Below, piece after piece: positions 1 to 64,000 of a stretch of 64,000 nucleotides of DNA. Source of the DNA: Paraflavitalea pollutisoli (lineage in GTDB: Bacteria > Bacteroidota > Bacteroidia > Chitinophagales > Chitinophagaceae); NCBI RefSeq assembly GCF_029360705.1, contig NZ_JARKMX010000003.1, positions 124,001 to 188,000 of the forward strand, in the 5' to 3' direction. The notes beneath the pieces are model-generated. The model made no database searches. It was not told where the DNA came from and was given only the letters and a program-made list of their open reading frames with translations. Both the position numbers and the translations under genes were made by a program. How positions within the stretch are numbered: position 1 is the first letter of the stretch; each line of letters starts with the position of its first letter.

Positions 1-1
1 T

Positions 2-3000
2 GAGCTGCGTCCGTTGGTGCCGCTGGATGGTGGCCGTTTTGCGTCTTCTGACCTGAACGACCTCTATCGTCGTGTGATCATCCGTAACAACCGTCTGAAG
101 AGACTGTTGGAGATCAAGGCTCCTGAGGTGATCCTGCGTAACGAAAAACGTATGTTGCAGGAAGCGGTTGACTCCCTGTTTGACAACAGCCGTAAGTCGA
201 ATGCCGTGAAAGCGGAAGGTGGACGCGCGCTGAAATCACTCAGTGATGTACTGAAGGGTAAACAAGGTCGTTTCCGTCAAAACTTGTTGGGTAAACGTGT
301 TGACTACTCTGGTCGTTCTGTAATCGTGGTAGGTCCTGAGCTGAAGCTGCATGAGTGTGGTTTGCCGAAGGATATGGCTGCCGAGTTGTTTAAACCGTTT
401 ATCATTCGTAAGCTGATTGAAAGAGGTATCGTTAAGACTGTTAAATCTGCCCGTAAGCTGGTAGATCGCAAGGAAGCGGTGGTATGGGATATCCTTGAAA
501 ATATTCTGAAAGGTCACCCGGTGATGCTCAACCGTGCCCCTACGCTGCACCGGTTGTCTATCCAGGCCTTCCAGCCTAAACTGATTGAAGGTAAAGCGAT
601 CCAACTGCACCCGCTCGTGTGTTCGGCGTTCAACGCCGACTTTGACGGTGACCAGATGGCGGTACACGTTCCTTTGAGCAATGCTGCCGTACTGGAAGCC
701 CAGTTGCTGATGCTGTCTTCACACAACATTCTCAACCCGCAGAATGGTGCTCCGATGACCCTTCCTTCCCAGGACATGGTACTCGGTTTGTACTATATCA
801 CCAAGGGTAAGAAAACCATGGGCGACGAGATCGTTCGTGGTGAAGGAAAAGCGTTCTACAGTGCTGAAGAAGTGATCATCGCCTACAATGAAAAACGTGT
901 CGATCTGCACGCGCACATCAAGGTTAAAGTTAATGTACGCGAAAATGACGGAACTATCCGGAAGAAGCTGATCGAAACAACTGTAGGCCGTGTACTTTTC
1001 AATCAATTTGTACCTAAGGAAGTAGGTTATATCAATGCCCTGCTGACGAAAAAGAGCCTTCGTGAGATCATTGGTGACATCATCAAGATCACGAACGTTC
1101 CTAAGACCGCGAAGTTCCTCGATGATATCAAGCAGCTTGGTTTCCGTACAGCGTTCCAGGGTGGTCTGTCATTTAACATCAATGACCTGATTATCCCCTC
1201 TATCAAGGAAGAAGTGCTGGACAATGCCAAGGGTGAAGTTGATGAGGTTTGGGACAACTATAACATGGGTCTTATTACCAATAACGAGCGATATAACCAG
1301 ATCGTTGACATCTGGTCTCGTGTGGATACCCGCATCACTGAAACGCTCATTCGTGAGCTGAGCAGCGATAAGCAAGGTTTCAACTCGGTGTATATGATGC
1401 TTGACTCCGGTGCCCGTGGTTCTAAACAACAGATCAAGCAGCTTTGTGGTATTCGTGGTCTGATGGCGAAACCAAGAAAGTCTGGCTCTACCGGAAGTGA
1501 GATCATCGAAAACCCGATCCTCTCCAACTTCAAGGGTGGTCTGAACGTATTGGATTACTTCATCTCTACGCACGGTGCCCGTAAAGGTCTTGCGGATACG
1601 GCCCTTAAAACGGCTGATGCCGGTTACCTGACCCGTCGTCTGGTGGATGTTGCTCAGGACGTTGTTATTACTGAAGAAGACTGTGGTACACTGCGTGGTA
1701 TCGCCATCAGTGCACTGAAAGATAATGAGGAAGTGGTTGAGCCGCTGTACGATCGTATCATTGGCCGTACTTCTCTGCACAACGTATACACTCCAGAGAA
1801 TGATCGACTGGTGGTTGAGGCTGGATCTCAGATCACTGAAGACATTGGTAAGGAAATCGAGGAGGCAGGTATCGAAACTGTTGAGATCCGCTCTGTACTG
1901 ACTTGCGAAAGCAAGCGTGGTGTGTGTGTGAAGTGTTACGGTAAGAACCTGGCTACTGGTTCGATCACGCAGAAAGGTGATGCTGTAGGTATCATCGCTG
2001 CCCAGTCGATCGGTGAGCCTGGTACTCAGCTGACACTGCGTACCTTCCACGTGGGTGGTGTGGCTGGTTCTGCTTCGGTAGAATCTTCACTGATCGCCAA
2101 GTTCGACGGTACTGTTCAATTCGATGGTCTGCGTTCTGTTCCTTCCGAAGATAATGAAGGCAACAAGATCCAGGTGGTTATCGGTCGTACCGGTGAGCTT
2201 CGGATCATGGACTTGAAAAATGATCGTCTGCTGATCACTAACAACGTACCATATGGTGCAACGCTGTTGGTGAAGGACGGCCAGAATGTGAAGAAGGGTG
2301 ATGTGATCTGTACCTGGGATCCTTTCAACAACGTTATCGTTGCGGAAATCGCTGGTAGCATCAAGTTTGAGAACGTTATTGAAGGTATCACTTATCGCGA
2401 AGAGGCCGATGAACAAACCGGTCACCGCGAGAAGGTGGTAATCGAAACCAAGGATAAGAATAAGATCCCGACCCTGATCGTAGAGGGTAAGGATGTGAAA
2501 CAATACAACTTGCCTGTTGGATCACATATCATCGTTGATCAAAGCGAAGATGTGCGTGCCGGCCAGGTACTGGTGAAGATCCCTCGTACACTGCGTATGC
2601 AGCGAGATATCACCGGTGGTCTGCCTCGTGTAACGGAGTTGTTTGAAGCTCGTAATCCGGGTAACCCTGCCATTGTTTGTGAAATCGATGGTGTGGTTGC
2701 ATTTGGTGCGATCAAGCGTGGTAACCGTGAAATCGTTGTAGAAGCGAAGGATGGCGTGGTGAAAAAATACCTCGTGCCTTTGACTCGTCAGATCCTTGTT
2801 CAGGATGGTGACTTTATCAAAGCTGGTGCTTCTCTGTCTGATGGACAGGTTGCTCCTGGTGATATCCTCTCTATCAAAGGACCTTTCGCAGTACAAGAGT
2901 ATGTTGTGAATGAGATCCAGGAAGTTTATCGCTTACAAGGTGTGAAAATCAACGATAAGCATATAGAGGTGATCGTACGTCAGATGATGAAGAAGGTTGA

Positions 3001-3511
3001 AATCGTGGATCCGGGTGATACCCGTTTCCTTGAGGAGGACCTGGAAGATCGTTTCGACTTTAACGAAGAAAATGATTGGATCTTTGATAAGAAGGTGGTT
3101 TCCGATCCAGGCGAAAGCACTAAACTGCGTGCCGGTCAGATTGCCAGCCTGCGTGAGATCCGTGAAGAAAACTCGTTACTGCGTCGTTCTGACAAGAAGC
3201 CTGTTGAGTTCCGAGATGCAAATCCGGCCACTTCTCATCCTGTACTGTTGGGTATCACCAAGGCGTCTCTGGGTACGCAAAGCTGGATCTCAGCTGCATC
3301 GTTCCAGGAGACAACGAAAGTACTGTCGTCTGCGGCTATCCAAGGTAAGAGCGATGACATGCTTGGTCTGAAGGAAAACGTAATCACTGGTCATCCGATT
3401 CCGGCTGGTACAGGTCTGCGTGACTTCGAGAACATGGTTGTAGGTAGCAAGGAAGAATATGAATTGCTGCAAACTACCCGCGAGGCAATGAGCTTTGATG
3501 ATGATGAGTAA
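2..3511 (+). CDS. rpoC: DNA-directed RNA polymerase subunit beta' (5' end outside window)
   Basis: This is the largest catalytic subunit of RNA polymerase, which elongates RNA in the cytoplasm. The reading frame is open from base 2, so the N-terminal part lies left of the window. The Mg2+-binding NADFDGDQ motif that holds the active-site metal is encoded at about 632-655. A C-terminal zinc-binding motif with four cysteines ([13 protein letters not shown]) is encoded near 1903-1941, followed by the [13 protein letters not shown] trigger-loop region. The gene ends with an acidic tail and a TAA stop, and a strong hairpin terminator follows. This is a highly conserved core gene and the identity is secure. 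The upstream neighbour is presumably rpoB (inference). Confidence 0.98.
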
Positions 3512-3550
3512 TAGTGTCATGCGGTAAGCATGATCTGATCTAATACAATG

Positions 3551-3583
3551 AAAGTAGGAAGCGTTTTGCTTCCTACTTTTTTT
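3551..3583 (+). terminator. Intrinsic terminator after rpoC
   Basis: A perfect 10-bp stem (agtaggaagc with gcttcctact) and a 5-base loop are followed directly by a run of T residues. It lies 40 bases after the rpoC stop and fits a rho-independent terminator of the rpo operon. Confidence 0.85.
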
Positions 3584-3782
3584 ATTTCCTTCTGTTGGAT
3601 ACAGGGGTGTATCGTTGTATACGATCAATTATGGCCAAAATCGATCATAGATTGTACTGATTAAGCGATGGTGTGAATGAAATTTATGTATATCTTGTTG
3701 GCTTAACGATCTAATTCAGAACTGTTAAAACTTTTAACAATTTTCTTTTAACGCAAGCTTCTATCTTGCAAAAAAGGCGGGA

Positions 3783-4385
3783 ATGAGAAACATCTCTACT
3801 ATTTTAAGCATTATTGCCCTTGCACTTACGGGAGTACTTTTTTACTTACATTTTTCAGGTAAAGAACCTAAGAAAGATGCATCTGTCGATGCAGGAAAGA
3901 AGGAACACAAAGATTTTAGAATCGCTTATTTCGACATCGATTCATTGCAGTCCAGCTATACCTTTTATAAGGATGCGTTGGAAGAAATGAAAGGTAAAGA
4001 AACTGCTGCCAACACGGAATTGCAGGAGTTGAAGGGCCGTTTTCAAAGCAGGTACCAACAATTGCAGCAACAGGTAACGTCTCAGGCGGGTCAGGAAGCT
4101 GCTCAAAAAGAACTTGCTAGTCTTGAGCAAAATTACCGTAAGCGCGAAGGTCAACTCCAGGAGAATCTTCAGAACCACCAGATAGAAATGACCAGGAAAA
4201 TGCGCAAGCAGATCGAAGACTACCTAGCTGAATACAATAAAGACAAGGGGTATGCCTATATCCTTTCCTACGAACCAGGTTTCATCATGTATTACAGGGA
4301 CTCGTTGTATGACGTAACTGGTGATCTGGTAAAAGGTTTGAATGAAAAATACAAGGTGACGAAAGATACCAAGAAGGAAAAGTAG
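3783..4385 (+). CDS. OmpH/Skp-family outer-membrane protein chaperone
   Basis: A 200-residue protein. Residues about 4-24 form an N-terminal hydrophobic segment (signal peptide or anchor). The stretch IAYFDIDSLQSSY near residue 47 is typical of the OmpH (Skp) family start, followed by a long coiled coil rich in Gln, Glu and Lys (about residues 60-145). Its end, YAYILSYEPGFIMYYRDSLYDVT, matches the family's C-terminal strand region. Skp proteins hold unfolded outer-membrane proteins in the periplasm; that role is from family knowledge. It is a single-gene unit between two terminators. I see no lipobox, so a membrane-anchored or cleaved periplasmic form are both possible. Confidence 0.85.
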   Translation: MRNISTILSIIALALTGVLFYLHFSGKEPKKDASVDAGKKEHKDFRIAYFDIDSLQSSYTFYKDALEEMKGKETAANTELQELKGRFQSRYQQLQQQVTSQAGQEAAQKELASLEQNYRKREGQLQENLQNHQIEMTRKMRKQIEDYLAEYNKDKGYAYILSYEPGFIMYYRDSLYDVTGDLVKGLNEKYKVTKDTKKEK

Positions 4386-4468
4386 ACTTATAAATGCCCT
4401 TATTTCTGAGGTTTAAGCCCTGAAAAAGAGGCGCCAATAAATACTGATTAATCTTAGTTAATTTACGT

Positions 4469-4499
4469 AAACGCAGCTACCCAATAGCTGCGTTTTTTT
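4469..4499 (+). terminator. Intrinsic terminator after the OmpH-like gene
   Basis: A perfect 9-bp stem (acgcagcta with tagctgcgt) around a 5-base loop is followed by seven T residues. Confidence 0.8.
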
Positions 4500-4576
4500 G
4501 TGTTTTGTGTGTTTCTGATTTGCTTATCTTCAGGAATCTTTATTATTAACACTTTGATCTTTTATTTTCGACTGCT

Positions 4577-6022
4577 ATGACTGAATCAAAACCTGCTTTC
4601 AAGCCCTCACTGGGTTTAATAGACGCTACTATGGTGGTAGCGGGCTCAATGATCGGCTCCGGGATCTTCATTGTTAGTGCTGACATCACGCGTTATACCG
4701 GTAGTGCCGGCTGGCTAATTATGGTCTGGCTGATTACGGGCTTTATGACCATTACAGCTGCGGTTAGCTATGGCGAGTTGAGTGGTATGTATCCCAAGGC
4801 AGGTGGTCAGTACGTATACCTGAAGGAGGCTTTCAATCCTTTAGCAGGCTTTCTGTATGGTTGGAGTTTTTTCGCTGTCATTCAAACAGCTACTATCGCA
4901 GCCGTGGCGGTGGCATTCAGTCGTTTTACGGCTTATCTCGTTCCTGAACTAGGCGAAGGAAATATTCTATGGTCGCAGGGCGATTTCAAGATATCTGCTG
5001 CACAGTTGCTAGGCATCGCGCTTATTATATTTCTTACCTATACCAATACAAAAGGGGTTAAAGGCGGTAAGATCATACAAACTGTATTTACTACCGTAAA
5101 ACTGCTTTCCTTATTTGGTTTGATCATAGCCGGATTTCTTTTGGCCAAGCATAGTTTTTGGGATGAGAATTGGGAAACCGGATTTAAAGCTATGCAGTTG
5201 CCGCAGGATGCCTCTGGTACCTTCATTAAAGATGGCGAATGGTTTTCAATAAGTGGAACGGCTTTGATCGGCGCCATAGCTGCTGCGATGGTTGGTTCTA
5301 TCTTCAGTAGTGACTCCTGGAACAATGTGACCTTTATTGCCGGAGAGATCAAGAACCCCAAGAAGAACATTGGGTTGAGCCTTTTCCTGGGCACATTAAT
5401 CGTTACGATCATTTATGTAACTGCCAACCTGATGTATTTGCATGTATTGCCTTTAAGTGAGATCGCTTATCCAGAAGGAAATAGGGTTGCTGTTGCTGTA
5501 TCGAATGCGCTGTTTGGTGCAGACGGTTCAACTGTGATAGCGGTAATGATCATGATATCCACCTTTGGTTGCAATAATGGATTGATCCTGGCCGGCGCCC
5601 GGGTTTATTATACTATGGCAAACGACGGCCTTTTCTTTAAGAAGACTGGTACGTTAAATAAGCATGCTGTACCCGAATTTGCTCTATGGCTACAATGCAT
5701 TGTCGCTTCAATACTTTGTCTGAGCGGAAGTTATGGTGACCTGCTGGACATGATCTCTTTTGTGGTCGTCTTGTTCTATGCGCTTACCATTATCGGTATT
5801 GCTGTATTGCGTAAAAAGCGTCCCGATATCGAACGACCGTACAAGGCTTTCGGCTATCCGGTTTTACCCGCAATATATGTTGTCCTCGCACTTACTTTTT
5901 GTGTGTTCCTGATCACCATGAAACCTGTATACGCTGGGGCAGGTCTGGGCATTGTATTGGTGGGTATTCCATTGTACTACCTGGCGGTATCTAATCAAAA
6001 AAAGGGTTCTTCCGTCCAATAA
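4577..6022 (+). CDS. APC-family amino-acid permease
   Basis: A 481-residue integral membrane protein with about 12 hydrophobic helices. Near the N terminus the motif MVVAGSMIGSGIF (residues about 14-26) is the characteristic first-helix glycine motif of the APC superfamily that contacts the substrate backbone. The sequence GELSGMYPKAGGQYVYLKEAF follows in helix 2-3, and the C terminus has the RPDIERPYKAFGYPVLP stretch typical of the LAT/YfnA-type subgroup. It would import or exchange amino acids across the inner membrane; the substrate cannot be read from sequence. It is monocistronic, closed by a strong GC-rich terminator. Confidence 0.9.
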   Translation: MTESKPAFKPSLGLIDATMVVAGSMIGSGIFIVSADITRYTGSAGWLIMVWLITGFMTITAAVSYGELSGMYPKAGGQYVYLKEAFNPLAGFLYGWSFFAVIQTATIAAVAVAFSRFTAYLVPELGEGNILWSQGDFKISAAQLLGIALIIFLTYTNTKGVKGGKIIQTVFTTVKLLSLFGLIIAGFLLAKHSFWDENWETGFKAMQLPQDASGTFIKDGEWFSISGTALIGAIAAAMVGSIFSSDSWNNVTFIAGEIKNPKKNIGLSLFLGTLIVTIIYVTANLMYLHVLPLSEIAYPEGNRVAVAVSNALFGADGSTVIAVMIMISTFGCNNGLILAGARVYYTMANDGLFFKKTGTLNKHAVPEFALWLQCIVASILCLSGSYGDLLDMISFVVVLFYALTIIGIAVLRKKRPDIERPYKAFGYPVLPAIYVVLALTFCVFLITMKPVYAGAGLGIVLVGIPLYYLAVSNQKKGSSVQ

Positions 6023-6031
6023 ATAGCTAAA

Positions 6032-6064
6032 CGGTCCCGGGAATTCCCCGGGACCGCGTTTTGA
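6032..6064 (+). terminator. Intrinsic terminator after APC permease
   Basis: A perfect 10-bp GC-rich stem (cggtcccggg with cccgggaccg) with a 5-base loop, starting 10 bases after the permease stop, followed by a short T-rich stretch. Confidence 0.75.
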
Positions 6065-6088
6065 CATAACTCTCCAGAAAATATAATA

Positions 6089-6107
6089 CCTTGCAAGCTT
6101 TGCAAGG
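6089..6107. promoter_or_regulatory. 19-bp inverted repeat in the leader of the heptose kinase gene
   Basis: Two 8-base arms (ccttgcaa and ttgcaagg) flank gct, 26 bases before the ATG at 6134. A possible -7 element (taccttg) overlaps its left arm and a TTG lies at 6061-6063, though the 23-base spacing is wider than usual. It could be an operator or an mRNA hairpin; no function is shown. Confidence 0.35.
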
Positions 6108-6133
6108 AGTTATTTATTCAATGTACATATAAT

Positions 6134-7129
6134 ATGAGTGGCGTCAATTTTGATAAGCTGTTTGCTCAATTTAATGGTATCAAAGTAGGAGTGATCGGTG
6201 ATGTTATGTTGGACACCTATTGGTGGGGGCACGTAGATCGTATATCACCCGAAGCTCCTGTTCCGGTAGTAGCACTTGATAAACGGGAATACAGGATTGG
6301 CGGAGCTGGTAATGTGGCCCTGAACCTGGTGTCGTTGGGGGCACAGGTTACTGCCTTGTCGGTAACAGGTCAGGATGATGACGGGCAGTTGTTGAAAGGC
6401 CTATTTGAGCAGGCTGGCATCAGGACAGACTACCTACTGCAATCGCCTTCCCGAATAACGACGAATAAGGTAAGGGTCATTAGTCGTAACCAACAAATGA
6501 TGCGGCTTGATTCCGAAACCACTAAAGACCTGGCGACAACGGATGAGGCTGCTTTACTGGAAAAGGTAAAGCAATACATTCTCCAGGAAAAGCCCCAAGC
6601 CATTGTTTTGGAGGACTACAATAAAGGGGTGCTTACTGAAAATGTGATCAAGAACGTAATTGCTCTCTGTAAGCAACATGGCGTGATCACCACCGTGGAT
6701 CCGAAACGCAAGAACTTCTTTGCATATCAGGGTGTTGACATTTTCAAGCCCAACATGAAAGAGGTAAAAGATGGATTGAACTTACTGGTTGATGATGTGA
6801 ACGTTCAGACGCTTACGGAAATCCACAAGCAATTGCAAGACCGCCTTCATCACCAGATCTCTTTTATCACTTTGTCTGAGAAAGGGGTGTTCTATCACAA
6901 TCATGAGCAGGCCCGGGTAATTCCTTCCCATCTGCGGAATATAGCCGACGTTTCTGGTGCCGGTGATACTGTCATCGCCGTAGCGTCATTGATCTATACG
7001 GCCACCAAGAGTATCGACCTGATGGCTGAAGTGGCGAACATTGCCGGCGGTTTGGTATGTGAGGAAGTCGGAACGGTTGCCATCGATAAAGAAAGGCTGC
7101 TTAATGAATGCAAGCTGCTTTTGGGATAA
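6134..7129 (+). CDS. rfaE1: D-glycero-beta-D-manno-heptose-7-phosphate kinase (RfaE domain I, PfkB fold)
   Basis: A 331-residue PfkB-type sugar kinase. The N-terminal segment VGVIGDVMLDTYWWGHVDRISPEAPVPV and the following RIGGAGNVALNL are diagnostic for the kinase half of HldE/RfaE. The anion-hole and catalytic-base motif DVSGAGDT lies near residue 275. It phosphorylates heptose-7-phosphate at O-1 with ATP during ADP-heptose synthesis for lipopolysaccharide core. The length matches the kinase domain alone, so the adenylyltransferase half (RfaE2) must be a separate gene elsewhere. The gene is followed 12 bases later by the fructosamine-kinase-like reading frame, suggesting co-transcription. 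Confidence 0.88.
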   Translation: MSGVNFDKLFAQFNGIKVGVIGDVMLDTYWWGHVDRISPEAPVPVVALDKREYRIGGAGNVALNLVSLGAQVTALSVTGQDDDGQLLKGLFEQAGIRTDYLLQSPSRITTNKVRVISRNQQMMRLDSETTKDLATTDEAALLEKVKQYILQEKPQAIVLEDYNKGVLTENVIKNVIALCKQHGVITTVDPKRKNFFAYQGVDIFKPNMKEVKDGLNLLVDDVNVQTLTEIHKQLQDRLHHQISFITLSEKGVFYHNHEQARVIPSHLRNIADVSGAGDTVIAVASLIYTATKSIDLMAEVANIAGGLVCEEVGTVAIDKERLLNECKLLLG

Positions 7130-7141
7130 GCCTCTATCCAT

Positions 7142-8045
7142 ATGGTCCCGCCGTCTGTTCAACAATTTATTCTTTCTTTACTGCAATCTACTATAGGGAC
7201 TAGTATTCGTGCTATACGGTTTATATCCATAAGAGGTGGTTCCATCAATCAGAGTTTCCAGGTTACCGCCAACACCGGCCAGCGTTTTTTTGCCAAGATC
7301 AACTTGCTTGGTGAATTACCAGGCTTGTTTTTGCATGAAAAAGAAGGATTGACTTCACTTGCCGACCTCCGTATTTTCAGAATCCCCGCTGTTATTGGGC
7401 AAGGCGAAGCTGGTGCTCACCAGGTATTGGTGTTGGAATGGGTAGAGACTGGAATCAAAACTCCCAAATTTTGGAAGCGTTTGGGCGAACAGCTGGCCTT
7501 GATGCACTCAAAGCCTACGGATATTTCGATCTCCCCAGGCTATTTTGGGTTGGGCTACCGATAATTATATGGGAGCATTGCCGCAATGGAATAGCCCACT
7601 GCAGGGGTGGCCACAGTTCTTTACTGAAAGACGGCTGCGCCCACAACTTCAATTGGCTATGAGCAGACAAATGGTCGATAGGGCGCTGCTCGGGCGTTTT
7701 GAGCGGCTTTTTCTTCGATTGCCCGAAATCTTTGGCCCAACAACCCAGCCGGTTTTAGTACATGGAGACCTATGGAGCGGCAATCTGCTATGCGATGATG
7801 AAGAGCAGCCTGTTTTGATCGATCCGGCCGTATACTTAGGACATCCTTGCGTAGACCTGGCGATGACCACCTTATTTGGTGGTTTTGAGGCTGGTTTTTA
7901 TGACAGGTATCGGGAAATAGTGCCTTTACCTTTCAATTATCGGGAACAATGGGATATTGCCAACCTATATCCACTGCTGATCCACCTAAATTTATTTGGA
8001 AAAGGGTATCTCCCCGATATATTGCATACAATTGACCGTTATTGA
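7142..8045 (+). pseudogene. Fructosamine/ketosamine-3-kinase-like gene, frameshifted
   Basis: The first part (7142-7564) encodes the N-terminal lobe of the fructosamine-kinase fold: GGSINQSFQV, the lysine in RFFAKIN, and FLHEKEGL. The rest (to 8045) is in the next frame and carries the kinase core VHGDLWSGNLL and VLIDPAVYLGHPCVDLAM. The break is at about 7552-7554, where ttgggctacc would restore FGLATDNYMGALPQ if one G were absent; families normally read FGL-DN-I/M-G-LPQ here. Without that base the gene would encode 300 residues, the usual family length. Intact members phosphorylate ketoamines from glycation to trigger their removal. Either a recent inactivating insertion or a sequencing error in a G run; both halves otherwise look intact. 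Confidence 0.85.
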
Positions 8046-8140
8046 TTTGCGTTATTACATGGCAATCAGTTAATTTAGCGACCATAAACAGCGTACGGGG
8101 GGGATATTTACCCGTTCGTTGTTTTAACCTATATAATCGA

Positions 8141-9043
8141 ATGCTCGCAGTTACTATCCTGGGAAATAATTCAGCCTTACCGGCTTATGATCGTCATCCT
8201 ACGTCACAACTCGTGACACTGGACGATCATATTTTCCTTGTAGACTGTGGGGAAGGGACCCAGGTTCAGTTGTCGAAGTACAAGATCCGCTGGGGGCGTA
8301 TTAACCATATTTTCATTTCCCACTTGCATGGCGACCATTACTTTGGACTGCCAGGGTTGGTGAATAGTATGGGTCTTTTGCATCGGGAGCATGAACTTCA
8401 TCTGTATGCTCCAGCTCCTTTAAAAGAAATTCTCGATCTGCAATTACAGGCTGCTGCAACGGTATTGCCTTATCAGCTGCATTTTCACCCACTGGAAAAA
8501 GAAGGCGTGTTGATCAAAACCGATCGTTACAAGGTTACCTGTTTTCCTACTAAACATCGTATTGCCTGTTGGGGGTTTCGATTTGATCAGGTAAAAGCGC
8601 CGCGCCGTGTAAATCCGGAGAAAGCGATCCGGCATGAGGTGCCGGCCTCTTTTTACGACCGTCTTAAGCAAGGTGAGGACTATACCACCAAATCCGGAGA
8701 ACTGATCAGCAACGAGTGGGTGACTGATCCGGCGCCAAAGCCTCAGTCGTATGCCTATAGTGCGGATACGCTTTATGATGAAGAGTTGATCGACCGGGTG
8801 CGTGGCGTTGATATCTTGTACCATGAGACTACCTACCTGAAAGATCTCAATGACAGGGCTTCCAGCCGTTTCCATTCAACTACTACACAAGCCGCCAGTA
8901 TTGCTCAAAAAGCAGGCGTTGGCCGTTTACTCATTGGACATTTCAGCTCCAAGTATGATAAGCTGGAAGTGTTTGAGGAGGAGGCCCGGGAGGTATTTCC
9001 CAATACAGACCTCGCGCTCGAAGGTGTTACTTTCAAAGTATAA
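8141..9043 (+). CDS. rnz: Ribonuclease Z (tRNA 3'-end processing)
   Basis: A 300-residue metallo-beta-lactamase-fold nuclease. The frame is open from 8042, but MLAVTILGNNSALP at 8141 matches the usual N terminus, so I use that ATG. The metal-binding HxHxDH motif appears as SHLHGDHYFGLPGL (about residues 62-75), preceded by LVDCGEGTQVQL, and the C-terminal HETTYL and LLIGHFSSKY segments supply further ligands. RNase Z cleaves the 3' trailer of tRNA precursors. This fits a genome whose tRNA-Asp in this window has no encoded CCA. The gene is convergent with dapA, with a shared hairpin between them. Confidence 0.95.
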   Translation: MLAVTILGNNSALPAYDRHPTSQLVTLDDHIFLVDCGEGTQVQLSKYKIRWGRINHIFISHLHGDHYFGLPGLVNSMGLLHREHELHLYAPAPLKEILDLQLQAAATVLPYQLHFHPLEKEGVLIKTDRYKVTCFPTKHRIACWGFRFDQVKAPRRVNPEKAIRHEVPASFYDRLKQGEDYTTKSGELISNEWVTDPAPKPQSYAYSADTLYDEELIDRVRGVDILYHETTYLKDLNDRASSRFHSTTTQAASIAQKAGVGRLLIGHFSSKYDKLEVFEEEAREVFPNTDLALEGVTFKV

Positions 9044-9049
9044 TAAAAG

Positions 9050-9097
9050 AATTGGTTAACAGCAGGCTGTCATTCGACGGCTTACCATTAACCAATT
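9050..9097. terminator. Hairpin between convergent rnz and dapA
   Basis: Arms aattggttaa (9050-9059) and ttaaccaatt (9088-9097) form a perfect 10-bp stem around a 28-base loop. Its position between two convergent genes suggests a bidirectional terminator, although the stem is AT-rich and there is no long T run. Confidence 0.5.
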
Positions 9098-9112
9098 TCT
9101 ATTGCATGCGGC

Positions 9113-9994
9113 CTAATTATTAAGGTACTCTCTTACTTTTTCATACAACTGGCTGCTTAACGGTGTCATGGGCAGGCGCAGGTTATTCTCTATCAGGTTC
9201 AATTCAGTTAAGAATGCTTTTACACCCGCGGGGTTGTTTTCTGCAAACATGAGGTCATACGCTTCGATCAATGGATCGTTGAGCTTCTTAGCGGTTGTCA
9301 GGTCATGCTTGAGGGCAAAGCGAACCATATCGGAGAATTGTTTGGGGAATGCGTTGCCTGCAACACTGATCACGCCATCCATACCGGTGGCTATCTGTGC
9401 GAAGGTGAGTGCATCGTCACCACTTACCACCAGGAAGTTTTCTGGGCGATCACGCAGGATGAGGCTGCATTGCGCCATATCTCCACTGGCTTCTTTGATA
9501 CCTGCAATGTTCTTTACTTCATTGGCGAGGCGCAGGGTGGTAGCGGCTGTCATGTTGCGCCCGGTTCTGCCAGGTACATTGTACAACAGCACTGGTTTGG
9601 GGGCTGCTTCAGCCAACAGTTTATAGTGTTGGAAGATGCCCTCCTGTGATGGTTTGTTGTAATAGGGACTGGCGCTCAGAATCGCCGTTGCTTTATCCAG
9701 GGGGAAATATTGCAGGTCTTGCAACAACTCGTGGGTATTATTGCCGCCGATGCCAACTACTACTGGCACACGACCCGCCACCTTCTCGTAGGTATATTGA
9801 ACGATGTCCTTCTTTTCTTCCTTGGAGAGGGTAGGGGTTTCGCCGGTTGTTCCCAGCGTAACGACATATTCAACACCTCCCTTGATTACGAAGTCGATAA
9901 GCTTTCCGAGAGCATCAAAATCGACTGCTGTAGAGGAAGTAAAAGGAGTAACGAGTGCTACACCGGTGCCTTGTAATGTTTGCCTGAGCGACAT
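9113..9994 (-). CDS. dapA: 4-hydroxy-tetrahydrodipicolinate synthase
   Basis: A 293-residue TIM-barrel lyase of the DapA/NAL family. It condenses pyruvate with aspartate semialdehyde, the first committed step to diaminopimelate and lysine. Visible motifs are the TLGTTGETPTLS loop (residues about 46-57), the tyrosine in LLYNVPGRTGRN (near 136), and the Schiff-base lysine in IAGIKEASGD (near 165). Length and motifs are standard for the biosynthetic enzyme, so I prefer dapA over N-acetylneuraminate lyase. It is transcribed alone on the minus strand. Confidence 0.95.
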   Translation of the reverse strand: MSLRQTLQGTGVALVTPFTSSTAVDFDALGKLIDFVIKGGVEYVVTLGTTGETPTLSKEEKKDIVQYTYEKVAGRVPVVVGIGGNNTHELLQDLQYFPLDKATAILSASPYYNKPSQEGIFQHYKLLAEAAPKPVLLYNVPGRTGRNMTAATTLRLANEVKNIAGIKEASGDMAQCSLILRDRPENFLVVSGDDALTFAQIATGMDGVISVAGNAFPKQFSDMVRFALKHDLTTAKKLNDPLIEAYDLMFAENNPAGVKAFLTELNLIENNLRLPMTPLSSQLYEKVREYLNN

Positions 9995-10048
9995 TCTATT
10001 TGTTGGGTTTTAATTTAAATGATGTTATGAATAGTTGATTTCCTGACA

Positions 10049-10078
10049 AAACAAAAGCCTTCCGTGTAGGAAGGCTTT
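10049..10078 (-). terminator. Minus-strand terminator between accA and dapA
   Basis: A perfect 10-bp stem (aaagccttcc with ggaaggcttt, 10054-10063 and 10069-10078) is followed on the minus strand by a T-rich stretch (ttttgttttgt). It ends whatever is transcribed leftward from 10245, either accA or a short separate RNA. Confidence 0.75.
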
Positions 10079-10244
10079 GCTATATTTTAGACATACCATG
10101 TGTCTTAACCTTCCCCTTGTATGGAGCGTTTCTTGACTTGCTTGGTATGCTTCTTTATGTTTTGCATGATAAGTATCAAAAATAATCAGCAAAGATATTC
10201 CACCCAAATTTTTTCTGCAGGAATCTGCGGGTGGGATAAACTCT
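10079..10244 (-). other. Short interval between accA and the terminator, possible tiny transcript
   Basis: About 170 bases separate the accA stop from the terminator. On the minus strand a 20-codon frame runs from an ATG at 10167 to a TAA at 10105 and encodes a very basic peptide (MQNIKKHTKQVKKRSIQGEG). No clear ribosome-binding site is visible. It may be a small basic peptide, a structured 3' UTR, or a small RNA. A longer overlapping frame here runs through the terminator stem and is not credible. Confidence 0.25.
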
Positions 10245-11222
10245 TTATTGGGCTACCTCGTCCCAGAAGCCCATTTTACTAAACTTCTCAATACGTTTTT
10301 CGATGCGTTCTTCGGGTGTAAGCTCCCCCAGTGCATCCAGGGTATTGATCAGATAAGGCTTGAGCAGGTTGGCTGCTTCTGCATAATCCCAATGAGCGCC
10401 ACCAACAGGTTCAGGAATGATCTCATCGATCAGCCCAAACTGGTGCATATAGTCGGGTGTAAGCTTCAATTGCTCAGCTGCTTTTTCCTTCTGGTCCCAG
10501 CTGCGCCAGAGGATCGAGCTGCAGCTTTCGGGAGAGATCACGGTATACCAGGTGTTTTCCAACATGAATACGCGATCACCAACACCGATACCAAGGGCAC
10601 CACCGGATGCTCCCTCACCAATTACCACACAAATGACCGGCACTTTAAGGCGCATCATTTCATAGATGTTGCGGGCAATGGCTTCACCTTGTCCTCGTTC
10701 TTCTGCTTCCAGACCGGGATAGGCACCGGGCGTATCAATCAAGGTAATGACCGGCTTGTTGAATTTTTCTGCGAGCTTCATCAGGCGAAGGGCCTTGCGA
10801 TATCCTTCCGGATTGGCCATACCGAAATTACGGAGCTGACGGGCTTTGGTATTGATACCTTTTTGCTGGCCGATCATCATCACCGTTCTGCCATCGATAG
10901 AGGCGAATCCGCCCACCATGGCTTTGTCGTCACGAACGTTCCGGTCACCATACAGTTCTACGAAATCGGAGCTCAGTTTCTCAATATATTTCAGTGTATA
11001 AGGACGATCCGGGTGGCGGCTCAACTGCACTTTTTGCCAGGGCGTAAGGTTTTGTGTGATGGCCTTACGGGTTTCTATTACACGCTCTTCCAGCTTTTTT
11101 ATGGGATCACTCAGGTCTATCTTGCTCTTTTCAGCTTTTTGTTTTAGTCCTTCTATGTCGTCGAACAGTTCTTTAATGGGTTTCTCAAACTCAAGAAATT
11201 GGCGGTTTTTATCTTGCGGCAT
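10245..11222 (-). CDS. accA: Acetyl-CoA carboxylase carboxyltransferase subunit alpha
   Basis: A 325-residue crotonase-fold subunit that, with AccD, transfers the carboxyl group from biotin to acetyl-CoA to make malonyl-CoA for fatty-acid synthesis. The N terminus [18 protein letters not shown], the [12 protein letters not shown] segment, [24 protein letters not shown], and the oxyanion-hole region [22 protein letters not shown] are all hallmark sequences. The ATG at 11222 gives the expected length. It is the last gene before a transition to the decayed blaI/M56 locus. Confidence 0.96.
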
Positions 11223-11386
11223 AAACAGGGAATATAAAGCTGTAAAATTAAGGGTTGAGACCTTTTCTTACTAATGTTTTCTTAATGCGTTGTTTATGAA
11301 GAAAAAAGTCTGCTGCCGATAGGGCACACAGGCTCTGACTTGAAACATGCTTAGAAAAGCTAAGACATTGATAATGAATTGAATTT

Positions 11387-12645
11387 TTACTTAGATGGAG
11401 CTGGGGTATGGCTCGTGAGCTCTATTACCACCATCAGTTCTGTGTCTTCCGCATAATTTTTATTGTACCACTCGTTGGTGCTCAGGTCTATTTGCACGGT
11501 GTGTTTTCCGGCCTTCAAGGCTTTACCATAAAGTCGGCTGGAAGAGAATAAGGCGATATCATCTCCCTTGTATTTGACCAGTGCCTGGTTTTCAATGTGT
11601 TTTCCATCCAGCCATATCCCGTATTTGGTGTTATTGGTCCATTCCTGGAGTTGAGTATCAGTGGGGGATTTACGTACAGGAGGTTTAACGAAACGAATAT
11701 CCGGATATTGGCTTCTTTGTTCCAGGGTCATGGCCTGATAAATTGGCTTTACCCATTTTACGTCTTCTACGGTGTAGTGATACTTACGGCCTTTGCTGTC
11801 GATAGCAGTGCTCTTAAATATGGTATTGAATTTTTCAATTTGTTCCGGTGTGGCGCCTTTCCCGGCAGGTAGGTTATTCCCCCCGGGTGGTTTGAACTTT
11901 ACTTTGGGAGGTTTTTTGGCGTCCCAGGTTTTGGAAAGCTTCTTATTAGAATCGGCTTGTTTAGCAGGAGGTTGGGTTTATGCATAGGTACGACCGGTAA
12001 AGAGCAATACTCCGCAGCCAAAAAGTGGCAGTAACGCCCATTGGAGGCTGTTGATCCGTTTGGTATTAGGTTGTTTGGTCTTCATGGCCAATCGTTTTTT
12101 GGTGATGAAATAGTTGAAAGAGCTTGTCAACGGTGTTATGCTTTGTTGTTGAATCTTATCGAGCAAGTGATGCTGGTAACTGCGAATGTTGCCATGTGTG
12201 TGAATAACTGTCTCATCGGCCAGTAATTCATGGTTAGTTGTATCGCCTTTTTATAGAAGTAAAAGGTTGGGTTGAGCCAGCAAAAGATCTGTAATGTTTC
12301 TATGAACAGTATGTCCCAGGAATGTTTTTGCCGTACATGCGACAATTCATGTGTCAACAACGCATCACGGGTAGATAGGTCATCATAGGCGGCCTTGCTC
12401 ATGAATCTGTATCGGAGAAAGGAATGCGGGGGAATCGTTTCTCCGTCAGGATGAGCTGTGCCCCTTCATATTCCGTAGATTGTTCCCCGGAGGTAATTTT
12501 CTTGATGCGAAGTAGGTTGAGGATGAAGTGCACCAATAAGATCAGGGAGACGGCGGCATAGATGCTACTAACGATGAAGTACCCACCTGTATACCAGCAA
12601 CAGCAACAGGGAGCACAAGCTGATTTGATGATGTAGGTAATCAAT
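11387..12645 (-). pseudogene. M56-family (BlaR1-like) peptidase gene, multiply broken
   Basis: Fragments in different frames together make an M56 antirepressor peptidase. The first fragment has KSLCSLLLLLVYR-like residues (readable only by shifting frame near 12605), then a hydrophobic SLILLVHFILNLLR stretch with about 100 residues missing between. The zinc motif HELSHVRQKHSWD lies at about 12340-12300. Lesions I can see: an extra C in the five-C run at 12428-12432 (minus strand), one base lost near 12231-12237 that breaks HELLADE, and an in-frame TAA at 11978-11980 where CAA fits (GRTYA-Q-TQPPAK). After that stop the C-terminal frame continues intact to 11387. Intact proteins sense cell-wall damage and cleave BlaI. 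Confidence 0.85.
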
Positions 12646-13013
12646 TTTTTCTTTTTTTCAATTTCCTGATCGATGATCTTTCTGAGTTCTTCCAATTCAA
12701 CAGCGGAAAACTTGGCTGACTTCGTAAATAAGCTGGCAAACTGCAAGGCAGCATTGTTGAAGAAGTTCTTGATCATCCCATTCATATGTTTAGAGAAATA
12801 GTCGGCTTTCTTCACTTTTGGATAGTATTGACGTGAATTGCCGAAAACCTTATGATCTACAAATCCTTTTTCCTGCATGCGTTTCAGCAGGGTAACTACC
12901 GTCGTGGTAGCAGGCTTGGGATCAGGGAAGCAATCGATGAGGTCTTTCAGAAAAGCCTTGTCCAATTGCTATAAGAATTCCATGATCCGTTCTTCTGCCT
13001 TGGTCAATTGCAT
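12641..13013 (-). pseudogene. BlaI/MecI-family repressor gene with nonsense mutation
   Basis: The expected start is the ATG at 13013 (MQLTKAEERIMEFL). Codon 15 is TAG (12969-12971) where the family has Trp (TGG), followed at once by QLDKAFLKDLIDCFPDPKPATTTVVTLLKRMQEKGFV, a winged-helix DNA-binding domain. The C-terminal coiled dimerization part EELRKIIDQEIEKKKK is present. The normal overlapping stop/start ATGA with the next gene appears as ATTGA, so repressor and peptidase frames run together. BlaI proteins repress their own operon until cleaved by the M56 partner. Both genes of the pair are lost here, which fits joint decay. Confidence 0.85.
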
Positions 13014-13186
13014 ACTCTACTTGTTTAGACGTTGCTCTATATTTTTAGAACTACCTCTACAAATGGAGAATATTAATTCGACTCTCCAAATTTTTATTGC
13101 TGCTGATTATTCAATTGGGTTTATAGGTGCAGTCAGGATTATTACACCAGGATAATTATATTTACAGCTAACTATTAATCATTCAT

Positions 13187-14014
13187 ATGAGGAATATCGG
13201 TATGTATCCGAAAGTTTTTTTAGTGTTATTGTTGATGGTAGTTGCGGGTAGCGCCCTGGCAGGAACGGTCGACACTGTCAAAACCTTCAGCCCTTCCATG
13301 AAGAAGGAGATCAAAGCCGTGGTTGTGCGGCCGGCGTCCTACTCAAAAAATAAAACCTATCCGGTCGTGTATTTGCTGCATGGTTATAGTGGCAATTATT
13401 CCGATTGGGTGAGCAAAGTCAAAAACCTGCCAGCCTATGCGGATCAGATGGACCTGATCATCGTGTGTCCCGATGGCAATTTTTCCAGCTGGTATTTTGA
13501 TAGCCCGATCGATAGTTCCTGGAAATACGAAACTTATGTGGCGAAAGAACTGGTGAATTGGATCGATGAGCACTACAGCACGATCCGCAAACGTGAAGGC
13601 CGGGCCATCACAGGACTCAGCATGGGTGGTCATGGTGCGCTATATCTCGCCTTTCGCAAACAGGAGGTATTTGGCGCGGCCGGTAGTATGAGTGGTGGTG
13701 TCGATATGCGTCCTTTTCCCCTCAACTGGGATATTGCCAAACGAATTGGTACGTTTAAAGACAGCCCTCAGCAATGGGAGCAACGTAGTGTGATCAACAT
13801 GACCCACCTGCTGGTGAATAACGCACTGGCATTGATCATCGATTGCGGAACGGGTGATTTCTTTTACCGCGTAAATGTCAACCTGCACGAGTTGCTACGG
13901 GAACGGAATATTGCACATGATTTCATTAGCCGTCCGGGTGCACACAATTGGGAGTATTGGGATAATGCGGTGATCTATCAATTGACATTTATGAATAAAT
14001 ACTTCAGGAAGTAA
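13187..14014 (+). CDS. Secreted esterase of the putative-esterase (esterase D/FrmB-like) family
   Basis: A 275-residue alpha/beta hydrolase. A signal peptide covers residues about 7-26 (FLVLLLMVVAGSALAG); an ATG at 13202 is an alternative start directly before it. YPVVYLLHGYSGN provides the oxyanion-hole region, GLSMGGHG carries the nucleophile Ser145, LIIDCGTGDFF a likely acid, and PGAHNWEYW the catalytic histidine. The family includes S-formylglutathione hydrolase, feruloyl and tributyrin esterases and mycolyl transferases; export argues for hydrolysis of an extracellular or periplasmic ester. The exact substrate is unknown. It is a single gene convergent with the M1 peptidase. Confidence 0.85.
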   Translation: MRNIGMYPKVFLVLLLMVVAGSALAGTVDTVKTFSPSMKKEIKAVVVRPASYSKNKTYPVVYLLHGYSGNYSDWVSKVKNLPAYADQMDLIIVCPDGNFSSWYFDSPIDSSWKYETYVAKELVNWIDEHYSTIRKREGRAITGLSMGGHGALYLAFRKQEVFGAAGSMSGGVDMRPFPLNWDIAKRIGTFKDSPQQWEQRSVINMTHLLVNNALALIIDCGTGDFFYRVNVNLHELLRERNIAHDFISRPGAHNWEYWDNAVIYQLTFMNKYFRK

Positions 14015-14034
14015 TTGCACCGACTGTTGATAAT

Positions 14035-14072
14035 AAAATGGGCGTGCCGCATCCGGCACGCCCATTTTATTT
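14035..14072. terminator. Bidirectional terminator between esterase and M1 peptidase
   Basis: A perfect 15-bp stem from 14035 to 14068 with a 4-base loop (catc) begins with A residues and ends with T residues. It works in both directions between two convergent genes. Confidence 0.9.
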
Positions 14073-14087
14073 TATCGCGAAACACCA

Positions 14088-16049
14088 CTAGGAGCCTTGC
14101 GGCCAGGTGTTGTTTTTGTTGTTTACATCAGGAAGTGTGTTGTCGGGATCGATCACTACTTTCTTCAGTTTGCTGGTTGACTTGTAAGCAAATTTCCAGG
14201 TAGCGCCGTGCTGCCAGATCTCAACGGGCAGCTTGATGCGAGCTGTTTTGCCATTTTCCTCAGTGATCTCTGCTATCACCGGCATGGGCATTTTATCCAG
14301 GTTGGAGATCGTGATGATACTTCCTTGCGCCGGATCATTTTGTACATAGGCTACGTCATCTACCGATTGGTCGATCTTCCAGTTGTTGAGGTACCAACCT
14401 CTCCAGAACCAGTCGAGCGTTTCTCCGGCGTTATTTTCGATACAATGGAAGAAATCATAAGGAGTGGGGTGCTTGAATGCCCATTGGTGTACATAGTAGC
14501 GGAAGGCGCTGTCGAAACGTGCTTCTCCCAATACATTCTCCCGGAGCAATTGCAATCCGAAGCCCGGTTTACGATACGCAATCGTGCCGAGGTTGGCAGG
14601 ATTGGTAACATCTGGAATGGTAGAAATGCTTTCTGAATTAGGGCCAAAGAAAGGCATCACGAAATTGCGGGCATTCATAGCGCGATTGCCGGCATATTCT
14701 CCATTGTTGAATTTCTTTTCAGCCAGGGTGTTGATGAAAGTATTGAAGCCTTCGTCCATCCAGGGGAATTTGCGCTCGTTGCTACCCACGATCATGGGGA
14801 ACCAGTTGTGGCCAAATTCGTGCGAAGTAACACCCCAAAGCCCGCCTCTTTTTGCGCGCGCACTACAAAATACGATACCGGGATATTCCATACCGCCTAC
14901 AATACCGGCTACGTTCACGGCCATGGGATAAGTGTAAGGATAGAGGTAATCAGAATAGAATTCAATCGCTCCCTTTACGTATTCAGTGGAGCGGCCCCAG
15001 GCTGAGTCCTGCGCCACTTCAGCAGGGTAGGCACTCATAGCGAGCGATTTCTTACCACCAGGCAGGTTGATTCGGGCAGCATCCCAAACGAAAGAAGTAG
15101 AGCTGGCCCAGGCTACGTCGCGGGTATTGGTGCATTTGAATTTCCAGGTAAGTGATTTACCGGTAGGGCGTGAAACTGGATTGGTAACTTCTTCGGCTGA
15201 ACGTAACATCACTGTTTTGTCGCTGTTCCTCGCTGCAGCCCAACGCTTTTGTTGCTCTGCAGTTAGTACCTCCTGGGGGTTCAGTAATTCACCGGAGCCT
15301 ACCACAATGTGGTTCGCAGGTACCGTGATGTTGTAAGTAACATCGCCGTATTCGAGGTAAAATTCTCCCTGACCGAGGTAGGGCAGCGTATTCCATCCCT
15401 GTACATTGTCATACACACACAGGCGGGGAAACCATTGGGCAATTTCATAGATCCAGCCATTCTTTGTTTGGAGGCGGCCAGTACGGTCTGTGCCATATTC
15501 GGGCACTGTGTATTCGTAGGTGATCTTAATCTGCGTGCTGCCTCCGTTGCTTTTTACAGCCTGGGGCAATGATATCTTCATTCGTGTGTCGATCACGTCG
15601 TAGGTAACATTGGTCGATTTGCCGTTCTGAATCAGTGTAACCGATTTGATCGTGTAACCACCGTCGAAGGCGTTACGGTTGGCCCAGCGGCCACCAGCGA
15701 TCGCAGTAGCTGCTACGCCTCTCGACTGCTGGTTGTAGATATTCTGGTCCAGTTGCAGCCAAAGGAAAGGCAGCGACTGTGGACTGTTGTTGGTATAGGT
15801 GATCTGCACAGCGCCTGATACCTGGTGGTTGGCATCGTTGAGGGTTGCGTCGATCTTGTAATCGGCTTTATTTTGCCAGTATTTAGGGCCGGGTGTACCA
15901 TCAGCGGCTCTTACCTCATCGCCGTAGGCCGGGTAAAAGAAAGGCGCAAATGCCTCATGCTGGTCGTACACGGAAGTGGTTTGGGCGGCAGCCTGTAGTC
16001 CCGCGACCAGGAGACAACCTGTAAGAATCCTTTTGGTGCTCAACATCAT
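14088..16049 (-). CDS. Exported M1-family metallopeptidase
   Basis: From the ATG at 16049 the protein has 653 residues; the frame is open farther upstream, but [23 protein letters not shown] is a clear signal peptide, so I start there. The zinc-binding HEFGHNW lies at about residues 410-416, and the third ligand is in MDEGFNTF 18 residues on. The exopeptidase motif usually written GAMEN appears as GGMEYPG, a variant seen in Bacteroidota M1 proteins that may change N-terminal amine recognition. Members remove N-terminal residues from peptides. The enzyme is periplasmic or outer-surface. It has no T9SS sorting tail. Confidence 0.88.
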
Positions 16050-16230
16050 GATGAAACGTAGATTTTGATGAAAATAAAGCCTAAATATAGCAAAAGGGGT
16101 AAAGTTCTCGCCAGCCACTAATCAAATAGTGGACGTTTTTTAATGTTGAAAAAACATTTTCCAGCCTGGCTAGTGACGGATGGCAGGAGATTCGGCGGGA
16201 TGACTGAATGTTCTTAATTTGCAGCTTGCT

Positions 16231-17094
16231 ATGTCGCTTTTTATTACCTCCCTCAATTCCGGAAGCAATGGAAATTGCTACTACATCGGCAACGATGAGG
16301 AGGCAGTTTTTGTGGATGCCGGCATTTCCTGTCGGGAAACAGAGAAGCGTATGAGCCGGCTTGGACTGCAAATGGAAAAGGTGAAAGCGATATTCGTATC
16401 GCATGAGCATTCAGACCATATTTCCGGTATCCCAGTGTTGGCAAGGAAATACAAGCTGCCGGTATATATTACGCAACGTACACTAAAATCGGTCGGACTG
16501 AACCTGTCTCCTGAACAGGTGCGATCATTTGCCGCTTATGAAGCGGTGCAGATTGGTGGGCTTACAGTTACCGCCTTTCCTAAATTTCACGACGCATACG
16601 ATCCGCACAGTTTTGTGGTCACTTCTGATTCGGTACGTGTAGGAATTTTTACTGATATAGGCAAGTCCTGTGCACACCTCATCAGTCATTTCAGTCAATG
16701 CCACGCTGCATTTCTCGAAGCAAATTATGATGACGATATGTTATCGAACGGACGCTATCCGATGTCGTTGAAGAATCGCATCCGTGGCGGTAGTGGCCAC
16801 TTGTCGAATGCGCAGGCCCTGGAGATATTCAGAACACACCGCCCATCGTTCATGAGCCATTTATTGCTGGCGCATTTGTCAAAAGACAATAACAACCCCC
16901 AGCTGGTTCAGGAGCTGTTTGATCAGCACCGGGAAGATACATCTATCATTGTCGCTTCCCGTTACCAGGAGACGGCGATCTATCATATCCAATCTTATGG
17001 CGAAGCACTATCTACTATTTCCCGGCCGTTTGAACCACGCGTGGTAAAACCATTGCCGGCCATTTCACCGGTACAGCAGTTGCGGTTGTTTTAA
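16231..17094 (+). CDS. MBL-fold metallo-hydrolase, YycJ/WalJ-like
   Basis: A 287-residue metallo-beta-lactamase-fold protein starting MSLFITSLNSGSNGNCYYIG, the characteristic beginning of the YycJ group. The metal site is SHEHSDHISG (HxHxDH, about residues 55-64), with LEANYDD and MSHLLLAHLSKDNN later. I use the ATG at 16231; a TTG 12 bases upstream is less likely. In Firmicutes the homologue is a 5'-to-3' DNA exonuclease linked to WalRK signalling; here only a phosphodiesterase-type nuclease role can be proposed. It is the last recognisable core gene before tRNA-Asp. Confidence 0.85.
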   Translation: MSLFITSLNSGSNGNCYYIGNDEEAVFVDAGISCRETEKRMSRLGLQMEKVKAIFVSHEHSDHISGIPVLARKYKLPVYITQRTLKSVGLNLSPEQVRSFAAYEAVQIGGLTVTAFPKFHDAYDPHSFVVTSDSVRVGIFTDIGKSCAHLISHFSQCHAAFLEANYDDDMLSNGRYPMSLKNRIRGGSGHLSNAQALEIFRTHRPSFMSHLLLAHLSKDNNNPQLVQELFDQHREDTSIIVASRYQETAIYHIQSYGEALSTISRPFEPRVVKPLPAISPVQQLRLF

Positions 17095-17404
17095 ATTTGC
17101 CATTTTCACCAGGATTGAATAGCAGCCAGTTTTGGGAGGAGGCCATTGAATCGCTTCGGCCATCTGGCGGCTGAAGCCTTTGTGTCGGGATGGTCAGAGG
17201 CAGATTGGTTTTGATGCCAGTACGCCCTACCTTAGGCGGCTAATGACATAGCCTGGATGGATTTGTGGCGGTATTGATGAGGTAAGGTCTAGCCAGTAGA
17301 TAAGGATGAACGGTAGAATTTTTAGGATGGATGTCGAAAACAATTCTAGGTAATTTTAAGGTGTCAATAAGCCAACGAAGATTTTTTCTAATTTTTTTTC
17401 AAAA
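17095..17404. other. Intergenic region without a recognisable gene
   Basis: About 310 bases between the metallo-hydrolase gene and the tRNA promoter. I find no convincing reading frame. A G/C-rich stretch near 17151-17178 has short self-complementary arms (gcttc and gaagc), but no T run follows. Confidence 0.5.
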
Positions 17405-17437
17405 TTGTTGGGCCGTATCAAAAAACTCCTATCTTTG
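17405..17437 (+). promoter_or_regulatory. Bacteroidota-type promoter for tRNA-Asp
   Basis: TTG at 17408-17410 and TATCTTTG at 17430-17437 are separated by 19 bases, matching the Bacteroidota sigma factor consensus (-33 TTG, -7 TAnnTTTG). The tRNA starts about 130 bases downstream, so a long 5' leader would be processed. Confidence 0.65.
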
Positions 17438-17569
17438 CAATCCCAACGACGGAAACACACACCGAAAGGGTTGAGAGAGAAGAGGTTGCGAGATTGGGAA
17501 CGCTGATTTGAGTGTTAGTTTTGATCAGCAAAAAATTAGTTCTTTCGCGAGTTTTTCGCACAAAATATT

Positions 17570-17643
17570 GGATCGGTAGTTCAGTCGGTTAGAATGCCGC
17601 CCTGTCACGGCGGAGGTCGCGGGTTCGAGTCCCGTCCGGTCCG
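17570..17643 (+). tRNA. tRNA-Asp (anticodon GTC)
   Basis: The 74-base gene folds as a full cloverleaf. The acceptor arms GGATCGG and CCGGTCC pair, with one T-G pair. The anticodon stem CCGCC/GGCGG encloses the loop CTGTCAC with GTC at 17604-17606. The T arm contains GGTTCGAGTCC. The discriminator is G and no CCA is encoded. A tyrosine recombinase follows about 200 bases downstream, so this tRNA is the likely island insertion site. Confidence 0.96.
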
Positions 17644-17647
17644 CTCT

Positions 17648-17679
17648 AAAGGGTTATCAGAAATGGTAACCCTTTTTTG
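17648..17679 (+). terminator. Terminator after tRNA-Asp
   Basis: Arms aagggttatc and ggtaaccctt (one T-G pair) enclose a 6-base loop and are followed by six T residues, directly downstream of the tRNA. Confidence 0.8.
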
Positions 17680-17790
17680 TTTTTACTCCACTTTACTTTC
17701 AGCGTATTGATTTTCAGTTTTTTGCAACACCTTGAGACGCGAGTCGCATCGTAACTTTATTCTGCTTGGATTTTACGTTACGTCCGGAAA

Positions 17791-17823
17791 AACGGGACGA
17801 ATAACGGGACGAAAACGGGACGG
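17791..17823 (+). repeat. Three short direct repeats upstream of the recombinase gene
   Basis: The decamer aacgggacga occurs at 17791 and 17803, and a one-base variant (aacgggacgg) at 17814, giving 11-12-base spacing, about one helical turn. The block ends 24 bases before the recombinase start. Such spacing suits recombinase arm sites or an operator; function is inferred. Confidence 0.5.
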
Positions 17824-17847
17824 ATTTTAAGACTAAAAACCAAGCTT

Positions 17848-19215
17848 ATGTCTCAAGTGATTTATCCAACATGCGATAAGAAGCGCATCAGAAAAGTTGA
17901 TGGAACGAGCAAGGTCTATCTTCAGTACAATTACAGCTCGGATATTCGACCATTGCTCGATACCAGAATTTCAATTCCACCCCAGCACTGGGATCGCGCC
18001 ACAAGGAGAATAACCAACAAGCTACCGACGGACTTTGGTAGTTATAAAGAATTAAACAAGGAGGTCAAAAGGCAAGAAGAGCTTGCTCTTGATCTGGTAA
18101 GGCTGGGTACTCGGATGAAAGTTTCGGACATAGTTGCTTTCGTAAGGCAATTTTATTCCCCCCAAATTGACATTACAGAGCTTTCAACAAAGAAGGAGTT
18201 GTTTGAACGTCTTGCCAAAAGTCCAGGAGAGCGAAGTAACAACGATTTATTCTTTCAGTTGGAAGAATATATAAAAGCAAAAAAGGGCCGTGTATCCGAC
18301 AAAACAATAAATGTTTTTGAGCAAGTTGGCCAGCACCTCAGGGCCTTTGAAAAACATTCGGGTTCTAAGGTTTGCTTTGATGGTTTAGACTTTAACTTTT
18401 ACGACGCTTATACAAGGTTCTTAACCTTCGAATATGTACAAGAGCGTAGGAAAACACCTGTTATTGGCTTGAAGCAAAATACCATTGCAAAAACCATCAA
18501 GCAACTCCGAATATTCGTGAAGGACAGAATTAAGCGCAAAATTATTGCGCCTATTGATCTGTCAGACTTCAAATCTCAGGAAGAAAATACAGACGCTATC
18601 TACCTGAATTTCGATGAGATCCGAAGGTTGTATAACCTGGATTTGATGAACTCTCCAGTCTTGGCTCAATACAGGAGGATTTTCATAGTCGCTTGCTTGA
18701 CTGGGTTACGCTTTTCAGATTTTTCAACAATCACTCCCGAGAATATTGTTGGCGAAAAGTTCATCCTAAAGCGTCAAGAAAAATCGGATAGCCCGGTAAT
18801 GATTCCCCTACGGCAGGAAGCTAGGCAAATGCTGTTGGAGTATTTTGATAACAAGGATGTTGTTCATATCACAAACCCTGACCTAAATGCCAACGTAAAA
18901 GTGCTGGGTAGGATGGCAGGAATAACGGAGTCGATCACGTTTAGCTACAAAAAGGGGGCACAAACTATAAAAGACATCAGAGCGAAATGCGATTGGATTT
19001 CTACCCACACAGCGCGTCGCTCCTTTTGTACCAACGAATTCCTTGCAGGTACACCGGTTAAACTTATAATGAAGATCAGTGGCCATAAAAAAGAAAAGGA
19101 CTTTTATAAATACATACGCATCACTGAAAAAGAGGCTGCATTAATTGTTGAGCGTATTTGGATGGCAAGAGATGGAATGCAGCCGCTAACCCCTGCTTTA
19201 ATTGTTCAAAAATAA
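17848..19215 (+). CDS. Tyrosine recombinase (island integrase)
   Basis: A 455-residue site-specific recombinase. The N-terminal part (to about 110) is the arm-binding type found in Bacteroidota conjugative elements, residues about 135-235 form the SAM-like core-binding domain, and the catalytic domain has TGLRFSD (Arg288), HTARRSF (His387, Arg390), SGHKK (His413) and the tyrosine in FYKYIRI (most likely Tyr422). It would cut and rejoin DNA at an att site. Its position just downstream of tRNA-Asp and pointing away from it supports integration at the tRNA 3' end. The catalytic residues all seem intact, so excision may still be possible. Confidence 0.93.
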   Translation: MSQVIYPTCDKKRIRKVDGTSKVYLQYNYSSDIRPLLDTRISIPPQHWDRATRRITNKLPTDFGSYKELNKEVKRQEELALDLVRLGTRMKVSDIVAFVRQFYSPQIDITELSTKKELFERLAKSPGERSNNDLFFQLEEYIKAKKGRVSDKTINVFEQVGQHLRAFEKHSGSKVCFDGLDFNFYDAYTRFLTFEYVQERRKTPVIGLKQNTIAKTIKQLRIFVKDRIKRKIIAPIDLSDFKSQEENTDAIYLNFDEIRRLYNLDLMNSPVLAQYRRIFIVACLTGLRFSDFSTITPENIVGEKFILKRQEKSDSPVMIPLRQEARQMLLEYFDNKDVVHITNPDLNANVKVLGRMAGITESITFSYKKGAQTIKDIRAKCDWISTHTARRSFCTNEFLAGTPVKLIMKISGHKKEKDFYKYIRITEKEAALIVERIWMARDGMQPLTPALIVQK

Positions 19216-19246
19216 GTTTTTGAAATTATGAAGCTGTTATAGATTC

Positions 19247-20263
19247 CTAATAGTAGATCCAATGCCAATAAATCTTTCCCCTTGAAAACTCGATCGTTGG
19301 TGCAGGTATTTTCACCGCATTTAAGACGTACAGGACTGTCCTGAGCAGTCTGTTGTTGGTTTTGATTTTAGTCAGGTCTACATCTGCACTCAGGTAAACA
19401 TGTCGTGTACGACGGATATCGGAGCGATCGTGTACCAATCCATCTTTGTCAACCCAGGTATTATGTACGGCGCCAAACATCCCTTTGCCGGAATATCCCA
19501 GGGAGAAATTAAGCCATTTGGGCAGCCTGCTGGCAGGAAGTAGTGAACGAAGGTTGGCGCTTAGCCAGTAGGTTTGCGAATTATAATCCTTCAACATTCT
19601 TTCGGAGAGGGTATTGCCGAAACTGGCATTGCGCCTGTATTTCAAGTCGGCCGAATAGGGATAGGGGTGATAGCTAAATTTAATCTGCCATTTTTGTTCA
19701 CCACCTGTTAGCTCCTGTACCACATACAAGGCCGATCCCACTATGTTGGCCGTCATATCCCCCCAGCTAAATCCCCATTCGGCGGACAAGCCATCCTGGA
19801 TCTCTATGATGCTTTGGTAGGCAACGCCGCTGATGCCGCCTAACCAGGCAGCCTGACGTTGACTAAAGCCAGCCCACTGCCAGGCCTGGCCCGACAAACG
19901 GCTCATCTGGTAGGCCGTCCACAGGTGTCCGGCTTTATCCATCTGTAACCACTCCCGATTGTCGTTGAAGCAATGAAAACCGGATCTCGGGTAATTGTTA
20001 TACCAGGTTTGGTTGAGTGTATAGTAGGAAGCACCCCACACCGCCGCATGGGCTCCTGCCACCAACCATTTTCTTCCATGGCCAGTAGGGGTATTAGTCT
20101 TTGGTTCCGGCGTCAGCGTCCAACTACCATTTGGTAACCTGGTTGTGTCCTGCCACTGTGTGCTACCCATAGCGGGTTTCCTGATGATGGTGTCAACATC
20201 GAAGATCGCATTTGATTGATGTAGCAGCGTGGTGAGCGCAATCAAGGAAAGGGCAAGCTGCAT
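19247..20263 (-). CDS. DUF2279-family predicted periplasmic/outer-membrane protein
   Basis: A 338-residue protein with a signal peptide (MQLALSLIALTTLLHQSNA). The segment WGASYYTLNQTWYNNYPRSGFHCFNDNREWLQMDKAGHLWTAY and the later GFSWGDMTANIVGSALYVVQEL are typical of DUF2279, a Bacteroidota family with several hydrophobic helices in the first half. Function is unknown in the family. It lies 90 bases downstream of a T9SS protein gene on the same strand and may be co-transcribed. A decayed paralogue lies at 40413-41364, at the other end of the giant-protein locus. Confidence 0.8.
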   Translation of the reverse strand: MQLALSLIALTTLLHQSNAIFDVDTIIRKPAMGSTQWQDTTRLPNGSWTLTPEPKTNTPTGHGRKWLVAGAHAAVWGASYYTLNQTWYNNYPRSGFHCFNDNREWLQMDKAGHLWTAYQMSRLSGQAWQWAGFSQRQAAWLGGISGVAYQSIIEIQDGLSAEWGFSWGDMTANIVGSALYVVQELTGGEQKWQIKFSYHPYPYSADLKYRRNASFGNTLSERMLKDYNSQTYWLSANLRSLLPASRLPKWLNFSLGYSGKGMFGAVHNTWVDKDGLVHDRSDIRRTRHVYLSADVDLTKIKTNNRLLRTVLYVLNAVKIPAPTIEFSRGKIYWHWIYY

Positions 20264-20353
20264 TAGAAAAGTAAGTTTATTAGTGATGGATTGGCATGTA
20301 AATCATGAACAATGCCTGGCTCAGATATTATGTTGTAGCGATCATTGTCTTTG

Positions 20354-23300
20354 CTATTGCCTGACCACCCTGGTCGTTTTCGTATCGCGTTGATTGCTCA
20401 GCCGTAGCTGATACACCCCTTTTGCCAGTTGCGCCAGATCGGTCAATACGATATTGCTTTGACCCCTACCGATTGTTAATTGGCGACTGTATAAATTTCT
20501 TCCGTTCATGTCCACGAGGTCGATCTTGACGGGGCCTTGCATACTGGCTGCCACTCCGGATATGTCGAGTGTCAGGCTGGTGGTGAATGGAATGGGGTAG
20601 GCTTTGAGGCCAGGTGTATTGTTGTCGTCAACCTTTAGCCGAACGATATTGCTGTACTTGAAACGACCATCGAGGTCTACCTGTTTGAGCCGGTAGTACA
20701 GGGTTCGTGAACCATGCCTGCTAATGTTGTCATCCGTATAGCTATAATGTAGGTCGGATCCACTGGTTCCGGCTGCCGCTACCTGTGCAATCTTCGTAAA
20801 GTCATGGCCATTGTTGCTTTGTTCTATGTCGAACCGCTGACTGTTTTGTTCGAAGGAAGTGCCCCAGGTGAGTGTGGCCGTATTGCTACTGCCAGCCACT
20901 TTGAAATACAACATGCCCACCGGCAGTGGCACCTGAAATACGGTGACTGTCACCGTCGAGGTGTCGGAGCAGCCACTGGCCGTAGTGCCGATGATATGGT
21001 AGTCCCCGCTGTCTGCTGCCGCGATTTCTGCATCGCTCAGGAGGTTGTATACGCTGTCGTAATAATTCATCGTGAGCCCGGTGGTGTCGCCTGATCCCAG
21101 CGCCAGGTCATGCAGATCTACCGTGTTGGGACTGTAGACGGGATCCGGATCGGTAAAGGCGAATGCCGGCTTGGGGTTAACGGTTACGGTGATCGTGGGT
21201 GTCACCGAAATGCCGCACGCGCTTTGGGCAAAATAGTTGATCTCGATACCGTTGTCGGCTGCCAGTAAGATCCTGGTCGGACTAAAAGTATTGCCGTTCA
21301 GGATCCATCCCTGGTTGGTAACCGGTGAGCCTTGCGCCGTGATCGTCGGTACGGTCAGGGCCAGCGATTGTCCTGCACAGATAGCGGGTGGAGGCACGAC
21401 GGGGCCAATCAGCGGCGGCCCGTTGACGGTGATCCTGGTTCGTTCTGCAGCCGTTTTGCAGCCCGTGGTGGTATCGGTGGCCTGTACAAAATAGGTGATG
21501 CCCGCAACCGGGGTGACCATGGTGTTGACGAGAGGGACCGTCAATTGCGGATTCAGGAAGATGGTGTCGACGGTGTTGGCAGATAGCCCGGTGATGGTAG
21601 TGGCGAGGTCTACACTATCGCCCAGGCAGAGCACCGTGGTATCAACCAGTGCGAAAGTAGGTTGGGTATTCATCAGGAGGGTGACGGAGTCCGTTCTGGA
21701 GCAGCCGCCCGCGGTGTAGGATACGAAGTATTTACCGGTGTCGGCGGTTGTAAAGTTCGTGATCGTTTGCACAGCGGTGGGGACTACCGTGCCATTGGGC
21801 AGGGTCCAGTTGATTCCGGTAGCTGTACCGATGACATTTACACTCAAGGCGAGTGGGCTGTTCTGACAACCATAGGTAGAATCATTTTGGCTACCCGGAG
21901 CAGCGCCGGATATGCGGATGCTCGAAGAAGTGGCCCTGGCAACGAGTTCGATGTTCTGGGTAGTGGTATAGTTGCAACTGTCGAATACCTGTGCGGTGTA
22001 TACGCCCACGGGTTGATTGGGGAAATCGGGAGATGCCTGGTAGGGCGTGTAGCTCGCATCGGGTGTGCCAAAAGGTTTAATACGGTAAGCCAGGGTGCGA
22101 CCGCTGCCGCCGCTGGGATCAATATGGATGGTACCACCCAGGGTTTCCACGTGCACCGTGCCGAAGCCCGCACCACACGCCACGCCGCCCGATTGGGTGA
22201 TATTGATCTGAACAGGCTCGTAGGGTGGGATGGTAATGGTTTTCTCCAGGTAATAACAAACCAATTGTGAATGCAACTGATTGACCAGCTTGACCCGGTA
22301 AGTACCCGGACTTACTTCATACCCGAGGGTGAAGGGGCTGTTGTTGTTGGCAGTCGCAGATACGCCGGTGCCTGTAATGGCCACACCGGCCGCATCGAAT
22401 AGTTTTACGGCATATTGTTGCACGGCTGGCGATATGGAACCATCTGGCGCCAGGTACCAGCCTTTGCCGGAGATGAGGTATTTGCCGCAGGACGAGCCGG
22501 CAGTATAGGTGAGTTCATCAGCGCTAAATCCAGCATAAGGAGGTGCAATAACCACCGTTCTCGGTTCCGTTCTGCAATCTCCATAGTCGATCCGTACCTG
22601 GTACGTACCTGCGGGCAGGTTGTCCCAGATGGGCGTCAACGGTAGCAGGGAGGTGACCGGTTCGGGTGTTGCAGGTCCGGACACGATGGTATAGGTGATC
22701 GGTATTGTGTTGTCGGTCGTAAAATTGGTGCCATAAGACCGTATGCCGCCTGTAGCGAAATTGCAGCCGAGGGTGCTCACATAATCGTAGGTCGCTGCGA
22801 GGGTGATACCGGTTGAGAGGGTTGTAGACACATCGTTGGAGGCATAGGTAATACCCCCGGTAGTAATGTTGACCGCATAAGAACCTGCGGGCAGACCCGT
22901 AAGATCGAGTGTATATGATAGTCCGGTGCCGTCCCAGGTATAGTTCCTGGTGGTCGTGGGCGTCGTTTTGTTGACGATCTGAATGTCGATCGGTCCGCAA
23001 TTGTAGTTGTTGGTGGTGCGGGTGATGGAGGGCGCGCAAAAGCCGCTTCTCGACTGGAAAGGGTAGGGGATGGCGTAGGCCGGAGAAGTCACAATATTTG
23101 TTTGGTCGCAGGGATTGCGCAGTTGTACCCGGTATTGATTGGAGCCTGGTTGGTAATTGAGCAAGGGGAATTTACCGAATACAGATTGCCAGGCGGTAAA
23201 CAGGCCGCTGTTGGCGGGGTATTCCACCCGTGCTTCGATGGGCAGGGTGGAGGGTATTTGCTTTACATCGCGCTGAAAGATCACAACGCCGTTGATATCT

Positions 23301-23998
23301 TTCAGCAGGATATTATTGGTAGAAAAAGTGAGGGAGTCGGTGCAATTGCCACCATGCTGGGTAGGACCACCCATGCCGTCGAGGCTGCCAAAGACCACAC
23401 CGCTCAGGTTGTAGAGGGAGGTGATGGTAATGCCGCCTTTCACGATGTTGTTGGAACACGCATCGGTAATATCGATGCGGTAGGTGCCGGTGGCGAGCTG
23501 GTTATATTTTACATTCCTGCTGGTGGTGACCACATCCGGTTTGGCGGTAGGCCCGCCGCTGAGGTGATAGGTGAATGGTGGGCGCCCGCCGGCGATATTC
23601 ATATCAATGCTGCCGTCGGCACTGCATCCCGTAATACCGACATTGCCGGCTGTCGTATTCAGAATGGAGATGGTGGTGTAAGGGTCATTCGTGAGCGTTA
23701 CCGGACTGGATACGGTTTCGCCGGTGGCATCATGTACTTTTACGGTATAGGTACCGGACCCGTAGTTGTTGAAAACATTGCTCGTTTGTTCGGGCGAGTA
23801 AGTGGGGGCCGTGGACCGCTTGATGGAATACAAAGGTGTGCCTGACACGCCGGTTGCATTGACGGTAATCGATCCGTTGCCGGGACAGGTTCCGTTGGTG
23901 GCGGTGAGGGAGATGGAAACTTGAGCGGTTACCAGTTGGGCGGCGATGGTAAACAGGAATATTAATCCCAAAGTACGCTTGTGGGCAAGTAGTTCCAT
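20354..23998 (-). CDS. Giant T9SS-secreted surface protein with SprB-like repeats
   Basis: A 1214-residue protein with a signal peptide (to about residue 26, AAQLVTAQ). The body contains repeats of the type GNGSITVNATGVSGTPLYSIK...GTYTVKVHDATG, which resemble the SprB repeats of gliding adhesins, followed by Ig-like modules. Around residue 1030 a module FEQNSQRFDIEQSNNG...YYRLKQVDLDGRF appears, then the type A T9SS sorting tail (PIPFTTSLTLDI, VDMNGRNLY, KGVYQLRL, ending KTTRVVRQ). It should be exported by Sec, then across the outer membrane by T9SS and attached to the surface. It is likely an adhesin or matrix protein; no enzymatic domain is seen. Confidence 0.88.
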   Translation of the reverse strand: MELLAHKRTLGLIFLFTIAAQLVTAQVSISLTATNGTCPGNGSITVNATGVSGTPLYSIKRSTAPTYSPEQTSNVFNNYGSGTYTVKVHDATGETVSSPVTLTNDPYTTISILNTTAGNVGITGCSADGSIDMNIAGGRPPFTYHLSGGPTAKPDVVTTSRNVKYNQLATGTYRIDITDACSNNIVKGGITITSLYNLSGVVFGSLDGMGGPTQHGGNCTDSLTFSTNNILLKDINGVVIFQRDVKQIPSTLPIEARVEYPANSGLFTAWQSVFGKFPLLNYQPGSNQYRVQLRNPCDQTNIVTSPAYAIPYPFQSRSGFCAPSITRTTNNYNCGPIDIQIVNKTTPTTTRNYTWDGTGLSYTLDLTGLPAGSYAVNITTGGITYASNDVSTTLSTGITLAATYDYVSTLGCNFATGGIRSYGTNFTTDNTIPITYTIVSGPATPEPVTSLLPLTPIWDNLPAGTYQVRIDYGDCRTEPRTVVIAPPYAGFSADELTYTAGSSCGKYLISGKGWYLAPDGSISPAVQQYAVKLFDAAGVAITGTGVSATANNNSPFTLGYEVSPGTYRVKLVNQLHSQLVCYYLEKTITIPPYEPVQINITQSGGVACGAGFGTVHVETLGGTIHIDPSGGSGRTLAYRIKPFGTPDASYTPYQASPDFPNQPVGVYTAQVFDSCNYTTTQNIELVARATSSSIRISGAAPGSQNDSTYGCQNSPLALSVNVIGTATGINWTLPNGTVVPTAVQTITNFTTADTGKYFVSYTAGGCSRTDSVTLLMNTQPTFALVDTTVLCLGDSVDLATTITGLSANTVDTIFLNPQLTVPLVNTMVTPVAGITYFVQATDTTTGCKTAAERTRITVNGPPLIGPVVPPPAICAGQSLALTVPTITAQGSPVTNQGWILNGNTFSPTRILLAADNGIEINYFAQSACGISVTPTITVTVNPKPAFAFTDPDPVYSPNTVDLHDLALGSGDTTGLTMNYYDSVYNLLSDAEIAAADSGDYHIIGTTASGCSDTSTVTVTVFQVPLPVGMLYFKVAGSSNTATLTWGTSFEQNSQRFDIEQSNNGHDFTKIAQVAAAGTSGSDLHYSYTDDNISRHGSRTLYYRLKQVDLDGRFKYSNIVRLKVDDNNTPGLKAYPIPFTTSLTLDISGVAASMQGPVKIDLVDMNGRNLYSRQLTIGRGQSNIVLTDLAQLAKGVYQLRLSNQRDTKTTRVVRQ

Positions 23999-24354
23999 GT
24001 TGTGCGGGCGTTAGTTTTTCATCTTATCGACCGAACAATCAAACTAACGGGCATAGTGCTATCGGGATTCAGCTTTTAAGATATAGGCTAACGTCGGTTA
24101 TTGACACGGTTGATGGGGCTGTTCCGCCTGGAGGTCTCATGAATTTTGGGTTTGTACGGGTTAACCCTTAGTTGTTTAGCGGTCCCCGCCCATCAGTTAA
24201 TTACATAATTGTATGCTGGACAGACATTCATGGTTTTTCGTAAAATCGAGCAAATAGCTGGTTTTGACGGTAGCGAAATTAACTACATTTATAAAGTTAT
24301 ATATAGCCACCTAAATCCAATGCCTTCTATACTGAATATGAAAAACCTACAATT
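23999..24354. other. Divergent intergenic region between T9SS gene and AraC-like gene
   Basis: About 355 AT-rich bases hold the promoters of two divergent genes, though I cannot point to a clear TAnnTTTG element for either. No reading frame of note is present. Confidence 0.4.
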
Positions 24355-24789
24355 ATGAAACGTAATTTTAGCCTGCTTTCACTTTTTCGTATTAACAAAG
24401 TTGAGCGCCCAATCCCTTTACTTAAACTAACAGATGAAAAGGTAGAACTGATCTCCGGGCGGTTAAAGTGCTTGATGTTATCTAAAATGCCTTACCTGAA
24501 CGCAAAATATTCAATCAGGGCAATGGCTGAAGAGATCGATATACCGCCTTACCAGTTGTCGAACTACCTCAATCAGGAATTGGGTGTAAGCTTCAATGAT
24601 TACATTAACGGGTTGAGGATAGAGTATTTTAAAATACTTATTAAAGACGCAGAAGGCGATCGGCTGAATTTAAGCGGCCTGGCAGGTAAATGCGGATTCG
24701 GAAACCGAAATACACTAACAGCAGCAGTCAAAAAATTTACCGGGTTTACACCCTCTTCTTATCGACGTGGGCATGGACGATACATTTGA
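24355..24789 (+). CDS. Small AraC-type DNA-binding protein
   Basis: A 144-residue protein whose last 100 residues form an AraC/XylS double helix-turn-helix: SIRAMAEEIDIPPYQLSNYLNQELGVSFNDYINGLRIEYF is the first, and LSGLAGKCGFGNRNTLTAAVKKFTGFTPSSYRR the second. The N-terminal 45 residues are short and lack a ligand domain. It is similar to the C-terminal parts of Bacteroidota membrane-bound AraC regulators. It sits between the 1214-residue T9SS gene (divergent) and the DUF1254 pair, so it may control either. The last codons resemble a sequence repeated near 28.7 kb. Confidence 0.82.
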   Translation: MKRNFSLLSLFRINKVERPIPLLKLTDEKVELISGRLKCLMLSKMPYLNAKYSIRAMAEEIDIPPYQLSNYLNQELGVSFNDYINGLRIEYFKILIKDAEGDRLNLSGLAGKCGFGNRNTLTAAVKKFTGFTPSSYRRGHGRYI

Positions 24790-25411
24790 CGACCAGCCCG
24801 CTGATTCTATCCGCAGTTCTTCGCGTATGTCATTTAATCGATATTGTCCGTAAGGTTGCATTGCATAAATTGACGATCAGTGGGTGGCAACAAGTTGCGG
24901 ATTCAATAACTGCCATTCGCTAGCTGCCGCAGTTAAACGACACACAGCGTTGACGCCTTCTAAGTGTATTAAAAAATAGTTTCAATGGGGGATGCGGCCT
25001 AGAATAATAATGGTAGTTTGTAATTAATGGAATGTAATAGGAGTTTATTAAATAGTTAAATGATTCAATTTGAGATCTAAAGGTGACTATCTACAGTAAA
25101 CCAACTGTAGGTTATTTTGGCGTTTTGAGGTATCGTCGTACCACCGGTATTGCTGCAATGAACAAGAATTTTTACGATCATTTAGGCGGAAACCAGCTTT
25201 TGCATGTGTCTAATGAAGAGGGATTTTTCTTGTGTAGCCCATCCATCTAGGTGTATTCGGTAAGCCAATAGGCAATTTTACTATAGGGTCAACAATTTGG
25301 GAGCATCCAAGAAGCCGAAACCTGCTTTTGGTAATGCTGGTAAGAATTGTGAATTGTCGTATAATGTGTTTTGGAGATGGAGAAAATGTTTGTTCAATAC
25401 AACTGCAAGTC
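24790..25411. other. Intergenic region before the first DUF1254 gene
   Basis: About 620 bases without a credible gene. The first 60 bases resemble sequence at 28720-28775 on the other side of the DUF1254 pair. The open frame upstream of the lipoprotein start at 25412 is probably untranslated because a clear lipoprotein signal begins at that ATG. Confidence 0.4.
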
Positions 25412-26875
25412 ATGAACAAAATATGTATCAAATTGCTGGTCCTTTTATTTCTGGCAGCATGCAATAGTCAAAGCCCAAGCGAATCAGGAAATATTTCAAC
25501 GACCCATACGGCAGACTCCACGGGTGCCACATTCAAACCTGAAAGTATCCGTGAGCAAATGATTTATTCTCGTGCTTTACAGGCGGCTATATGGGGTATT
25601 CCTGCTGTAAATTATGACCTGATGCTACAAGAAATGCTTACAAAAACCTCAGCCAAGCAAAACGAGATTGTATACTGGTCTCGGCCTGCTGACTGGCATA
25701 ATCAAACACTTACACCCAATCCGGATGCGATCTATTTTATGGTATTCTTTAATACAAAAGAGATAGGGCCATTGGTGATTGAAGTCCCCCCGGCGGAAGG
25801 TGGCTCCTCATTCGCCGCCAACATTGATAATGTGTTTCAAATGCCCTTGGAAGATGCCGGACCTTACGGTGCGGATAAAGGTGCGGGTGGCAAATATCTG
25901 ATCCTGCCGCCTGGTTACAAGCAGCAGACGCCAGCAGGCTACATTGTTCTTCCTGCTGATACATACGAAGGTTATGGGTTGCTTCGCTCTAACCTTGCAA
26001 GCCACAGTGATGCAGACATTGTCAAAGCAGTGGCCTACGGTAAAAGGCTTAAGGTTTATCCGCTATCCAATGCGGGCAATCCCGGTGAAACAAAATATAC
26101 AGATGCTTATGGAACAATGTATGATGCGACCATTCCCTATAATATTAGGTTTTTCCGTTCGCTTGATCGAATTGTACAAAGCCAGCCATGGCTCACACGT
26201 GATAAAGTAATGATTGACCAGCTTAAAACCATCGGCATAGAAAAAGGAAAAACTTTTAATCCCGATGCAAGAACAACCGATATTTTGAATGCAGCAGCTG
26301 AAGCAGCGCATGATTATATTGGGGTAATGTATGATGCAGGATTTCCACCATTGAATACTGATGCGCATTGGGCAATTCCGGCAATGCCTGATCTTGTAAA
26401 AGCAGGGTCTTCAGGTTATGTTGAAACGGATATTTACCCGGTCGATGCGCGTGGCCTTACCTATGCCTTAGGTTATGTTGGTATTAAGCGTTTGGGTACA
26501 GCGCAGATATACCTGATATCAGGAAAAGACAAAGATGGCAAAGCGCTTAACGGGGCTGAAAACTACCGACTTTATGTACCGGCAAATGTGCCAACTAAAC
26601 AGTATTGGTCTGCAACAGTGTATGACCGCTCAACACACGCTCTTATCAAAAACATGTCACGCGCAAGTTGTGCCTCAAACGATAAAGCGGTTCAGAAAAA
26701 CGCCGATGGATCAGTGGATGTATATTTTGGCCCCAGGCCGCCGGCAGGAAAAGAATCCAACTGGGTTCCCACAGATCATAATGGTCAATTTGAAATATTA
26801 TTTAGGCTGTATGGCCCGGAGAAAGCTTTGTTCGATAAGGCATGGAAGTTGGGTGATGTGGAGAAGGTGAGGTAG
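25412..26875 (+). CDS. DUF1254/DUF1214-domain lipoprotein (first copy)
   Basis: A 487-residue protein. The ATG at 25412 starts a lipoprotein signal (MNKICIKLLVLLFLAACNSQ) with LAAC lipobox; an open frame farther upstream has no such support. The DUF1254 region has LTPNPDAIYFMVFFNTKEIGPLVIEVP and YGLLRSN, and the C-terminal DUF1214 region has YRLYVPANVPTKQYWSATVYDRSTHALI and ADGSVDVYFGPRPPAGKESNWVPT. The family is widespread and its biochemical role is not established. The protein should be membrane-anchored in the periplasm or on the surface. A related gene follows 311 bases downstream. Confidence 0.85.
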   Translation: MNKICIKLLVLLFLAACNSQSPSESGNISTTHTADSTGATFKPESIREQMIYSRALQAAIWGIPAVNYDLMLQEMLTKTSAKQNEIVYWSRPADWHNQTLTPNPDAIYFMVFFNTKEIGPLVIEVPPAEGGSSFAANIDNVFQMPLEDAGPYGADKGAGGKYLILPPGYKQQTPAGYIVLPADTYEGYGLLRSNLASHSDADIVKAVAYGKRLKVYPLSNAGNPGETKYTDAYGTMYDATIPYNIRFFRSLDRIVQSQPWLTRDKVMIDQLKTIGIEKGKTFNPDARTTDILNAAAEAAHDYIGVMYDAGFPPLNTDAHWAIPAMPDLVKAGSSGYVETDIYPVDARGLTYALGYVGIKRLGTAQIYLISGKDKDGKALNGAENYRLYVPANVPTKQYWSATVYDRSTHALIKNMSRASCASNDKAVQKNADGSVDVYFGPRPPAGKESNWVPTDHNGQFEILFRLYGPEKALFDKAWKLGDVEKVR

Positions 26876-27186
26876 TGCACCGATAGTCCTTCTAGCTTAG
26901 AGGATCGGGTGAATTGTGAATGGTTTGATTCTGCAATGTAAAAGTTGTCCTTCGTCGGTTAGTAGCAAGACAAAAATGTATATGTTTAAGCCCTTCTTGT
27001 TGTCTTGCCCACCTCGTAACTATTATCTTGCTGAAGGGAGAGTGTGTCAATACAAGCAGCCTTGTATCTTATAAAAAGGGTGCCAGTTACAGCGCATCAA
27101 TAATGATTGGGATGGACGAAAGTCTTTAAAAAAAATAAAACGTATTATTTATGATTAGAATAATCCTGTTCTCTTGCATAAGAGGA

Positions 27187-28686
27187 ATGAGAATGGAATT
27201 CCTTCCATACGTTGTAATAATATTGTTTGCTACTGCCTGCAATCATAATACAAAAACAGAAAACGCCTCAACGAGCGACACTGACTCGTCAGGGGCTATC
27301 GCATCGGCAGGTGATACTGCTAACGGATTGCCGTCCGGCCCCGTGGCTAATACAATTATGACTGAAGAATATGTAAAAAGCATGACGAAAATAGTTTACC
27401 TATGGGCTTGGCCTATGGTAAATGTTCACAATAGGGTGACCCTGTTGAGCGATGTAAAGGAAGCCGTATATGTAGGAGGCGTAATACCTACAGCTCCTAT
27501 CGGTCGCCTGTGTTTGCTTAACGATTATATTAAGCCTGAGCAAAGAACAATTGCATGTCCGAATCAAGATGTGGTATATGGCGTGGGGCCATTTGATACG
27601 CAGAAAGAACCTATCGTATTGCAGGTGCCTGACTTTGGAGATCGCTTTTGGGTGTACCAGGTTAGCGACCAACGTACAGATGGATTTGCGATGCTGGGGA
27701 AAATGTATGGCACAAAACCCGGCTTTTATCTGGTAACGGGCAAAGATTGGAACGGAAAAGTACCTGATGGTATTACCGGAGTAATTAAATGTCCCACAAG
27801 ATATGGACTGATTCTACCCCGCGTATTTCAATCAGATGATCCAGCTGATAAAGAAGCCGTGCAGCCCGTGATCAACCAAATCAATCAGTACCCGATGAGT
27901 GAATTCGATGGAAAAATTAAAAGGGTGGATTGGAGAAAAACCAAAAGAACAGCACCAGATAATTCTGGAGGAGGTGAAACGAAGTGGGTGAAAACTGAAA
28001 CTTTTCTTGAGCAGCTGCCTGAAATCATAAAAGAAGTTCCTCCACAAAAGGGTGAAGAAGCATGGTATGCACAAGTTATTGGTTTGCTCGACGGGATTTC
28101 TAAAAATCCAAAGCTGAAAGAAGCTGCCAGGCTGGCTGTATTTGATGCAGACAAAACGCTTATTGATCCGTTACTTCAATTTGTGAATGTAGGGTATCCT
28201 GTAAAAAACAATTGGACCACCCAAAGTAATGGAGCTCAGTTTGGAGTGGATTATCTTACCCGGACCTCCTGCGCCAAAGCAAACATTTTCGTGAACAAAC
28301 CAAATGAAACAAAATATTTCTATCAGGATCTTGATTCAGCAGGAACGAGATTGAATGGTAATAATAAATACACCATAACCTTTGCAAAAGATCAGATACC
28401 TCCAGTAAAAGGGTTTTGGTCGCTTACCATTTATGATAAGGAACATTTTTTTGTACCTAACCACCTGAACCGGTATTCTCTTGGTACTAAAAATAAAGCG
28501 CTTCAAACGAACCCTGATGGCTCACTCACTTTCTATGTACAAAGCACAGCGCCGTCAGCAGATAAAATGGACAATTGGTTGCCGGCTCCTAAAGGACTAT
28601 TCTCATTATATGTAAGATGTTACTGGCCGGAAGAAAATGTTGTAAGAGATGAGTGGATACCACCTGCTGTCGTTAAGGTGAAGTAA
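27187..28686 (+). CDS. DUF1254/DUF1214-domain lipoprotein (second copy)
   Basis: About 499 residues from the ATG at 27187; an in-frame ATG at 27151 and one at 27193 are also possible, the last having an AAGAGGA sequence 6 bases upstream. The signal ends in the lipobox FATAC. Landmarks include CPNQDVVYGVGPFDTQKEPIVLQVPDFGDRFWVYQVSDQRTDGF (DUF1254), then FWSLTIYDKEHFFVPNHLNRYSLG and PDGSLTFYVQSTAPSADKMDNWLPAPKG (DUF1214). It differs strongly from the first copy in the N-terminal half, so the pair are divergent paralogues. Both are on the plus strand between minus-strand T9SS genes. Confidence 0.83.
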   Translation: MRMEFLPYVVIILFATACNHNTKTENASTSDTDSSGAIASAGDTANGLPSGPVANTIMTEEYVKSMTKIVYLWAWPMVNVHNRVTLLSDVKEAVYVGGVIPTAPIGRLCLLNDYIKPEQRTIACPNQDVVYGVGPFDTQKEPIVLQVPDFGDRFWVYQVSDQRTDGFAMLGKMYGTKPGFYLVTGKDWNGKVPDGITGVIKCPTRYGLILPRVFQSDDPADKEAVQPVINQINQYPMSEFDGKIKRVDWRKTKRTAPDNSGGGETKWVKTETFLEQLPEIIKEVPPQKGEEAWYAQVIGLLDGISKNPKLKEAARLAVFDADKTLIDPLLQFVNVGYPVKNNWTTQSNGAQFGVDYLTRTSCAKANIFVNKPNETKYFYQDLDSAGTRLNGNNKYTITFAKDQIPPVKGFWSLTIYDKEHFFVPNHLNRYSLGTKNKALQTNPDGSLTFYVQSTAPSADKMDNWLPAPKGLFSLYVRCYWPEENVVRDEWIPPAVVKVK

Positions 28687-28710
28687 TTAAGTGCTAGGTT
28701 CAGCGGGTGG

Positions 28711-28775
28711 GGTCGGGCTATGGACGATACTTTTGACATCTGGCCGGCAACCTCTATTCTACGGCTCCTCATATA
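28711..28775 (+). repeat. Degenerate repeat of the AraC-gene 3' end
   Basis: Bases 28719-28737 (tatggacgatacttttgac) match 24773-24791 at 17 of 19 positions, and weaker similarity continues for about 40 bases. In the AraC gene this sequence encodes the C-terminal GHGRYI and stop; here the matching frame reads GYGRYF and stop. The copies flank the DUF1254 pair. Confidence 0.45.
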
Positions 28776-28895
28776 CCCAAAAGAAGAGCAATCGGCACTA
28801 TCGGCAAATGCCAGCGAAAAATGCAACGAATAGACCCGCACCATAGTTAAGGTATCATACCTTGTTTAAATGGAAAATGCTATTATTTATTTAGA

Positions 28896-31364
28896 CTAGT
28901 CGAGCAGAAATTTTCCGGTTGATCTCCGTTTCGTGCTTTTTTCCGTGATAACATAAAAGTAAATGCCACTGGCTGCGGCTTTCAGGATAACCGTAGTATT
29001 GATGCTATATTGTCCCTGAAGACGCTGACGGTAAATGACCGTCCCCAATGAATTGACTATCTCCAATAATAGCTGGCTGCTCCTGTTGAGGCCGGTAATC
29101 TGAAAGGGAATGTTTCTCGAGTGCGATGGGCCAGCAACGCGTACGGTTAAGTTTTGTTCAGCCCGCCTGATGATTTGTATTACACGCGAATATATCAGCG
29201 AGGTGCGCTGATGTTCCATTCGAAGCCGGTAGTAAATGGTTAATGAAGCGTTTTCGTCGATGTGAGAATAACTGTTGACTGAAGTGCCCGACAACGGGCG
29301 TACTACAGCGATATCCTGGAAGTTTATTCCGTCTGTGCTGCGCTCCAGGACATATCGGTCTGCCGTGTCCTCTCCGGTAGCGGTCCAGTTGATCTGGTTA
29401 TGTCGTTCTGCTGCGGTGGCGGTAAACGTCAGCAAGCGGATGGGAAGCGGATTGAGTAGGGCACTGGTAGATGCCAAGGTAAATGGACTGAATTCCGAGA
29501 TCTGGTCATTGGACCGGATGAACGTGGGAGTTACGATGCTCGCGCCTTTATCGGTCCAGGTGGTGCCGTCCCACCTCGCTACCCGGAGATCATTGGGGCT
29601 GGTAATGCCCCCGCTTCGTTGCGGATCGTACGAAAGCCATAAATGGGGTGGAGGACCCGATGGTTGGTTGATCCTGTTGACCTGCCACCATTCTACCTGG
29701 CTGATATTAGCCAGTGTGGGTTCTCTGGGCTGACCCGCAAAAGGCGAAGGACTATGGAAATACTGTGCCGTGAAGGTGTCGATGTTTTGCGCATCGGTTA
29801 TGCGAACAGGGGCATAAAAGCCGTCATTGCCGATAGGAAATTCAAAGGGTGTGGTAAACCACTTAAAACGAACCGGTCCGTCTACATAGCTATTGTTATT
29901 GGCACTGGCAGCGGTATAGTCGTTACCAAAGAAGAGGAAGTTTTCGGTCCTCGCTTGTACAATGCCCTGCAGGAAATGAAACTTTCGACCACCAAACTCA
30001 TCGAGGATAAGCGGCGAATGGAGTATCACCTTTCCTACTGGCTTTTGGACCGTGATATCTCCATTCCACCTTGCGGGGGCAGCAGGGCCAAATATGATGG
30101 ATTGATCGGTGGTTCCGGATAAGATCAGGTGCGTGTTGGTTTGGGTAGGGCTCATGCCATCTTCAAAATAGAAATCACCTTTTACATTCAATGTACTGCC
30201 TGCCTGCCCCGTTAACAGGCCAGCTTTCAGCCTTAGTGTACCGAGTGCTATCAGCGTATCGTTTGCCCCGGGATTGAATTGCCCGCCTGCAATATCGATG
30301 ACGAGATTGTTGAATGTTTCCTTATTAAGAGAGAAGTCAGTTTCTGCGGGTACTGTTGCCTGGTTAAATACATAGGTGCCTCCGTTGGCTATAAATACAC
30401 CACCAGTATTTTTATGCCGCCCGCCATTGTATAAAAAATTCCTCGGGGCAATCAAAGTGCCTGCGGGTTCGATGGTAATAGTCCCGAATATACTAATTAC
30501 AGGGGGATTGGCGGGAAACCGGAATACCCCCCGCCGTATAAAAAAGCTCCCATTAAAATTCCCAATCCTGATGGTGTCGCCGGGATTGGATTGAATGACA
30601 TTAACGGTGTCGGACGGACTGTTTTTAATGATGCCCACGAAAGGTGTGGGGCCCGTGACTGCCAGGGGTGCATCTATGGTAACGGTGCCGGTTCCAGCTC
30701 CTGTACACGCAATAGGGATGCCGGTGCCGCCAAAAGCCGCATGTGACCATAGATCGTGTTCGATCTTCAGGAAGGTGCTGCCCATCAATTGACCCGCTAA
30801 CAAGTTGACCAGGCCGTTCACCTGCAGACTGTCTGTCGAGTTTATCCGCAAAATGGCGTTGCTGGCTTTATTGATCGTCAGGTTATAGACGGTGAGGGTG
30901 CCGCCGGTGTAGTTTACATTTTGTTCACCCGGTCCGTCAAACACGACTGTTCCATCGAGATTGACCATTGCCGGATTGACGGTAAGATTGTTCTTGAATA
31001 CAATCGTACCTGTGTCGAGGTGCAGGCTGCCTCCGGTGATCGAGCTAAAATCATTGACCGTGAGGGTGACATTTTTTGACAAGCTGAGCGACCCATTGGT
31101 GATATAGAGTTGTTTCGCTGCTGCGGGCAGGGTTACCAGGCAATGATGCGGTGGGTTTGCCTGGTCAAATAGCACGTTGTCGACTGATGTAGGAACCGTA
31201 GCGCCCTCCGTTCCACCCGAATTCGTTGACCAGTTGCCTGGCACCTGCCAATCGGTGGACACAAGACCTACCCAATATCGCTGTTGTGCCTGGACAGGCG
31301 CAACGAATAAGGCTACTGCCAACGTTAGTTGGGAGATGGCGAAGATCATCGATCGGGTATTCAT
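28896..31364 (-). CDS. T9SS-secreted protein with YWVG-type module (822 residues)
   Basis: The signal peptide ends near residue 27 (LFVAPVQAQ). It is followed by one copy of a module beginning RYWVGLVSTDWQVPGNWSTNSGG...VPTSVDNVLFDQ, the same type as the three tandem repeats of the 1476-residue protein upstream. The middle is a beta-strand-rich passenger with repeated LTVNDFSSITGGSLHLDTGTIVF-like rungs. The C-terminal part has a YVLERSTDGINFQDIAV...YYRLRMEHQ module and the type A sorting tail (QLLLEIVNSLGTVIYRQRL, SGIYFYVI, GKFLLD). It lies 21 bases after the preceding gene, so it is the last gene of a three-gene run. Probable surface adhesin; no catalytic motif found. Confidence 0.86.
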   Translation of the reverse strand: MNTRSMIFAISQLTLAVALFVAPVQAQQRYWVGLVSTDWQVPGNWSTNSGGTEGATVPTSVDNVLFDQANPPHHCLVTLPAAAKQLYITNGSLSLSKNVTLTVNDFSSITGGSLHLDTGTIVFKNNLTVNPAMVNLDGTVVFDGPGEQNVNYTGGTLTVYNLTINKASNAILRINSTDSLQVNGLVNLLAGQLMGSTFLKIEHDLWSHAAFGGTGIPIACTGAGTGTVTIDAPLAVTGPTPFVGIIKNSPSDTVNVIQSNPGDTIRIGNFNGSFFIRRGVFRFPANPPVISIFGTITIEPAGTLIAPRNFLYNGGRHKNTGGVFIANGGTYVFNQATVPAETDFSLNKETFNNLVIDIAGGQFNPGANDTLIALGTLRLKAGLLTGQAGSTLNVKGDFYFEDGMSPTQTNTHLILSGTTDQSIIFGPAAPARWNGDITVQKPVGKVILHSPLILDEFGGRKFHFLQGIVQARTENFLFFGNDYTAASANNNSYVDGPVRFKWFTTPFEFPIGNDGFYAPVRITDAQNIDTFTAQYFHSPSPFAGQPREPTLANISQVEWWQVNRINQPSGPPPHLWLSYDPQRSGGITSPNDLRVARWDGTTWTDKGASIVTPTFIRSNDQISEFSPFTLASTSALLNPLPIRLLTFTATAAERHNQINWTATGEDTADRYVLERSTDGINFQDIAVVRPLSGTSVNSYSHIDENASLTIYYRLRMEHQRTSLIYSRVIQIIRRAEQNLTVRVAGPSHSRNIPFQITGLNRSSQLLLEIVNSLGTVIYRQRLQGQYSINTTVILKAAASGIYFYVITEKSTKRRSTGKFLLD

Positions 31365-31385
31365 GGCATATCCGTTTGTATAGCT

Positions 31386-34300
31386 TTAATGATTTGCCAG
31401 TAGTAGGGTGCCTTTATACGTCTCCTGGTTGGTCGTCCTGGTGACCTTATAGAAATACAATCCGCCGGTGATCATCGGCCGCTGCATGGTCTTTGACATC
31501 GACCGGCCGCTGGCGATGATCCGTTCTTTGTAGACGACGGCCCCGGAGCCATTGATGAGTTCGAACAGCAGTGACTCTCTGTCCCTAACGCCTTCTACCG
31601 ACAGGGTGAAGACTGCCGTGGCAGGGTTGGGTGTAATAGCTGCTTTGAACACCTGACCATCGTCGGAACGCAAGCGAATGGTAGTTGAGTAAGTAAATCG
31701 TCCATCGAGGTCTACCTGTTTTACCCGGTAATAATTGTACCCGGTGTTGGCTGGCCGTTGATCGGTAAAGCGGTAAGCGGTGTTCGTGACCGTATTGCCA
31801 CTGGCTGGCAATTGTGTGATGGGGGAGAAGAGGCTGCCGTCGGCAGACCGCTCGACCAGGAAATGGCTGGTATTGCTTTCGGCGGCGGTGACCCAATCGA
31901 GCAGAATATGGCCATCGATGTATTTGCCGGTGAAACTGACCCAGCGGAGTGATAAAGCGGCTTCAACGGTGATGGTATCAGTGACGGTACGCGAGGTTCC
32001 ACAGGTCGCGTCTGTTACTGTGTACAATATAACTGTTTGACCTACCGATACACCCGTCACCATACCTGACTGGTCGACCATTGCTACTGCCGGATCGTTA
32101 CTCGACCACACGCCACCCGGCGTGGAAGAGGTGAGTGTTTGTGTTTGCGCAACGGCGATGGTATCGCGGTCTCCAATATCGCCCACGAGGGGATTGGTCA
32201 CGATAAGGAGGGTGTCGTACACGTCGCAGTTGGATGTGGTGACAAACTGAACATATACATTATTCTCCTGCTCCGTTGCCTGTACCGGCATCGCAATGGC
32301 CGTGGTATAGCTGCTGTTGCTGAAGTAAAGTGTATCTGCCATGAATTGGGTGGTGCCGATCAGTGTGTCAGCATTGACCAGCGCGTTGTTACACACAGTA
32401 TCGTTCAGAAGCGTATAAGTGGCGGCATCATCGGTAGCCTGTAATTCATAAGCACCTGCATCCGATTTACAGCCGGCGGGTCGTAAGCTATCGCGCTGGT
32501 CGGTGGTGAAGGCTGCTACCCGGGCCTGCCAGTTAGTGCTGGTATCCAGCGGCACCAGGTTGTGTGCGGGGCCATTTTTTTTGATAGCAATGGTTTGGGT
32601 GAGGCCACCATTGTCGGTCAACGTTGCGTTATCGCCAGATACCACGGAGGAAAACAGATTGGCGGCATTACCCGCTGGCAGGTTGATGTTGCCGGTGCCT
32701 GGGAGGGTAACCTCACGCACGATATTGTAACCGGCATTGGTGAAGGCGGTTTGGTTCAGTTCGCTGCCGGCCGCTCCATTGCCATAGATGATATTGCCGC
32801 GCAATAATTTGCTGGTTGCGCTCGTGAAGTAGATGGCATGAGCGGTTCCTGCACTGGCAGTATTACCATTGAAGGTAGCGAAGGTGATTCTTACCCGGGT
32901 ATTGGCGCCTGTTTCGTATAAGGCCCCTCCACTACCGGCAATAGCGCTGTTGCGGCTGAAGGTGCTGTTGTAGATGCGGTTGGTATCGGTGGCAACGGTG
33001 GCAGTATTGTAGATGGCGCCGCCGTTGGCGGCCTGGTTGCCGAAGAAGGTGCTGCCGGATATATTATTTTTGCCTGCTGCGCTGTACACCGCGCCACCGT
33101 TGGTACCGGCGGTATTACTGTCGAGCGATACTTTGATGATCTCCATAGGGCCTCCGCTCCAGATGGCGCCTCCTGCACTGTCTGCCTGGTTATTGCCAAT
33201 GATGAGCTCACTCAGGCTAAGGAATTTGTCTTTCGAATAAATGGCTCCTCCGTTGGCTGCCGCCCGGTTGCCGGTGATCTCGAGGTTGATGGAGGCATTC
33301 AAAACGAGGCTATCTTCTATGTAGATGGCGCCGCCATTTCCTTTGCCGCCCGGCCCAGCCTTGGTCTGGTTGTTTCTCAAGCGCAAGGCCGATACTTCTG
33401 CGATGTTGAATCGCCCGCCCAACACTTTGGCAATAGCGCCGCCGTTGTTGTTGGCTGTGTTGCTGTCCATGATGATCGCGCCGCGGAGGCGTAATTCTTT
33501 CGAGGCATACACGGCGCCGCCATTATAGGCCCCGGAATCGATCTGTAAGATGGGGTGGAAGCCCGCGCGGTTGCGGGATAACCGGCAACTGTCGATCAAT
33601 ACAGATCCATTGGGCGCGTACAAGCCGCCTCCATGGTACCGGGCCGTATTGCCGCTGATGTTGGCGCCTTTCACGGCAATGCCTTTTAATACACTGTAGA
33701 GTGCTCCTCCGTGTGTGTAGGAGGTATTGTCCAATAAATCCATCCGCCCGGATGCTTCCAGCGTGATCTCGTTATTGGATACGATGGCACCTCCCTGCCC
33801 CCGGAAATTGGGAACATAGAGGCCAAACGTATCGGTGAGGTAGAGCGTGGCACATCCGGCAATATACAGCGACCGCAGATTGCTGCTGGTGACGGTGCTG
33901 TTGGTATTGTAGGCACAGAGCGCGCCGCCGGTATTGGCGGCAGTATCACGTTCCAGCAAAATGTCGCCGGAAAGCACCAATTTGCCGGGTGTGCAAATCG
34001 CTCCACCCGAACAATCGGCATAGTATTTTTTACTGAAGGGATTGTAACCGGCCTTGCATTCGATACCCGTTACATTTACCAGTGTAAGCGTGTTGTTGTT
34101 GCCATCGCAAAAAATAGCTCCTCCGCTATCGCCGGCCGAGTTCCTGAAAAAGCGAGCGTGGTTGATCGTTGTATTGACTGCCGTATAAATAGCCCCGCCC
34201 TGCGAACCTTCGGGGTTGCCATTCCTGGCAAGTCCCTCTCCAGTGGTTACACAGTTGCTCATGATCAAGGTGTCGAGCGCACTGGTGCGAAACAAGGAAT

Positions 34301-35648
34301 CCGGGGTTTGCGACAGCCCCGTGGTATCGATGTCCGGATCGGCTGAAAGCGAACCGGTGGAGCCTTTGTAGATCCCTCCTCCCCGGTACACGGCTGTGTC
34401 TCTTTCCATGACGATCGCTCCCGACAGTTCCAGGCTATTGTTGGCAAATAACCCGCCGCCGCAGCCAACGGCAGCAGCAATAACGCCCAGCACACGAAAG
34501 GTGTCGGCCTGGATATCGTAACAGGCTTTGTTGCCCGAGAGTGTGTCGTTGGTGAGGGTTAATGGGCCAACGGCATAGATACCGCCGCCATTGTTCCAGG
34601 CCATATTATTATTGATGGAGGAGTGCATGATCTGCGCCTGCACCCCGGCCGCTGTTGTGGCCAATCCACCGCCATTGCCGCCGGTAGTGCGTTGAAAACC
34701 GGCGCGGTTGGAGTCGAGCGTTGCGTTGAGCAGGATCACATTGGCGGATGCGGCGACGCCTCCACCAAAAGTGCCGGCTCCATTGCTACGGATGATAGCG
34801 TTTTCGAGGGTGTCGGCTACCGTGGTATAAATGCCTCCACCTGCGGTCTTTGCGTTGTTGCTGATGATGTTAAGGGTGGTCAATTGCCAGGTATTGATGA
34901 CGCCTGCACCCTTATAAAGCCCCCCTCCATTTCTGCCTGCCGTGTCTTTCTCAATGATTACATTCCCTTGGAGTGTCAACACGGCATTGGCAAATATGCC
35001 ACCGCCATCTGACGTATTATTATAAATGCCGGTCGCATTGTTATAGCCTGCCCGGTTATATGCAATACTGGTGTTGTTGATCGTCAGCGGACCAGCTGCA
35101 TAGATACCTCCTCCATGAGCACTGCTGGTATTGTATTGCAATTGAGCTCGTGTGATCTGTACAGTATTTGTCGACAAGGTCGTTAAAACACCGCCTCCGT
35201 TGCCTGTAGCGGAACAGCCACCAATCTTACAATCACTGATGTTTATCGTATTTGTACCGGTTGTAGCGGCAACGCCGCCTCCATTGGATATAAAAGAGAT
35301 AGGAGAAAATGTTTGAGCAATATATGTTGCGTTGGGGCCTACCAGGACAAGGTTTTCCAATCGGACGGTGCCGGTTCCGGTTATGGTAAAATGCCTGGCC
35401 GTACTGGTCATGTTGATGACGACCTCGTTACCCGCCAATGGCTGACCGATGATGGATACTGTGCGTGTGACCGATAACGTGCTGGTACTGGTATACGTAC
35501 CGGGTGTAATGAATATAGTATCAGCCGTGCCGGCGAGTGCGGTTTGTAAGGCCGCTATATTGCTCACCGTCGTATTGGTGCCCAGTAATCGTCCGGGAAG
35601 CGCGATTGCTGAAACAATCGTCAACCATATCCAATGTCGGTTCTTCAT
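31386..35648 (-). CDS. Giant T9SS-secreted beta-helix protein with Pmp-like GGAI repeats
   Basis: About 1420 residues from the ATG at 35648 (MKNRHWIWLTIVSAIALPGRLLG signal); an upstream ATG at 35690 precedes it without signal features. The passenger consists of dozens of rungs with GGGIY or GGAIY/GGAIW followed by N-rich turns (for example NNNAWNNGGGIYAVGPL), the pattern of right-handed parallel beta-helices and of polymorphic membrane protein repeats. The region around TDNGGLTQTIAI and GCKSDAGAYELQ is the choice-of-anchor type end of such helices. An Ig-like part, a YYRVKQVDLDGRF module and a type A T9SS tail (ELINGSGAVVYKERI, GGLYFYKVT, LLLANH) follow. Surface location is strongly supported; ligand unknown. 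Confidence 0.88.
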   Translation of the reverse strand: MKNRHWIWLTIVSAIALPGRLLGTNTTVSNIAALQTALAGTADTIFITPGTYTSTSTLSVTRTVSIIGQPLAGNEVVINMTSTARHFTITGTGTVRLENLVLVGPNATYIAQTFSPISFISNGGGVAATTGTNTINISDCKIGGCSATGNGGGVLTTLSTNTVQITRAQLQYNTSSAHGGGIYAAGPLTINNTSIAYNRAGYNNATGIYNNTSDGGGIFANAVLTLQGNVIIEKDTAGRNGGGLYKGAGVINTWQLTTLNIISNNAKTAGGGIYTTVADTLENAIIRSNGAGTFGGGVAASANVILLNATLDSNRAGFQRTTGGNGGGLATTAAGVQAQIMHSSINNNMAWNNGGGIYAVGPLTLTNDTLSGNKACYDIQADTFRVLGVIAAAVGCGGGLFANNSLELSGAIVMERDTAVYRGGGIYKGSTGSLSADPDIDTTGLSQTPDSLFRTSALDTLIMSNCVTTGEGLARNGNPEGSQGGAIYTAVNTTINHARFFRNSAGDSGGAIFCDGNNNTLTLVNVTGIECKAGYNPFSKKYYADCSGGAICTPGKLVLSGDILLERDTAANTGGALCAYNTNSTVTSSNLRSLYIAGCATLYLTDTFGLYVPNFRGQGGAIVSNNEITLEASGRMDLLDNTSYTHGGALYSVLKGIAVKGANISGNTARYHGGGLYAPNGSVLIDSCRLSRNRAGFHPILQIDSGAYNGGAVYASKELRLRGAIIMDSNTANNNGGAIAKVLGGRFNIAEVSALRLRNNQTKAGPGGKGNGGAIYIEDSLVLNASINLEITGNRAAANGGAIYSKDKFLSLSELIIGNNQADSAGGAIWSGGPMEIIKVSLDSNTAGTNGGAVYSAAGKNNISGSTFFGNQAANGGAIYNTATVATDTNRIYNSTFSRNSAIAGSGGALYETGANTRVRITFATFNGNTASAGTAHAIYFTSATSKLLRGNIIYGNGAAGSELNQTAFTNAGYNIVREVTLPGTGNINLPAGNAANLFSSVVSGDNATLTDNGGLTQTIAIKKNGPAHNLVPLDTSTNWQARVAAFTTDQRDSLRPAGCKSDAGAYELQATDDAATYTLLNDTVCNNALVNADTLIGTTQFMADTLYFSNSSYTTAIAMPVQATEQENNVYVQFVTTSNCDVYDTLLIVTNPLVGDIGDRDTIAVAQTQTLTSSTPGGVWSSNDPAVAMVDQSGMVTGVSVGQTVILYTVTDATCGTSRTVTDTITVEAALSLRWVSFTGKYIDGHILLDWVTAAESNTSHFLVERSADGSLFSPITQLPASGNTVTNTAYRFTDQRPANTGYNYYRVKQVDLDGRFTYSTTIRLRSDDGQVFKAAITPNPATAVFTLSVEGVRDRESLLFELINGSGAVVYKERIIASGRSMSKTMQRPMITGGLYFYKVTRTTNQETYKGTLLLANH

Positions 35649-35731
35649 GCCCAATGTTGATTCGTTACAGGATGCAGGTACGGAATGCATTATTCTTTAG
35701 CACCAGGCTGTGGCAGTAATCAATAGTTGCT

Positions 35732-38700
35732 TTATCGTGCATCACGCACTATCTTAATGAACTGCTGTTGTTGTGCATTTTTAAAATGTAATGTATAGCT
35801 GCCTTTGGGCAGGTAGGGAAGCCCTGATAATACGATATTGGATTGCCCCGTTTGAAGTGTTATCTGCCGCGTGTAGACAATCCGGCCGTTCATATCGATC
35901 AGGTTGATCTGTGCGGTCCCCGCAATACCTACCGGTAATTCAAGCACCAACAAATCTTTGAACGGAACAGGATATACTTTCCATGCCTGCTGAGCTTCCA
36001 GTTTTAGCAGCCTTATGTGGCTGTAAGTAGACCGGCCATCCAGGTCAACCTGCCGGAGCCGGTAATAAATGGTTCTTGTTCCATACCGGTTGATGGATAG
36101 GTCAGTAAAATGATAATCCACCATATTGATACTATTGCCGGCAGCCGCCACTTCGCCAATCTTTTTGAAGTCGGAGCCGTTGTTGCTTTGCTCTACATCG
36201 AATCGCAGGCTGTTTTGTTCGGAGGCCGTACGCCAGGTCAGCAGGGCTTTTTCTTCATTGTGCACTACGGTGAAATCCACCAGTTTGACCGGTAAAGGTG
36301 TCCCCGCCAGTACAAACGTATCGCGGCAACCGGTTGTTTGATCTTCTACGAAGAATTCCGTCATCGTTACTGTCAATGGTACCATGTTGAAATTGGGCGA
36401 TGTCTGGCTGATCGGTGTAGCAACTGCTCCCACCGGTTCCACCGCGTTGAGGGTATATAATGGGGTTCCGGTTAGCGGGGTAACGGAGAGGGTAATATCG
36501 TAGTTGGCTCCATTGGGGACAGCAATACCCGTCAATACTGGTTTGGTCGCATTGCTGATCTGTATGGTATCCTTGATCACACAACCGTCACCATAAGTGA
36601 CCGTAATGCTATAAGAACCCGGTGTTGTTACCGTACGCGTGGTGGCGGTGCTGTTGTCGTCCCATAGGTAAGTGGTATATGGATTTCCCTGGAAGGCCAG
36701 GGTACTCAATGTGTAGGGCGTTCCCTTGCAGTCCAGCGCCGTTGAATCTACCCCTAATCCGGTGATGCCGGCCGGGCCTGCATAAGGTATGATGATCCAG
36801 TTGGTGTTGTTGCCGTTATTGATGCTTTGATTGCCTATCTGTAAGCGGGCACGATCTGCTCCGGTAACAGCGTTGATATCCCGCATCCGTACGAAATCGA
36901 TGCCGTAAATATCCGGTGGTATGTTGGCCGCAGTGATGGGCATGCTTACACTGGCCGTATTGCCTGCGACGGTTGACTGTATGGTGGTGGGAAAGCAGGG
37001 GTTGCCACTGGCATACCAGGCCTCGTTGATGGTGGTGGTGGTGCCACTGGTGAAAGTATAGGTATGGTTGGCAGAAAATACAAGTGTATCCGTGATAACC
37101 GACTGGATCCGTCCACCGGAGCCGGCAAAAGTGATGTTGTTGTAAATGCCACCTGAAATGATCGGGTTGGAACCAGCTGCCGGCAGAAAAGTGACGTTGT
37201 TGTAGACATCGGTTGCCTTGGTTTGAAAACCGCCGTTTGTGCTACGGTTCGCAATGAGAAATTGAGAGTTGATGGAGCTGTCGGCCACCAGGGGCACCCC
37301 ACCGCCGTAATACCAGCCAAGGTTGGTGAGCGTACCGTCTCGCATGAATATGGTGGCATTGGCGATATTGAGCGTTTTGGTAGCTGTTCCGAAGTTGCCG
37401 TTAAAGAACAAGGCACTGACGTACTGTCCGGCGAAACTGAGGTGTCCATCCACGAAGTTGATGCTGCTGACGTCTTTGAGTGAGTCGAGCAATTTCCAGC
37501 CACCGGTGCCGTTGAAGCCGAGGTTGGTACTGACAGGCACATTGGCGGTGGTGATGGACTCTGTAAGGCGGCTGGAAGCGAAATTAATACCGCCGCCTCC
37601 GGAAGTGGTCATGCCGGCTTGTAAAGTAAATGATCCATGCACTTCGAGCGGAGCGCTGAGTACGAGGGCTGGTGGTGTTGCTGCACCGATGAATGTAATA
37701 GAGTCACAATAGGCATTGGCGTTCACCGTCACCGTTCTGCTGGCGGGTGTAAAATTGGATCCCGCGTCGAATATCACATTGTCGTATTGGGTGGGTACAC
37801 AACCGCTGCTGGCTGTGCCGCCACTGGTGGAAGCCCAATGCGTGGGATCGTTCCAGTTACCGGCGCCACCGACCCAATAATAGGTATGGGCGGCAGGTGC
37901 GGTGAAGGTCCAGTTTGTATTGTTGCCCAGGTCAATGGAGCTGGCAGCCGCATAAGGAATGGCAGGCCCGATAATGCGCAGGTCGCGGATGCGGGCATTG
38001 GCCACCGCGACTACTGTGGCTGCCGTTACGGCGATGGTAGATTGGGTACCTGCGGTATTGGAATACAATTCGATCAATCCGCTACAAGCGGGTGAATTGG
38101 CGGCCAGGTATTCATTGATGGTGATGGTGCTGTTGCTTTGGAAAGTGTATACAAGCCCTGGGCTCAGTACGAGACTATCAGTGGTGATACCCGTACCCAC
38201 CCGGCCAGCTGTGCCTGAAAAAGTAATCTTGTTGTAGGTGCCCCCTGTGATGATGGGATTGGAGCCTGGCGCCGGCAGGAAAGTTACATTGTAATATACA
38301 TCGGTCGCCTTGGTTTGCAAGCCGCCGGAGGTGCCATGGTTCGCAATGAGAAATTGCGAGTTGATGGAGCTGTCGGCCACCAGGGGTACCCCTCCGCCAT
38401 AATACCAGCCCAGGTTATTGGGGGAGCCATCCCGCATGAATAGGGTGGCATTGGCGATATTGATCGTTTTGGTGGCTGTTCCGAAATTGCCATTGAAGAA
38501 TAAGGCACTGACGTACTGCCCGGCGAAACTGAGGTGACCATCCACAAAGTTGATGGTGCTGACGTCTTTGAGCGAATCGAGCAGTTTCCAGCCGCCGGTG
38601 CCATTGAAGCCGAGGTTGGTACTTACCGGCACATTGGCGGTGGTGATGGATTCGGTAAGGCGATTGGACGCGAAATTGATACCGCCGCCTCCGGAGGTGG

Positions 38701-40162
38701 TCATGCCGGCTTGCAAAGTAAATGATCCATGCACTTCGAGCGGAGCGCTGAGTACGAGGGCGGGTGGTGTAGCTGCACCGATGAAGGTAATGGAGTCGCA
38801 ATAGGCATTGGCGTTGACCGTCACTGTTTTGCTGGCAGGCGTGAAATTGGATCCTGCGTCAAAGATCACATTGTCGTATTGTGTGGGTACACAACCGCTG
38901 CTGGCATTGCCGCCGCTGGTGGATGCCCAATGCGTGGGATCGTTCCAGTTACCGGCGCCGCCTACCCAATAATAGGTATGGGCAGCAGGTACGGTGAAGG
39001 TCCAATTGGTATTGTTGCCCAGGTCGATGGAACTGGACGCCGCATACGGAATGGCGGGACCGGTGATGCGGAGGTCGCGGATGCGGGCATTGGCTACCGC
39101 AACCACTGTGGCAGCTGTCACAGCGATAGTGGCCTGTGTCCCTCCCGTATTGGAGTACAATTCGATCAACCCGCTACAAGCGGGTGAATTGGCGGCCAGG
39201 TATTCATTGACGGTGATGGTACTGTTGCTTTGGAAGGTATACACGAGCCCAGGGCTCAATACGAGGCTATCGGTGGTGATGCCGCTCCCCAACCGACCGG
39301 CCGTGCCGGAGAAATTGATCTTATTGTAGGTGCCGCCCGAGATGATGGGGTTCGATCCACCCGCCGGCAGAAAGGTGACATTATAATACACATCGCCTGT
39401 CTTGGTTTGAAAACCTCCGTTTGTACTACGGTTGGCAATGAGAAATTGAGAGTTAATGGAACTGTCGGCCACCAGGGGTACACCGCCGCCATAATACCAG
39501 CCCAGGTTGGTTAGGGTGCCATCCCGCATATTTATGGTGGCATTAGCGATATTGATCGTTTTGGTGGCTGTTCCGAAGTTGCCGTTGAAGAACAAGGCAC
39601 TGACATACTGCCCGGCGAAGCTGAGGTGGCCATCCGAAAAGTTGATCGAGTTGACATCTTTAAGTGAGTCCAGCAGTTTCCAACCACCGGTGCCGCTGAA
39701 ACTGAGATTTACGGGCAAGGCGACATTGCCCGTAGAAATGATTTCTCCGAGTCTGCTGCTTTGAAAGGTGACCGTGCTTCCCCCTGAAACGGTCATGCCA
39801 GGCTGTAAGGCCAGCGATCCGTTAATTTGCAACGTGTTGCTGAATACAAGGGCGGGCGGGGTAAGGGAGCCGCTCCAGGTCATATTGTTGCACAATGCAT
39901 TGGTATTGATGGTGACCGTGCGGCTTGCCGGTGTAAATCCTGAATTGGCATCGAAATGCACATTGTCATTTAAGGAGGGAACTATGGAATGCTTGGTGGT
40001 GCCACCGCTGGTGGTTGCCCAGTGGTTGATATCGCTCCAGTTGCCGGCTCCTTCTACCCAGTAGTAGTCGACCGCATGAGCGGTTAGGGAACATACGACC
40101 ATTGACAGGAGCGCAAATATTCGGATGAAAGTTGAGGATGTTACGTGTACAGCTTTTTTCAT
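35732..40162 (-). CDS. Giant T9SS-secreted protein with three tandem 364-residue repeats
   Basis: A 1476-residue protein with a signal peptide (to about residue 30, SLTAHA). Residues 33-396, 397-760 and 761 to about 1100 are three tandem repeats, each opening YYWVxGAGNWxDxxHWAxTSGG and containing GWKLLDSLKDVxxINF, YVSALFFNGNFGTATKT and LGWYYGGGVPLVADSSINSQFLIAN. Copies two and three are almost identical; the C-terminal third of copy three diverges. After them come PKD/Ig-like segments, a SEQNSLRFDVEQSNNG...YYRLRQVDLDGR module and a type A sorting tail (PVPFKDLLVLEL, LIDMNGRIVYTR, KGSYTLHF). It is first in a minus-strand run with the next two T9SS genes. Likely adhesive surface fibre protein. 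Confidence 0.9.
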   Translation of the reverse strand: MKKAVHVTSSTFIRIFALLSMVVCSLTAHAVDYYWVEGAGNWSDINHWATTSGGTTKHSIVPSLNDNVHFDANSGFTPASRTVTINTNALCNNMTWSGSLTPPALVFSNTLQINGSLALQPGMTVSGGSTVTFQSSRLGEIISTGNVALPVNLSFSGTGGWKLLDSLKDVNSINFSDGHLSFAGQYVSALFFNGNFGTATKTINIANATINMRDGTLTNLGWYYGGGVPLVADSSINSQFLIANRSTNGGFQTKTGDVYYNVTFLPAGGSNPIISGGTYNKINFSGTAGRLGSGITTDSLVLSPGLVYTFQSNSTITVNEYLAANSPACSGLIELYSNTGGTQATIAVTAATVVAVANARIRDLRITGPAIPYAASSSIDLGNNTNWTFTVPAAHTYYWVGGAGNWNDPTHWASTSGGNASSGCVPTQYDNVIFDAGSNFTPASKTVTVNANAYCDSITFIGAATPPALVLSAPLEVHGSFTLQAGMTTSGGGGINFASNRLTESITTANVPVSTNLGFNGTGGWKLLDSLKDVSTINFVDGHLSFAGQYVSALFFNGNFGTATKTINIANATLFMRDGSPNNLGWYYGGGVPLVADSSINSQFLIANHGTSGGLQTKATDVYYNVTFLPAPGSNPIITGGTYNKITFSGTAGRVGTGITTDSLVLSPGLVYTFQSNSTITINEYLAANSPACSGLIELYSNTAGTQSTIAVTAATVVAVANARIRDLRIIGPAIPYAAASSIDLGNNTNWTFTAPAAHTYYWVGGAGNWNDPTHWASTSGGTASSGCVPTQYDNVIFDAGSNFTPASRTVTVNANAYCDSITFIGAATPPALVLSAPLEVHGSFTLQAGMTTSGGGGINFASSRLTESITTANVPVSTNLGFNGTGGWKLLDSLKDVSSINFVDGHLSFAGQYVSALFFNGNFGTATKTLNIANATIFMRDGTLTNLGWYYGGGVPLVADSSINSQFLIANRSTNGGFQTKATDVYNNVTFLPAAGSNPIISGGIYNNITFAGSGGRIQSVITDTLVFSANHTYTFTSGTTTTINEAWYASGNPCFPTTIQSTVAGNTASVSMPITAANIPPDIYGIDFVRMRDINAVTGADRARLQIGNQSINNGNNTNWIIIPYAGPAGITGLGVDSTALDCKGTPYTLSTLAFQGNPYTTYLWDDNSTATTRTVTTPGSYSITVTYGDGCVIKDTIQISNATKPVLTGIAVPNGANYDITLSVTPLTGTPLYTLNAVEPVGAVATPISQTSPNFNMVPLTVTMTEFFVEDQTTGCRDTFVLAGTPLPVKLVDFTVVHNEEKALLTWRTASEQNSLRFDVEQSNNGSDFKKIGEVAAAGNSINMVDYHFTDLSINRYGTRTIYYRLRQVDLDGRSTYSHIRLLKLEAQQAWKVYPVPFKDLLVLELPVGIAGTAQINLIDMNGRIVYTRQITLQTGQSNIVLSGLPYLPKGSYTLHFKNAQQQQFIKIVRDAR
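36790..40066 (-). repeat. Three tandem 1092-bp repeats inside the T9SS gene
   Basis: Corresponding points recur exactly 1092 bases apart: cggcgcc at 37861 and 38953 and its counterpart at 40045. Units are about 38975-40066, 37883-38974 and 36790-37882. The period equals 364 codons, so copy number can change without shifting the frame. The two left units are very similar at DNA level, showing recent duplication or gene conversion. Confidence 0.9.
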
Positions 40163-40412
40163 AACAGTGGATTTTCATTAAAAGGTCTATTGATCAATGA
40201 CACTACCCGTTATCATTGTCCGCCACTATCTTGCGTGTTTTGTTTCGTGATAATGGTAACAATTAGGACTATACGTGTTATAAGTGAGTTGTTATAAGAA
40301 GTTTACGGTTTTATATAATCGATCATAATTTTTATGATTTTAGGTGGTGATGGAGTATATTAAATGTTGTGGGCGGACGGGGTAGGGAGTTGCCCTTATT
40401 GAGTCGCAGCCA

Positions 40413-41364
40413 CTAGAAGTAAATCCAATGTCCAAACACCTTACCACGTGTAAACTCAATAGTTGGTGCGGGTATTTTGACCGCATTCAACAAGTTAAAG
40501 ACCGATCGAAGCAACTTGTTATTGGTCCTAATCTTTGTAAGATCTACGTCCTCACTCAGGTAAAAAATGGCGTGTACGGGTGATGTCTGACCTGTCGTGG
40601 CTAAAACCTTCTTTATCGACCCATTTATTATGTGTTGCCCCAAGCATCCCTTTCCCGGAATAGCCTACCGAAATATTGAGCCATTTTGGAAGTCTCGAAG
40701 CCGGCATTATACCTCGTAAGTTTGCGCTTATCCAATATGTCTGTGAACTGTAATCCTTTAGCAATCTTTCCGGTAGTGTTTTTCCCAGGATGTCATCCCG
40801 CCTTGCTTTTGTATCATTTGCATAGGAATACGGATAGTAGCTTGACTTCAGCTGCAATTTTTAATCTCCGCCGATCAACTCCTGCACCACAAAAAGCGCT
40901 GATCCGGCAATGTTGGCTGTCATATCGCCTATACTAAAGCCCATTCAGCAGAAAATCCGTCCTGCATTTCAATAATGCTTTGGTAGGCTATTCCGCTAAT
41001 GCCACCCAGCCAGGCGGCTTGGTGTTCACCAAATCCTGCCCATTGCCAGGCAATACCTGACAAACGGCTCATCTGGTATGCTGTCCACATATGCCCCCAT
41101 TTATCTGCCTGTAGCCATTTTCTGTGGTCGTTAAAAAAATGAAAGGCTGATTTTGGGTAATGTTGGTGCCAGGCTTTATGGAGGGTATAGAATGATACTT
41201 AATGAGTAAGTTACCAGCCATTTCCGTCGATTATAATTAACTACATCAGCCTTTCGGTCGACGATCAATGTCCAGTTGCTCGGTGGTAGGGTATCTTTGC
41301 ATTTAACTTGACAGTAAATACTTTTTCCAATTGGAGGTGGCAGAGAGATAATCCTTCTTTTCAC
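40413..41364 (-). pseudogene. Decayed second DUF2279 gene
   Basis: Pieces in several frames match the DUF2279 protein encoded at 19247-20263. The N-terminal remnant has SNWTLIVDRKADVVNYNRRKWLVTYSL, and the C-terminal part has SSYYPYSY, MLGATHNKWVDKEGFSHDRSDITRTRHF and TNNKLLRSVFNLLNAVKIPAPTIEFTRGK. Visible lesions: one G missing near 40945 (GAATGGGC where GAATGGGGC would keep EWGFS), an in-frame TAA near 40861 where the intact copy has Gln, and an extra T in the run near 40563-40568 that breaks HFYLSEDVDLTKI. Three independent lesions rule out a single sequencing error. It lies just upstream of the giant-gene run, mirroring the intact copy. Confidence 0.88.
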
Positions 41365-41653
41365 TATATGGTACAGTTTCTTGCACTACGACATGAAGTT
41401 GATTGTTGCAAATATTCATTTACGGGGCATCATATTGAGTAACGTTGTCGTGGCAGTTTATACAGGATAGTATGGCAATGAAAGAAAGGTCAAATTGCAT
41501 TTAGGTGGTTTTAATAATCTCAAAATCGGTTAGGCGCTGTAGGATGGGCTGAGGACACGGCCAACCATTGCAATCCGCCACCAGGTTGCTCGTCTTTTGC
41601 TTGCTATTGATAATAGTAAGCGGTAAATCCTTATTTAAGTCCTGAAAATTTAA

Positions 41654-42064
41654 TTACCCGGTTTGTTGTTCGTTACCCCAAAAAGAGCCGGGCATTGATC
41701 TTAGGTTTCGCCAGGGGGCAGATATCTTTCGCGTATAGTCACTTAACAGGCTGTGGAAGTCATCGGCGCCATGGTTGCTGATCATTAAGTAGTTTTCAAT
41801 TTCAATAATAGAACAATAACCATGTTGAATGTCCCGCTCCTTGCCTGCCCTTAGGAAAAAGGGAAGGCTTTCTCTTTTGAAATGGATAAAGGAGACAGCT
41901 TGGTTAAGCTCGTTGTTGTCAAAAGGTTGCCGGATGCCTTTCATAAGTATTAACTGTGCGGTTGAAGCAGCTAATAGCAGGCATTCGTGGATCAATTCAT
42001 CCGGGATTAATTTGATACGTTCATAATAATGATAAGACCTGGGTGGGTTGAATCGGTTAAGCAT
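41654..42064 (-). CDS. Hypothetical protein
   Basis: A 136-residue soluble protein that I do not recognise. It starts MLNRFNPPRSYHYYERIKLIPDELIHECLLLAASTAQ and contains no signal peptide, membrane segment or known motif. The composition looks coding, with mixed helices and strands. It stands alone between the decayed DUF2279 gene and the mobilization region, both on the same strand. It could be a cargo gene or the remains of a larger one. Confidence 0.5.
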   Translation of the reverse strand: MLNRFNPPRSYHYYERIKLIPDELIHECLLLAASTAQLILMKGIRQPFDNNELNQAVSFIHFKRESLPFFLRAGKERDIQHGYCSIIEIENYLMISNHGADDFHSLLSDYTRKISAPWRNLRSMPGSFWGNEQQTG

Positions 42065-42823
42065 AGAATCTGTTTTGGCAGTTCTGGCTATAGCAACAAG
42101 TTTGCTGTAGCCTTATAGAAGGAAGATGCAGAAATCTGATACAGATATTTGAAACAAAATGCCTCGTGAAGAAAGTCACTTTAATTGCACTACTTGCTCA
42201 AATATCTAATGATCCAGGTGGGGTGTAATTGGATTACTAAAAATAGGAATGTTTTGCCGGAAATAGGGTAAAAAACGGATAAAGGTTGCGTCTAATAACG
42301 CCAGTTTTATTGATGTTTGAACCTTTGTTCAATACGTGATTATTAAAAGTATTGATATTCAATGTATATTCGAAGTACTAACGGCGCGATGGATGTATTA
42401 GTGGCTCGTTTAGGTGTTTATCATGGGCAATTTGATTGTTGTATTTGTGAATTCGTGACAGGGAGTAAAACATTTTTCATAGTGTTAATTAATAAAGGCT
42501 CCGCACTCGCAGAGCCTTTATTCGTCCTGCACCTATTCCCCTTTTTATTGCTATCGGCGCCCTGGAAGAGATGTGGACATGGTTCTTCAAGGATCTTTTA
42601 ACTAGCCTTAACCAATAATCGATTATTGGTTTGAGCTTGAAAGAATCATTCTGAAACATCTATTAAACTCTTTCTGCAAGTTATAGTTCTATCCTATTGG
42701 CGACGACTGATACCTTATTCTTCTTGCCAAGATTTCTAAATGTTGGCAGGCCGGTAAATTAAACGCTGTATTAAAGCCAGCCACGAACCTAGACTCCGCT
42801 AGTGAAATGATATTTCTCTTCAA
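42065..42823. other. Gene-poor stretch with one strong hairpin
   Basis: About 760 bases without a convincing gene. A perfect 11-bp stem with a 10-base loop lies at 42491-42522 (arms aataaaggctc and gagcctttatt), a probable bidirectional terminator or island of structured RNA. A plus-strand frame that reads through this stem is not credible. Confidence 0.45.
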
Positions 42824-43009
42824 TCAGTTAGATTCCGACAGCTTGGCGGTTAGGTTGCTGAACAAAAAGAGGATTGAAATGGTTACGCCCGTCTGGTCGC
42901 TTATTAAGTTAAATTCACCATCAACCTGGTCCGCAAGTCCCTGCATTAAGCTCATGCCTAAAGAATTAGTTCCAACACTGGCCAGATTGAAACTTGCGAA
43001 TTTCGGCTT
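42824..43009 (-). pseudogene. C-terminal remnant of a sensor histidine kinase
   Basis: On the minus strand a frame without a start codon encodes NSLGMSLMQGLADQVDGEFNLI followed by TGVTISILF and ends with TGA at 42824. This is the G2-box and last strands of a histidine-kinase ATPase domain of the HisKA_2 type. Nothing of the upstream ATPase or sensor parts remains because the MobC-type gene begins its 3' end 20 bases away. It marks a deletion or insertion breakpoint. Confidence 0.7.
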
Positions 43010-43031
43010 ATAACAAATAGTTGGAATCGGT

Positions 43032-45011
43032 CTAGCTTTTAGAGCTCAGATGCATATGATCTGGATTATTTAGTACTTGCTCCAACACAGCGTCAACAAT
43101 GTCTTGGGTTTGTTGCTTTATTGCGAGGAATTGATTGTACATTACCTCCTTGTTGGCCTTGTTGACAACCGGTAATGGTTTGTATTTTTGCTTTTCCCTC
43201 TCAATGGCCTTATAGTCGTTAATTACCCTGCAGTGAAACGCTTTATATTTTATTGGCTGATTTGGATTGTCGGATACAACACCAACGAACTCCCCGCTGG
43301 ACAAACTTGCGATGGTACTGGGAGGCACGGATTGATCCAGTTGCTTCGATCTTGATATGGAGGTGTCACCGCTATTGATTGAAATGCTTTCTCGGTCCTG
43401 GAAGGTCTTGGCAAATTTCTCACTCAGTAGTCTCGCTGTTTCTCCTGACACCTGACCGCTGATGATATTTCCTGTGATGTTGAAAATGGTATCTGCTTCG
43501 TCTTTACAATAGATCATTTTAAGCTGACTGAGGTCTTGCAATCCTAAAATTGTAGTTATGTTGTTGGATCTACCGGTTTGGATTGTGGATAACACGCTAA
43601 TTGCTCTGGCGCTGGCGAACTCATCCAATACCTGAGCACAAGGATATTTTCCCGGCTGATTAATCATTTTGTTGAGTCGATCAATGTATAACGAAATGAT
43701 CGGAGCCAGCGCTTCCTGGTACTGAGGATTATTGCCGAGGCAGAAAATGATCGGCCGTTTGGGGTCGTTGATGGCTAGTGTAAAATCATCACCGGAAAGT
43801 ACCCAGTATATTTCCGGAGAGGCAATGCGACCCAGTGCAATTTTTACGGTAGCCATCTGACTGTTAAGGGTTTCCAATTCGTCGTCTGCAAATGCCTGGG
43901 CAAAAGGGTTAATCAGGGTTTTTATTTCAGGTTCAGTTTGTAGCACGGTGAATAATTTGTCGTAGGGTTGATGTATCAGTTCTATACAATGTGGCAGGCT
44001 GCAATAGGCGCCGTCTTCATACCGGCGAAGAAAGCCTATGACGGCGGCAAAAACATTGATTGCAGACTCGGGGAAGAACTCTCCTTGCCGGGTTGCCCAC
44101 GTCCTGTTCATGCTAAGAAGTAGCGATTTGGCAGAATCAATGGCACTCGTCAGGTTGGGTAGGGTAGATTGATGAATTGGGTTACATTGATGGCTTAGTT
44201 CCGGATTCGTGAAGTTGACTGTTCGAAACTCAGTATTTGCGGGATATTCCCTTTGGTGTTTTTGGTAATGATTATAGGTCAGGGTAGACAGTTCCGGAAA
44301 TTTTTGGTCGAATACAAATAGAACTTGCTTTTTGGCAACCAGTTGCCGGATGAGGTTCTCGATGACGTAAAAACTTTTGCCACTACCCGGAGAGCCCAGC
44401 ACGAGCACCGACCTTCGGGCGTTTAAGAAATTAATCCAAGACCGCCTTTGTTGCCCTTTATAGGTGTAGACTGCGGGTAGATTTAGGCTATATTCTTCAG
44501 TTAAGAGCCTTTCTTCCTGGGGAAACCCTTCTTCGGCAAAAACCTGTTGCCGAAGACGCTGTTTGATGGCCCTGGAAATCGTACTGCCGCCGGTGATAAC
44601 AAGTAGTAGCCCGATAATTGAAATGCTCATGTAACAAAGGGCAAGCGTTGCGGGAGCTAACGGCGGCCACCAATACAGGAAGCCGGAGCAATAATATGCG
44701 ATCAAACCAGCCACCAGGTAGGCAATGCCTGCGCTGTAGCTGGATTTTTCGTCTTTGCGGCCTTTCACGCCCATCAGCGATAGCAACAAACAAAATAGCG
44801 CGAGGGTCTTCGAATAGTTGAAGCTCTTAAGTAATCCGGTGTCGGCTATTCTGGCCAGGAATTGATCACCAATGGGCGCAATAAAGCCCCATAATTCAAA
44901 AGCGCTGTAGCAGTAGTAGTAAAAATGAATAAACAGGATTGCCAGGGCAATCCACCGGGTAAGATCTGTTACTTTCTTCAACCCCTGTTCGTTCTCTCCA
45001 GTTCGTAACAT
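43032..45011 (-). CDS. mobC: Conjugative coupling protein, VirD4/TraD type (MobC of Bacteroidota elements)
   Basis: A 659-residue inner-membrane ATPase that links the relaxosome to a secretion channel. The N terminus has two to four transmembrane helices, with the YYYCYSAFELWGF stretch (residues about 31-43) of the YWFCY-type N-terminal domain. Walker A is GSPGSGKS at 206-213; Walker B is in CAQVLDEFASA, followed by TGRSNNITTILGLQDLSQL. It is transcribed after the relaxase with an 11-base gap, so mobA-mobB-mobC form an operon. Full length and intact motifs suggest function. No channel genes are seen in this window. Confidence 0.92.
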   Translation of the reverse strand: MLRTGENEQGLKKVTDLTRWIALAILFIHFYYYCYSAFELWGFIAPIGDQFLARIADTGLLKSFNYSKTLALFCLLLSLMGVKGRKDEKSSYSAGIAYLVAGLIAYYCSGFLYWWPPLAPATLALCYMSISIIGLLLVITGGSTISRAIKQRLRQQVFAEEGFPQEERLLTEEYSLNLPAVYTYKGQQRRSWINFLNARRSVLVLGSPGSGKSFYVIENLIRQLVAKKQVLFVFDQKFPELSTLTYNHYQKHQREYPANTEFRTVNFTNPELSHQCNPIHQSTLPNLTSAIDSAKSLLLSMNRTWATRQGEFFPESAINVFAAVIGFLRRYEDGAYCSLPHCIELIHQPYDKLFTVLQTEPEIKTLINPFAQAFADDELETLNSQMATVKIALGRIASPEIYWVLSGDDFTLAINDPKRPIIFCLGNNPQYQEALAPIISLYIDRLNKMINQPGKYPCAQVLDEFASARAISVLSTIQTGRSNNITTILGLQDLSQLKMIYCKDEADTIFNITGNIISGQVSGETARLLSEKFAKTFQDRESISINSGDTSISRSKQLDQSVPPSTIASLSSGEFVGVVSDNPNQPIKYKAFHCRVINDYKAIEREKQKYKPLPVVNKANKEVMYNQFLAIKQQTQDIVDAVLEQVLNNPDHMHLSSKS

Positions 45012-45022
45012 ATAATGTGCTT

Positions 45023-46336
45023 TTAATATCTTAGTTTTTTCCTTCTCCTGCGCTTACTCGGATCTTGGCTTAATTCGGCGGCCATGCCACCTTGCTGTGG
45101 TTTGTAAGGTGGCGTATGTTGAGGCATTTGACTTTCCTGTGACTTGCCGTTTTGTTGAAAGTGATCCTGTTCAGGTTTACTTATCTTTGATGGCTCCCTG
45201 GTTGTCTGCTTTTCTGTGACAGGGGTCTGATAGGAAGCCTGATCGATCAATTTTAAGCGCTGCTGAACTCTGTTGGCACTATATTCTTTGCCCAGATCGC
45301 TACCATTGAACACACATTTTGTTTTGTGATCAATGTATGTTAAACCATAGATAGTTCCTTGATCATTTTGGCGGATCACCATTTGGATATTGTCTTTTCG
45401 AAGTGCTTCTTCCAATTGGGCCATGGATGATTCCGACTTTTTAAAGAAGTGGAGATCTACAGCGTTTTTTATGCGGCGTTTATGTCCTTCTCTTTGTAGC
45501 TCTTTTTCAGCAAAGAATTCCTGGAGTTTAACCATGGTGGGCTTATTATAGAAGTCACTTGCCGGTATAGGTTTGCCGACCTGTTTTCCGTTTTCTCCCA
45601 GGATTTGGTAATACAGGCCGTTCCGTTGATGCGTACGAGAGTCTTTTCCTCCCTGGTGCGCTATGACGTTGTAGTTTCTTAACACCGCATTTAGCTCCGC
45701 CAGTGAGGTGTATTTATAATTTGGAAGGACATAGTCAAGTACATTGGTAATTGCTCTTTTGGTCCCGATCTCGGGTGACTTGCCGTATACAACTTTCTTG
45801 ACATTGATCGGCGCTAGTTCGAATTGTTGGTGTCGCTGTTTGTCATCAGCACGTACCAGGTTGAAAACTTTCTCAATATTCTTACGAGCTTTTTCAGATT
45901 TGTCACGCCCAATATTGTGGAGCTTAATTCGCTTGCCATTAGCCTGGATATTGGTGGTGACGATGTGGATATGCGGATGGCTGGCATCATTATGTTTATA
46001 CACTAAATATGGTTGACCACCGAAGCCGAGTTGGTCCATATAGCTGATAGCGATTTCCTGCAGTTTGTTTGTGGACAGTCCCTGTTCCGATGGATCAAAG
46101 TTTAGCGAGATGTGAATCGCATTAACTTTTGTCCTTTCATTGAGGCTGGTTAGTTTTTCGAAGGACTTTAGTTTATCGGCAAATCGAAGACCGTCGATAT
46201 CTTTGGCAAAACCATTGGCATGTATTAAGGTGGCTGCCTTAATACTCTTTTGTTGATCGATTGTCAACGTGGTTTTGTTCTCGTTATACTGCAGAATATT
46301 GCGGATGGACCGCCCCTGATTTACTACTGCAACCAT
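45023..46336 (-). CDS. mobB: Relaxase/mobilization nuclease (MobB type)
   Basis: A 437-residue MOBP-like relaxase. It would nick one strand at oriT through a tyrosine and pilot the DNA to the recipient. The three-histidine metal motif is SHPHIHIVTTNI with His120, His122 and His124; VNAIHISLNF near residue 71 and the tyrosine in RNILQYNENK (Tyr17) fit the other conserved motifs, the latter being the probable nicking residue. The C-terminal 70 residues are Gln/Pro/Lys-rich and disordered. It overlaps mobA by 13 bases, showing tight coupling. Confidence 0.92.
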   Translation of the reverse strand: MVAVVNQGRSIRNILQYNENKTTLTIDQQKSIKAATLIHANGFAKDIDGLRFADKLKSFEKLTSLNERTKVNAIHISLNFDPSEQGLSTNKLQEIAISYMDQLGFGGQPYLVYKHNDASHPHIHIVTTNIQANGKRIKLHNIGRDKSEKARKNIEKVFNLVRADDKQRHQQFELAPINVKKVVYGKSPEIGTKRAITNVLDYVLPNYKYTSLAELNAVLRNYNVIAHQGGKDSRTHQRNGLYYQILGENGKQVGKPIPASDFYNKPTMVKLQEFFAEKELQREGHKRRIKNAVDLHFFKKSESSMAQLEEALRKDNIQMVIRQNDQGTIYGLTYIDHKTKCVFNGSDLGKEYSANRVQQRLKLIDQASYQTPVTEKQTTREPSKISKPEQDHFQQNGKSQESQMPQHTPPYKPQQGGMAAELSQDPSKRRRRKKLRY

Positions 46337-46713
46337 TTGTCCGAAAGTTTGGCAATGAGGGTTTTTGTTCCAGCGATTTTGTCCGACAAAATCCGAACGA
46401 TTATTTCATGCTGTGGACCCCAAGATTGCAGGTCCTGAATATTCTGAATCAAGTGCAGTTTTCGGACGACCTGGTTGTAGTTATTGGCGATGGCATTCAG
46501 GTCATTTTTGAGCGCTATTAAATGTGGCATCATTTCATCGAGAGACTGGTTACGCTGGTAGATGGTGACAGGTTTTTGCAACAACATTTTGCGTGCGTAT
46601 TGACTGATGTTTTTGCAAGTTGTTTTGTTGCACCTATTGTGCAAGGTTTCATACTCCAATGCTGTAAAACGCACGTGTAACCGCTTTGGTCTTGTTACTT
46701 TTGCTGCTTTCAT
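46324..46713 (-). CDS. mobA: Mobilization accessory protein (MobA type, relaxosome component)
   Basis: A 129-residue basic protein from the ATG at 46713 (a GTG two codons upstream is also possible). It has a ribbon-helix-helix-like start (KRLHVRFTALEYETLHNRC) and the KNISQYARKMLL helix typical of MobC/MobA accessory proteins, then a helical segment that ends LSDKWLQ. Such proteins bind oriT and help the relaxase open DNA. The candidate oriT lies just upstream of its start, as expected. Confidence 0.85.
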   Translation of the reverse strand: MKAAKVTRPKRLHVRFTALEYETLHNRCNKTTCKNISQYARKMLLQKPVTIYQRNQSLDEMMPHLIALKNDLNAIANNYNQVVRKLHLIQNIQDLQSWGPQHEIIVRILSDKIAGTKTLIAKLSDKWLQ

Positions 46714-46770
46714 ACTCACAAATCATTTTCACGTTAATAATCAATTACTTATTGCCTGTTTTTAAAACCG

Positions 46771-46852
46771 CCCCCGACTTCGGAGGGGTGGCGGCCAGAT
46801 TCCGATGTCCGACATCGGTACATCTGGCAGGGCGAGGCGCTCCAGTCGCCCT
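46771..46852. other. Candidate oriT: cluster of nested inverted repeats
   Basis: Between mobA and the primase gene three hairpins lie in a row. At 46795-46827 an outer pair ccagat/atctgg surrounds ccgatgt/acatcgg (3-base loop). At 46829-46852 agggcga pairs with tcgccct. A smaller GC hairpin with ccga/tcgg arms and flanking ccccc/gggg lies at 46771-46788. Location upstream of mobA, GC content above neighbours and absence of a coding frame all suit an origin of transfer. The nick site cannot be named. Confidence 0.6.
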
Positions 46853-46955
46853 GAAAACCTTTGATAACCATTCTGTCCATCCCCTCTTTGGCCCTGCTCA
46901 GCGAAACCAGCGACAATTGCCAGGCAGAAAAAAAGTACTGTGGCCGATCAAAGGA

Positions 46956-47834
46956 TCATGGCTTTTGTTGCATTTTTTGAGACTTTCCCAGGTGTTGACA
47001 AAAAGCATTGAGATCATTGTAATGCCGGTATAATCGGCGTTCGTCAATAAACCTTTTTGGATCGAGTAACAAGGCTGCTGTGGTGAGCTTGTTTCCCGTA
47101 TTGTCGTTGTCCAGAAATAAACGTACTGTATCATGCTGCCGCATGGTGGGTAATTGCTGGTCAAAGAAAGAGGCCGAGTTGAGGATTAAGTAGTTTGTCA
47201 GTCCATGGTTTTGCGGATTGGTGATTGTCTTATAGGAAAGGAAATCAAAGAAGCCCTCGAATACTGCCAGGCTGCTGGCTTCCTGATTAATGAAGGTGCT
47301 TGCCTTGGGGGAGCTGGAAGCCTTTACGTACTGGTTGCGCAGTTCGTAACCACCCTGATCATTGCGAAAGCCAAGTGCATAGTAGTTTTTGCCATGCAAA
47401 CTGTAATTAACCTCCCTAAGGTGCTCAGCGGCGATTTTTGGAGGGATCCTGCGGTCGCGGAGATATTTGATCAGGGGAAAGGATTCAATAGGTTTTACCA
47501 GGTTAATCTTGATCGTATCCTCGGGGGAGGTTGTGACTGACTTTGCCGGTTGCTGAACCGGGCTATGATGATATCCTGGTGCGATGAGGCGCTGTAAGAA
47601 ATCTGGTAGGGTACATTTAAAATAGGCCACTCCGAAGTCCACCAGGTTACCGCCTTTCCCTTCGCTAAAATCAAACCAACGGTTCATAGATCGATTGATT
47701 TTGAAGGAGGGGGTTTTTTCGTCACGAAGCGGCGAGTAATACCAGTAATTTTTGCCGCTTATTCTTTGGGGCTTATAACCAAGCGAGGAGAGGTAATCGA
47801 CCATGTCCAGGTCTTTTGCTTGCCGGATATTCAT
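46956..47834 (-). CDS. Toprim-domain DNA primase of a mobile element
   Basis: A 292-residue DnaG-like protein. The N-terminal 95 residues resemble the primase zinc-ribbon domain (YYSPLRDEKTPSFKINRSMNRWFDFSEGKGGNLVDF) but lack the metal-binding cysteines and histidine. The Toprim domain has the acidic residue in LAVFEGFFDFLSY and the DxD in TVRLFLDNDNTGNK. It probably makes primers for replication of transferred single-stranded DNA. It sits directly next to the putative oriT on the side away from the relaxase. Confidence 0.88.
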   Translation of the reverse strand: MNIRQAKDLDMVDYLSSLGYKPQRISGKNYWYYSPLRDEKTPSFKINRSMNRWFDFSEGKGGNLVDFGVAYFKCTLPDFLQRLIAPGYHHSPVQQPAKSVTTSPEDTIKINLVKPIESFPLIKYLRDRRIPPKIAAEHLREVNYSLHGKNYYALGFRNDQGGYELRNQYVKASSSPKASTFINQEASSLAVFEGFFDFLSYKTITNPQNHGLTNYLILNSASFFDQQLPTMRQHDTVRLFLDNDNTGNKLTTAALLLDPKRFIDERRLYRHYNDLNAFCQHLGKSQKMQQKP

Positions 47835-48166
47835 AACACACTGTTTTCTTTATTCACATATCGTATCTGCTACAAAGCTATGGCTGTCTGACAGGGAGAT
47901 AAATACCAGTGCGAATTAGGATACGGGTGGAGGATACTCCCGGGGATAACAGCCTAATTGCCCGAAAGGTGGCAGTTTTAACTTCCTTCAACGGAATGGG
48001 TTAGCAGGAAATCAAGCGCTGGAGTAATAGTTTGACTATGGAGCAGGAGTACTTAAAATCGTTTGCAATAGCGGGTACTAGATAATTATGTATAGAATAA
48101 AGTGGCCGTATGTTGTAGTAATTTTTCACTTTTTATCGGTATATAGAATGAGTACACTCCTTATCT
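47835..48166. other. Divergent intergenic region between primase and FecR-like gene
   Basis: About 330 bases that must hold both promoters. I see no strong consensus element and no reading frame. Confidence 0.4.
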
Positions 48167-49171
48167 ATGAAATATTCTTCGGATCAAGAAATTAAGGAAA
48201 TACAATCTGATGATTCACCGGCTTCGTCAACGTTGGGACTGGGGTTCTCAGGTCGATGGATTTGGCTTGCCATATTTTCGTTGATTATCATTGGTGTGAT
48301 TGGCTACAGATGCCTGTTTCAAGGAAAAGCAGATATGGGGGGCGGGATTTCGAAGGAAATCGTGGAGATCAAAATGCTTCCTGCCAGGGGAGATACAGCC
48401 GGAGTGATAGAGTTGTCAAACGGCATTCATTTCCCTTTTGCTACATACGATACAGGGTTAATAGCTACACAGAACGGAATAACATTATACAGGCGAGCAA
48501 ACGGGCAACTAGTTTACGGCAAAAGCAGAGATTCTGCTGGGGAACTAAGATTAACGAATAAGGTAATTGCATTGCCGAAAAGGCCCTTGGCAGTCACGCT
48601 TCCTGACAGCAGCAATGTGCAACTAGATCCCCTAGCTGAATTGGCAATGGATATTTCCCAACTTGAGTGTGAAAGGTCTGTTTCTGTTACCGGACAGGCT
48701 TATTTCTCTGTACCTAGTAAAAGGGGAGGCCTTTTTAATGTTTATTCAAATGGTGCCAAAATTGAAACGACAGGGTCTAAGTTTATCGTGAAAAGCTACG
48801 AAGGTGGCCCAACGACAATTAGCCTGGAGAAAGGATTACTTACTGTGACAAAGGGAAGTAAGTTTACGAGACTGAAAGTAGGGGACGTTGTGAATGTGCA
48901 TCCTGGCGAATGGTTTGAATGGAAATCATCCAAGCTACGAAGTTTTGTAGGTGTTAGAGATAATGTTTTCTATTTCGAGGATGACAATCTGGAAGCAATA
49001 AAGAATGAGATTGAACAATGGTACGCTGTCAGGTTAAAATTGTCTAAATACGGAGATAACTCAGCCCGCTATCATTTTGGCCCGGTATCCCGCAATCTTC
49101 CACTTGGGAAGGTATTGGGGAAGTTGAACAAGTTAACGGGAGACCGTTTCAGCGTAGTGGAGTTTCCATGA
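48167..49171 (+). CDS. FecR-family protein (anti-sigma/signal transducer), orphan
   Basis: A 334-residue single-pass membrane protein. A helix at residues about 31-51 (IWLAIFSLIIIGVIGYRCLF) follows a short 30-residue cytoplasmic tail. The periplasmic FecR domain has LPDSSNVQLDPLAELAM, SVSVTGQAYFSV, FNVYSNGAKIETTGSKFIVKSY and VVNVHPGEW, and a C-terminal DUF4974-like part has NLEAIKNEIEQWYAVRLKL. FecR proteins relay signals from a TonB-dependent transporter to an ECF sigma factor. Neither partner is adjacent here, and the cytoplasmic tail is shorter than in usual anti-sigma members. Only a sigma-like remnant lies 1.6 kb away. Confidence 0.85.
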   Translation: MKYSSDQEIKEIQSDDSPASSTLGLGFSGRWIWLAIFSLIIIGVIGYRCLFQGKADMGGGISKEIVEIKMLPARGDTAGVIELSNGIHFPFATYDTGLIATQNGITLYRRANGQLVYGKSRDSAGELRLTNKVIALPKRPLAVTLPDSSNVQLDPLAELAMDISQLECERSVSVTGQAYFSVPSKRGGLFNVYSNGAKIETTGSKFIVKSYEGGPTTISLEKGLLTVTKGSKFTRLKVGDVVNVHPGEWFEWKSSKLRSFVGVRDNVFYFEDDNLEAIKNEIEQWYAVRLKLSKYGDNSARYHFGPVSRNLPLGKVLGKLNKLTGDRFSVVEFP

Positions 49172-49293
49172 TCCGTATAGCGATGGCTTAACGTTGGTGA
49201 TAGTTCATAAGGAGAACATGTTTCTTCTAGGACTGAAGCAGGTAGGTTGTTTATGTTTTGAGTAGAATATCGAGTGAGTGATCAAAAAAGGGG

Positions 49294-49764
49294 TTATAAC
49301 AACCCCTCGTCGGCAAATGAATAGTATTCTGTATCTGAAATGATGAGGTGGTCGAGAAAGTTTATGTCCAGCAGTTCTCCAGCTTCTTTTAATTTTCTGG
49401 TTATTTTTTGGTCTGACATACTAGGCGTCAGCCCTCCTGATGGATGGTTGTGGCAAAGAATAATTTGACAAGCGCAAGTCTTTAATGCTATTCCATAAAT
49501 TATCCGAAGGTCTACGACGGTGGCGGAGATGCCTCCCGTTCCTAAATGAACGATTCCTAGGACTTTGCGCGATGCGTTAAGGAGTAAGATTTTGATTTCC
49601 TCAATAAATTGAATCCTGTCCATATTCCAATGGCCTAGAAAGATTTTGTAGCTGTCCCTGGAGGTTGTAAGTGTAGGCCGCTTTGAAGCCGGAATTTTAT
49701 TACGGTAGGTAAATTCAATTTCCGCAACATTTTGCAAGTTGATATCAACTACTGTGTGTTCCAT
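49294..49764 (-). CDS. RadC-family JAB/MPN-domain protein
   Basis: A 156-residue protein from the ATG at 49764; an open frame before it lacks support. The JAMM metal motif is complete: LCHNHPSGGLTPSMSDQK with His105, His107 and Asp118, and a conserved Glu in FIEEIKILLLN. The N-terminal helix-hairpin-helix of chromosomal RadC is missing, as usual in mobile-element versions. Its role in elements is not settled; carriage near oriT suggests a function in the recipient, possibly counter-defence (inference). Confidence 0.88.
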   Translation of the reverse strand: MEHTVVDINLQNVAEIEFTYRNKIPASKRPTLTTSRDSYKIFLGHWNMDRIQFIEEIKILLLNASRKVLGIVHLGTGGISATVVDLRIIYGIALKTCACQIILCHNHPSGGLTPSMSDQKITRKLKEAGELLDINFLDHLIISDTEYYSFADEGLL

Positions 49765-50167
49765 AATAAATAGTTTTAGCGTTAAAGAATTATGGAACAG
49801 TGCACCGGATGATCGCAAACAAGTCCAAACCAGCAGGCGGAATAAAAGACGGCTATGCGCGACGGATAGGTGTTTATGCCGAACTGTTTGGACGCTCTGC
49901 CGCGATCAGCCGAACTTTCGGAATAATTCGGAGAACGAAAAACTACTGCCTTCCTCATATCTGTTAAAGGTTTTAAAGAGTGTTTAGAATGATTTCATAT
50001 TTGAATGAGTCAAAAAGATTCTTATGGAACATTGGATTTCGGGACAATGAGTTGAGATTCGCCTATTTTACCTGTGCGGATAAGGATACTGGTGAATTAT
50101 CCATTCGTGTATTTAGTGAGATAGTTTTGTATTGATTAATGAATGGGTTTCACAAAAAAAGAAGTGT
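49765..50167. other. Intergenic region between RadC and the next plus-strand genes
   Basis: About 400 bases with divergent promoters. I find no reliable gene. Frames here are short and have no family features. Confidence 0.4.
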
Positions 50168-50464
50168 ATGCTTAGTCAAAAGGAATTTGCAGTGTTGTAT
50201 GAAACGGTCCTCGCATCGCCAGGTATGACCGATTCGGTGAAGCTGGTATTACACCTTCCGAGAAAGCAAGTATTGATTCTCTCCAAGATTATTGAAGTGG
50301 GAATTGCTGCCAAAGGAGATGGAGAAAAAGGCGGCTTACTCGCTTCTGTTGAAGGGCAATTGTTCGATGAATTGGCCGGGGTTAAAGACGAGCTGTTGCA
50401 AAAGGCCGGCTTAAAAGAAATGAGTGAACGGATCAATTCACTGATTTCGAAACAACCTTTATGA
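50168..50464 (+). CDS. Hypothetical protein
   Basis: From the ATG at 50168 the protein has 98 residues (MLSQKEFAVLYETVLASPGMTDSVKLVLHLPRKQVLIL). It is helical and soluble, with no known domain. The next gene overlaps it by four bases, ATGA, so the two are translationally coupled. The pair stands alone on the plus strand among minus-strand genes. Function unknown. Confidence 0.6.
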   Translation: MLSQKEFAVLYETVLASPGMTDSVKLVLHLPRKQVLILSKIIEVGIAAKGDGEKGGLLASVEGQLFDELAGVKDELLQKAGLKEMSERINSLISKQPL

Positions 50465-50796
50465 GGGGAACAGTATTATCCTGGAAACAGGCGATCACTC
50501 AGGGATATGAACCCCGGCAGTATGAATACCTGCCGGGGCCACTTCCCAATGACATATTCGATGCTATCCTTGATTTCAAAATTTGGGCAAAGGTGCCTGG
50601 AATTAACGGGTATTTTACCATTTCAGATACCGGAAAAAAAATTCAGTTGTCTGTTTACCTTTCAGCATCTCGCACGTACTACATTGGCAAACATTCCATC
50701 GACTTTTACCGGTGTCCGGTTGGTTGTCTTTATCAGCTGCAGATAGGGCGTACGGGAAAAGGCAAAACGGTGTTGCTAGACCTGATTGCTATTTAG
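50461..50796 (+). CDS. Hypothetical protein
   Basis: A 111-residue protein that starts inside the last codons of the previous gene. It has a strand-rich core (GYFTISDTGKKIQLSVYLSASRTYYIGKHSIDFYRCPVGCLYQLQIGRTGKGKTVLLDLIAI). The GRTGKGKT stretch resembles a P-loop by chance, but the protein is too small to be an NTPase and the stretch is at the C terminus. Its stop codon shares four bases with that of the convergent sigma-like remnant. Confidence 0.6.
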   Translation: MRGTVLSWKQAITQGYEPRQYEYLPGPLPNDIFDAILDFKIWAKVPGINGYFTISDTGKKIQLSVYLSASRTYYIGKHSIDFYRCPVGCLYQLQIGRTGKGKTVLLDLIAI

Positions 50797-51125
50797 TAGG
50801 GTGGCCTGGTCATTCTAATAAGCGAAAGCAATTGGTCATGGTAGATCTTTTTTTCGGTAGTGGAACCTAGGTGTTCCTCAAGGATCTTAAATAGCCAGAA
50901 GAAGAGATCATTGGGCGGATCATTAGTATAAGAAGAAATTTTACTTTCTGCAATTTCAAATGTCTTAAGCATTGTCTGAAATGACACAGGAAAGCTACGG
51001 GTGATCCCCATAAGAATGAAGACTAAGGGGAAAGTATAGCAACTCCGTAAGTGCTCAATTGCCAAACTGTCCCCGCTTTGCAGTGCTTTGATAAATTCGA
51101 GATGATAGTTCGGAGTCTGATCGAA
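50793..51125 (-). pseudogene. Truncated sigma-70-like (region 2) remnant
   Basis: On the minus strand a frame begins after an in-frame TAA at 51126-51128 and has no ATG or GTG ahead of its conserved part. It reads FIKALQSGDSLAIEHLRSCY, then MLKTFEIAESKISSYTND and PNDLFFWLFKI. The pattern follows region 2 of ECF sigma factors (LxxGDxxAxxxLxxxY, then DTFxKIWxxIxxY and LFxWLxxI). Regions 3 and 4, including the -35-binding domain, are absent. It might be translated from the TTG at 51065, which would delete the first helix. A decayed sigma factor is the simplest reading. Confidence 0.45.
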
Positions 51126-51148
51126 TTACTTATCCAAGGGTAGGGATT

Positions 51149-51622
51149 TTATAAGTTAGAAATTGGTGCAGAGACAGGATATGCGGTTTGGACCCAATTG
51201 TTGTTGTCGACTACAATTTTGATGAGTGATGAATCCTTACCGTTTTCGTCCCGTCCTATGATTCTACCTGCGTCCAGGAATCGATTATAGCTGCACACTT
51301 TAACGATTGGCTCGGCAGGCAATTGGTGTGCCTGGAAGATTAGTTCGGCAATCTCAGAAGGAGGAATTGTAAATTTTAAGGTTTGTAGCGAAGGCTTAAA
51401 AGGGGCGTAGTGCCGCCTCAGGATAACCTCCAGGCAATATGCAGTAAAGTGATAATCGGAAGGTGATGTCCACGGACCTGCTGCACGGGGTAACTGATAC
51501 ATGAGGTTGTGGGAGAGGGTGTTGAGGCTATTACGCATTTTTGCGAAGCACATAATAGCGTCGATGAATTTCTTTTCATCGAAATAGCCGGTAAATGCCG
51601 GTGGAGTGAAAGCGTTGTTCAT
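51149..51622 (-). CDS. Hypothetical protein of the mobile-element small-gene cluster
   Basis: A 157-residue soluble protein starting MNNAFTPPAFTGYFDEKKFIDAIMCFAKMRNSLN. No known domain is recognised. The C-terminal half has strand-like segments (AEPIVKVCSYNRFLDAGRIIGRDENGKDSSLIKIVVDNNNWV). It has the same orientation as the genes from 51915 to 54343 but is separated by 290 bases and a plus-strand terminator. Confidence 0.6.
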   Translation of the reverse strand: MNNAFTPPAFTGYFDEKKFIDAIMCFAKMRNSLNTLSHNLMYQLPRAAGPWTSPSDYHFTAYCLEVILRRHYAPFKPSLQTLKFTIPPSEIAELIFQAHQLPAEPIVKVCSYNRFLDAGRIIGRDENGKDSSLIKIVVDNNNWVQTAYPVSAPISNL

Positions 51623-51884
51623 GTTTGCAAAGGAATTTATTTGTTAATAAATCCAGCGTGAACAACAAAAAGACAGCATGAATGGGCAACTATTAGGCTG
51701 CTACCCAAAAGATAAAAAGCCGGATTTCTGTTGTCAAGGTCTGGCTTTCTCACGCCCAGATCTGGCAACGAAATCGAACCAAATATACGAAAATTAGGAA
51801 CGTTAAAAGAGACTCTTTTTGGTGCTGGTGTTAAATGTTGGCTGGGAGCGTTTGCTTAAGGCATTAATAACCATCTGCCAAACG

Positions 51885-51917
51885 AAGCTGCTGCCCGCCA
51901 GGGCAGCAGCTTTTTTA
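51885..51917 (+). terminator. Strong plus-strand terminator with no upstream plus-strand gene
   Basis: A perfect 10-bp stem (gctgctgccc with gggcagcagc) around gcca, followed by six T residues, points to the right. The neighbouring genes on both sides are minus-strand. It therefore either ends an unannotated RNA that starts between about 51640 and 51880 or blocks antisense transcription into the next gene. Confidence 0.75.
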
Positions 51918-52292
51918 TAAAAAATCAAGCGGCAGCCGAAAGGCTGCCTGCTTGACGTCAGATTTAGAATAGTGTAAGCGCGGGCTTAATGCACCATCGG
52001 GGGAGTTTTCCTGTGAACAGACGCCAACCGATAATTGTCCTTTATTCAGGATGCCCACGTACTGATCGAAAGCATGTAGTGGGAATACGGTATGAACTAC
52101 CGGGATGCGAGCAGTAGGCTCCCGTAGTGGCAGGTTCAGCAAATAGCTTATCAATTCTGCGTCCTCTCGAATTGATAAATAGGCACCTTCCGTTTTGAGC
52201 AGGATAATTGAATTGGGGTAATCAGCGGCCAAGCGCTGGCGAAGGTCTTGGATAAACTCGTTGATATTGTCTTGTGTGTTATTCATAGTCAT
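51915..52292 (-). CDS. Small protein resembling the MutS N-terminal mismatch-recognition domain
   Basis: A 125-residue protein (start at 52292; an ATG at 52286 is equally possible). YPNSIILLKTEGAYLSIREDAELISYLLNLPL followed by VVHTVFPLHAFDQYVGILNKGQLSVGVC tracks MutS domain I (YPdtIlLfrmGDFYEmFxeDA ... PxxGfPxHaldxYlxkLvxaGxxVaic). The critical Phe-x-Glu that wedges into mismatches is replaced (GAYLSI), so it would not recognise mismatches in the usual way. It stands alone without clamp or ATPase domains. Function unknown; perhaps a DNA-binding or interference protein of the element. Confidence 0.65.
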   Translation of the reverse strand: MTMNNTQDNINEFIQDLRQRLAADYPNSIILLKTEGAYLSIREDAELISYLLNLPLREPTARIPVVHTVFPLHAFDQYVGILNKGQLSVGVCSQENSPDGALSPRLHYSKSDVKQAAFRLPLDFL

Positions 52293-52325
52293 ATGTTGTT
52301 TGTGTGTGGTGAAAGTGACTACGTT

Positions 52326-52637
52326 TTAAGGATTGGTAAGAAGGGAGTAGGCGGCAATGAGCCTTTTACTAATCTCCTCCGCTTCTGAAATCCGGTGCTG
52401 ATTCTTGTCAGGATGCCACTCGTTAATAAGGATTCGGAAAGCCTTTTTTATTGCGGCAATGGCGGCTGTTGGGGGAACGCCCAAAATTTCGTAAGGCGAT
52501 TTCTCCGCATTGATCAAAACGCGGCGGGCTTCATCTTCCGTCATCCGCTCATTGAAGGCATTGCGCCATTTGTCGGGATCGCCAAAACCGCCCGTTGTGT
52601 CATAGGTTTTGTAGCCGTCTAAAAATCCTTTTGCCAT
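52326..52637 (-). CDS. Small J-domain (DnaJ-like) protein
   Basis: A 103-residue protein with a C-terminal J domain: SPYEILGVPPTAAIAAIKKAFRILINEWHPDKNQHRISEAEEISKRLIAAYSLLTNP. The HPD motif required to stimulate Hsp70 is present (near residue 75). No Gly/Phe or zinc region follows. The N-terminal 45 residues contain DPDKWRNAFNERMTEDEARRVL. It should recruit host DnaK to an element protein. It is in a tight minus-strand array with the SWIM gene 5 bases upstream. Confidence 0.85.
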   Translation of the reverse strand: MAKGFLDGYKTYDTTGGFGDPDKWRNAFNERMTEDEARRVLINAEKSPYEILGVPPTAAIAAIKKAFRILINEWHPDKNQHRISEAEEISKRLIAAYSLLTNP

Positions 52638-52642
52638 AGTAT

Positions 52643-52885
52643 TTAAGTTTTAATGATGTTTACTTCGCAGGGTTGTTCATTGCCGGGTAGCCCAAGTGCT
52701 TCGAGGTGCTTACAGTGGCGGTGTCTTTTCCAGCCGGGGCAGTTACAGGCCCAATGCCTTCTTCTTTTATTTTGAGATATAATGTAAAGGCGGTCTGAAC
52801 TAGCGCTTTCAATCTGGAACCTGAATTGCCACTGGTCATTATCCGGCAGCAGGACGCTGCCGGATATCCTGAGTTGTAATTGCAT
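52643..52885 (-). CDS. Small SWIM-type zinc-finger protein
   Basis: From the ATG at 52885 (MQLQLRISGSVLLPDNDQWQFRFQIES) the protein has 80 residues. The C-terminal half holds WACNCPGWKRHRHCKHLEALGLP, a CxCx(8)CxH SWIM zinc finger, known for DNA or protein binding. The open frame upstream of this ATG overlaps the next gene and I do not use it. It lies between two small genes of the same strand with short gaps. Confidence 0.7.
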   Translation of the reverse strand: MQLQLRISGSVLLPDNDQWQFRFQIESASSDRLYIISQNKRRRHWACNCPGWKRHRHCKHLEALGLPGNEQPCEVNIIKT

Positions 52886-52895
52886 AACGGTGGTT

Positions 52896-53276
52896 TTAAT
52901 CGATGTAAAAAAGTAGTGTAGCGGCTTTCCTGAAAGGGTTTTGATCTGGTAGTGTTTTCGCGTAGCAGGCGATACAATGAGAAGTGTAGAGTGCGAGAAA
53001 ACCGTCAAAAAGCTGATCGGCGAATAGGGTAGCTTTTGTAAGTCTTACGCCATACCTGTCAATACTGGTGCGTGTTTCCTTGGCCATATTGATCCAATCA
53101 CGAGCGGAAAGAATGGGGTTAGGATTGTTGTCAAAAGATGTTTGCACCGTGTCAGGATCGGCGGTAATTTGGTCGCAATAGTCTTTCATGGCCTCTAAGA
53201 AAGCGGGAAGTTCTTCCGGCAGCAGGACGGCAAGGAGTTTTGCACGCTGCACATTGTTCATATTTTTCAGTGACAT
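52896..53276 (-). CDS. Hypothetical protein of the mobile-element small-gene cluster
   Basis: From the ATG at 53276 the protein has 126 residues (MSLKNMNNVQRAKLLAVLLPEELPAFLEAMKDYCDQI). It is largely helical and acidic, with no known motif. An open extension upstream is not used because it runs antisense-like through a spacer and into the J-domain gene. Ten bases separate it from the SWIM gene, so they are probably co-translated. I do not recognise the family. Confidence 0.65.
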   Translation of the reverse strand: MSLKNMNNVQRAKLLAVLLPEELPAFLEAMKDYCDQITADPDTVQTSFDNNPNPILSARDWINMAKETRTSIDRYGVRLTKATLFADQLFDGFLALYTSHCIACYAKTLPDQNPFRKAATLLFYID

Positions 53277-53325
53277 AATGTGATTTTTTGATGTTGATAA
53301 ATGGAGGGAGAAGGAGTAACCATTG

Positions 53326-53802
53326 TTACTCCTGATCGATGATTTTGCGTCCTTGGGATGCGACGGACTGGGAACCGTATTTCGCGCGGATCTGTTCAAG
53401 GGTGCCGCCTTTACCGTGGCTTCTGAAAGCCTCATTTCGGTAGTACCAAGCCTTTTTTTGACTGGCGAAGAAATACCCGGCAGCTTTGATGGCATCTTTT
53501 ACTGCGCGGGTATCACCGGTTACCCAAATCCAGTTGCCAACTATTTCGATGATGATACCGGGTAGGTGAATAATCTGTTCTATCTTCTGGCGGTACTCTT
53601 CGGACATCTTCAGTTCCTGATCAACTTCGGCATCTGTCATGCCTTCATTTTTGGAGATAAAGGCGCAGGCAAAAGCGTACTCTTTGTTAATCTCCTGCAT
53701 GGTGGCCGTATCGCCTCCGCGATCCGGATGATGCTCTAATGCGAGTTGTTTGTATAGCTTCTTAACGTCTTCTAACGTGTTACATCCTGAAAAGTATTTC
53801 AT
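53326..53802 (-). CDS. J-domain protein with C-terminal extension
   Basis: A 158-residue protein. The N-terminal 60 residues are a J domain (TLEDVKKLYKQLALEHHPDRGGDTATMQEINKEYAFA) with the HPD motif. A region of about 90 residues follows with a conserved look (IIIEIVGNWIWVTGDTRAVKDAIKAAGYFFASQKKAWYYRNE), common in Bacteroidota element and phage J-like proteins. It is the second J-domain protein within 1.5 kb. It likely delivers DnaK to a replication or transfer complex, by inference. Confidence 0.85.
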   Translation of the reverse strand: MKYFSGCNTLEDVKKLYKQLALEHHPDRGGDTATMQEINKEYAFACAFISKNEGMTDAEVDQELKMSEEYRQKIEQIIHLPGIIIEIVGNWIWVTGDTRAVKDAIKAAGYFFASQKKAWYYRNEAFRSHGKGGTLEQIRAKYGSQSVASQGRKIIDQE

Positions 53803-53845
53803 AACAAGGCGCCTCTACCAACCCGGGCGCGTGGGTAGTTTTTGA

Positions 53846-54052
53846 TCATGAATGAAAAAGGGTGAGTTTGCCCGCTGCTGTCTCTTGCACGGGTTTGCTG
53901 GTGCTGTGCTTGCGCAATAGGTAGTAGATGGTAACGTCTGCATTGCTGACAATAGCCCATGCAGCGGCAAGCGCTTTCGAACGGTTGCTTTGCCGGGTGC
54001 GTTGAATCTCCCATGACAGGTACATGAGGCGCGATAGCTGGTTAGCTTGCAT
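53846..54052 (-). CDS. Small hypothetical protein
   Basis: A 68-residue protein, MQANQLSRLMYLSWEIQRTRQSNRSKALAAAWAIVSNADVTIYYLLRKHS. I choose this frame over an overlapping one because it has a natural amphipathic pattern and fits the gene spacing of the cluster. Small proteins of this look accompany J-domain genes in other Bacteroidota elements, as far as I recall, but no function is known. Confidence 0.6.
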   Translation of the reverse strand: MQANQLSRLMYLSWEIQRTRQSNRSKALAAAWAIVSNADVTIYYLLRKHSTSKPVQETAAGKLTLFHS

Positions 54053-54103
54053 ACTGGTAAATTTTGAGGTGAAGAAAAAAGGGTACGGATGCGGGAGTTG
54101 TTT

Positions 54104-54343
54104 CTACTGTTTCACCAGTTCGTTGAGTTTTGCCTTTACCGCTTTGGCTGTCTCTCCGCGCCATGTGCGGGCGTTGGCAAGGAAATAGTTTACTACACTT
54201 CGACCGGTGTCAGCGCCGTAGTTGTCATTTACGCTTTGGCGGTCTCCCATGGCATCGAGGTATGGGAGGGCGCCGTAGTACACGGGACTACGGTCTTTGT
54301 GGATAATGGTGGCGATTTCGTGGAGCTTGTTAGGTACTTGCAT
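54104..54343 (-). CDS. Small hypothetical protein of the mobile-element cluster
   Basis: From the ATG at 54343 the protein has 79 residues (MQVPNKLHEIATIIHKDRSPVYYGALPYLDAMGDRQSV). It then reads YGADTGRSVVNYFLANARTWRGETAKAVKAKLNELVKQ. The composition suggests a compact helical protein. It is the most upstream gene of the minus-strand array that runs down to 51915, so the array's promoter should lie between 54344 and about 54450. Confidence 0.65.
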   Translation of the reverse strand: MQVPNKLHEIATIIHKDRSPVYYGALPYLDAMGDRQSVNDNYGADTGRSVVNYFLANARTWRGETAKAVKAKLNELVKQ

Positions 54344-54810
54344 AACCAAAAAGTTTTAGGTGAATGAAAGGCGGCATGTGCGCCGCGTTCTTTCTTTTTG
54401 GCACGCAAAGCGGCTAATTGCAGGACGAAGGCCGAAGAACAGCCTACCAGCAAAAAATACTACCGCCCTGGCGGTGGAGATTTTTTGCCAGGGATGTTCG
54501 CAGGCTCGGAGTAATGCAATACTGTATAGGGAAAATGAACCTGGTTGCAGGATAGGAAAGTGCACAAGAGTGCGACGCAACGGACGCTGGATTGATGAAC
54601 TAGTGCTGGCTACATACCGTTTCCCTTCCCAGGATATTTACCGTTTAATAAATAGTAGTAAAGTCGAGGTTTTGGGAAATAATTCTGGCCTACTGATTGC
54701 AGCAAAATCGTCATAGAAGGGGAGAATGCCAGATGGTCTTCCATTCACATAAAAGTATCATCTGGCTGAGAACCACGGAAACTTGTGATAACCAGGCATC
54801 TGGATTCTGA
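54344..54810. other. Intergenic region with GC-rich and T-run sequence
   Basis: About 470 bases between divergent genes. Around 54460-54495 a short GC hairpin (accgc/gcggt) is followed a few bases later by six T residues, a weak terminator-like element. Open frames on both strands through this GC-rich stretch lack family features and I do not accept them. Confidence 0.4.
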
Positions 54811-55485
54811 ATGGACACGGATAATGAAAATAATTTTTTGACGAGCCGTAAAGGGGGGTGTAACTTAGGTTCCACAGTACCACTCTACCAACAACACTAC
54901 ATGAACCTTATAGCGTGTTTTGTAATCTCTACACAGCAGGAACAGCTTTTGGACATTCTGCAACAGTATTCGGGCTTTGAGACGATTGTTAATGATGCCC
55001 CCATACAAGCAGCAGTGTGTGAAGTACTGGCCGATATTGATGCTGATCCGACCTTATACGTAGTAAATGGTGGGAAGGATCGAATCCTAATTGAGGTGAA
55101 TAGCTACAAAAAGCTACATGACCTTGCCAGACAAGTCTCTTCCGATTTACAAACGGTCTTTTTTCAAGTCTGTTACAATGATTTAGTCGGGTATGCTTAC
55201 TTCCTGTTATATGACCAGGGCGAGCTGGTCCGGGAGATAGAATCCCGGGGCAGTAAAAAGGACCCTGATGTCAACTACGGATTTCCGCTGACTTTTGAAG
55301 AAGATGGCGAGGTTACATTTTTCGACCTGGACATGATTGCCGAGTTCTGTGAACATCTGGGGGTAGATGTTGGCAACCTGTATGAAGATCCTACCTGCAC
55401 AGTATTACAAGGGGCCACCAGCCGGCCTATGGTCCGACTGGATCAAGATAAGCAGTTGAGCCTTTTATTTTACCCACTTGGTTGA
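54811..55485 (+). CDS. Hypothetical protein
   Basis: A 224-residue acidic soluble protein; an ATG at 54901 (MNLIACFVISTQQEQLLDILQQYSGF) gives 194 residues and is the more natural beginning. It contains no known motif. Segments such as TLYVVNGGKDRILIEVNSYKKLHDLARQVSSDLQTVFFQVCYNDLVGYAYFLLYDQGELVREIESRG suggest an alternating alpha/beta fold. It lies upstream of an AraC regulator on the same strand with a 240-base gap. Function unknown. Confidence 0.6.
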   Translation: MDTDNENNFLTSRKGGCNLGSTVPLYQQHYMNLIACFVISTQQEQLLDILQQYSGFETIVNDAPIQAAVCEVLADIDADPTLYVVNGGKDRILIEVNSYKKLHDLARQVSSDLQTVFFQVCYNDLVGYAYFLLYDQGELVREIESRGSKKDPDVNYGFPLTFEEDGEVTFFDLDMIAEFCEHLGVDVGNLYEDPTCTVLQGATSRPMVRLDQDKQLSLLFYPLG

Positions 55486-55729
55486 TGTTTATTGCCTGTC
55501 ATAGGCTTATGTATCCCTCTACTTTGCATATAAAGTGTTAAATCCGAGGCTTCTCTGGTCTCTGAGATTAAATTATATTTAATCAGGCATGTATAACCGA
55601 TTAACAATCCAACCAATCGATACTAAAACCCGTACAATACCACGAAGTGGGAGTATTGAAATGAGGTAAGAGTTGTTTAATTTCGGAACAGGGACTGCTG
55701 TCTGCAGTAAATCTAACCTATGAAGGCTT

Positions 55730-56797
55730 ATGGACAAGAAGGCGAGCAACTCTCTATCCATAACAATTAACCCAAAGCCTATGATTAGGATGTTTGCTCC
55801 TGAAGGGGTTATCCGCTTCCAGGAACACGACCAAGCGACTGCGTTGTTGAAACCGGATAGCTATATACCGGGTGCAACAACCTTCGAAGCAGCACCTCCT
55901 GCGGGTCAATTCCTGCTACAAACCTATTCCCAACCGAATTATACGATTTATAAGAGCACCTTTATACCTGCCCGTGACCAGGTATTGAGGGTAGAGTATG
56001 GCACTCAGTTCCTCGGCTTCCGGATCATGATCGATAACCACATCCGTTATCAACTTAACGGGAGTAGGTTTTATTTAATGCAAGGTCAGGTAAATATGGT
56101 GGTTGCACCGTGGGTGAACAGCGAAATGCAGCTGAGGAAGAATGAATTGTACGTAGCTTTTGACCTGCAGATCGACCCTCAGTGGTTCGCAAAGCTCAAG
56201 ATCAACCACCCCGCAATTTTTGAGATAGCGGAGGGCATTGGTACCAATCAAACCATCATTTTACACGGCGGTCCGGGCTTTGCCAGTATTCGTGTCCTGG
56301 ACAGAATGGAGGATCTTCTAAGAGATCCAGGTAATGAGTCGCTTGTCGAAGACTTAATCAGGGAGGTGGTGGAAGCTCGTGCGGTGAAACAATCCCACCG
56401 GCAGATCAGTGAACTTCAAATTGAGAGCCTGTTCAGGGTAAAAGCTGAGATCAAGAAGCACCTGGCTTCCAGACAGCAGTTACGTTATTGGGCGCGTTCT
56501 GCAGGCATGAACATTACTTACTTCAAGGAGCTATTCAAGACAGTATTTGGAATAACGCCTTATCACTACTTGCTGTATGAGCGTATCCGGGAGGCAAAAA
56601 GACTCATGCAGTTTTATCCGCATCTGACATTGTCAGAGGTGGCAGTGGCCTGCGGATTTACCAACTATAATAATCTTCGCCGGGCATTTTATGCGCTGGA
56701 GAATGTAACGCTTTCACAGTGGCAAAGGCTTTCAAATATTACTTGCTTGTTGGTCTCGATAGGAGTTGGGTGTATCCTTAAAGGCGGTATTGCTTAG
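55730..56797 (+). CDS. AraC-family transcriptional regulator
   Basis: A 355-residue protein. The first 230 residues form a cupin-like or unknown sensory part (FRIMIDNHIRYQLNGSRFYLMQGQVNMV). The C-terminal 100 residues are an AraC double helix-turn-helix: RQQLRYWARSAGMNITYFKELFKTVFGITPYHYLLYERIREAKRLM and HLTLSEVAVACGFTNYNNLRRAFYALENVTLSQW. It should bind promoter DNA as a ligand-responsive regulator. Several ICE-borne AraC proteins control transfer or cargo; the target here is unknown. The stop overlaps the convergent gene's stop. Confidence 0.85.
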   Translation: MDKKASNSLSITINPKPMIRMFAPEGVIRFQEHDQATALLKPDSYIPGATTFEAAPPAGQFLLQTYSQPNYTIYKSTFIPARDQVLRVEYGTQFLGFRIMIDNHIRYQLNGSRFYLMQGQVNMVVAPWVNSEMQLRKNELYVAFDLQIDPQWFAKLKINHPAIFEIAEGIGTNQTIILHGGPGFASIRVLDRMEDLLRDPGNESLVEDLIREVVEARAVKQSHRQISELQIESLFRVKAEIKKHLASRQQLRYWARSAGMNITYFKELFKTVFGITPYHYLLYERIREAKRLMQFYPHLTLSEVAVACGFTNYNNLRRAFYALENVTLSQWQRLSNITCLLVSIGVGCILKGGIA

Positions 56798-57126
56798 GCT
56801 AAGAGGTGCGAAAGCGCTCTAAAAAGAATGTGAAATTTCCTAATAAGCAAGTCATAGGACTGACCTGCGACCAGGATAGCCTTTCGGTATTTACTTTTCA
56901 AGCTAATAATAAACCCTTTTCCATTGCTGGTATCATGGGCAAACTCATTTTCGGGTACGGTAGCCCGATTCCCCGGACGAACTGTAACACGAAGCGTAAA
57001 CCCGGCAGCTTGGGTGAGGTGACGCTGGAGTTTTGAGTACATAGTAACTAATTGATCGTAGCTCTCATAGTCTTCTGTCGCAAAGAAGTGCTGATTTCCC
57101 CAAAAAGCATCGATATAATACGTCAT
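56794..57126 (-). CDS. Hypothetical protein
   Basis: A 110-residue protein, MTYYIDAFWGNQHFFATEDYESYDQLVTMYSKLQRHLTQAAGFTLRVTVRP. The first half looks like a compact alpha/beta domain; the last 40 residues are basic and hydrophobic and may be less constrained. No family is recognised. It shares a TTAG overlap of stop codons with the AraC gene. Confidence 0.5.
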   Translation of the reverse strand: MTYYIDAFWGNQHFFATEDYESYDQLVTMYSKLQRHLTQAAGFTLRVTVRPGNRATVPENEFAHDTSNGKGFIISLKSKYRKAILVAGQSYDLLIRKFHILFRALSHLLA

Positions 57127-57210
57127 GGGTTGAGATTTGAATGGTTAAGATTGTTTAGGTTAATTCATAAATAGAAATTTTGGAGCACCATTTCACTATG
57201 GTACATGTAT

Positions 57211-57615
57211 TTATTGTGGCGTCACCCCTTCAGGAAAATAGCATTCTTTTCCTGAATCAACCAGATTAATAGCCGAGGCTAACAGGTGCTTTTCGTTTTG
57301 TACATAACCGACGATATTTAGGCCGCTATTAGTTTTGCTTTTTGCGAGGTCCATAGTGAGTCGTTGATCTTCCTGGCAAAAATATTCTGTTACGGCTAGT
57401 AGTTTGCAGGAGAATTCGTATTCATACCGGGCTATGTTAATGGTGCCAAAGTGGTAGCAAATAATATCAGGTGACAGTTGACGATATAGTTCGAGGTAAT
57501 TATCCGAACAGGAAACATACCCCGTCACGTTAATTCGTTCATTTTCCAGGAAGGAATGATTTATTCGAAAAGTCGCTTCGGGGTTAAATGCAAAAAACAT
57601 GATTCTAATTGACAT
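57211..57615 (-). CDS. Receiver-like protein without phospho-acceptor (pseudo-receiver)
   Basis: A 134-residue protein with the outline of a NarL-type receiver domain: MSIRIMFFAFNPEATFRINHSFL, then INVTGYVSCSDNYLELYRQLSPDIICYHFG, and finally NIVGYVQNEKHLLASAINLVDSGKECYFPEGV, which resembles the GYLLKxxxxxELxxAIxxVxxGxxYxxPxV end of receivers. The phosphorylated aspartate expected after PDIIC is replaced (YHFG), and the early acidic pair is missing. No DNA-binding domain follows. It may be a phosphorylation-independent partner of a host regulator, or a degenerate relic. Confidence 0.5.
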   Translation of the reverse strand: MSIRIMFFAFNPEATFRINHSFLENERINVTGYVSCSDNYLELYRQLSPDIICYHFGTINIARYEYEFSCKLLAVTEYFCQEDQRLTMDLAKSKTNSGLNIVGYVQNEKHLLASAINLVDSGKECYFPEGVTPQ

Positions 57616-57714
57616 AAGAGAATGTTTTATCCAACTAGGTGCAATCTGAATTAGTAATTGATGTGTTTTTACAGGTGAAACTTGGTGATCGTCCTCAAGC
57701 CATTCTTTCGAAAG

Positions 57715-57891
57715 TCATTTTCTATGTGAGGTTTGGTTTTCCTGGGATGCTATTTGCCGCTTGATTTCAGCGATTTCGGCTTTCATTGCTTTCACTAAGC
57801 GTAGTAGCTCAAGCACCACACTATGTAGCAGTTTATTGAAATCATCATCACGTTTCCGGAGACGGGTTCCTGAGAAGTGTTTCAACTCCAT
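57715..57891 (-). CDS. Small coiled-coil protein
   Basis: From the ATG at 57891 the protein has 58 residues (MELKHFSGTRLRKRDDDFNKLLHSVVLELLRLVKAMKAEIAEIKRQI). Residues about 18-50 form a heptad-patterned helix. It begins one base after the stop of the next upstream gene, so they are surely in one transcript. Function unknown. Confidence 0.55.
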   Translation of the reverse strand: MELKHFSGTRLRKRDDDFNKLLHSVVLELLRLVKAMKAEIAEIKRQIASQENQTSHRK

Positions 57892-57892
57892 A

Positions 57893-58570
57893 TTAGGCTT
57901 TCGTAATCTCGGTGGAATTATTTTCTGCTGTTTCATTGGCTTCGGATGTCGATAGATTAGTTTTGTTTAGTTTTTCTCTTACGTAAATCAAATGGCAGGC
58001 ATCGATCATTTTGCCTAGTAGCCTGGGCTGTTTATATAGGTGGAATTCGGAGGTAGTAATATCGCTCTGAAACCTGCTTAAGGCCCGGTGTAAAATGTTG
58101 TTGATTTTTTCATTCCAATCAGATAACGAGTGTTCTTTGAACAACTTTGGGAATACCCTGTAAGGGTTCAGGAACTCTTTGCGGGATAAATTGCGGGGGA
58201 ATGAATCGAATGCGCAATTGATGTACTGGGGAGTAACAAATAGGAGCGGGTCTAGGTAGTCCTTTTGGCTGTCTGTTGATAGGCTGATGATGGCGAGGCT
58301 TTCAGGGTGTTTCTTAGGACATAAAATCCAGCTTGCTTCCAGTAGTAGTGTCAGCATTTCGGTAAAGTAGAGGGTTTGACTTGCCCGCTGGGTTAGTTTT
58401 TTCTCTCTGCCATCCTGGGTCGACATTGTGAGCAAAAGTTTCAGGCCTCTTATGGCATCGATATGGTGATATGCGCTGAAGAAGTTGTCGATGATTTCTA
58501 AGGCTTGGTTTAGTCCATGCAGCCCTGGGCTTTGATCAAGGGTGGTGTGATTGGAAGTTGATATTGCCAT
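57893..58570 (-). CDS. Hypothetical protein
   Basis: A 225-residue helical protein, beginning MAISTSNHTTLDQSPGLHGLNQALEIIDNFFSAYHHIDAIRGLKLLLTM. Basic and Ser/Thr-rich, with a disordered C-terminal tail (NKTNLSTSEANETAENNSTEITKA). No domain is recognised. It is coupled to the downstream coiled-coil gene. It might be an accessory regulator of the element; nothing more can be said. Confidence 0.6.
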   Translation of the reverse strand: MAISTSNHTTLDQSPGLHGLNQALEIIDNFFSAYHHIDAIRGLKLLLTMSTQDGREKKLTQRASQTLYFTEMLTLLLEASWILCPKKHPESLAIISLSTDSQKDYLDPLLFVTPQYINCAFDSFPRNLSRKEFLNPYRVFPKLFKEHSLSDWNEKINNILHRALSRFQSDITTSEFHLYKQPRLLGKMIDACHLIYVREKLNKTNLSTSEANETAENNSTEITKA

Positions 58571-58743
58571 GGAGTAAGATTAAATGTTAATGAGTACGGT
58601 TTATTGACGAATTGTAAATGTCCCGCCCCAAATGGGGAACCTGTATTCTACCTCCTTGTGAACAAAAGATTTGAATTGGAAAACCACCACGGCTAGTTCG
58701 AAAGAAGATAAAGGTTCCTCCATTATAAGGCGGGAACTTATTT

Positions 58744-59331
58744 CTATCCGCTTCCGTAAAGCGGGCATGAGTCACAATGCCGGTAAATGTCAGGTAAGTC
58801 GCCTGAATGAGTTGTTTGAATATTTTGAAATATTAAGCGGCATCCGAATTCTGTTTCTGTAAAATCGAGATATCGGGTGTGAAGGCATTTGGGGGCGTTC
58901 ATTAACGCAGGGTAGGGAATAAAGAAGGATACCCTCCCAAAGCCCGATTGAGCATTCGGGAAGGTATCTATTAAACCCACCTTTCCTTTTCCACCCAAGT
59001 AGTTCAAAGAAACCGATACTTTGTGGAGATTGCTATCTGTATAATTCGTTCCATTGCCACCTCGACTGGTGGGTGTTTTATAATAGAAGGGGTATTTAAC
59101 ACTATCACCTGATGAGAGAGAAAATTGATGAGGACACTTATATACTGTAACACAAGAGAAGTTCGTTTGTGAAAGTGAAATTGAGGGTCGGTAATTAAGT
59201 CGCTCGGCTGTAGTCGGGATTGACTTTTTTGTCGAGCTGTTTCGCACCGTTGAGTGATCTGCATGTGGCCTTTCAATTACTTCAGCAACTTTTTCCGGAT
59301 TGCAAGCGGTATTAAATATTGAATGATTCAT
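58744..59331 (-). CDS. Hypothetical protein, low-complexity N terminus
   Basis: From the ATG at 59331 the protein has 195 residues (MNHSIFNTACNPEKVAEVIERPHADHSTVRNSSTKKSI). The first 60 residues are polar and likely disordered; the rest contains strand-like runs (NYTDSNLHKVSVSLNYLGGKGKVGLIDTFPNAQSGFGRVSFFIPYPALMN). It contains several Cys and His near the C terminus (CLHTRY, HCDSC) without a clear zinc-finger spacing. Family unknown; reality of the gene is moderately supported by length. Confidence 0.45.
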   Translation of the reverse strand: MNHSIFNTACNPEKVAEVIERPHADHSTVRNSSTKKSIPTTAERLNYRPSISLSQTNFSCVTVYKCPHQFSLSSGDSVKYPFYYKTPTSRGGNGTNYTDSNLHKVSVSLNYLGGKGKVGLIDTFPNAQSGFGRVSFFIPYPALMNAPKCLHTRYLDFTETEFGCRLIFQNIQTTHSGDLPDIYRHCDSCPLYGSG

Positions 59332-59724
59332 GGTGCTGGGCATAGATGAACGAATGTGTAAAAAGCGGAGGGAGGGACTAGCTCCCTCCGCGGTTTTCAT
59401 GGAATACTTAAACGGGCACTAGTTTATTCAACCATGTCAACCAGGTCATACTGAAAACCACAATAAAGCATGTTGAATGTATGCAGCTGAAGATTATCAG
59501 TGCATGAATCGAATGTTGAGTGTCGGTGTAAAAAGATAAGGCAGGGTTCCTGTTACCAAAATCGGGGCGTGAGAAAATGCTCCTGTTCTGGCAAAAGAAA
59601 TGAACCCTGCACTTAATGATTTTATATGTTATGTCCTTTATCAGCATCTTGGTGTTTCTCACGCACCCGAGTTACTGGCATAAAGGAATAAACGCTATTT
59701 CAAAGCGAATATAGGACAAAAGAT

Positions 59725-59754
59725 ATAAAAATGTAGCTATAGCTACATTTTTAT
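59725..59754. promoter_or_regulatory. 30-bp perfect palindrome upstream of an XRE regulator
   Basis: The sequence is self-complementary over 30 bases with the core atgtagcta/tagctacat and A/T flanks. It ends 40 bases before the XRE-family gene at 59795. It is a likely operator for autoregulation; because it is followed by several T residues it could also act as a terminator. Confidence 0.65.
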
Positions 59755-59794
59755 TTTTCACTATTGGGGCAGCTTTCAGGATTAATAAGTTATC

Positions 59795-60085
59795 ATGGTT
59801 TCAGAAAATTTTGAGAGTGAATTAGTAAGAATTGGAAAACGGATTCGGGTTATTAGGAAGCATCGAGGACTAACGTTACTTGACCTGGCAACATTGAGTG
59901 GTATTAGTGACAGTATGCTTAGTCGATACGAAAGGGGCTTGGAAAATATTGGCTTACAGATACTATACAGAATAGCAAAGGAGTTGAAAGTATCAATAAA
60001 ACAATTGGCTGACTATGATGGATCTCTTCCTGATAATGTAAATTGGAGAAGTCCACTACCAAAGCGTAGCAAGAAAAGAATGTAG
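59795..60085 (+). CDS. XRE-family helix-turn-helix regulator
   Basis: A 96-residue DNA-binding protein. Residues about 12-66 form an HTH_3 domain: RIGKRIRVIRKHRGLTLLDLATLSGISDSMLSRYERGLENIGLQILYRIAKELKVSI. The tail is basic (PLPKRSKKRM). It lies downstream of a 30-bp palindrome that I suggest is its operator. It is convergent, with a 5-base gap, to the MNT-HEPN gene, so it is not arranged as a typical antitoxin in one operon. Confidence 0.85.
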   Translation: MVSENFESELVRIGKRIRVIRKHRGLTLLDLATLSGISDSMLSRYERGLENIGLQILYRIAKELKVSIKQLADYDGSLPDNVNWRSPLPKRSKKRM

Positions 60086-60090
60086 AAATT

Positions 60091-60945
60091 CTAATCAATT
60101 TTAGATATGTGGTCAGTACAAATTCTTTCCACTATAGTAATCATCTTTTCAATTCTGTCTATTAGAAGCTTAGTGTCAGGTTCACTTATTTTCCATATTG
60201 GCTTATATCGAGCTTCTATATATCCCTGTTTCAAAAGTTCAAAGAGTCGTTCATCATTTTTGTCAGTTTCTGTTCGAAATTGGATGTGTAGCTCTTCTGA
60301 ATAGGGTTTTGCTTTTTTTCTAAGTTTCCAGAGGTTATGGACTTTGGGTTTATAATCGGTGAAAACCAATAGTACCGTGTAATAGAGTGTTTCAGCAGTC
60401 TGATGCAGTTGGAAGTCCGATAAGTTATAGTCTCCCTCTTTATAGTAGAAATGAGCTCCTTTAAGTAGCTTTTGGGCCCGCGGGAACCAGGTTTCAAAAT
60501 GTCCTAAGGCTTTAGTCTTCCTTTCCAAGGCTGAAAGTGGTCTTGGTCTCTTAAAGCTCACTGTTTGTTTGTCGTAGAGAACTATTCCCTCTTCAATTAT
60601 ATCGACCCAAAAGTAGCTTCCCCATTCCAGTCCTTTGTTGATGAAATCAACTCCATGGATTTCCAGATTTACTGGCGGATCAAATTTGTCAGCCATTTCA
60701 AGGATCTTATTCTCAAGTTCATACGTCTTTTCGATACTCTCCTTTGTTACCACCAGGAAGTCGTAATCACTAATGTATTCGTGTACAGTTCCTTCGGATA
60801 TATAGCGGTCCTCTACGAAAGTGTTTTTCGCATAACTGCCAAACAGAATAACCATTTCGGGATCTACTACCTGTTTAATGAATTCCACAATCATGCGGAT
60901 TTCATGCTGTTTTTTTTCAGGTAATTGGTCGAAGGATGGTTTCAT
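60091..60945 (-). CDS. Nucleotidyltransferase-HEPN fusion protein (MNT-HEPN type)
   Basis: From the ATG at 60945 the protein has 284 residues. The N-terminal 130 residues form a polymerase-beta-like minimal nucleotidyltransferase: ILFGSYAKN (Gly-Ser at 36-37) and ISDYDFLVV (Asp60 and Asp62), with a third acidic in VNLEIHGVDF. The C-terminal half (about 140-284) is a HEPN-like helical bundle (AQKLLKGAHFYYKEGDYNLSDFQLHQTAETLYYTVLLVF). Two-gene MNT/HEPN modules act as toxin-antitoxin, where MNT adenylylates the HEPN RNase; here both parts are in one chain. I do not see a strict RxxxxxH HEPN catalytic motif, so RNase activity is uncertain. Confidence 0.85.
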   Translation of the reverse strand: MKPSFDQLPEKKQHEIRMIVEFIKQVVDPEMVILFGSYAKNTFVEDRYISEGTVHEYISDYDFLVVTKESIEKTYELENKILEMADKFDPPVNLEIHGVDFINKGLEWGSYFWVDIIEEGIVLYDKQTVSFKRPRPLSALERKTKALGHFETWFPRAQKLLKGAHFYYKEGDYNLSDFQLHQTAETLYYTVLLVFTDYKPKVHNLWKLRKKAKPYSEELHIQFRTETDKNDERLFELLKQGYIEARYKPIWKISEPDTKLLIDRIEKMITIVERICTDHISKID

Positions 60946-61325
60946 GCTTGTTTGGTCTGATTGGAGTATAATTATAATAATGACCGACAAATATAGTTCA
61001 ATCTAATCGATTATCGTGCCTGCCTACAATCATCTTACTTGGTGAAAGTAGGTCATTTTAGACCAGTTTTGTCTTTTGTATTGAAATATAAATTTCCTGG
61101 CCGTAGCCAAGGTTCCGCTGACAATGAAAAAAATGGCCTTTTTGCTGTAGTCTGTTATTGACACCCAATTCACATATTGCGTGTAGGCGTTCAGGTTTTT
61201 GGCGTCAGGAGGCGTAAATTTGTAGTACCCCCTAATGTTTCTTTATAGATTACCCTCTACTGGTAGCATGTAATATTGAAGGTGACTTTGCTTTTGAATT
61301 TTTCTAATAAATCAATTTTCGGTGT
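60946..61325. other. AT-rich intergenic region
   Basis: About 380 bases between divergent genes. I find no credible reading frame and no strong hairpin. It should contain the promoters of both neighbours. Confidence 0.4.
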
Positions 61326-61904
61326 ATGAAGAACAAGAACGCCATTTCCTGCATTTTAGCCGCCTTTATTTTGATGTGCGTCATTGGTACGCCAGGTATG
61401 GCGCAGGATGCAGTACCAGTACCTGATACCTCAGCGACTATACCTATTAAGGACTTGCCAATTGCCAGTGTGAAGGCAACTGGAGATAGGAAGACAGGCA
61501 ACCTAACTGTTTCTATTGAATTTGAGAATAAATGGTCAAATACTGTGGATGTTTCGCTTTCTGTAGGGGGATGGGATAATTTCGGGTTTACTTCGGACAA
61601 AGGAGCAAAGTATAAGGTTCACACCTACTATAATAAAATGACCGATGAAAATCCAAACTCCGGGTATAAACAAGTTACCACTATAAAGTTTGGAGAAAAA
61701 GAAATGACAATGGCGACTGTTTTACCACAGTCTTTTTCGGCCGGTGAAAATAAGATTTTCGTTGTCAAAGTGACAAACTTTGAGAAACTAGGTAAGTCGA
61801 TCAGTCAGCTTCATTTGGTATGCTCACACTATTACCAGTATGGTGGAGGCATAAATAGCTCAGGTGAGTATAAGCTGAAAAATATTCCAATTGTCTGGTA
61901 TTAG
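61326..61904 (+). CDS. Exported hypothetical protein
   Basis: A 192-residue protein with a signal peptide (MKNKNAISCILAAFILMCVIGTPGMAQ). The mature part has a beta-sandwich look (VKATGDRKTGNLTVSIEFENKWSNTVDVSLSVGGWDNFGFTSDKGAKYKVHTYYNKM), similar in style to DUF-type Ig-like domains, but I cannot name a family. It should be periplasmic or secreted; no T9SS tail is seen. It is convergent to the next gene. Confidence 0.65.
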   Translation: MKNKNAISCILAAFILMCVIGTPGMAQDAVPVPDTSATIPIKDLPIASVKATGDRKTGNLTVSIEFENKWSNTVDVSLSVGGWDNFGFTSDKGAKYKVHTYYNKMTDENPNSGYKQVTTIKFGEKEMTMATVLPQSFSAGENKIFVVKVTNFEKLGKSISQLHLVCSHYYQYGGGINSSGEYKLKNIPIVWY

Positions 61905-61918
61905 TGGCGTTGCCTGAC

Positions 61919-62341
61919 CTATTTACGGGGCGAAATGTTAGGGAATAATGCTTCTGCCATTAGTATGGCCACTCTGCGAGAATCTATTTCATCGCATATT
62001 TCTTCAAATCTTGGGTGCTTGTCCATTAATTGCAGGATAGGTATTCCTGAGGATGCTAATAGTTTACCAAGTTCAGACTCGAACTTACTTTTGAAATGGC
62101 TATCAGCAACCTTGTACTTACGCCTGAATTCTTGGAATGTGGAGCAGGGTTGAATCGATACATGGAATATATTGCATAGATCGATAGCAATTTGGTCGCA
62201 GACTTGTTTATACTCGTTACTCTTCCGGTCGTTGACTAGACAGTAAAAATCTGCCAGGATTAATACCGCTTCTACGAATGCTCCCTTAGTCGAATCCTCT
62301 TCCCAGAAAATCCAGTTTTTTTCAGCATAGCTAGCCTCCAT
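61919..62341 (-). CDS. Hypothetical protein
   Basis: A 140-residue helical acidic protein, MEASYAEKNWIFWEEDSTKGAFVEAVLILADFYCLVNDRKSNEYKQVCDQIAIDLC. No domain recognised. It lies between the exported protein and RteC, on the opposite strand to both. Composition and helix pattern suggest a real soluble protein. Function unknown. Confidence 0.55.
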   Translation of the reverse strand: MEASYAEKNWIFWEEDSTKGAFVEAVLILADFYCLVNDRKSNEYKQVCDQIAIDLCNIFHVSIQPCSTFQEFRRKYKVADSHFKSKFESELGKLLASSGIPILQLMDKHPRFEEICDEIDSRRVAILMAEALFPNISPRK

Positions 62342-62574
62342 TCGTCATGGTTTAGTTAGAATGAAATACAGCAAAATCTGTGTCAGGTATTGAAATTCGG
62401 GCTGATGTTGAAAAATATAATTGACGGCAATACGTATTTGAGAGATTGGCTTTTTTTGCTGTTTAAAGTTTCTTTTCTGCTGCAAGATATTATCTCATTT
62501 GGCGTATCAGCGAGCTATCGTAGCATAGACTTTGAGGTTAGTTAAGGTGTGCATTACCTTGTAAACGCCTTGTT

Positions 62575-63447
62575 ATGAAAAGGGAATCCGTGAAAGATAA
62601 GGCTGCGTTTTGCGAATCCATCCTGAAGTCCATTGAAAAGCAGGAGCGACTGGTAGAATCTGCCGGAATCGACGTGCTGCGTATTGCTGAAAATATGCTT
62701 TCCTATTTGAAAGACTCTCTTCAGGAACTTAGAAAATTCGTAAGCGATAATAAATTCCTTGACGAAGAGGAGGAAGTTGAATTTTACAAGCGGCATCTGC
62801 CGGGCATACTTCGGTATTTCTTTTACTATGTAAAGTTGTACTCGCTGGAGCTTCGGTTGCTTACTTTGGAAGATAGCGCTCGAAAGAAGACTTTGAAATC
62901 TGAACGCAAAGATGTCGACAAATGGGTTCGAAAGAACGAAGGATTCTTTCGGTATTATAGAAGCGGCGCCATAAGTATGGATAAGAAATTCTATCTAAAA
63001 GGTAGTCGGGACAACAACCTTATCACTGATCCTGGTCAATGGCTTTTTGACGATGAGTTTCTTACCGTGCCCGCATATCTTACCGGCGAATTTCTTGCCT
63101 ATGAGCGGTACAGAATATACTTGGACAATGAGCTCAAGTTTTTTGATCAAAAATCAAAGGTCAATGAGGGGGTAAGTGACGATGAATTGGTCTGGACTGC
63201 GACTCGCATGGCGGCTATTGAGATCCTCTATGGCCTTTTCACCGGGTCCGCATTTAATAATGGAAAGGCCCAGTTACGTCAGATCGCTAAACGAGTGGAG
63301 AAATTAACTGGTATCGACCTTGGGAATTACTACCGATACAATATCGACTTAAAAATAAGAAAGGTGCGTAATCAGTTTCTGAAGCACATGATAGAAACCT
63401 CTGACAAGTATGCCGACGAGCAGGATGAAAACCGACAATTTAAATAG
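62575..63447 (+). CDS. rteC: RteC-family regulator of conjugative elements
   Basis: A 290-residue protein with the RteC signature: EEEEVEFYKRHLPGILRYFFYYVKLYSLEL in the middle and WVRKNEGFFRYYRSGAISMDKKFYLKG further on, where FxYYRSGxTxxDxxYFxRG is the family hallmark. The C-terminal part has a winged-helix-like region (DDELVWTATRMAAIEILYGLFTGSAFNNGKAQLRQIAKRVEKLTGIDLGNYYRY). In CTnDOT, RteC activates excision genes as the last step of the RteAB cascade. RteA and RteB are not in the window. Its presence argues that the region belongs to a Bacteroidota conjugative element. Confidence 0.85.
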   Translation: MKRESVKDKAAFCESILKSIEKQERLVESAGIDVLRIAENMLSYLKDSLQELRKFVSDNKFLDEEEEVEFYKRHLPGILRYFFYYVKLYSLELRLLTLEDSARKKTLKSERKDVDKWVRKNEGFFRYYRSGAISMDKKFYLKGSRDNNLITDPGQWLFDDEFLTVPAYLTGEFLAYERYRIYLDNELKFFDQKSKVNEGVSDDELVWTATRMAAIEILYGLFTGSAFNNGKAQLRQIAKRVEKLTGIDLGNYYRYNIDLKIRKVRNQFLKHMIETSDKYADEQDENRQFK

Positions 63448-63768
63448 GTACTCTTTAATATTCAGACTTTGGAAAGCAAGGCTTTGATGGAAATATTTGG
63501 ATATCTCTTTTTATACGAATTGTTTTATGCTAAAGGTATCATGTCGAAGCGTTGTTGGCTAGAGATAGATTTGAGTGATCACTTAGCCCATGTAACTTTT
63601 TTTCTCCATTATCTTACCAGAAACTTCCATTGACAGTGTTTCCCTATAAACTGCAATTAACAGCCCAATAGACAATTTATTCGATAAAGAAAGTCTTATC
63701 TATTCAATTTGCAATTGAATACTTCCAAGGAAATTGAGAAACGTGATTCGAAAAGTGTGTCAAATATT
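63448..63768. other. AT-rich intergenic region
   Basis: About 320 bases after rteC without a credible gene. No strong terminator was found. Confidence 0.4.
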
Positions 63769-64000
63769 TCACCTCCACCTGCTTTTCCGACGTCTGGCGA
63801 CCAGGTAGCCATGTTTATCACCAAAGCTATAATACCAACGAAGTCGATGTTTTTCCGCGTAAAATGATATTTGGGTAGCTACGAGGTCAAAAGTAGTATC
63901 TTCCTTAACGTTAAGTAGATAGTCGATTTTGAGAAGACACTCGCCACTCAGCTGTTGGGGATGTTGAGTTAAGTAATTTAGTTTTTTTGAATTTATTGAG
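63769..64000 (-). CDS. Partial hypothetical protein running off the right edge
   Basis: On the minus strand a frame is open from the window edge to a TGA at 63769. It encodes about 77 residues including QLSGECLLKIDYLLNVKEDTTFDLVATQISFYAEKHRLRWYYSFGDKHGYLVARRRKSRW. It has mixed helix/strand character and a basic end. No start codon lies inside the window. No family is recognised; the fact that no stop interrupts it is weak evidence because the stretch is short. Confidence 0.35.
   Translation of the reverse strand, partial: SINSKKLNYLTQHPQQLSGECLLKIDYLLNVKEDTTFDLVATQISFYAEKHRLRWYYSFGDKHGYLVARRRKSRWR

Follow-up and report, generated by a model that had tools for sequence, protein, structure and literature searches.

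A J-domain-rich gene array beside the probable oriT of a Chitinophagaceae integrative conjugative element: a candidate leading region

The leading regions of conjugative plasmids frequently carry ssb, as set out in passages of Samuel et al. 2024 (PMC11541004); the terms "DnaJ", "J domain" and "chaperone" are absent from the main text of that paper. J-domain proteins of mobile DNA have been described separately. In phage RB43 the J protein Rki works early and has the DnaK of the host as its target (PMC3486835), and passages of a paper on an IncX2 plasmid give the function of plasmid DnaJ-domain proteins as unknown (PMC4207749). In our literature search no paper was found that joins DnaJ or the J domain with leading regions of conjugative elements. 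Here we describe a gene array that is part of an integrative conjugative element (ICE), based on a window of 64,000 nucleotides (the whole stretch of DNA analysed) from contig C11.

The element and its probable origin of transfer

The ICE lies in a Chitinophagaceae genome, measures 67.2 kb and has 18-bp repeats at both ends. Its integrase adjoins a tRNA gene and a flanking direct repeat, and relaxase, coupling protein and T4SS ATPase are all present (Table 1).

Table 1. Features of the ICE and its array, by position in the window (C11: position on the contig). Start codons of SWIM, u126 and u79 were corrected from homologues.
Feature	Position	Strand	Remarks
ICE end repeat	17627..17644 (= C11:141627-141644)	+	3' end of tRNA-Asp
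Tyrosine integrase	17848..19215	+	Arm-DNA-bind_5, Phage_int_SAM_5, Phage_integrase
Coupling protein	43032..45011	-	YWFCY / T4SS-DNA_transf
Relaxase	45023..46336	-	PF03432
MobA-type accessory protein (mobA)	46324..46719	-	MobC_2 / NikA-like
Probable oriT	46760..46855	+	hairpins with changing stems, between primase and mobA
Nic-like GTACATCTGGC	about 46818-46828	+	inside probable oriT; like the MOBP nic consensus
Primase-like protein	46956..47834	-	CHC2 zinc ribbon (Zn_ribbon_DnaG) + Toprim (Toprim_2)
FecR	48167..49171	+	Pfam; outside conserved array
RadC (JAB)	49294..49818	-	E 6e-35
u110	50132..50464	+	opposite strand beside primase in many ICEs
u111	50461..50796	+	pairs with u110 in some ICEs
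u157	51149..51622	-	present in C15 sister ICE, absent from that of G003
MutS domain-I-like protein (MutS_I), stand-alone	51915..52292	-	E 6e-6; without Phe-X-Glu
J1, short J-domain protein with HPD	52326..52637	-	DnaJ E 2e-14
SWIM-type zinc finger protein, 80 aa	52643..52885	-	adjoins J1
u126	52896..53276	-	recurs downstream of J2
J2, J domain + C-terminal domain	53326..53802	-	family common on plasmids
u68	53846..54052	-	immediately upstream of J2
u79, PHROG 13953	54104..54343	-	first array gene; in ICE of G003, not in C15 stretches
Conserved non-coding leader with hairpins	54344..54586	-	upstream of u79
TraG ATPase (T4SS)	C11:190183-192615		
Second exact 18-bp repeat copy	C11:208847-208864		beyond window

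The hairpin element between the primase gene and mobA is probably the oriT. Its loop motif and a stem lie between these two genes in 22/22 distinct loci with mobA, the loop motif being the search handle by which these loci were found. RNAalifold recovered only 3 pairs from the oriT alignment because the mobA-side arms misalign, and stems were therefore counted per sequence. The first stem is uninterrupted over at least 6 bp in 20 of the 22 loci; it beats 95% of dinucleotide shuffles in 15 and does not do so in 7, while the second stem does not beat the shuffles in 17 of 22. The arm on the primase side is the better conserved one, a contrast that rests partly on an alignment with mobA-side arms misplaced in some rows. 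On the plus strand this arm reads GTACATCTGGC / GACATCTTGC, which we take to resemble the MOBP nic YATCYTG|Y, and from its orientation we infer that the array side of oriT would enter first.

The initial annotation had put the array across oriT from the relaxase. The comparison across loci confirms this position relative to the probable oriT. The leading position that it proposed also holds as a prediction, with the nick strand read from sequence only. Ten of the 13 clear genes lie on the minus strand and would be templated by the entering strand if the plus strand enters.

Gene content and conservation of the array

The domains named in the initial annotation (primase, FecR, RadC, MutS_I and both J proteins) are present where Table 1 places them. 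Its description of the array as mostly on one strand with short gaps stands for the strand (10 genes on minus, or 11 with a doubtful 90-aa frame, against FecR, u110 and u111 on plus). The gaps are short (5-51 bases) between 51915 and 54343, but those between minus-strand genes further left measure 292, 1,330 and 1,459 bases. FecR, also listed there, was rejected as an array member because it has no match in either sister ICE stretch; its presence is incidental.

Two sister ICEs, one at C15 of the same genome and one in genome G003, share most of the array. The array genes are under purifying selection, with pN/pS values of 0.14-0.38 for the ten genes tested, many synonymous sites being saturated. 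Recurrence and selection together indicate that the array is more than a chance assembly. FecR, RadC, u157 and u79 vary among the three ICE copies; RadC is missing from both sister stretches, yet elsewhere it turns up repeatedly next to the primase or J2. Six genes form the conserved core, u79-u68-J2-u126-SWIM-J1, and all are co-oriented toward oriT. Gene order was counted over 80 J2 loci, each partner only where found. Downstream of J2 and co-oriented with it are mobA (12/12), u126 (16/16), SWIM (15/15 matches in 14 loci), J1 (16/17 matches) and the relaxase (12/15 genome loci, contrary in L140, L152 and L169); u68 lies upstream in 10/10. Neighbourhood conservation, a check suggested at the outset, is found for J2-u126-SWIM-J1 and u68, which keep order and strand over many loci. 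In 11 of the 80 loci an ssb gene precedes J2 on the same strand at a centre-to-centre distance of no more than 1 kb, and SSB accounts for 9 of 119 hand-chosen leading ORFs. The array in the window is itself without ssb.

J1 has a DnaJ domain above the Pfam cut-off, and HPD is kept in 17 of 19 J1 frames. The SWIM match falls short of the cut-off (12.4 vs 19.6 bits), with E 0.39 when the long frame is used and 0.12 with the corrected start; of 17 homologous frames, 15 retain the motif CxC-x8-CxH. Neither J1 nor SWIM nor the u79 frame had a match on plasmids. The MutS_I-like protein is similar in sequence to MutS domain I over about 80 residues, and it stands alone. Phe-X-Glu is found in none of the three stand-alone copies (EGAYL vs GDFYE in two MutS sequences compared), and mismatch sensing is unlikely because this motif is lost. 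Among 147 relatives, stand-alone copies occur only in the two ICEs of the source genome and in G003; the other MutS_I matches are frames of at least 323 aa, nearly all MutS-sized.

The leader upstream of u79 may act as a single-strand promoter or as a regulatory leader RNA. Its folding z is about -3 on both strands, and it folds weakly in 2 of the 4 loci folded. Rfam gave no match at E <=1 within 46000-57000. The leader motif also occurs in 7 viral contigs and in locus L145.

The J2 family

The DnaJ match of J2 (E 1e-5, 25.9 bits) is just below the Pfam cut-off of 27.8, and the family profile matches solved J domains from E 4e-6. HPD is invariant in an alignment of 59 J2 sequences and present in 83 of 85 J2 frames. 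For the C-terminal domain, 2 of 42 members match DUF5710 (best E 0.003), a domain above its own cut-off in 1 of 119 relative genomes. This part of J2 matches no PDB sequence at E <=5; Foldseek gives at best E 0.6 and VIA-align at best Z 3.4, where weak rows for the XPB N-terminus have Z 2.0-2.3. Such null searches do not establish a new fold. The whole J2 model has no clear structural match outside the J domain, and its best viral match is a Fusobacterium phage chaperone (E 6e-9).

J2 homologues are found on 2,658 of 72,556 PLSDB plasmids, 2,205 of them typed conjugative, against 2,418 conjugative among 5,000 listed records in a ParA control; the plasmid counts include many near-identical records. 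Among 14 hand-picked plasmids with a recognised relaxase, J2 is upstream of and co-oriented with it in 11, namely 9 of the 10 whose annotation names the relaxase and 2 of the 4 where it was taken from a DUF5712, LPD7 or MobC annotation; pWE_H_1, p2492-6 and E. faecalis pQZ076-1 contradict this placement. J2 homologues also occur in 14 phage records, and the role of J2 need not, therefore, be specific to conjugation.

Proposed role and comparison with known systems

We see about an even chance that the array serves the ICE as a leading establishment region, the first part to enter, in which J2 and J1 recruit the DnaK of the recipient. The relaxase would nick the plus strand at oriT near 46.8 kb, and this strand would enter the recipient 5' end first, so that primase, RadC, MutS_I-like protein, J1, SWIM, u126, J2, u68 and u79 would arrive in the first 7.5 kb. 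In the recipient the genes would be transcribed in the direction of oriT, templated by the entering strand, and transcription would probably begin in the leader at 54344-54586. DnaK would then be recruited through the HPD motifs of J2 and J1, the target being selected by the C-terminal domain of J2 and the SWIM protein. Most likely this target would be the nucleoprotein that comes in, with relaxase, primase and SSB-coated strand; once remodelled, it could be refolded, copied and integrated.

J2 lies near mobA and the relaxase and is co-oriented with them, as would also be expected if J2 and J1 helped DnaK in the donor to unfold or assemble the relaxosome ahead of the T4SS. Proximity to mobA would then reflect co-regulation rather than early entry, and relaxases do cross the T4SS unfolded. 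We regard this as unlikely, since genes that do not belong to the relaxosome (ssb, RadC and ParB-type) share the stretch in relatives, and since J2 keeps its place beside relaxases as different as MOBP and MOBF and is also present in phage records. Its occurrence in phages would suit a co-chaperone of replication, with J2 activating or disassembling initiation complexes of the element or phage and having no special link to entry. DnaJ and DnaK act in this way on lambda initiation complexes and some plasmid initiators; J2 lies a few kb from a replication initiator gene on several plasmids, and a primase belongs to the same ICE array. However, J2 sits with oriT and mob genes in the ICEs examined, no Rep gene is among the array proteins scanned, and the J2 plasmids are largely conjugative by type, so that a replication role appears improbable to us. 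That unrelated small genes merely gathered beside the mob genes is very unlikely: the differences in FecR, RadC, u157 and u79 among the three ICE copies would fit, but the fixed order and strand of J2-u126-SWIM-J1 and u68 over many loci and the purifying selection would not.

Counter-defence, the function originally suggested, would mean that restriction, CRISPR or SOS is blocked by the small proteins and that J2 turns DnaK on a defence complex. Plasmid leading regions are anti-defence hotspots (passages of PMC11541004), two plasmids have annotated antirestriction/ArdA genes no further than 4 kb from J2, and E. coli DnaK inhibits Cas1-Cas2 (passages of PMC10359635). In the same DnaK-Cas1 passages the suggestion is that Cas1-Cas2 is set free by DnaK clients from the element, and no element-encoded J protein is mentioned. 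The array proteins that were scanned with Pfam and NCBIfam, libraries not dedicated to anti-defence, included none named as anti-restriction, anti-CRISPR or SOS-inhibiting, and the array thus lacks, by these libraries, the recognisable anti-defence gene of an anti-defence island. We consider this function doubtful, and the original suggestion is unsupported. A reading of the array as known defence proteins was dropped, as PADLOC gave weak matches only, the top one being that of the primase to a DRT-associated DnaG-like model at E 2e-4.

The establishment role may have a wider, rather speculative form, to which we assign a low probability: J-domain adaptors that are encoded by the elements and enter first would make up a class that crosses phyla and redirects recipient DnaK while the conjugated DNA is single-stranded. 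J2 would be the constant recruiter and the target-choosing partners would vary by lineage; these may be SWIM, J1 and u126 in Bacteroidota and, in enterobacterial plasmids, a group of three genes that includes an HTH-like protein, and Cas1-Cas2 may be one target. Thousands of plasmid records from unrelated bacteria carry genes of the J2 family, and the placement of these genes in leading regions, in some with ssb or antirestriction genes nearby, leads to the hypothesis that host chaperones take part in plasmid and ICE establishment. A comparative layout of the probable oriT and proposed leading region is now available for a group of Bacteroidota ICEs.

Among described systems, the DnaJ-domain proteins of IncX plasmids are alike by description, and IncX3, X4 and X8 plasmids carry J2 homologues; the IncX2 passages (PMC4207749) are without analysis of position, family or partners. 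Rki, like J2 and J1, is a J-domain protein of cell-entering DNA, a likeness by description; its action on DnaK was demonstrated experimentally (PMC3486835), whereas that of J2 is predicted. The plasmid leading regions and anti-defence islands presented by Samuel et al. 2024 (PMC11541004) occupy the same side of oriT as the array, opposite the relaxase, and the array genes are likewise mainly templated by the strand predicted to enter. ssb is found there as in relatives of the array, and a structured non-coding leader is common to both. In contrast to these plasmid regions, the array belongs to a Bacteroidota ICE, has no gene named as a known anti-defence gene and is rich in J-domain and zinc-finger proteins.

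The ICE, its sister copies and the reality of the array genes

The window spans C11:124001-188000 in a genome of 8.76 Mb. A tRNA-Asp gene is followed by an integrase, and the last 18 bases of this tRNA gene recur as an exact copy farther along the contig (C11), giving an ICE of 67,238 bp. A TraG-type T4SS ATPase is encoded 2.2 kb beyond the right edge of the window; a second one is part of a diverged second ICE of the same family and genome, on contig C15 (loci L062, L186 and L187), which also has its own leading array. A further sister ICE is found on contig C17 of G003, a genome of the same genus. Counted on matches of at least 150 bases, DNA similarity to the sister ICEs extends from the coupling protein to about C11:200.7 kb. 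Three very long frames within the ICE, one with a weak match to the CHU_C type IX secretion signal and one visibly repetitive, are probably cargo.

All domains that the initial annotation had named in the array were recovered by domain search. Most of the array is shared with both sister ICEs in conserved order, at protein identities of 40-82%. RadC and FecR have no counterpart in either; u157 and a doubtful 90-aa frame have one in the C15 ICE only, and u79 in the G003 ICE only. Pairwise tests of ten array genes yielded pN/pS values of 0.14-0.38; hence, these ten genes are real and under selection. The unmatched FecR gene is flanked by primase and RadC, both oriented opposite to it. The genes u110 and u111 likewise run opposite to primase, and u110, which has no known domain, is among the most constant primase neighbours in these ICEs.

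Coordinates of the array and associated features (window positions unless a contig is named)
Feature	Position	Strand	Remark
tRNA-Asp, then integrase	17.6-19.2 kb		
Three long frames	28896-40162		
Coupling protein	43032-45011	-	
Relaxase	45023-46336	-	
mobA	46324-46719	-	MobA-type accessory protein
Probable oriT	46760-46855		
Array	46956-54343		
FecR	48167-49171	+	
u110/u111	50132-50796	+	
J1	52326-52637	-	short J-domain protein
J2	53326-53802	-	J domain and C-terminal domain
Leader	54338-54586		upstream of u79
Leader motif	54564-54582		GTTGCGTCGCACTCTTGT
18-base tRNA-Asp repeat	C11:208847-208864		
Second ICE	G000:C15:3392779-3441519		

Probable transfer origin and the leader upstream of u79

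A near-constant loop motif with an upstream stem-loop was found between primase and mobA in all 22 distinct loci with a recognised mobA, the loop motif itself having served as the search query. The motif occurs as TCCGAAGTC (n=13), TCGGAACTC (n=5, a C-G pair swapped to G-C relative to TCCGAAGTC), TCCAAAGTC (n=2) and TCCGGAGTC (n=2). The upstream stem varies in sequence (CCGATGT/ACATCGG in the window, elsewhere CGGTTGT/ACAACCG, GCGTTGT/ACAACGC and CTACTGT/ACAGTAG, among others), has at least 6 bp in 20 of the 22 loci and outperforms 95% of its dinucleotide shuffles in 15, a level that the stem enclosing the loop motif reaches in just 5. In a 21-row alignment, in which some mobA-side arms are misaligned, many columns of the primase-side outer arm are at least 90% identical and none of the mobA-side arm; the raw, unaligned listing shows the same tendency. 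On the + strand the conserved arm reads GTACATCTGGC or GACATCTTGC, which we take to resemble the MOBP nic consensus YATCYTG|Y. From this likeness we infer that the + strand would be transferred and that the array side would enter first.

The leader is non-coding. It is 81% identical to the C15 copy, compared with 68-77% for the corresponding array and mob gene segments, and a 17-base run, TTGCGTCGCACTCTTGT, is invariant in five aligned copies; hairpins are also present. It folds more strongly than shuffles, both as + strand DNA (z -3.16) and as - strand RNA (z -3.02); among relatives, folding is strong in L102 (z -3.92) and weak in L106 (z -1.74) and L069 (z -1.66). A candidate single-strand promoter here would agree with the proposed transfer model, and so would a regulatory RNA leader. 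Copies of the leader motif GTTGCGTCGCACTCTTGT are also present in seven IMG/VR stretches (L194-L200) and L145.

Gene order around J2 in genomes and on plasmids

Neighbours of J2 were surveyed with profiles built from the window genes in the best 80 of 316 J2 relatives in GTDB contigs. Where detected, mobA (12/12), primase (11/11), u126 (16/16), SWIM (15/15 matches, 14 loci) and J1 (16/17 matches) lie downstream of J2 on the same strand, u110 downstream on the opposite strand (12/13) and u68 upstream (10/10). The relaxase is downstream and co-oriented in 12 of 15 loci (exceptions: L152 and L169, upstream; L140, opposite strand). The other 65 loci are uninformative on placement, since the sequence retrieved around them, up to 10 kb per side, showed no relaxase of the window's type. 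J1 adjoins SWIM in all 16 distinct SWIM-bearing loci and is present without SWIM in L129 and L177. A co-oriented ssb gene precedes J2 by no more than 1 kb (between gene centres) in 11 of the 80 loci; the window lacks one there. Among 119 hand-chosen leading-side ORFs (118 from relatives plus the window MutS_I frame), the best 25 of 40 Pfam families include DUF6908 (13), SSB (9), RadC (7), DUF3560 (6), ParB_N (6), DUF932 (4), DnaJ (3), MutS_I (2) and single matches to further families, including type I restriction domains.

J2 (158 aa) was matched in 2,658 of 72,556 PLSDB plasmids (Escherichia, Klebsiella, Enterococcus, Acinetobacter, others), 2,205 of them typed conjugative; the ParA control gave 2,418 conjugative among the 5,000 matches listed, and neither set of counts is independent because plasmid records are redundant. 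Homologues also occur in 14 phage records. Nineteen J2 plasmids, chosen for diversity, were inspected. Ten carry a gene explicitly annotated as relaxase, and J2 is upstream of and co-oriented with it in 9 (C. freundii P3, where the pair spans the record start, pIsolateG_D, IncX3, IncX4, IncX8, pAb-G7-2, p1BJAB07104, pSRM1.1 and pAS566-3); in E. faecalis pQZ076-1 it lies on the other side. In four more we presume a relaxase from the annotation DUF5712, LPD7 or MobC: IncI2 and a Capnocytophaga plasmid (typed non-mobilizable by MOB-suite; J2 followed by ssb) fit, and pWE_H_1 and p2492-6, with the relaxase on the other strand, do not, so that 11 of 14 fit overall. Only a coupling protein was seen in pBDT201-3, co-oriented with J2, with an antirestriction gene and ardA in between. 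The remaining four (Deinococcus, Sporomusa, Parabacteroides with a partial J match, Apirhabdus) show no relaxase and are all typed non-mobilizable. In seven enterobacterial plasmids (L084, L085, L086, L087, L096, L097, L202), J2 is followed by three genes similar by eye (about 182 aa, about 85 aa and an HTH-like one of about 78 aa); by eye, these sets adjoin relaxases of different types and do not resemble SWIM or u126.

Role of the array and the J2 protein

Because of its position, strand and the gene content of relatives, the array is very probably the leading region of the ICE. This part of the initial annotation is supported; the counter-defence role proposed with it is unproven. The most specific signal of the array is instead the J-domain family, expected to be a DnaK recruiter, and there is about an even chance that the array would serve establishment, with putative DnaK recruitment in the recipient. 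Our search found no paper joining the leading region with DnaJ or a J domain of conjugative plasmids; the supplements of PMC11541004, which lay outside it, may list the family.

The HPD motif is invariant across 59 aligned J2 homologues. In an AlphaFold2 model (mean pLDDT 84, pTM 0.73), a linker helix and a small domain of predicted beta-beta-alpha-beta-beta topology accompany the helices of the J domain, and W, G and K occupy conserved positions in the small domain; modelled separately, the C-terminal domain reached pLDDT 82 and pTM 0.68. Weak histone matches of the J2 profile were treated as chance. Against solved structures, the profile matches on the J domain, including those of cellular DnaJ proteins and polyomavirus T antigens.
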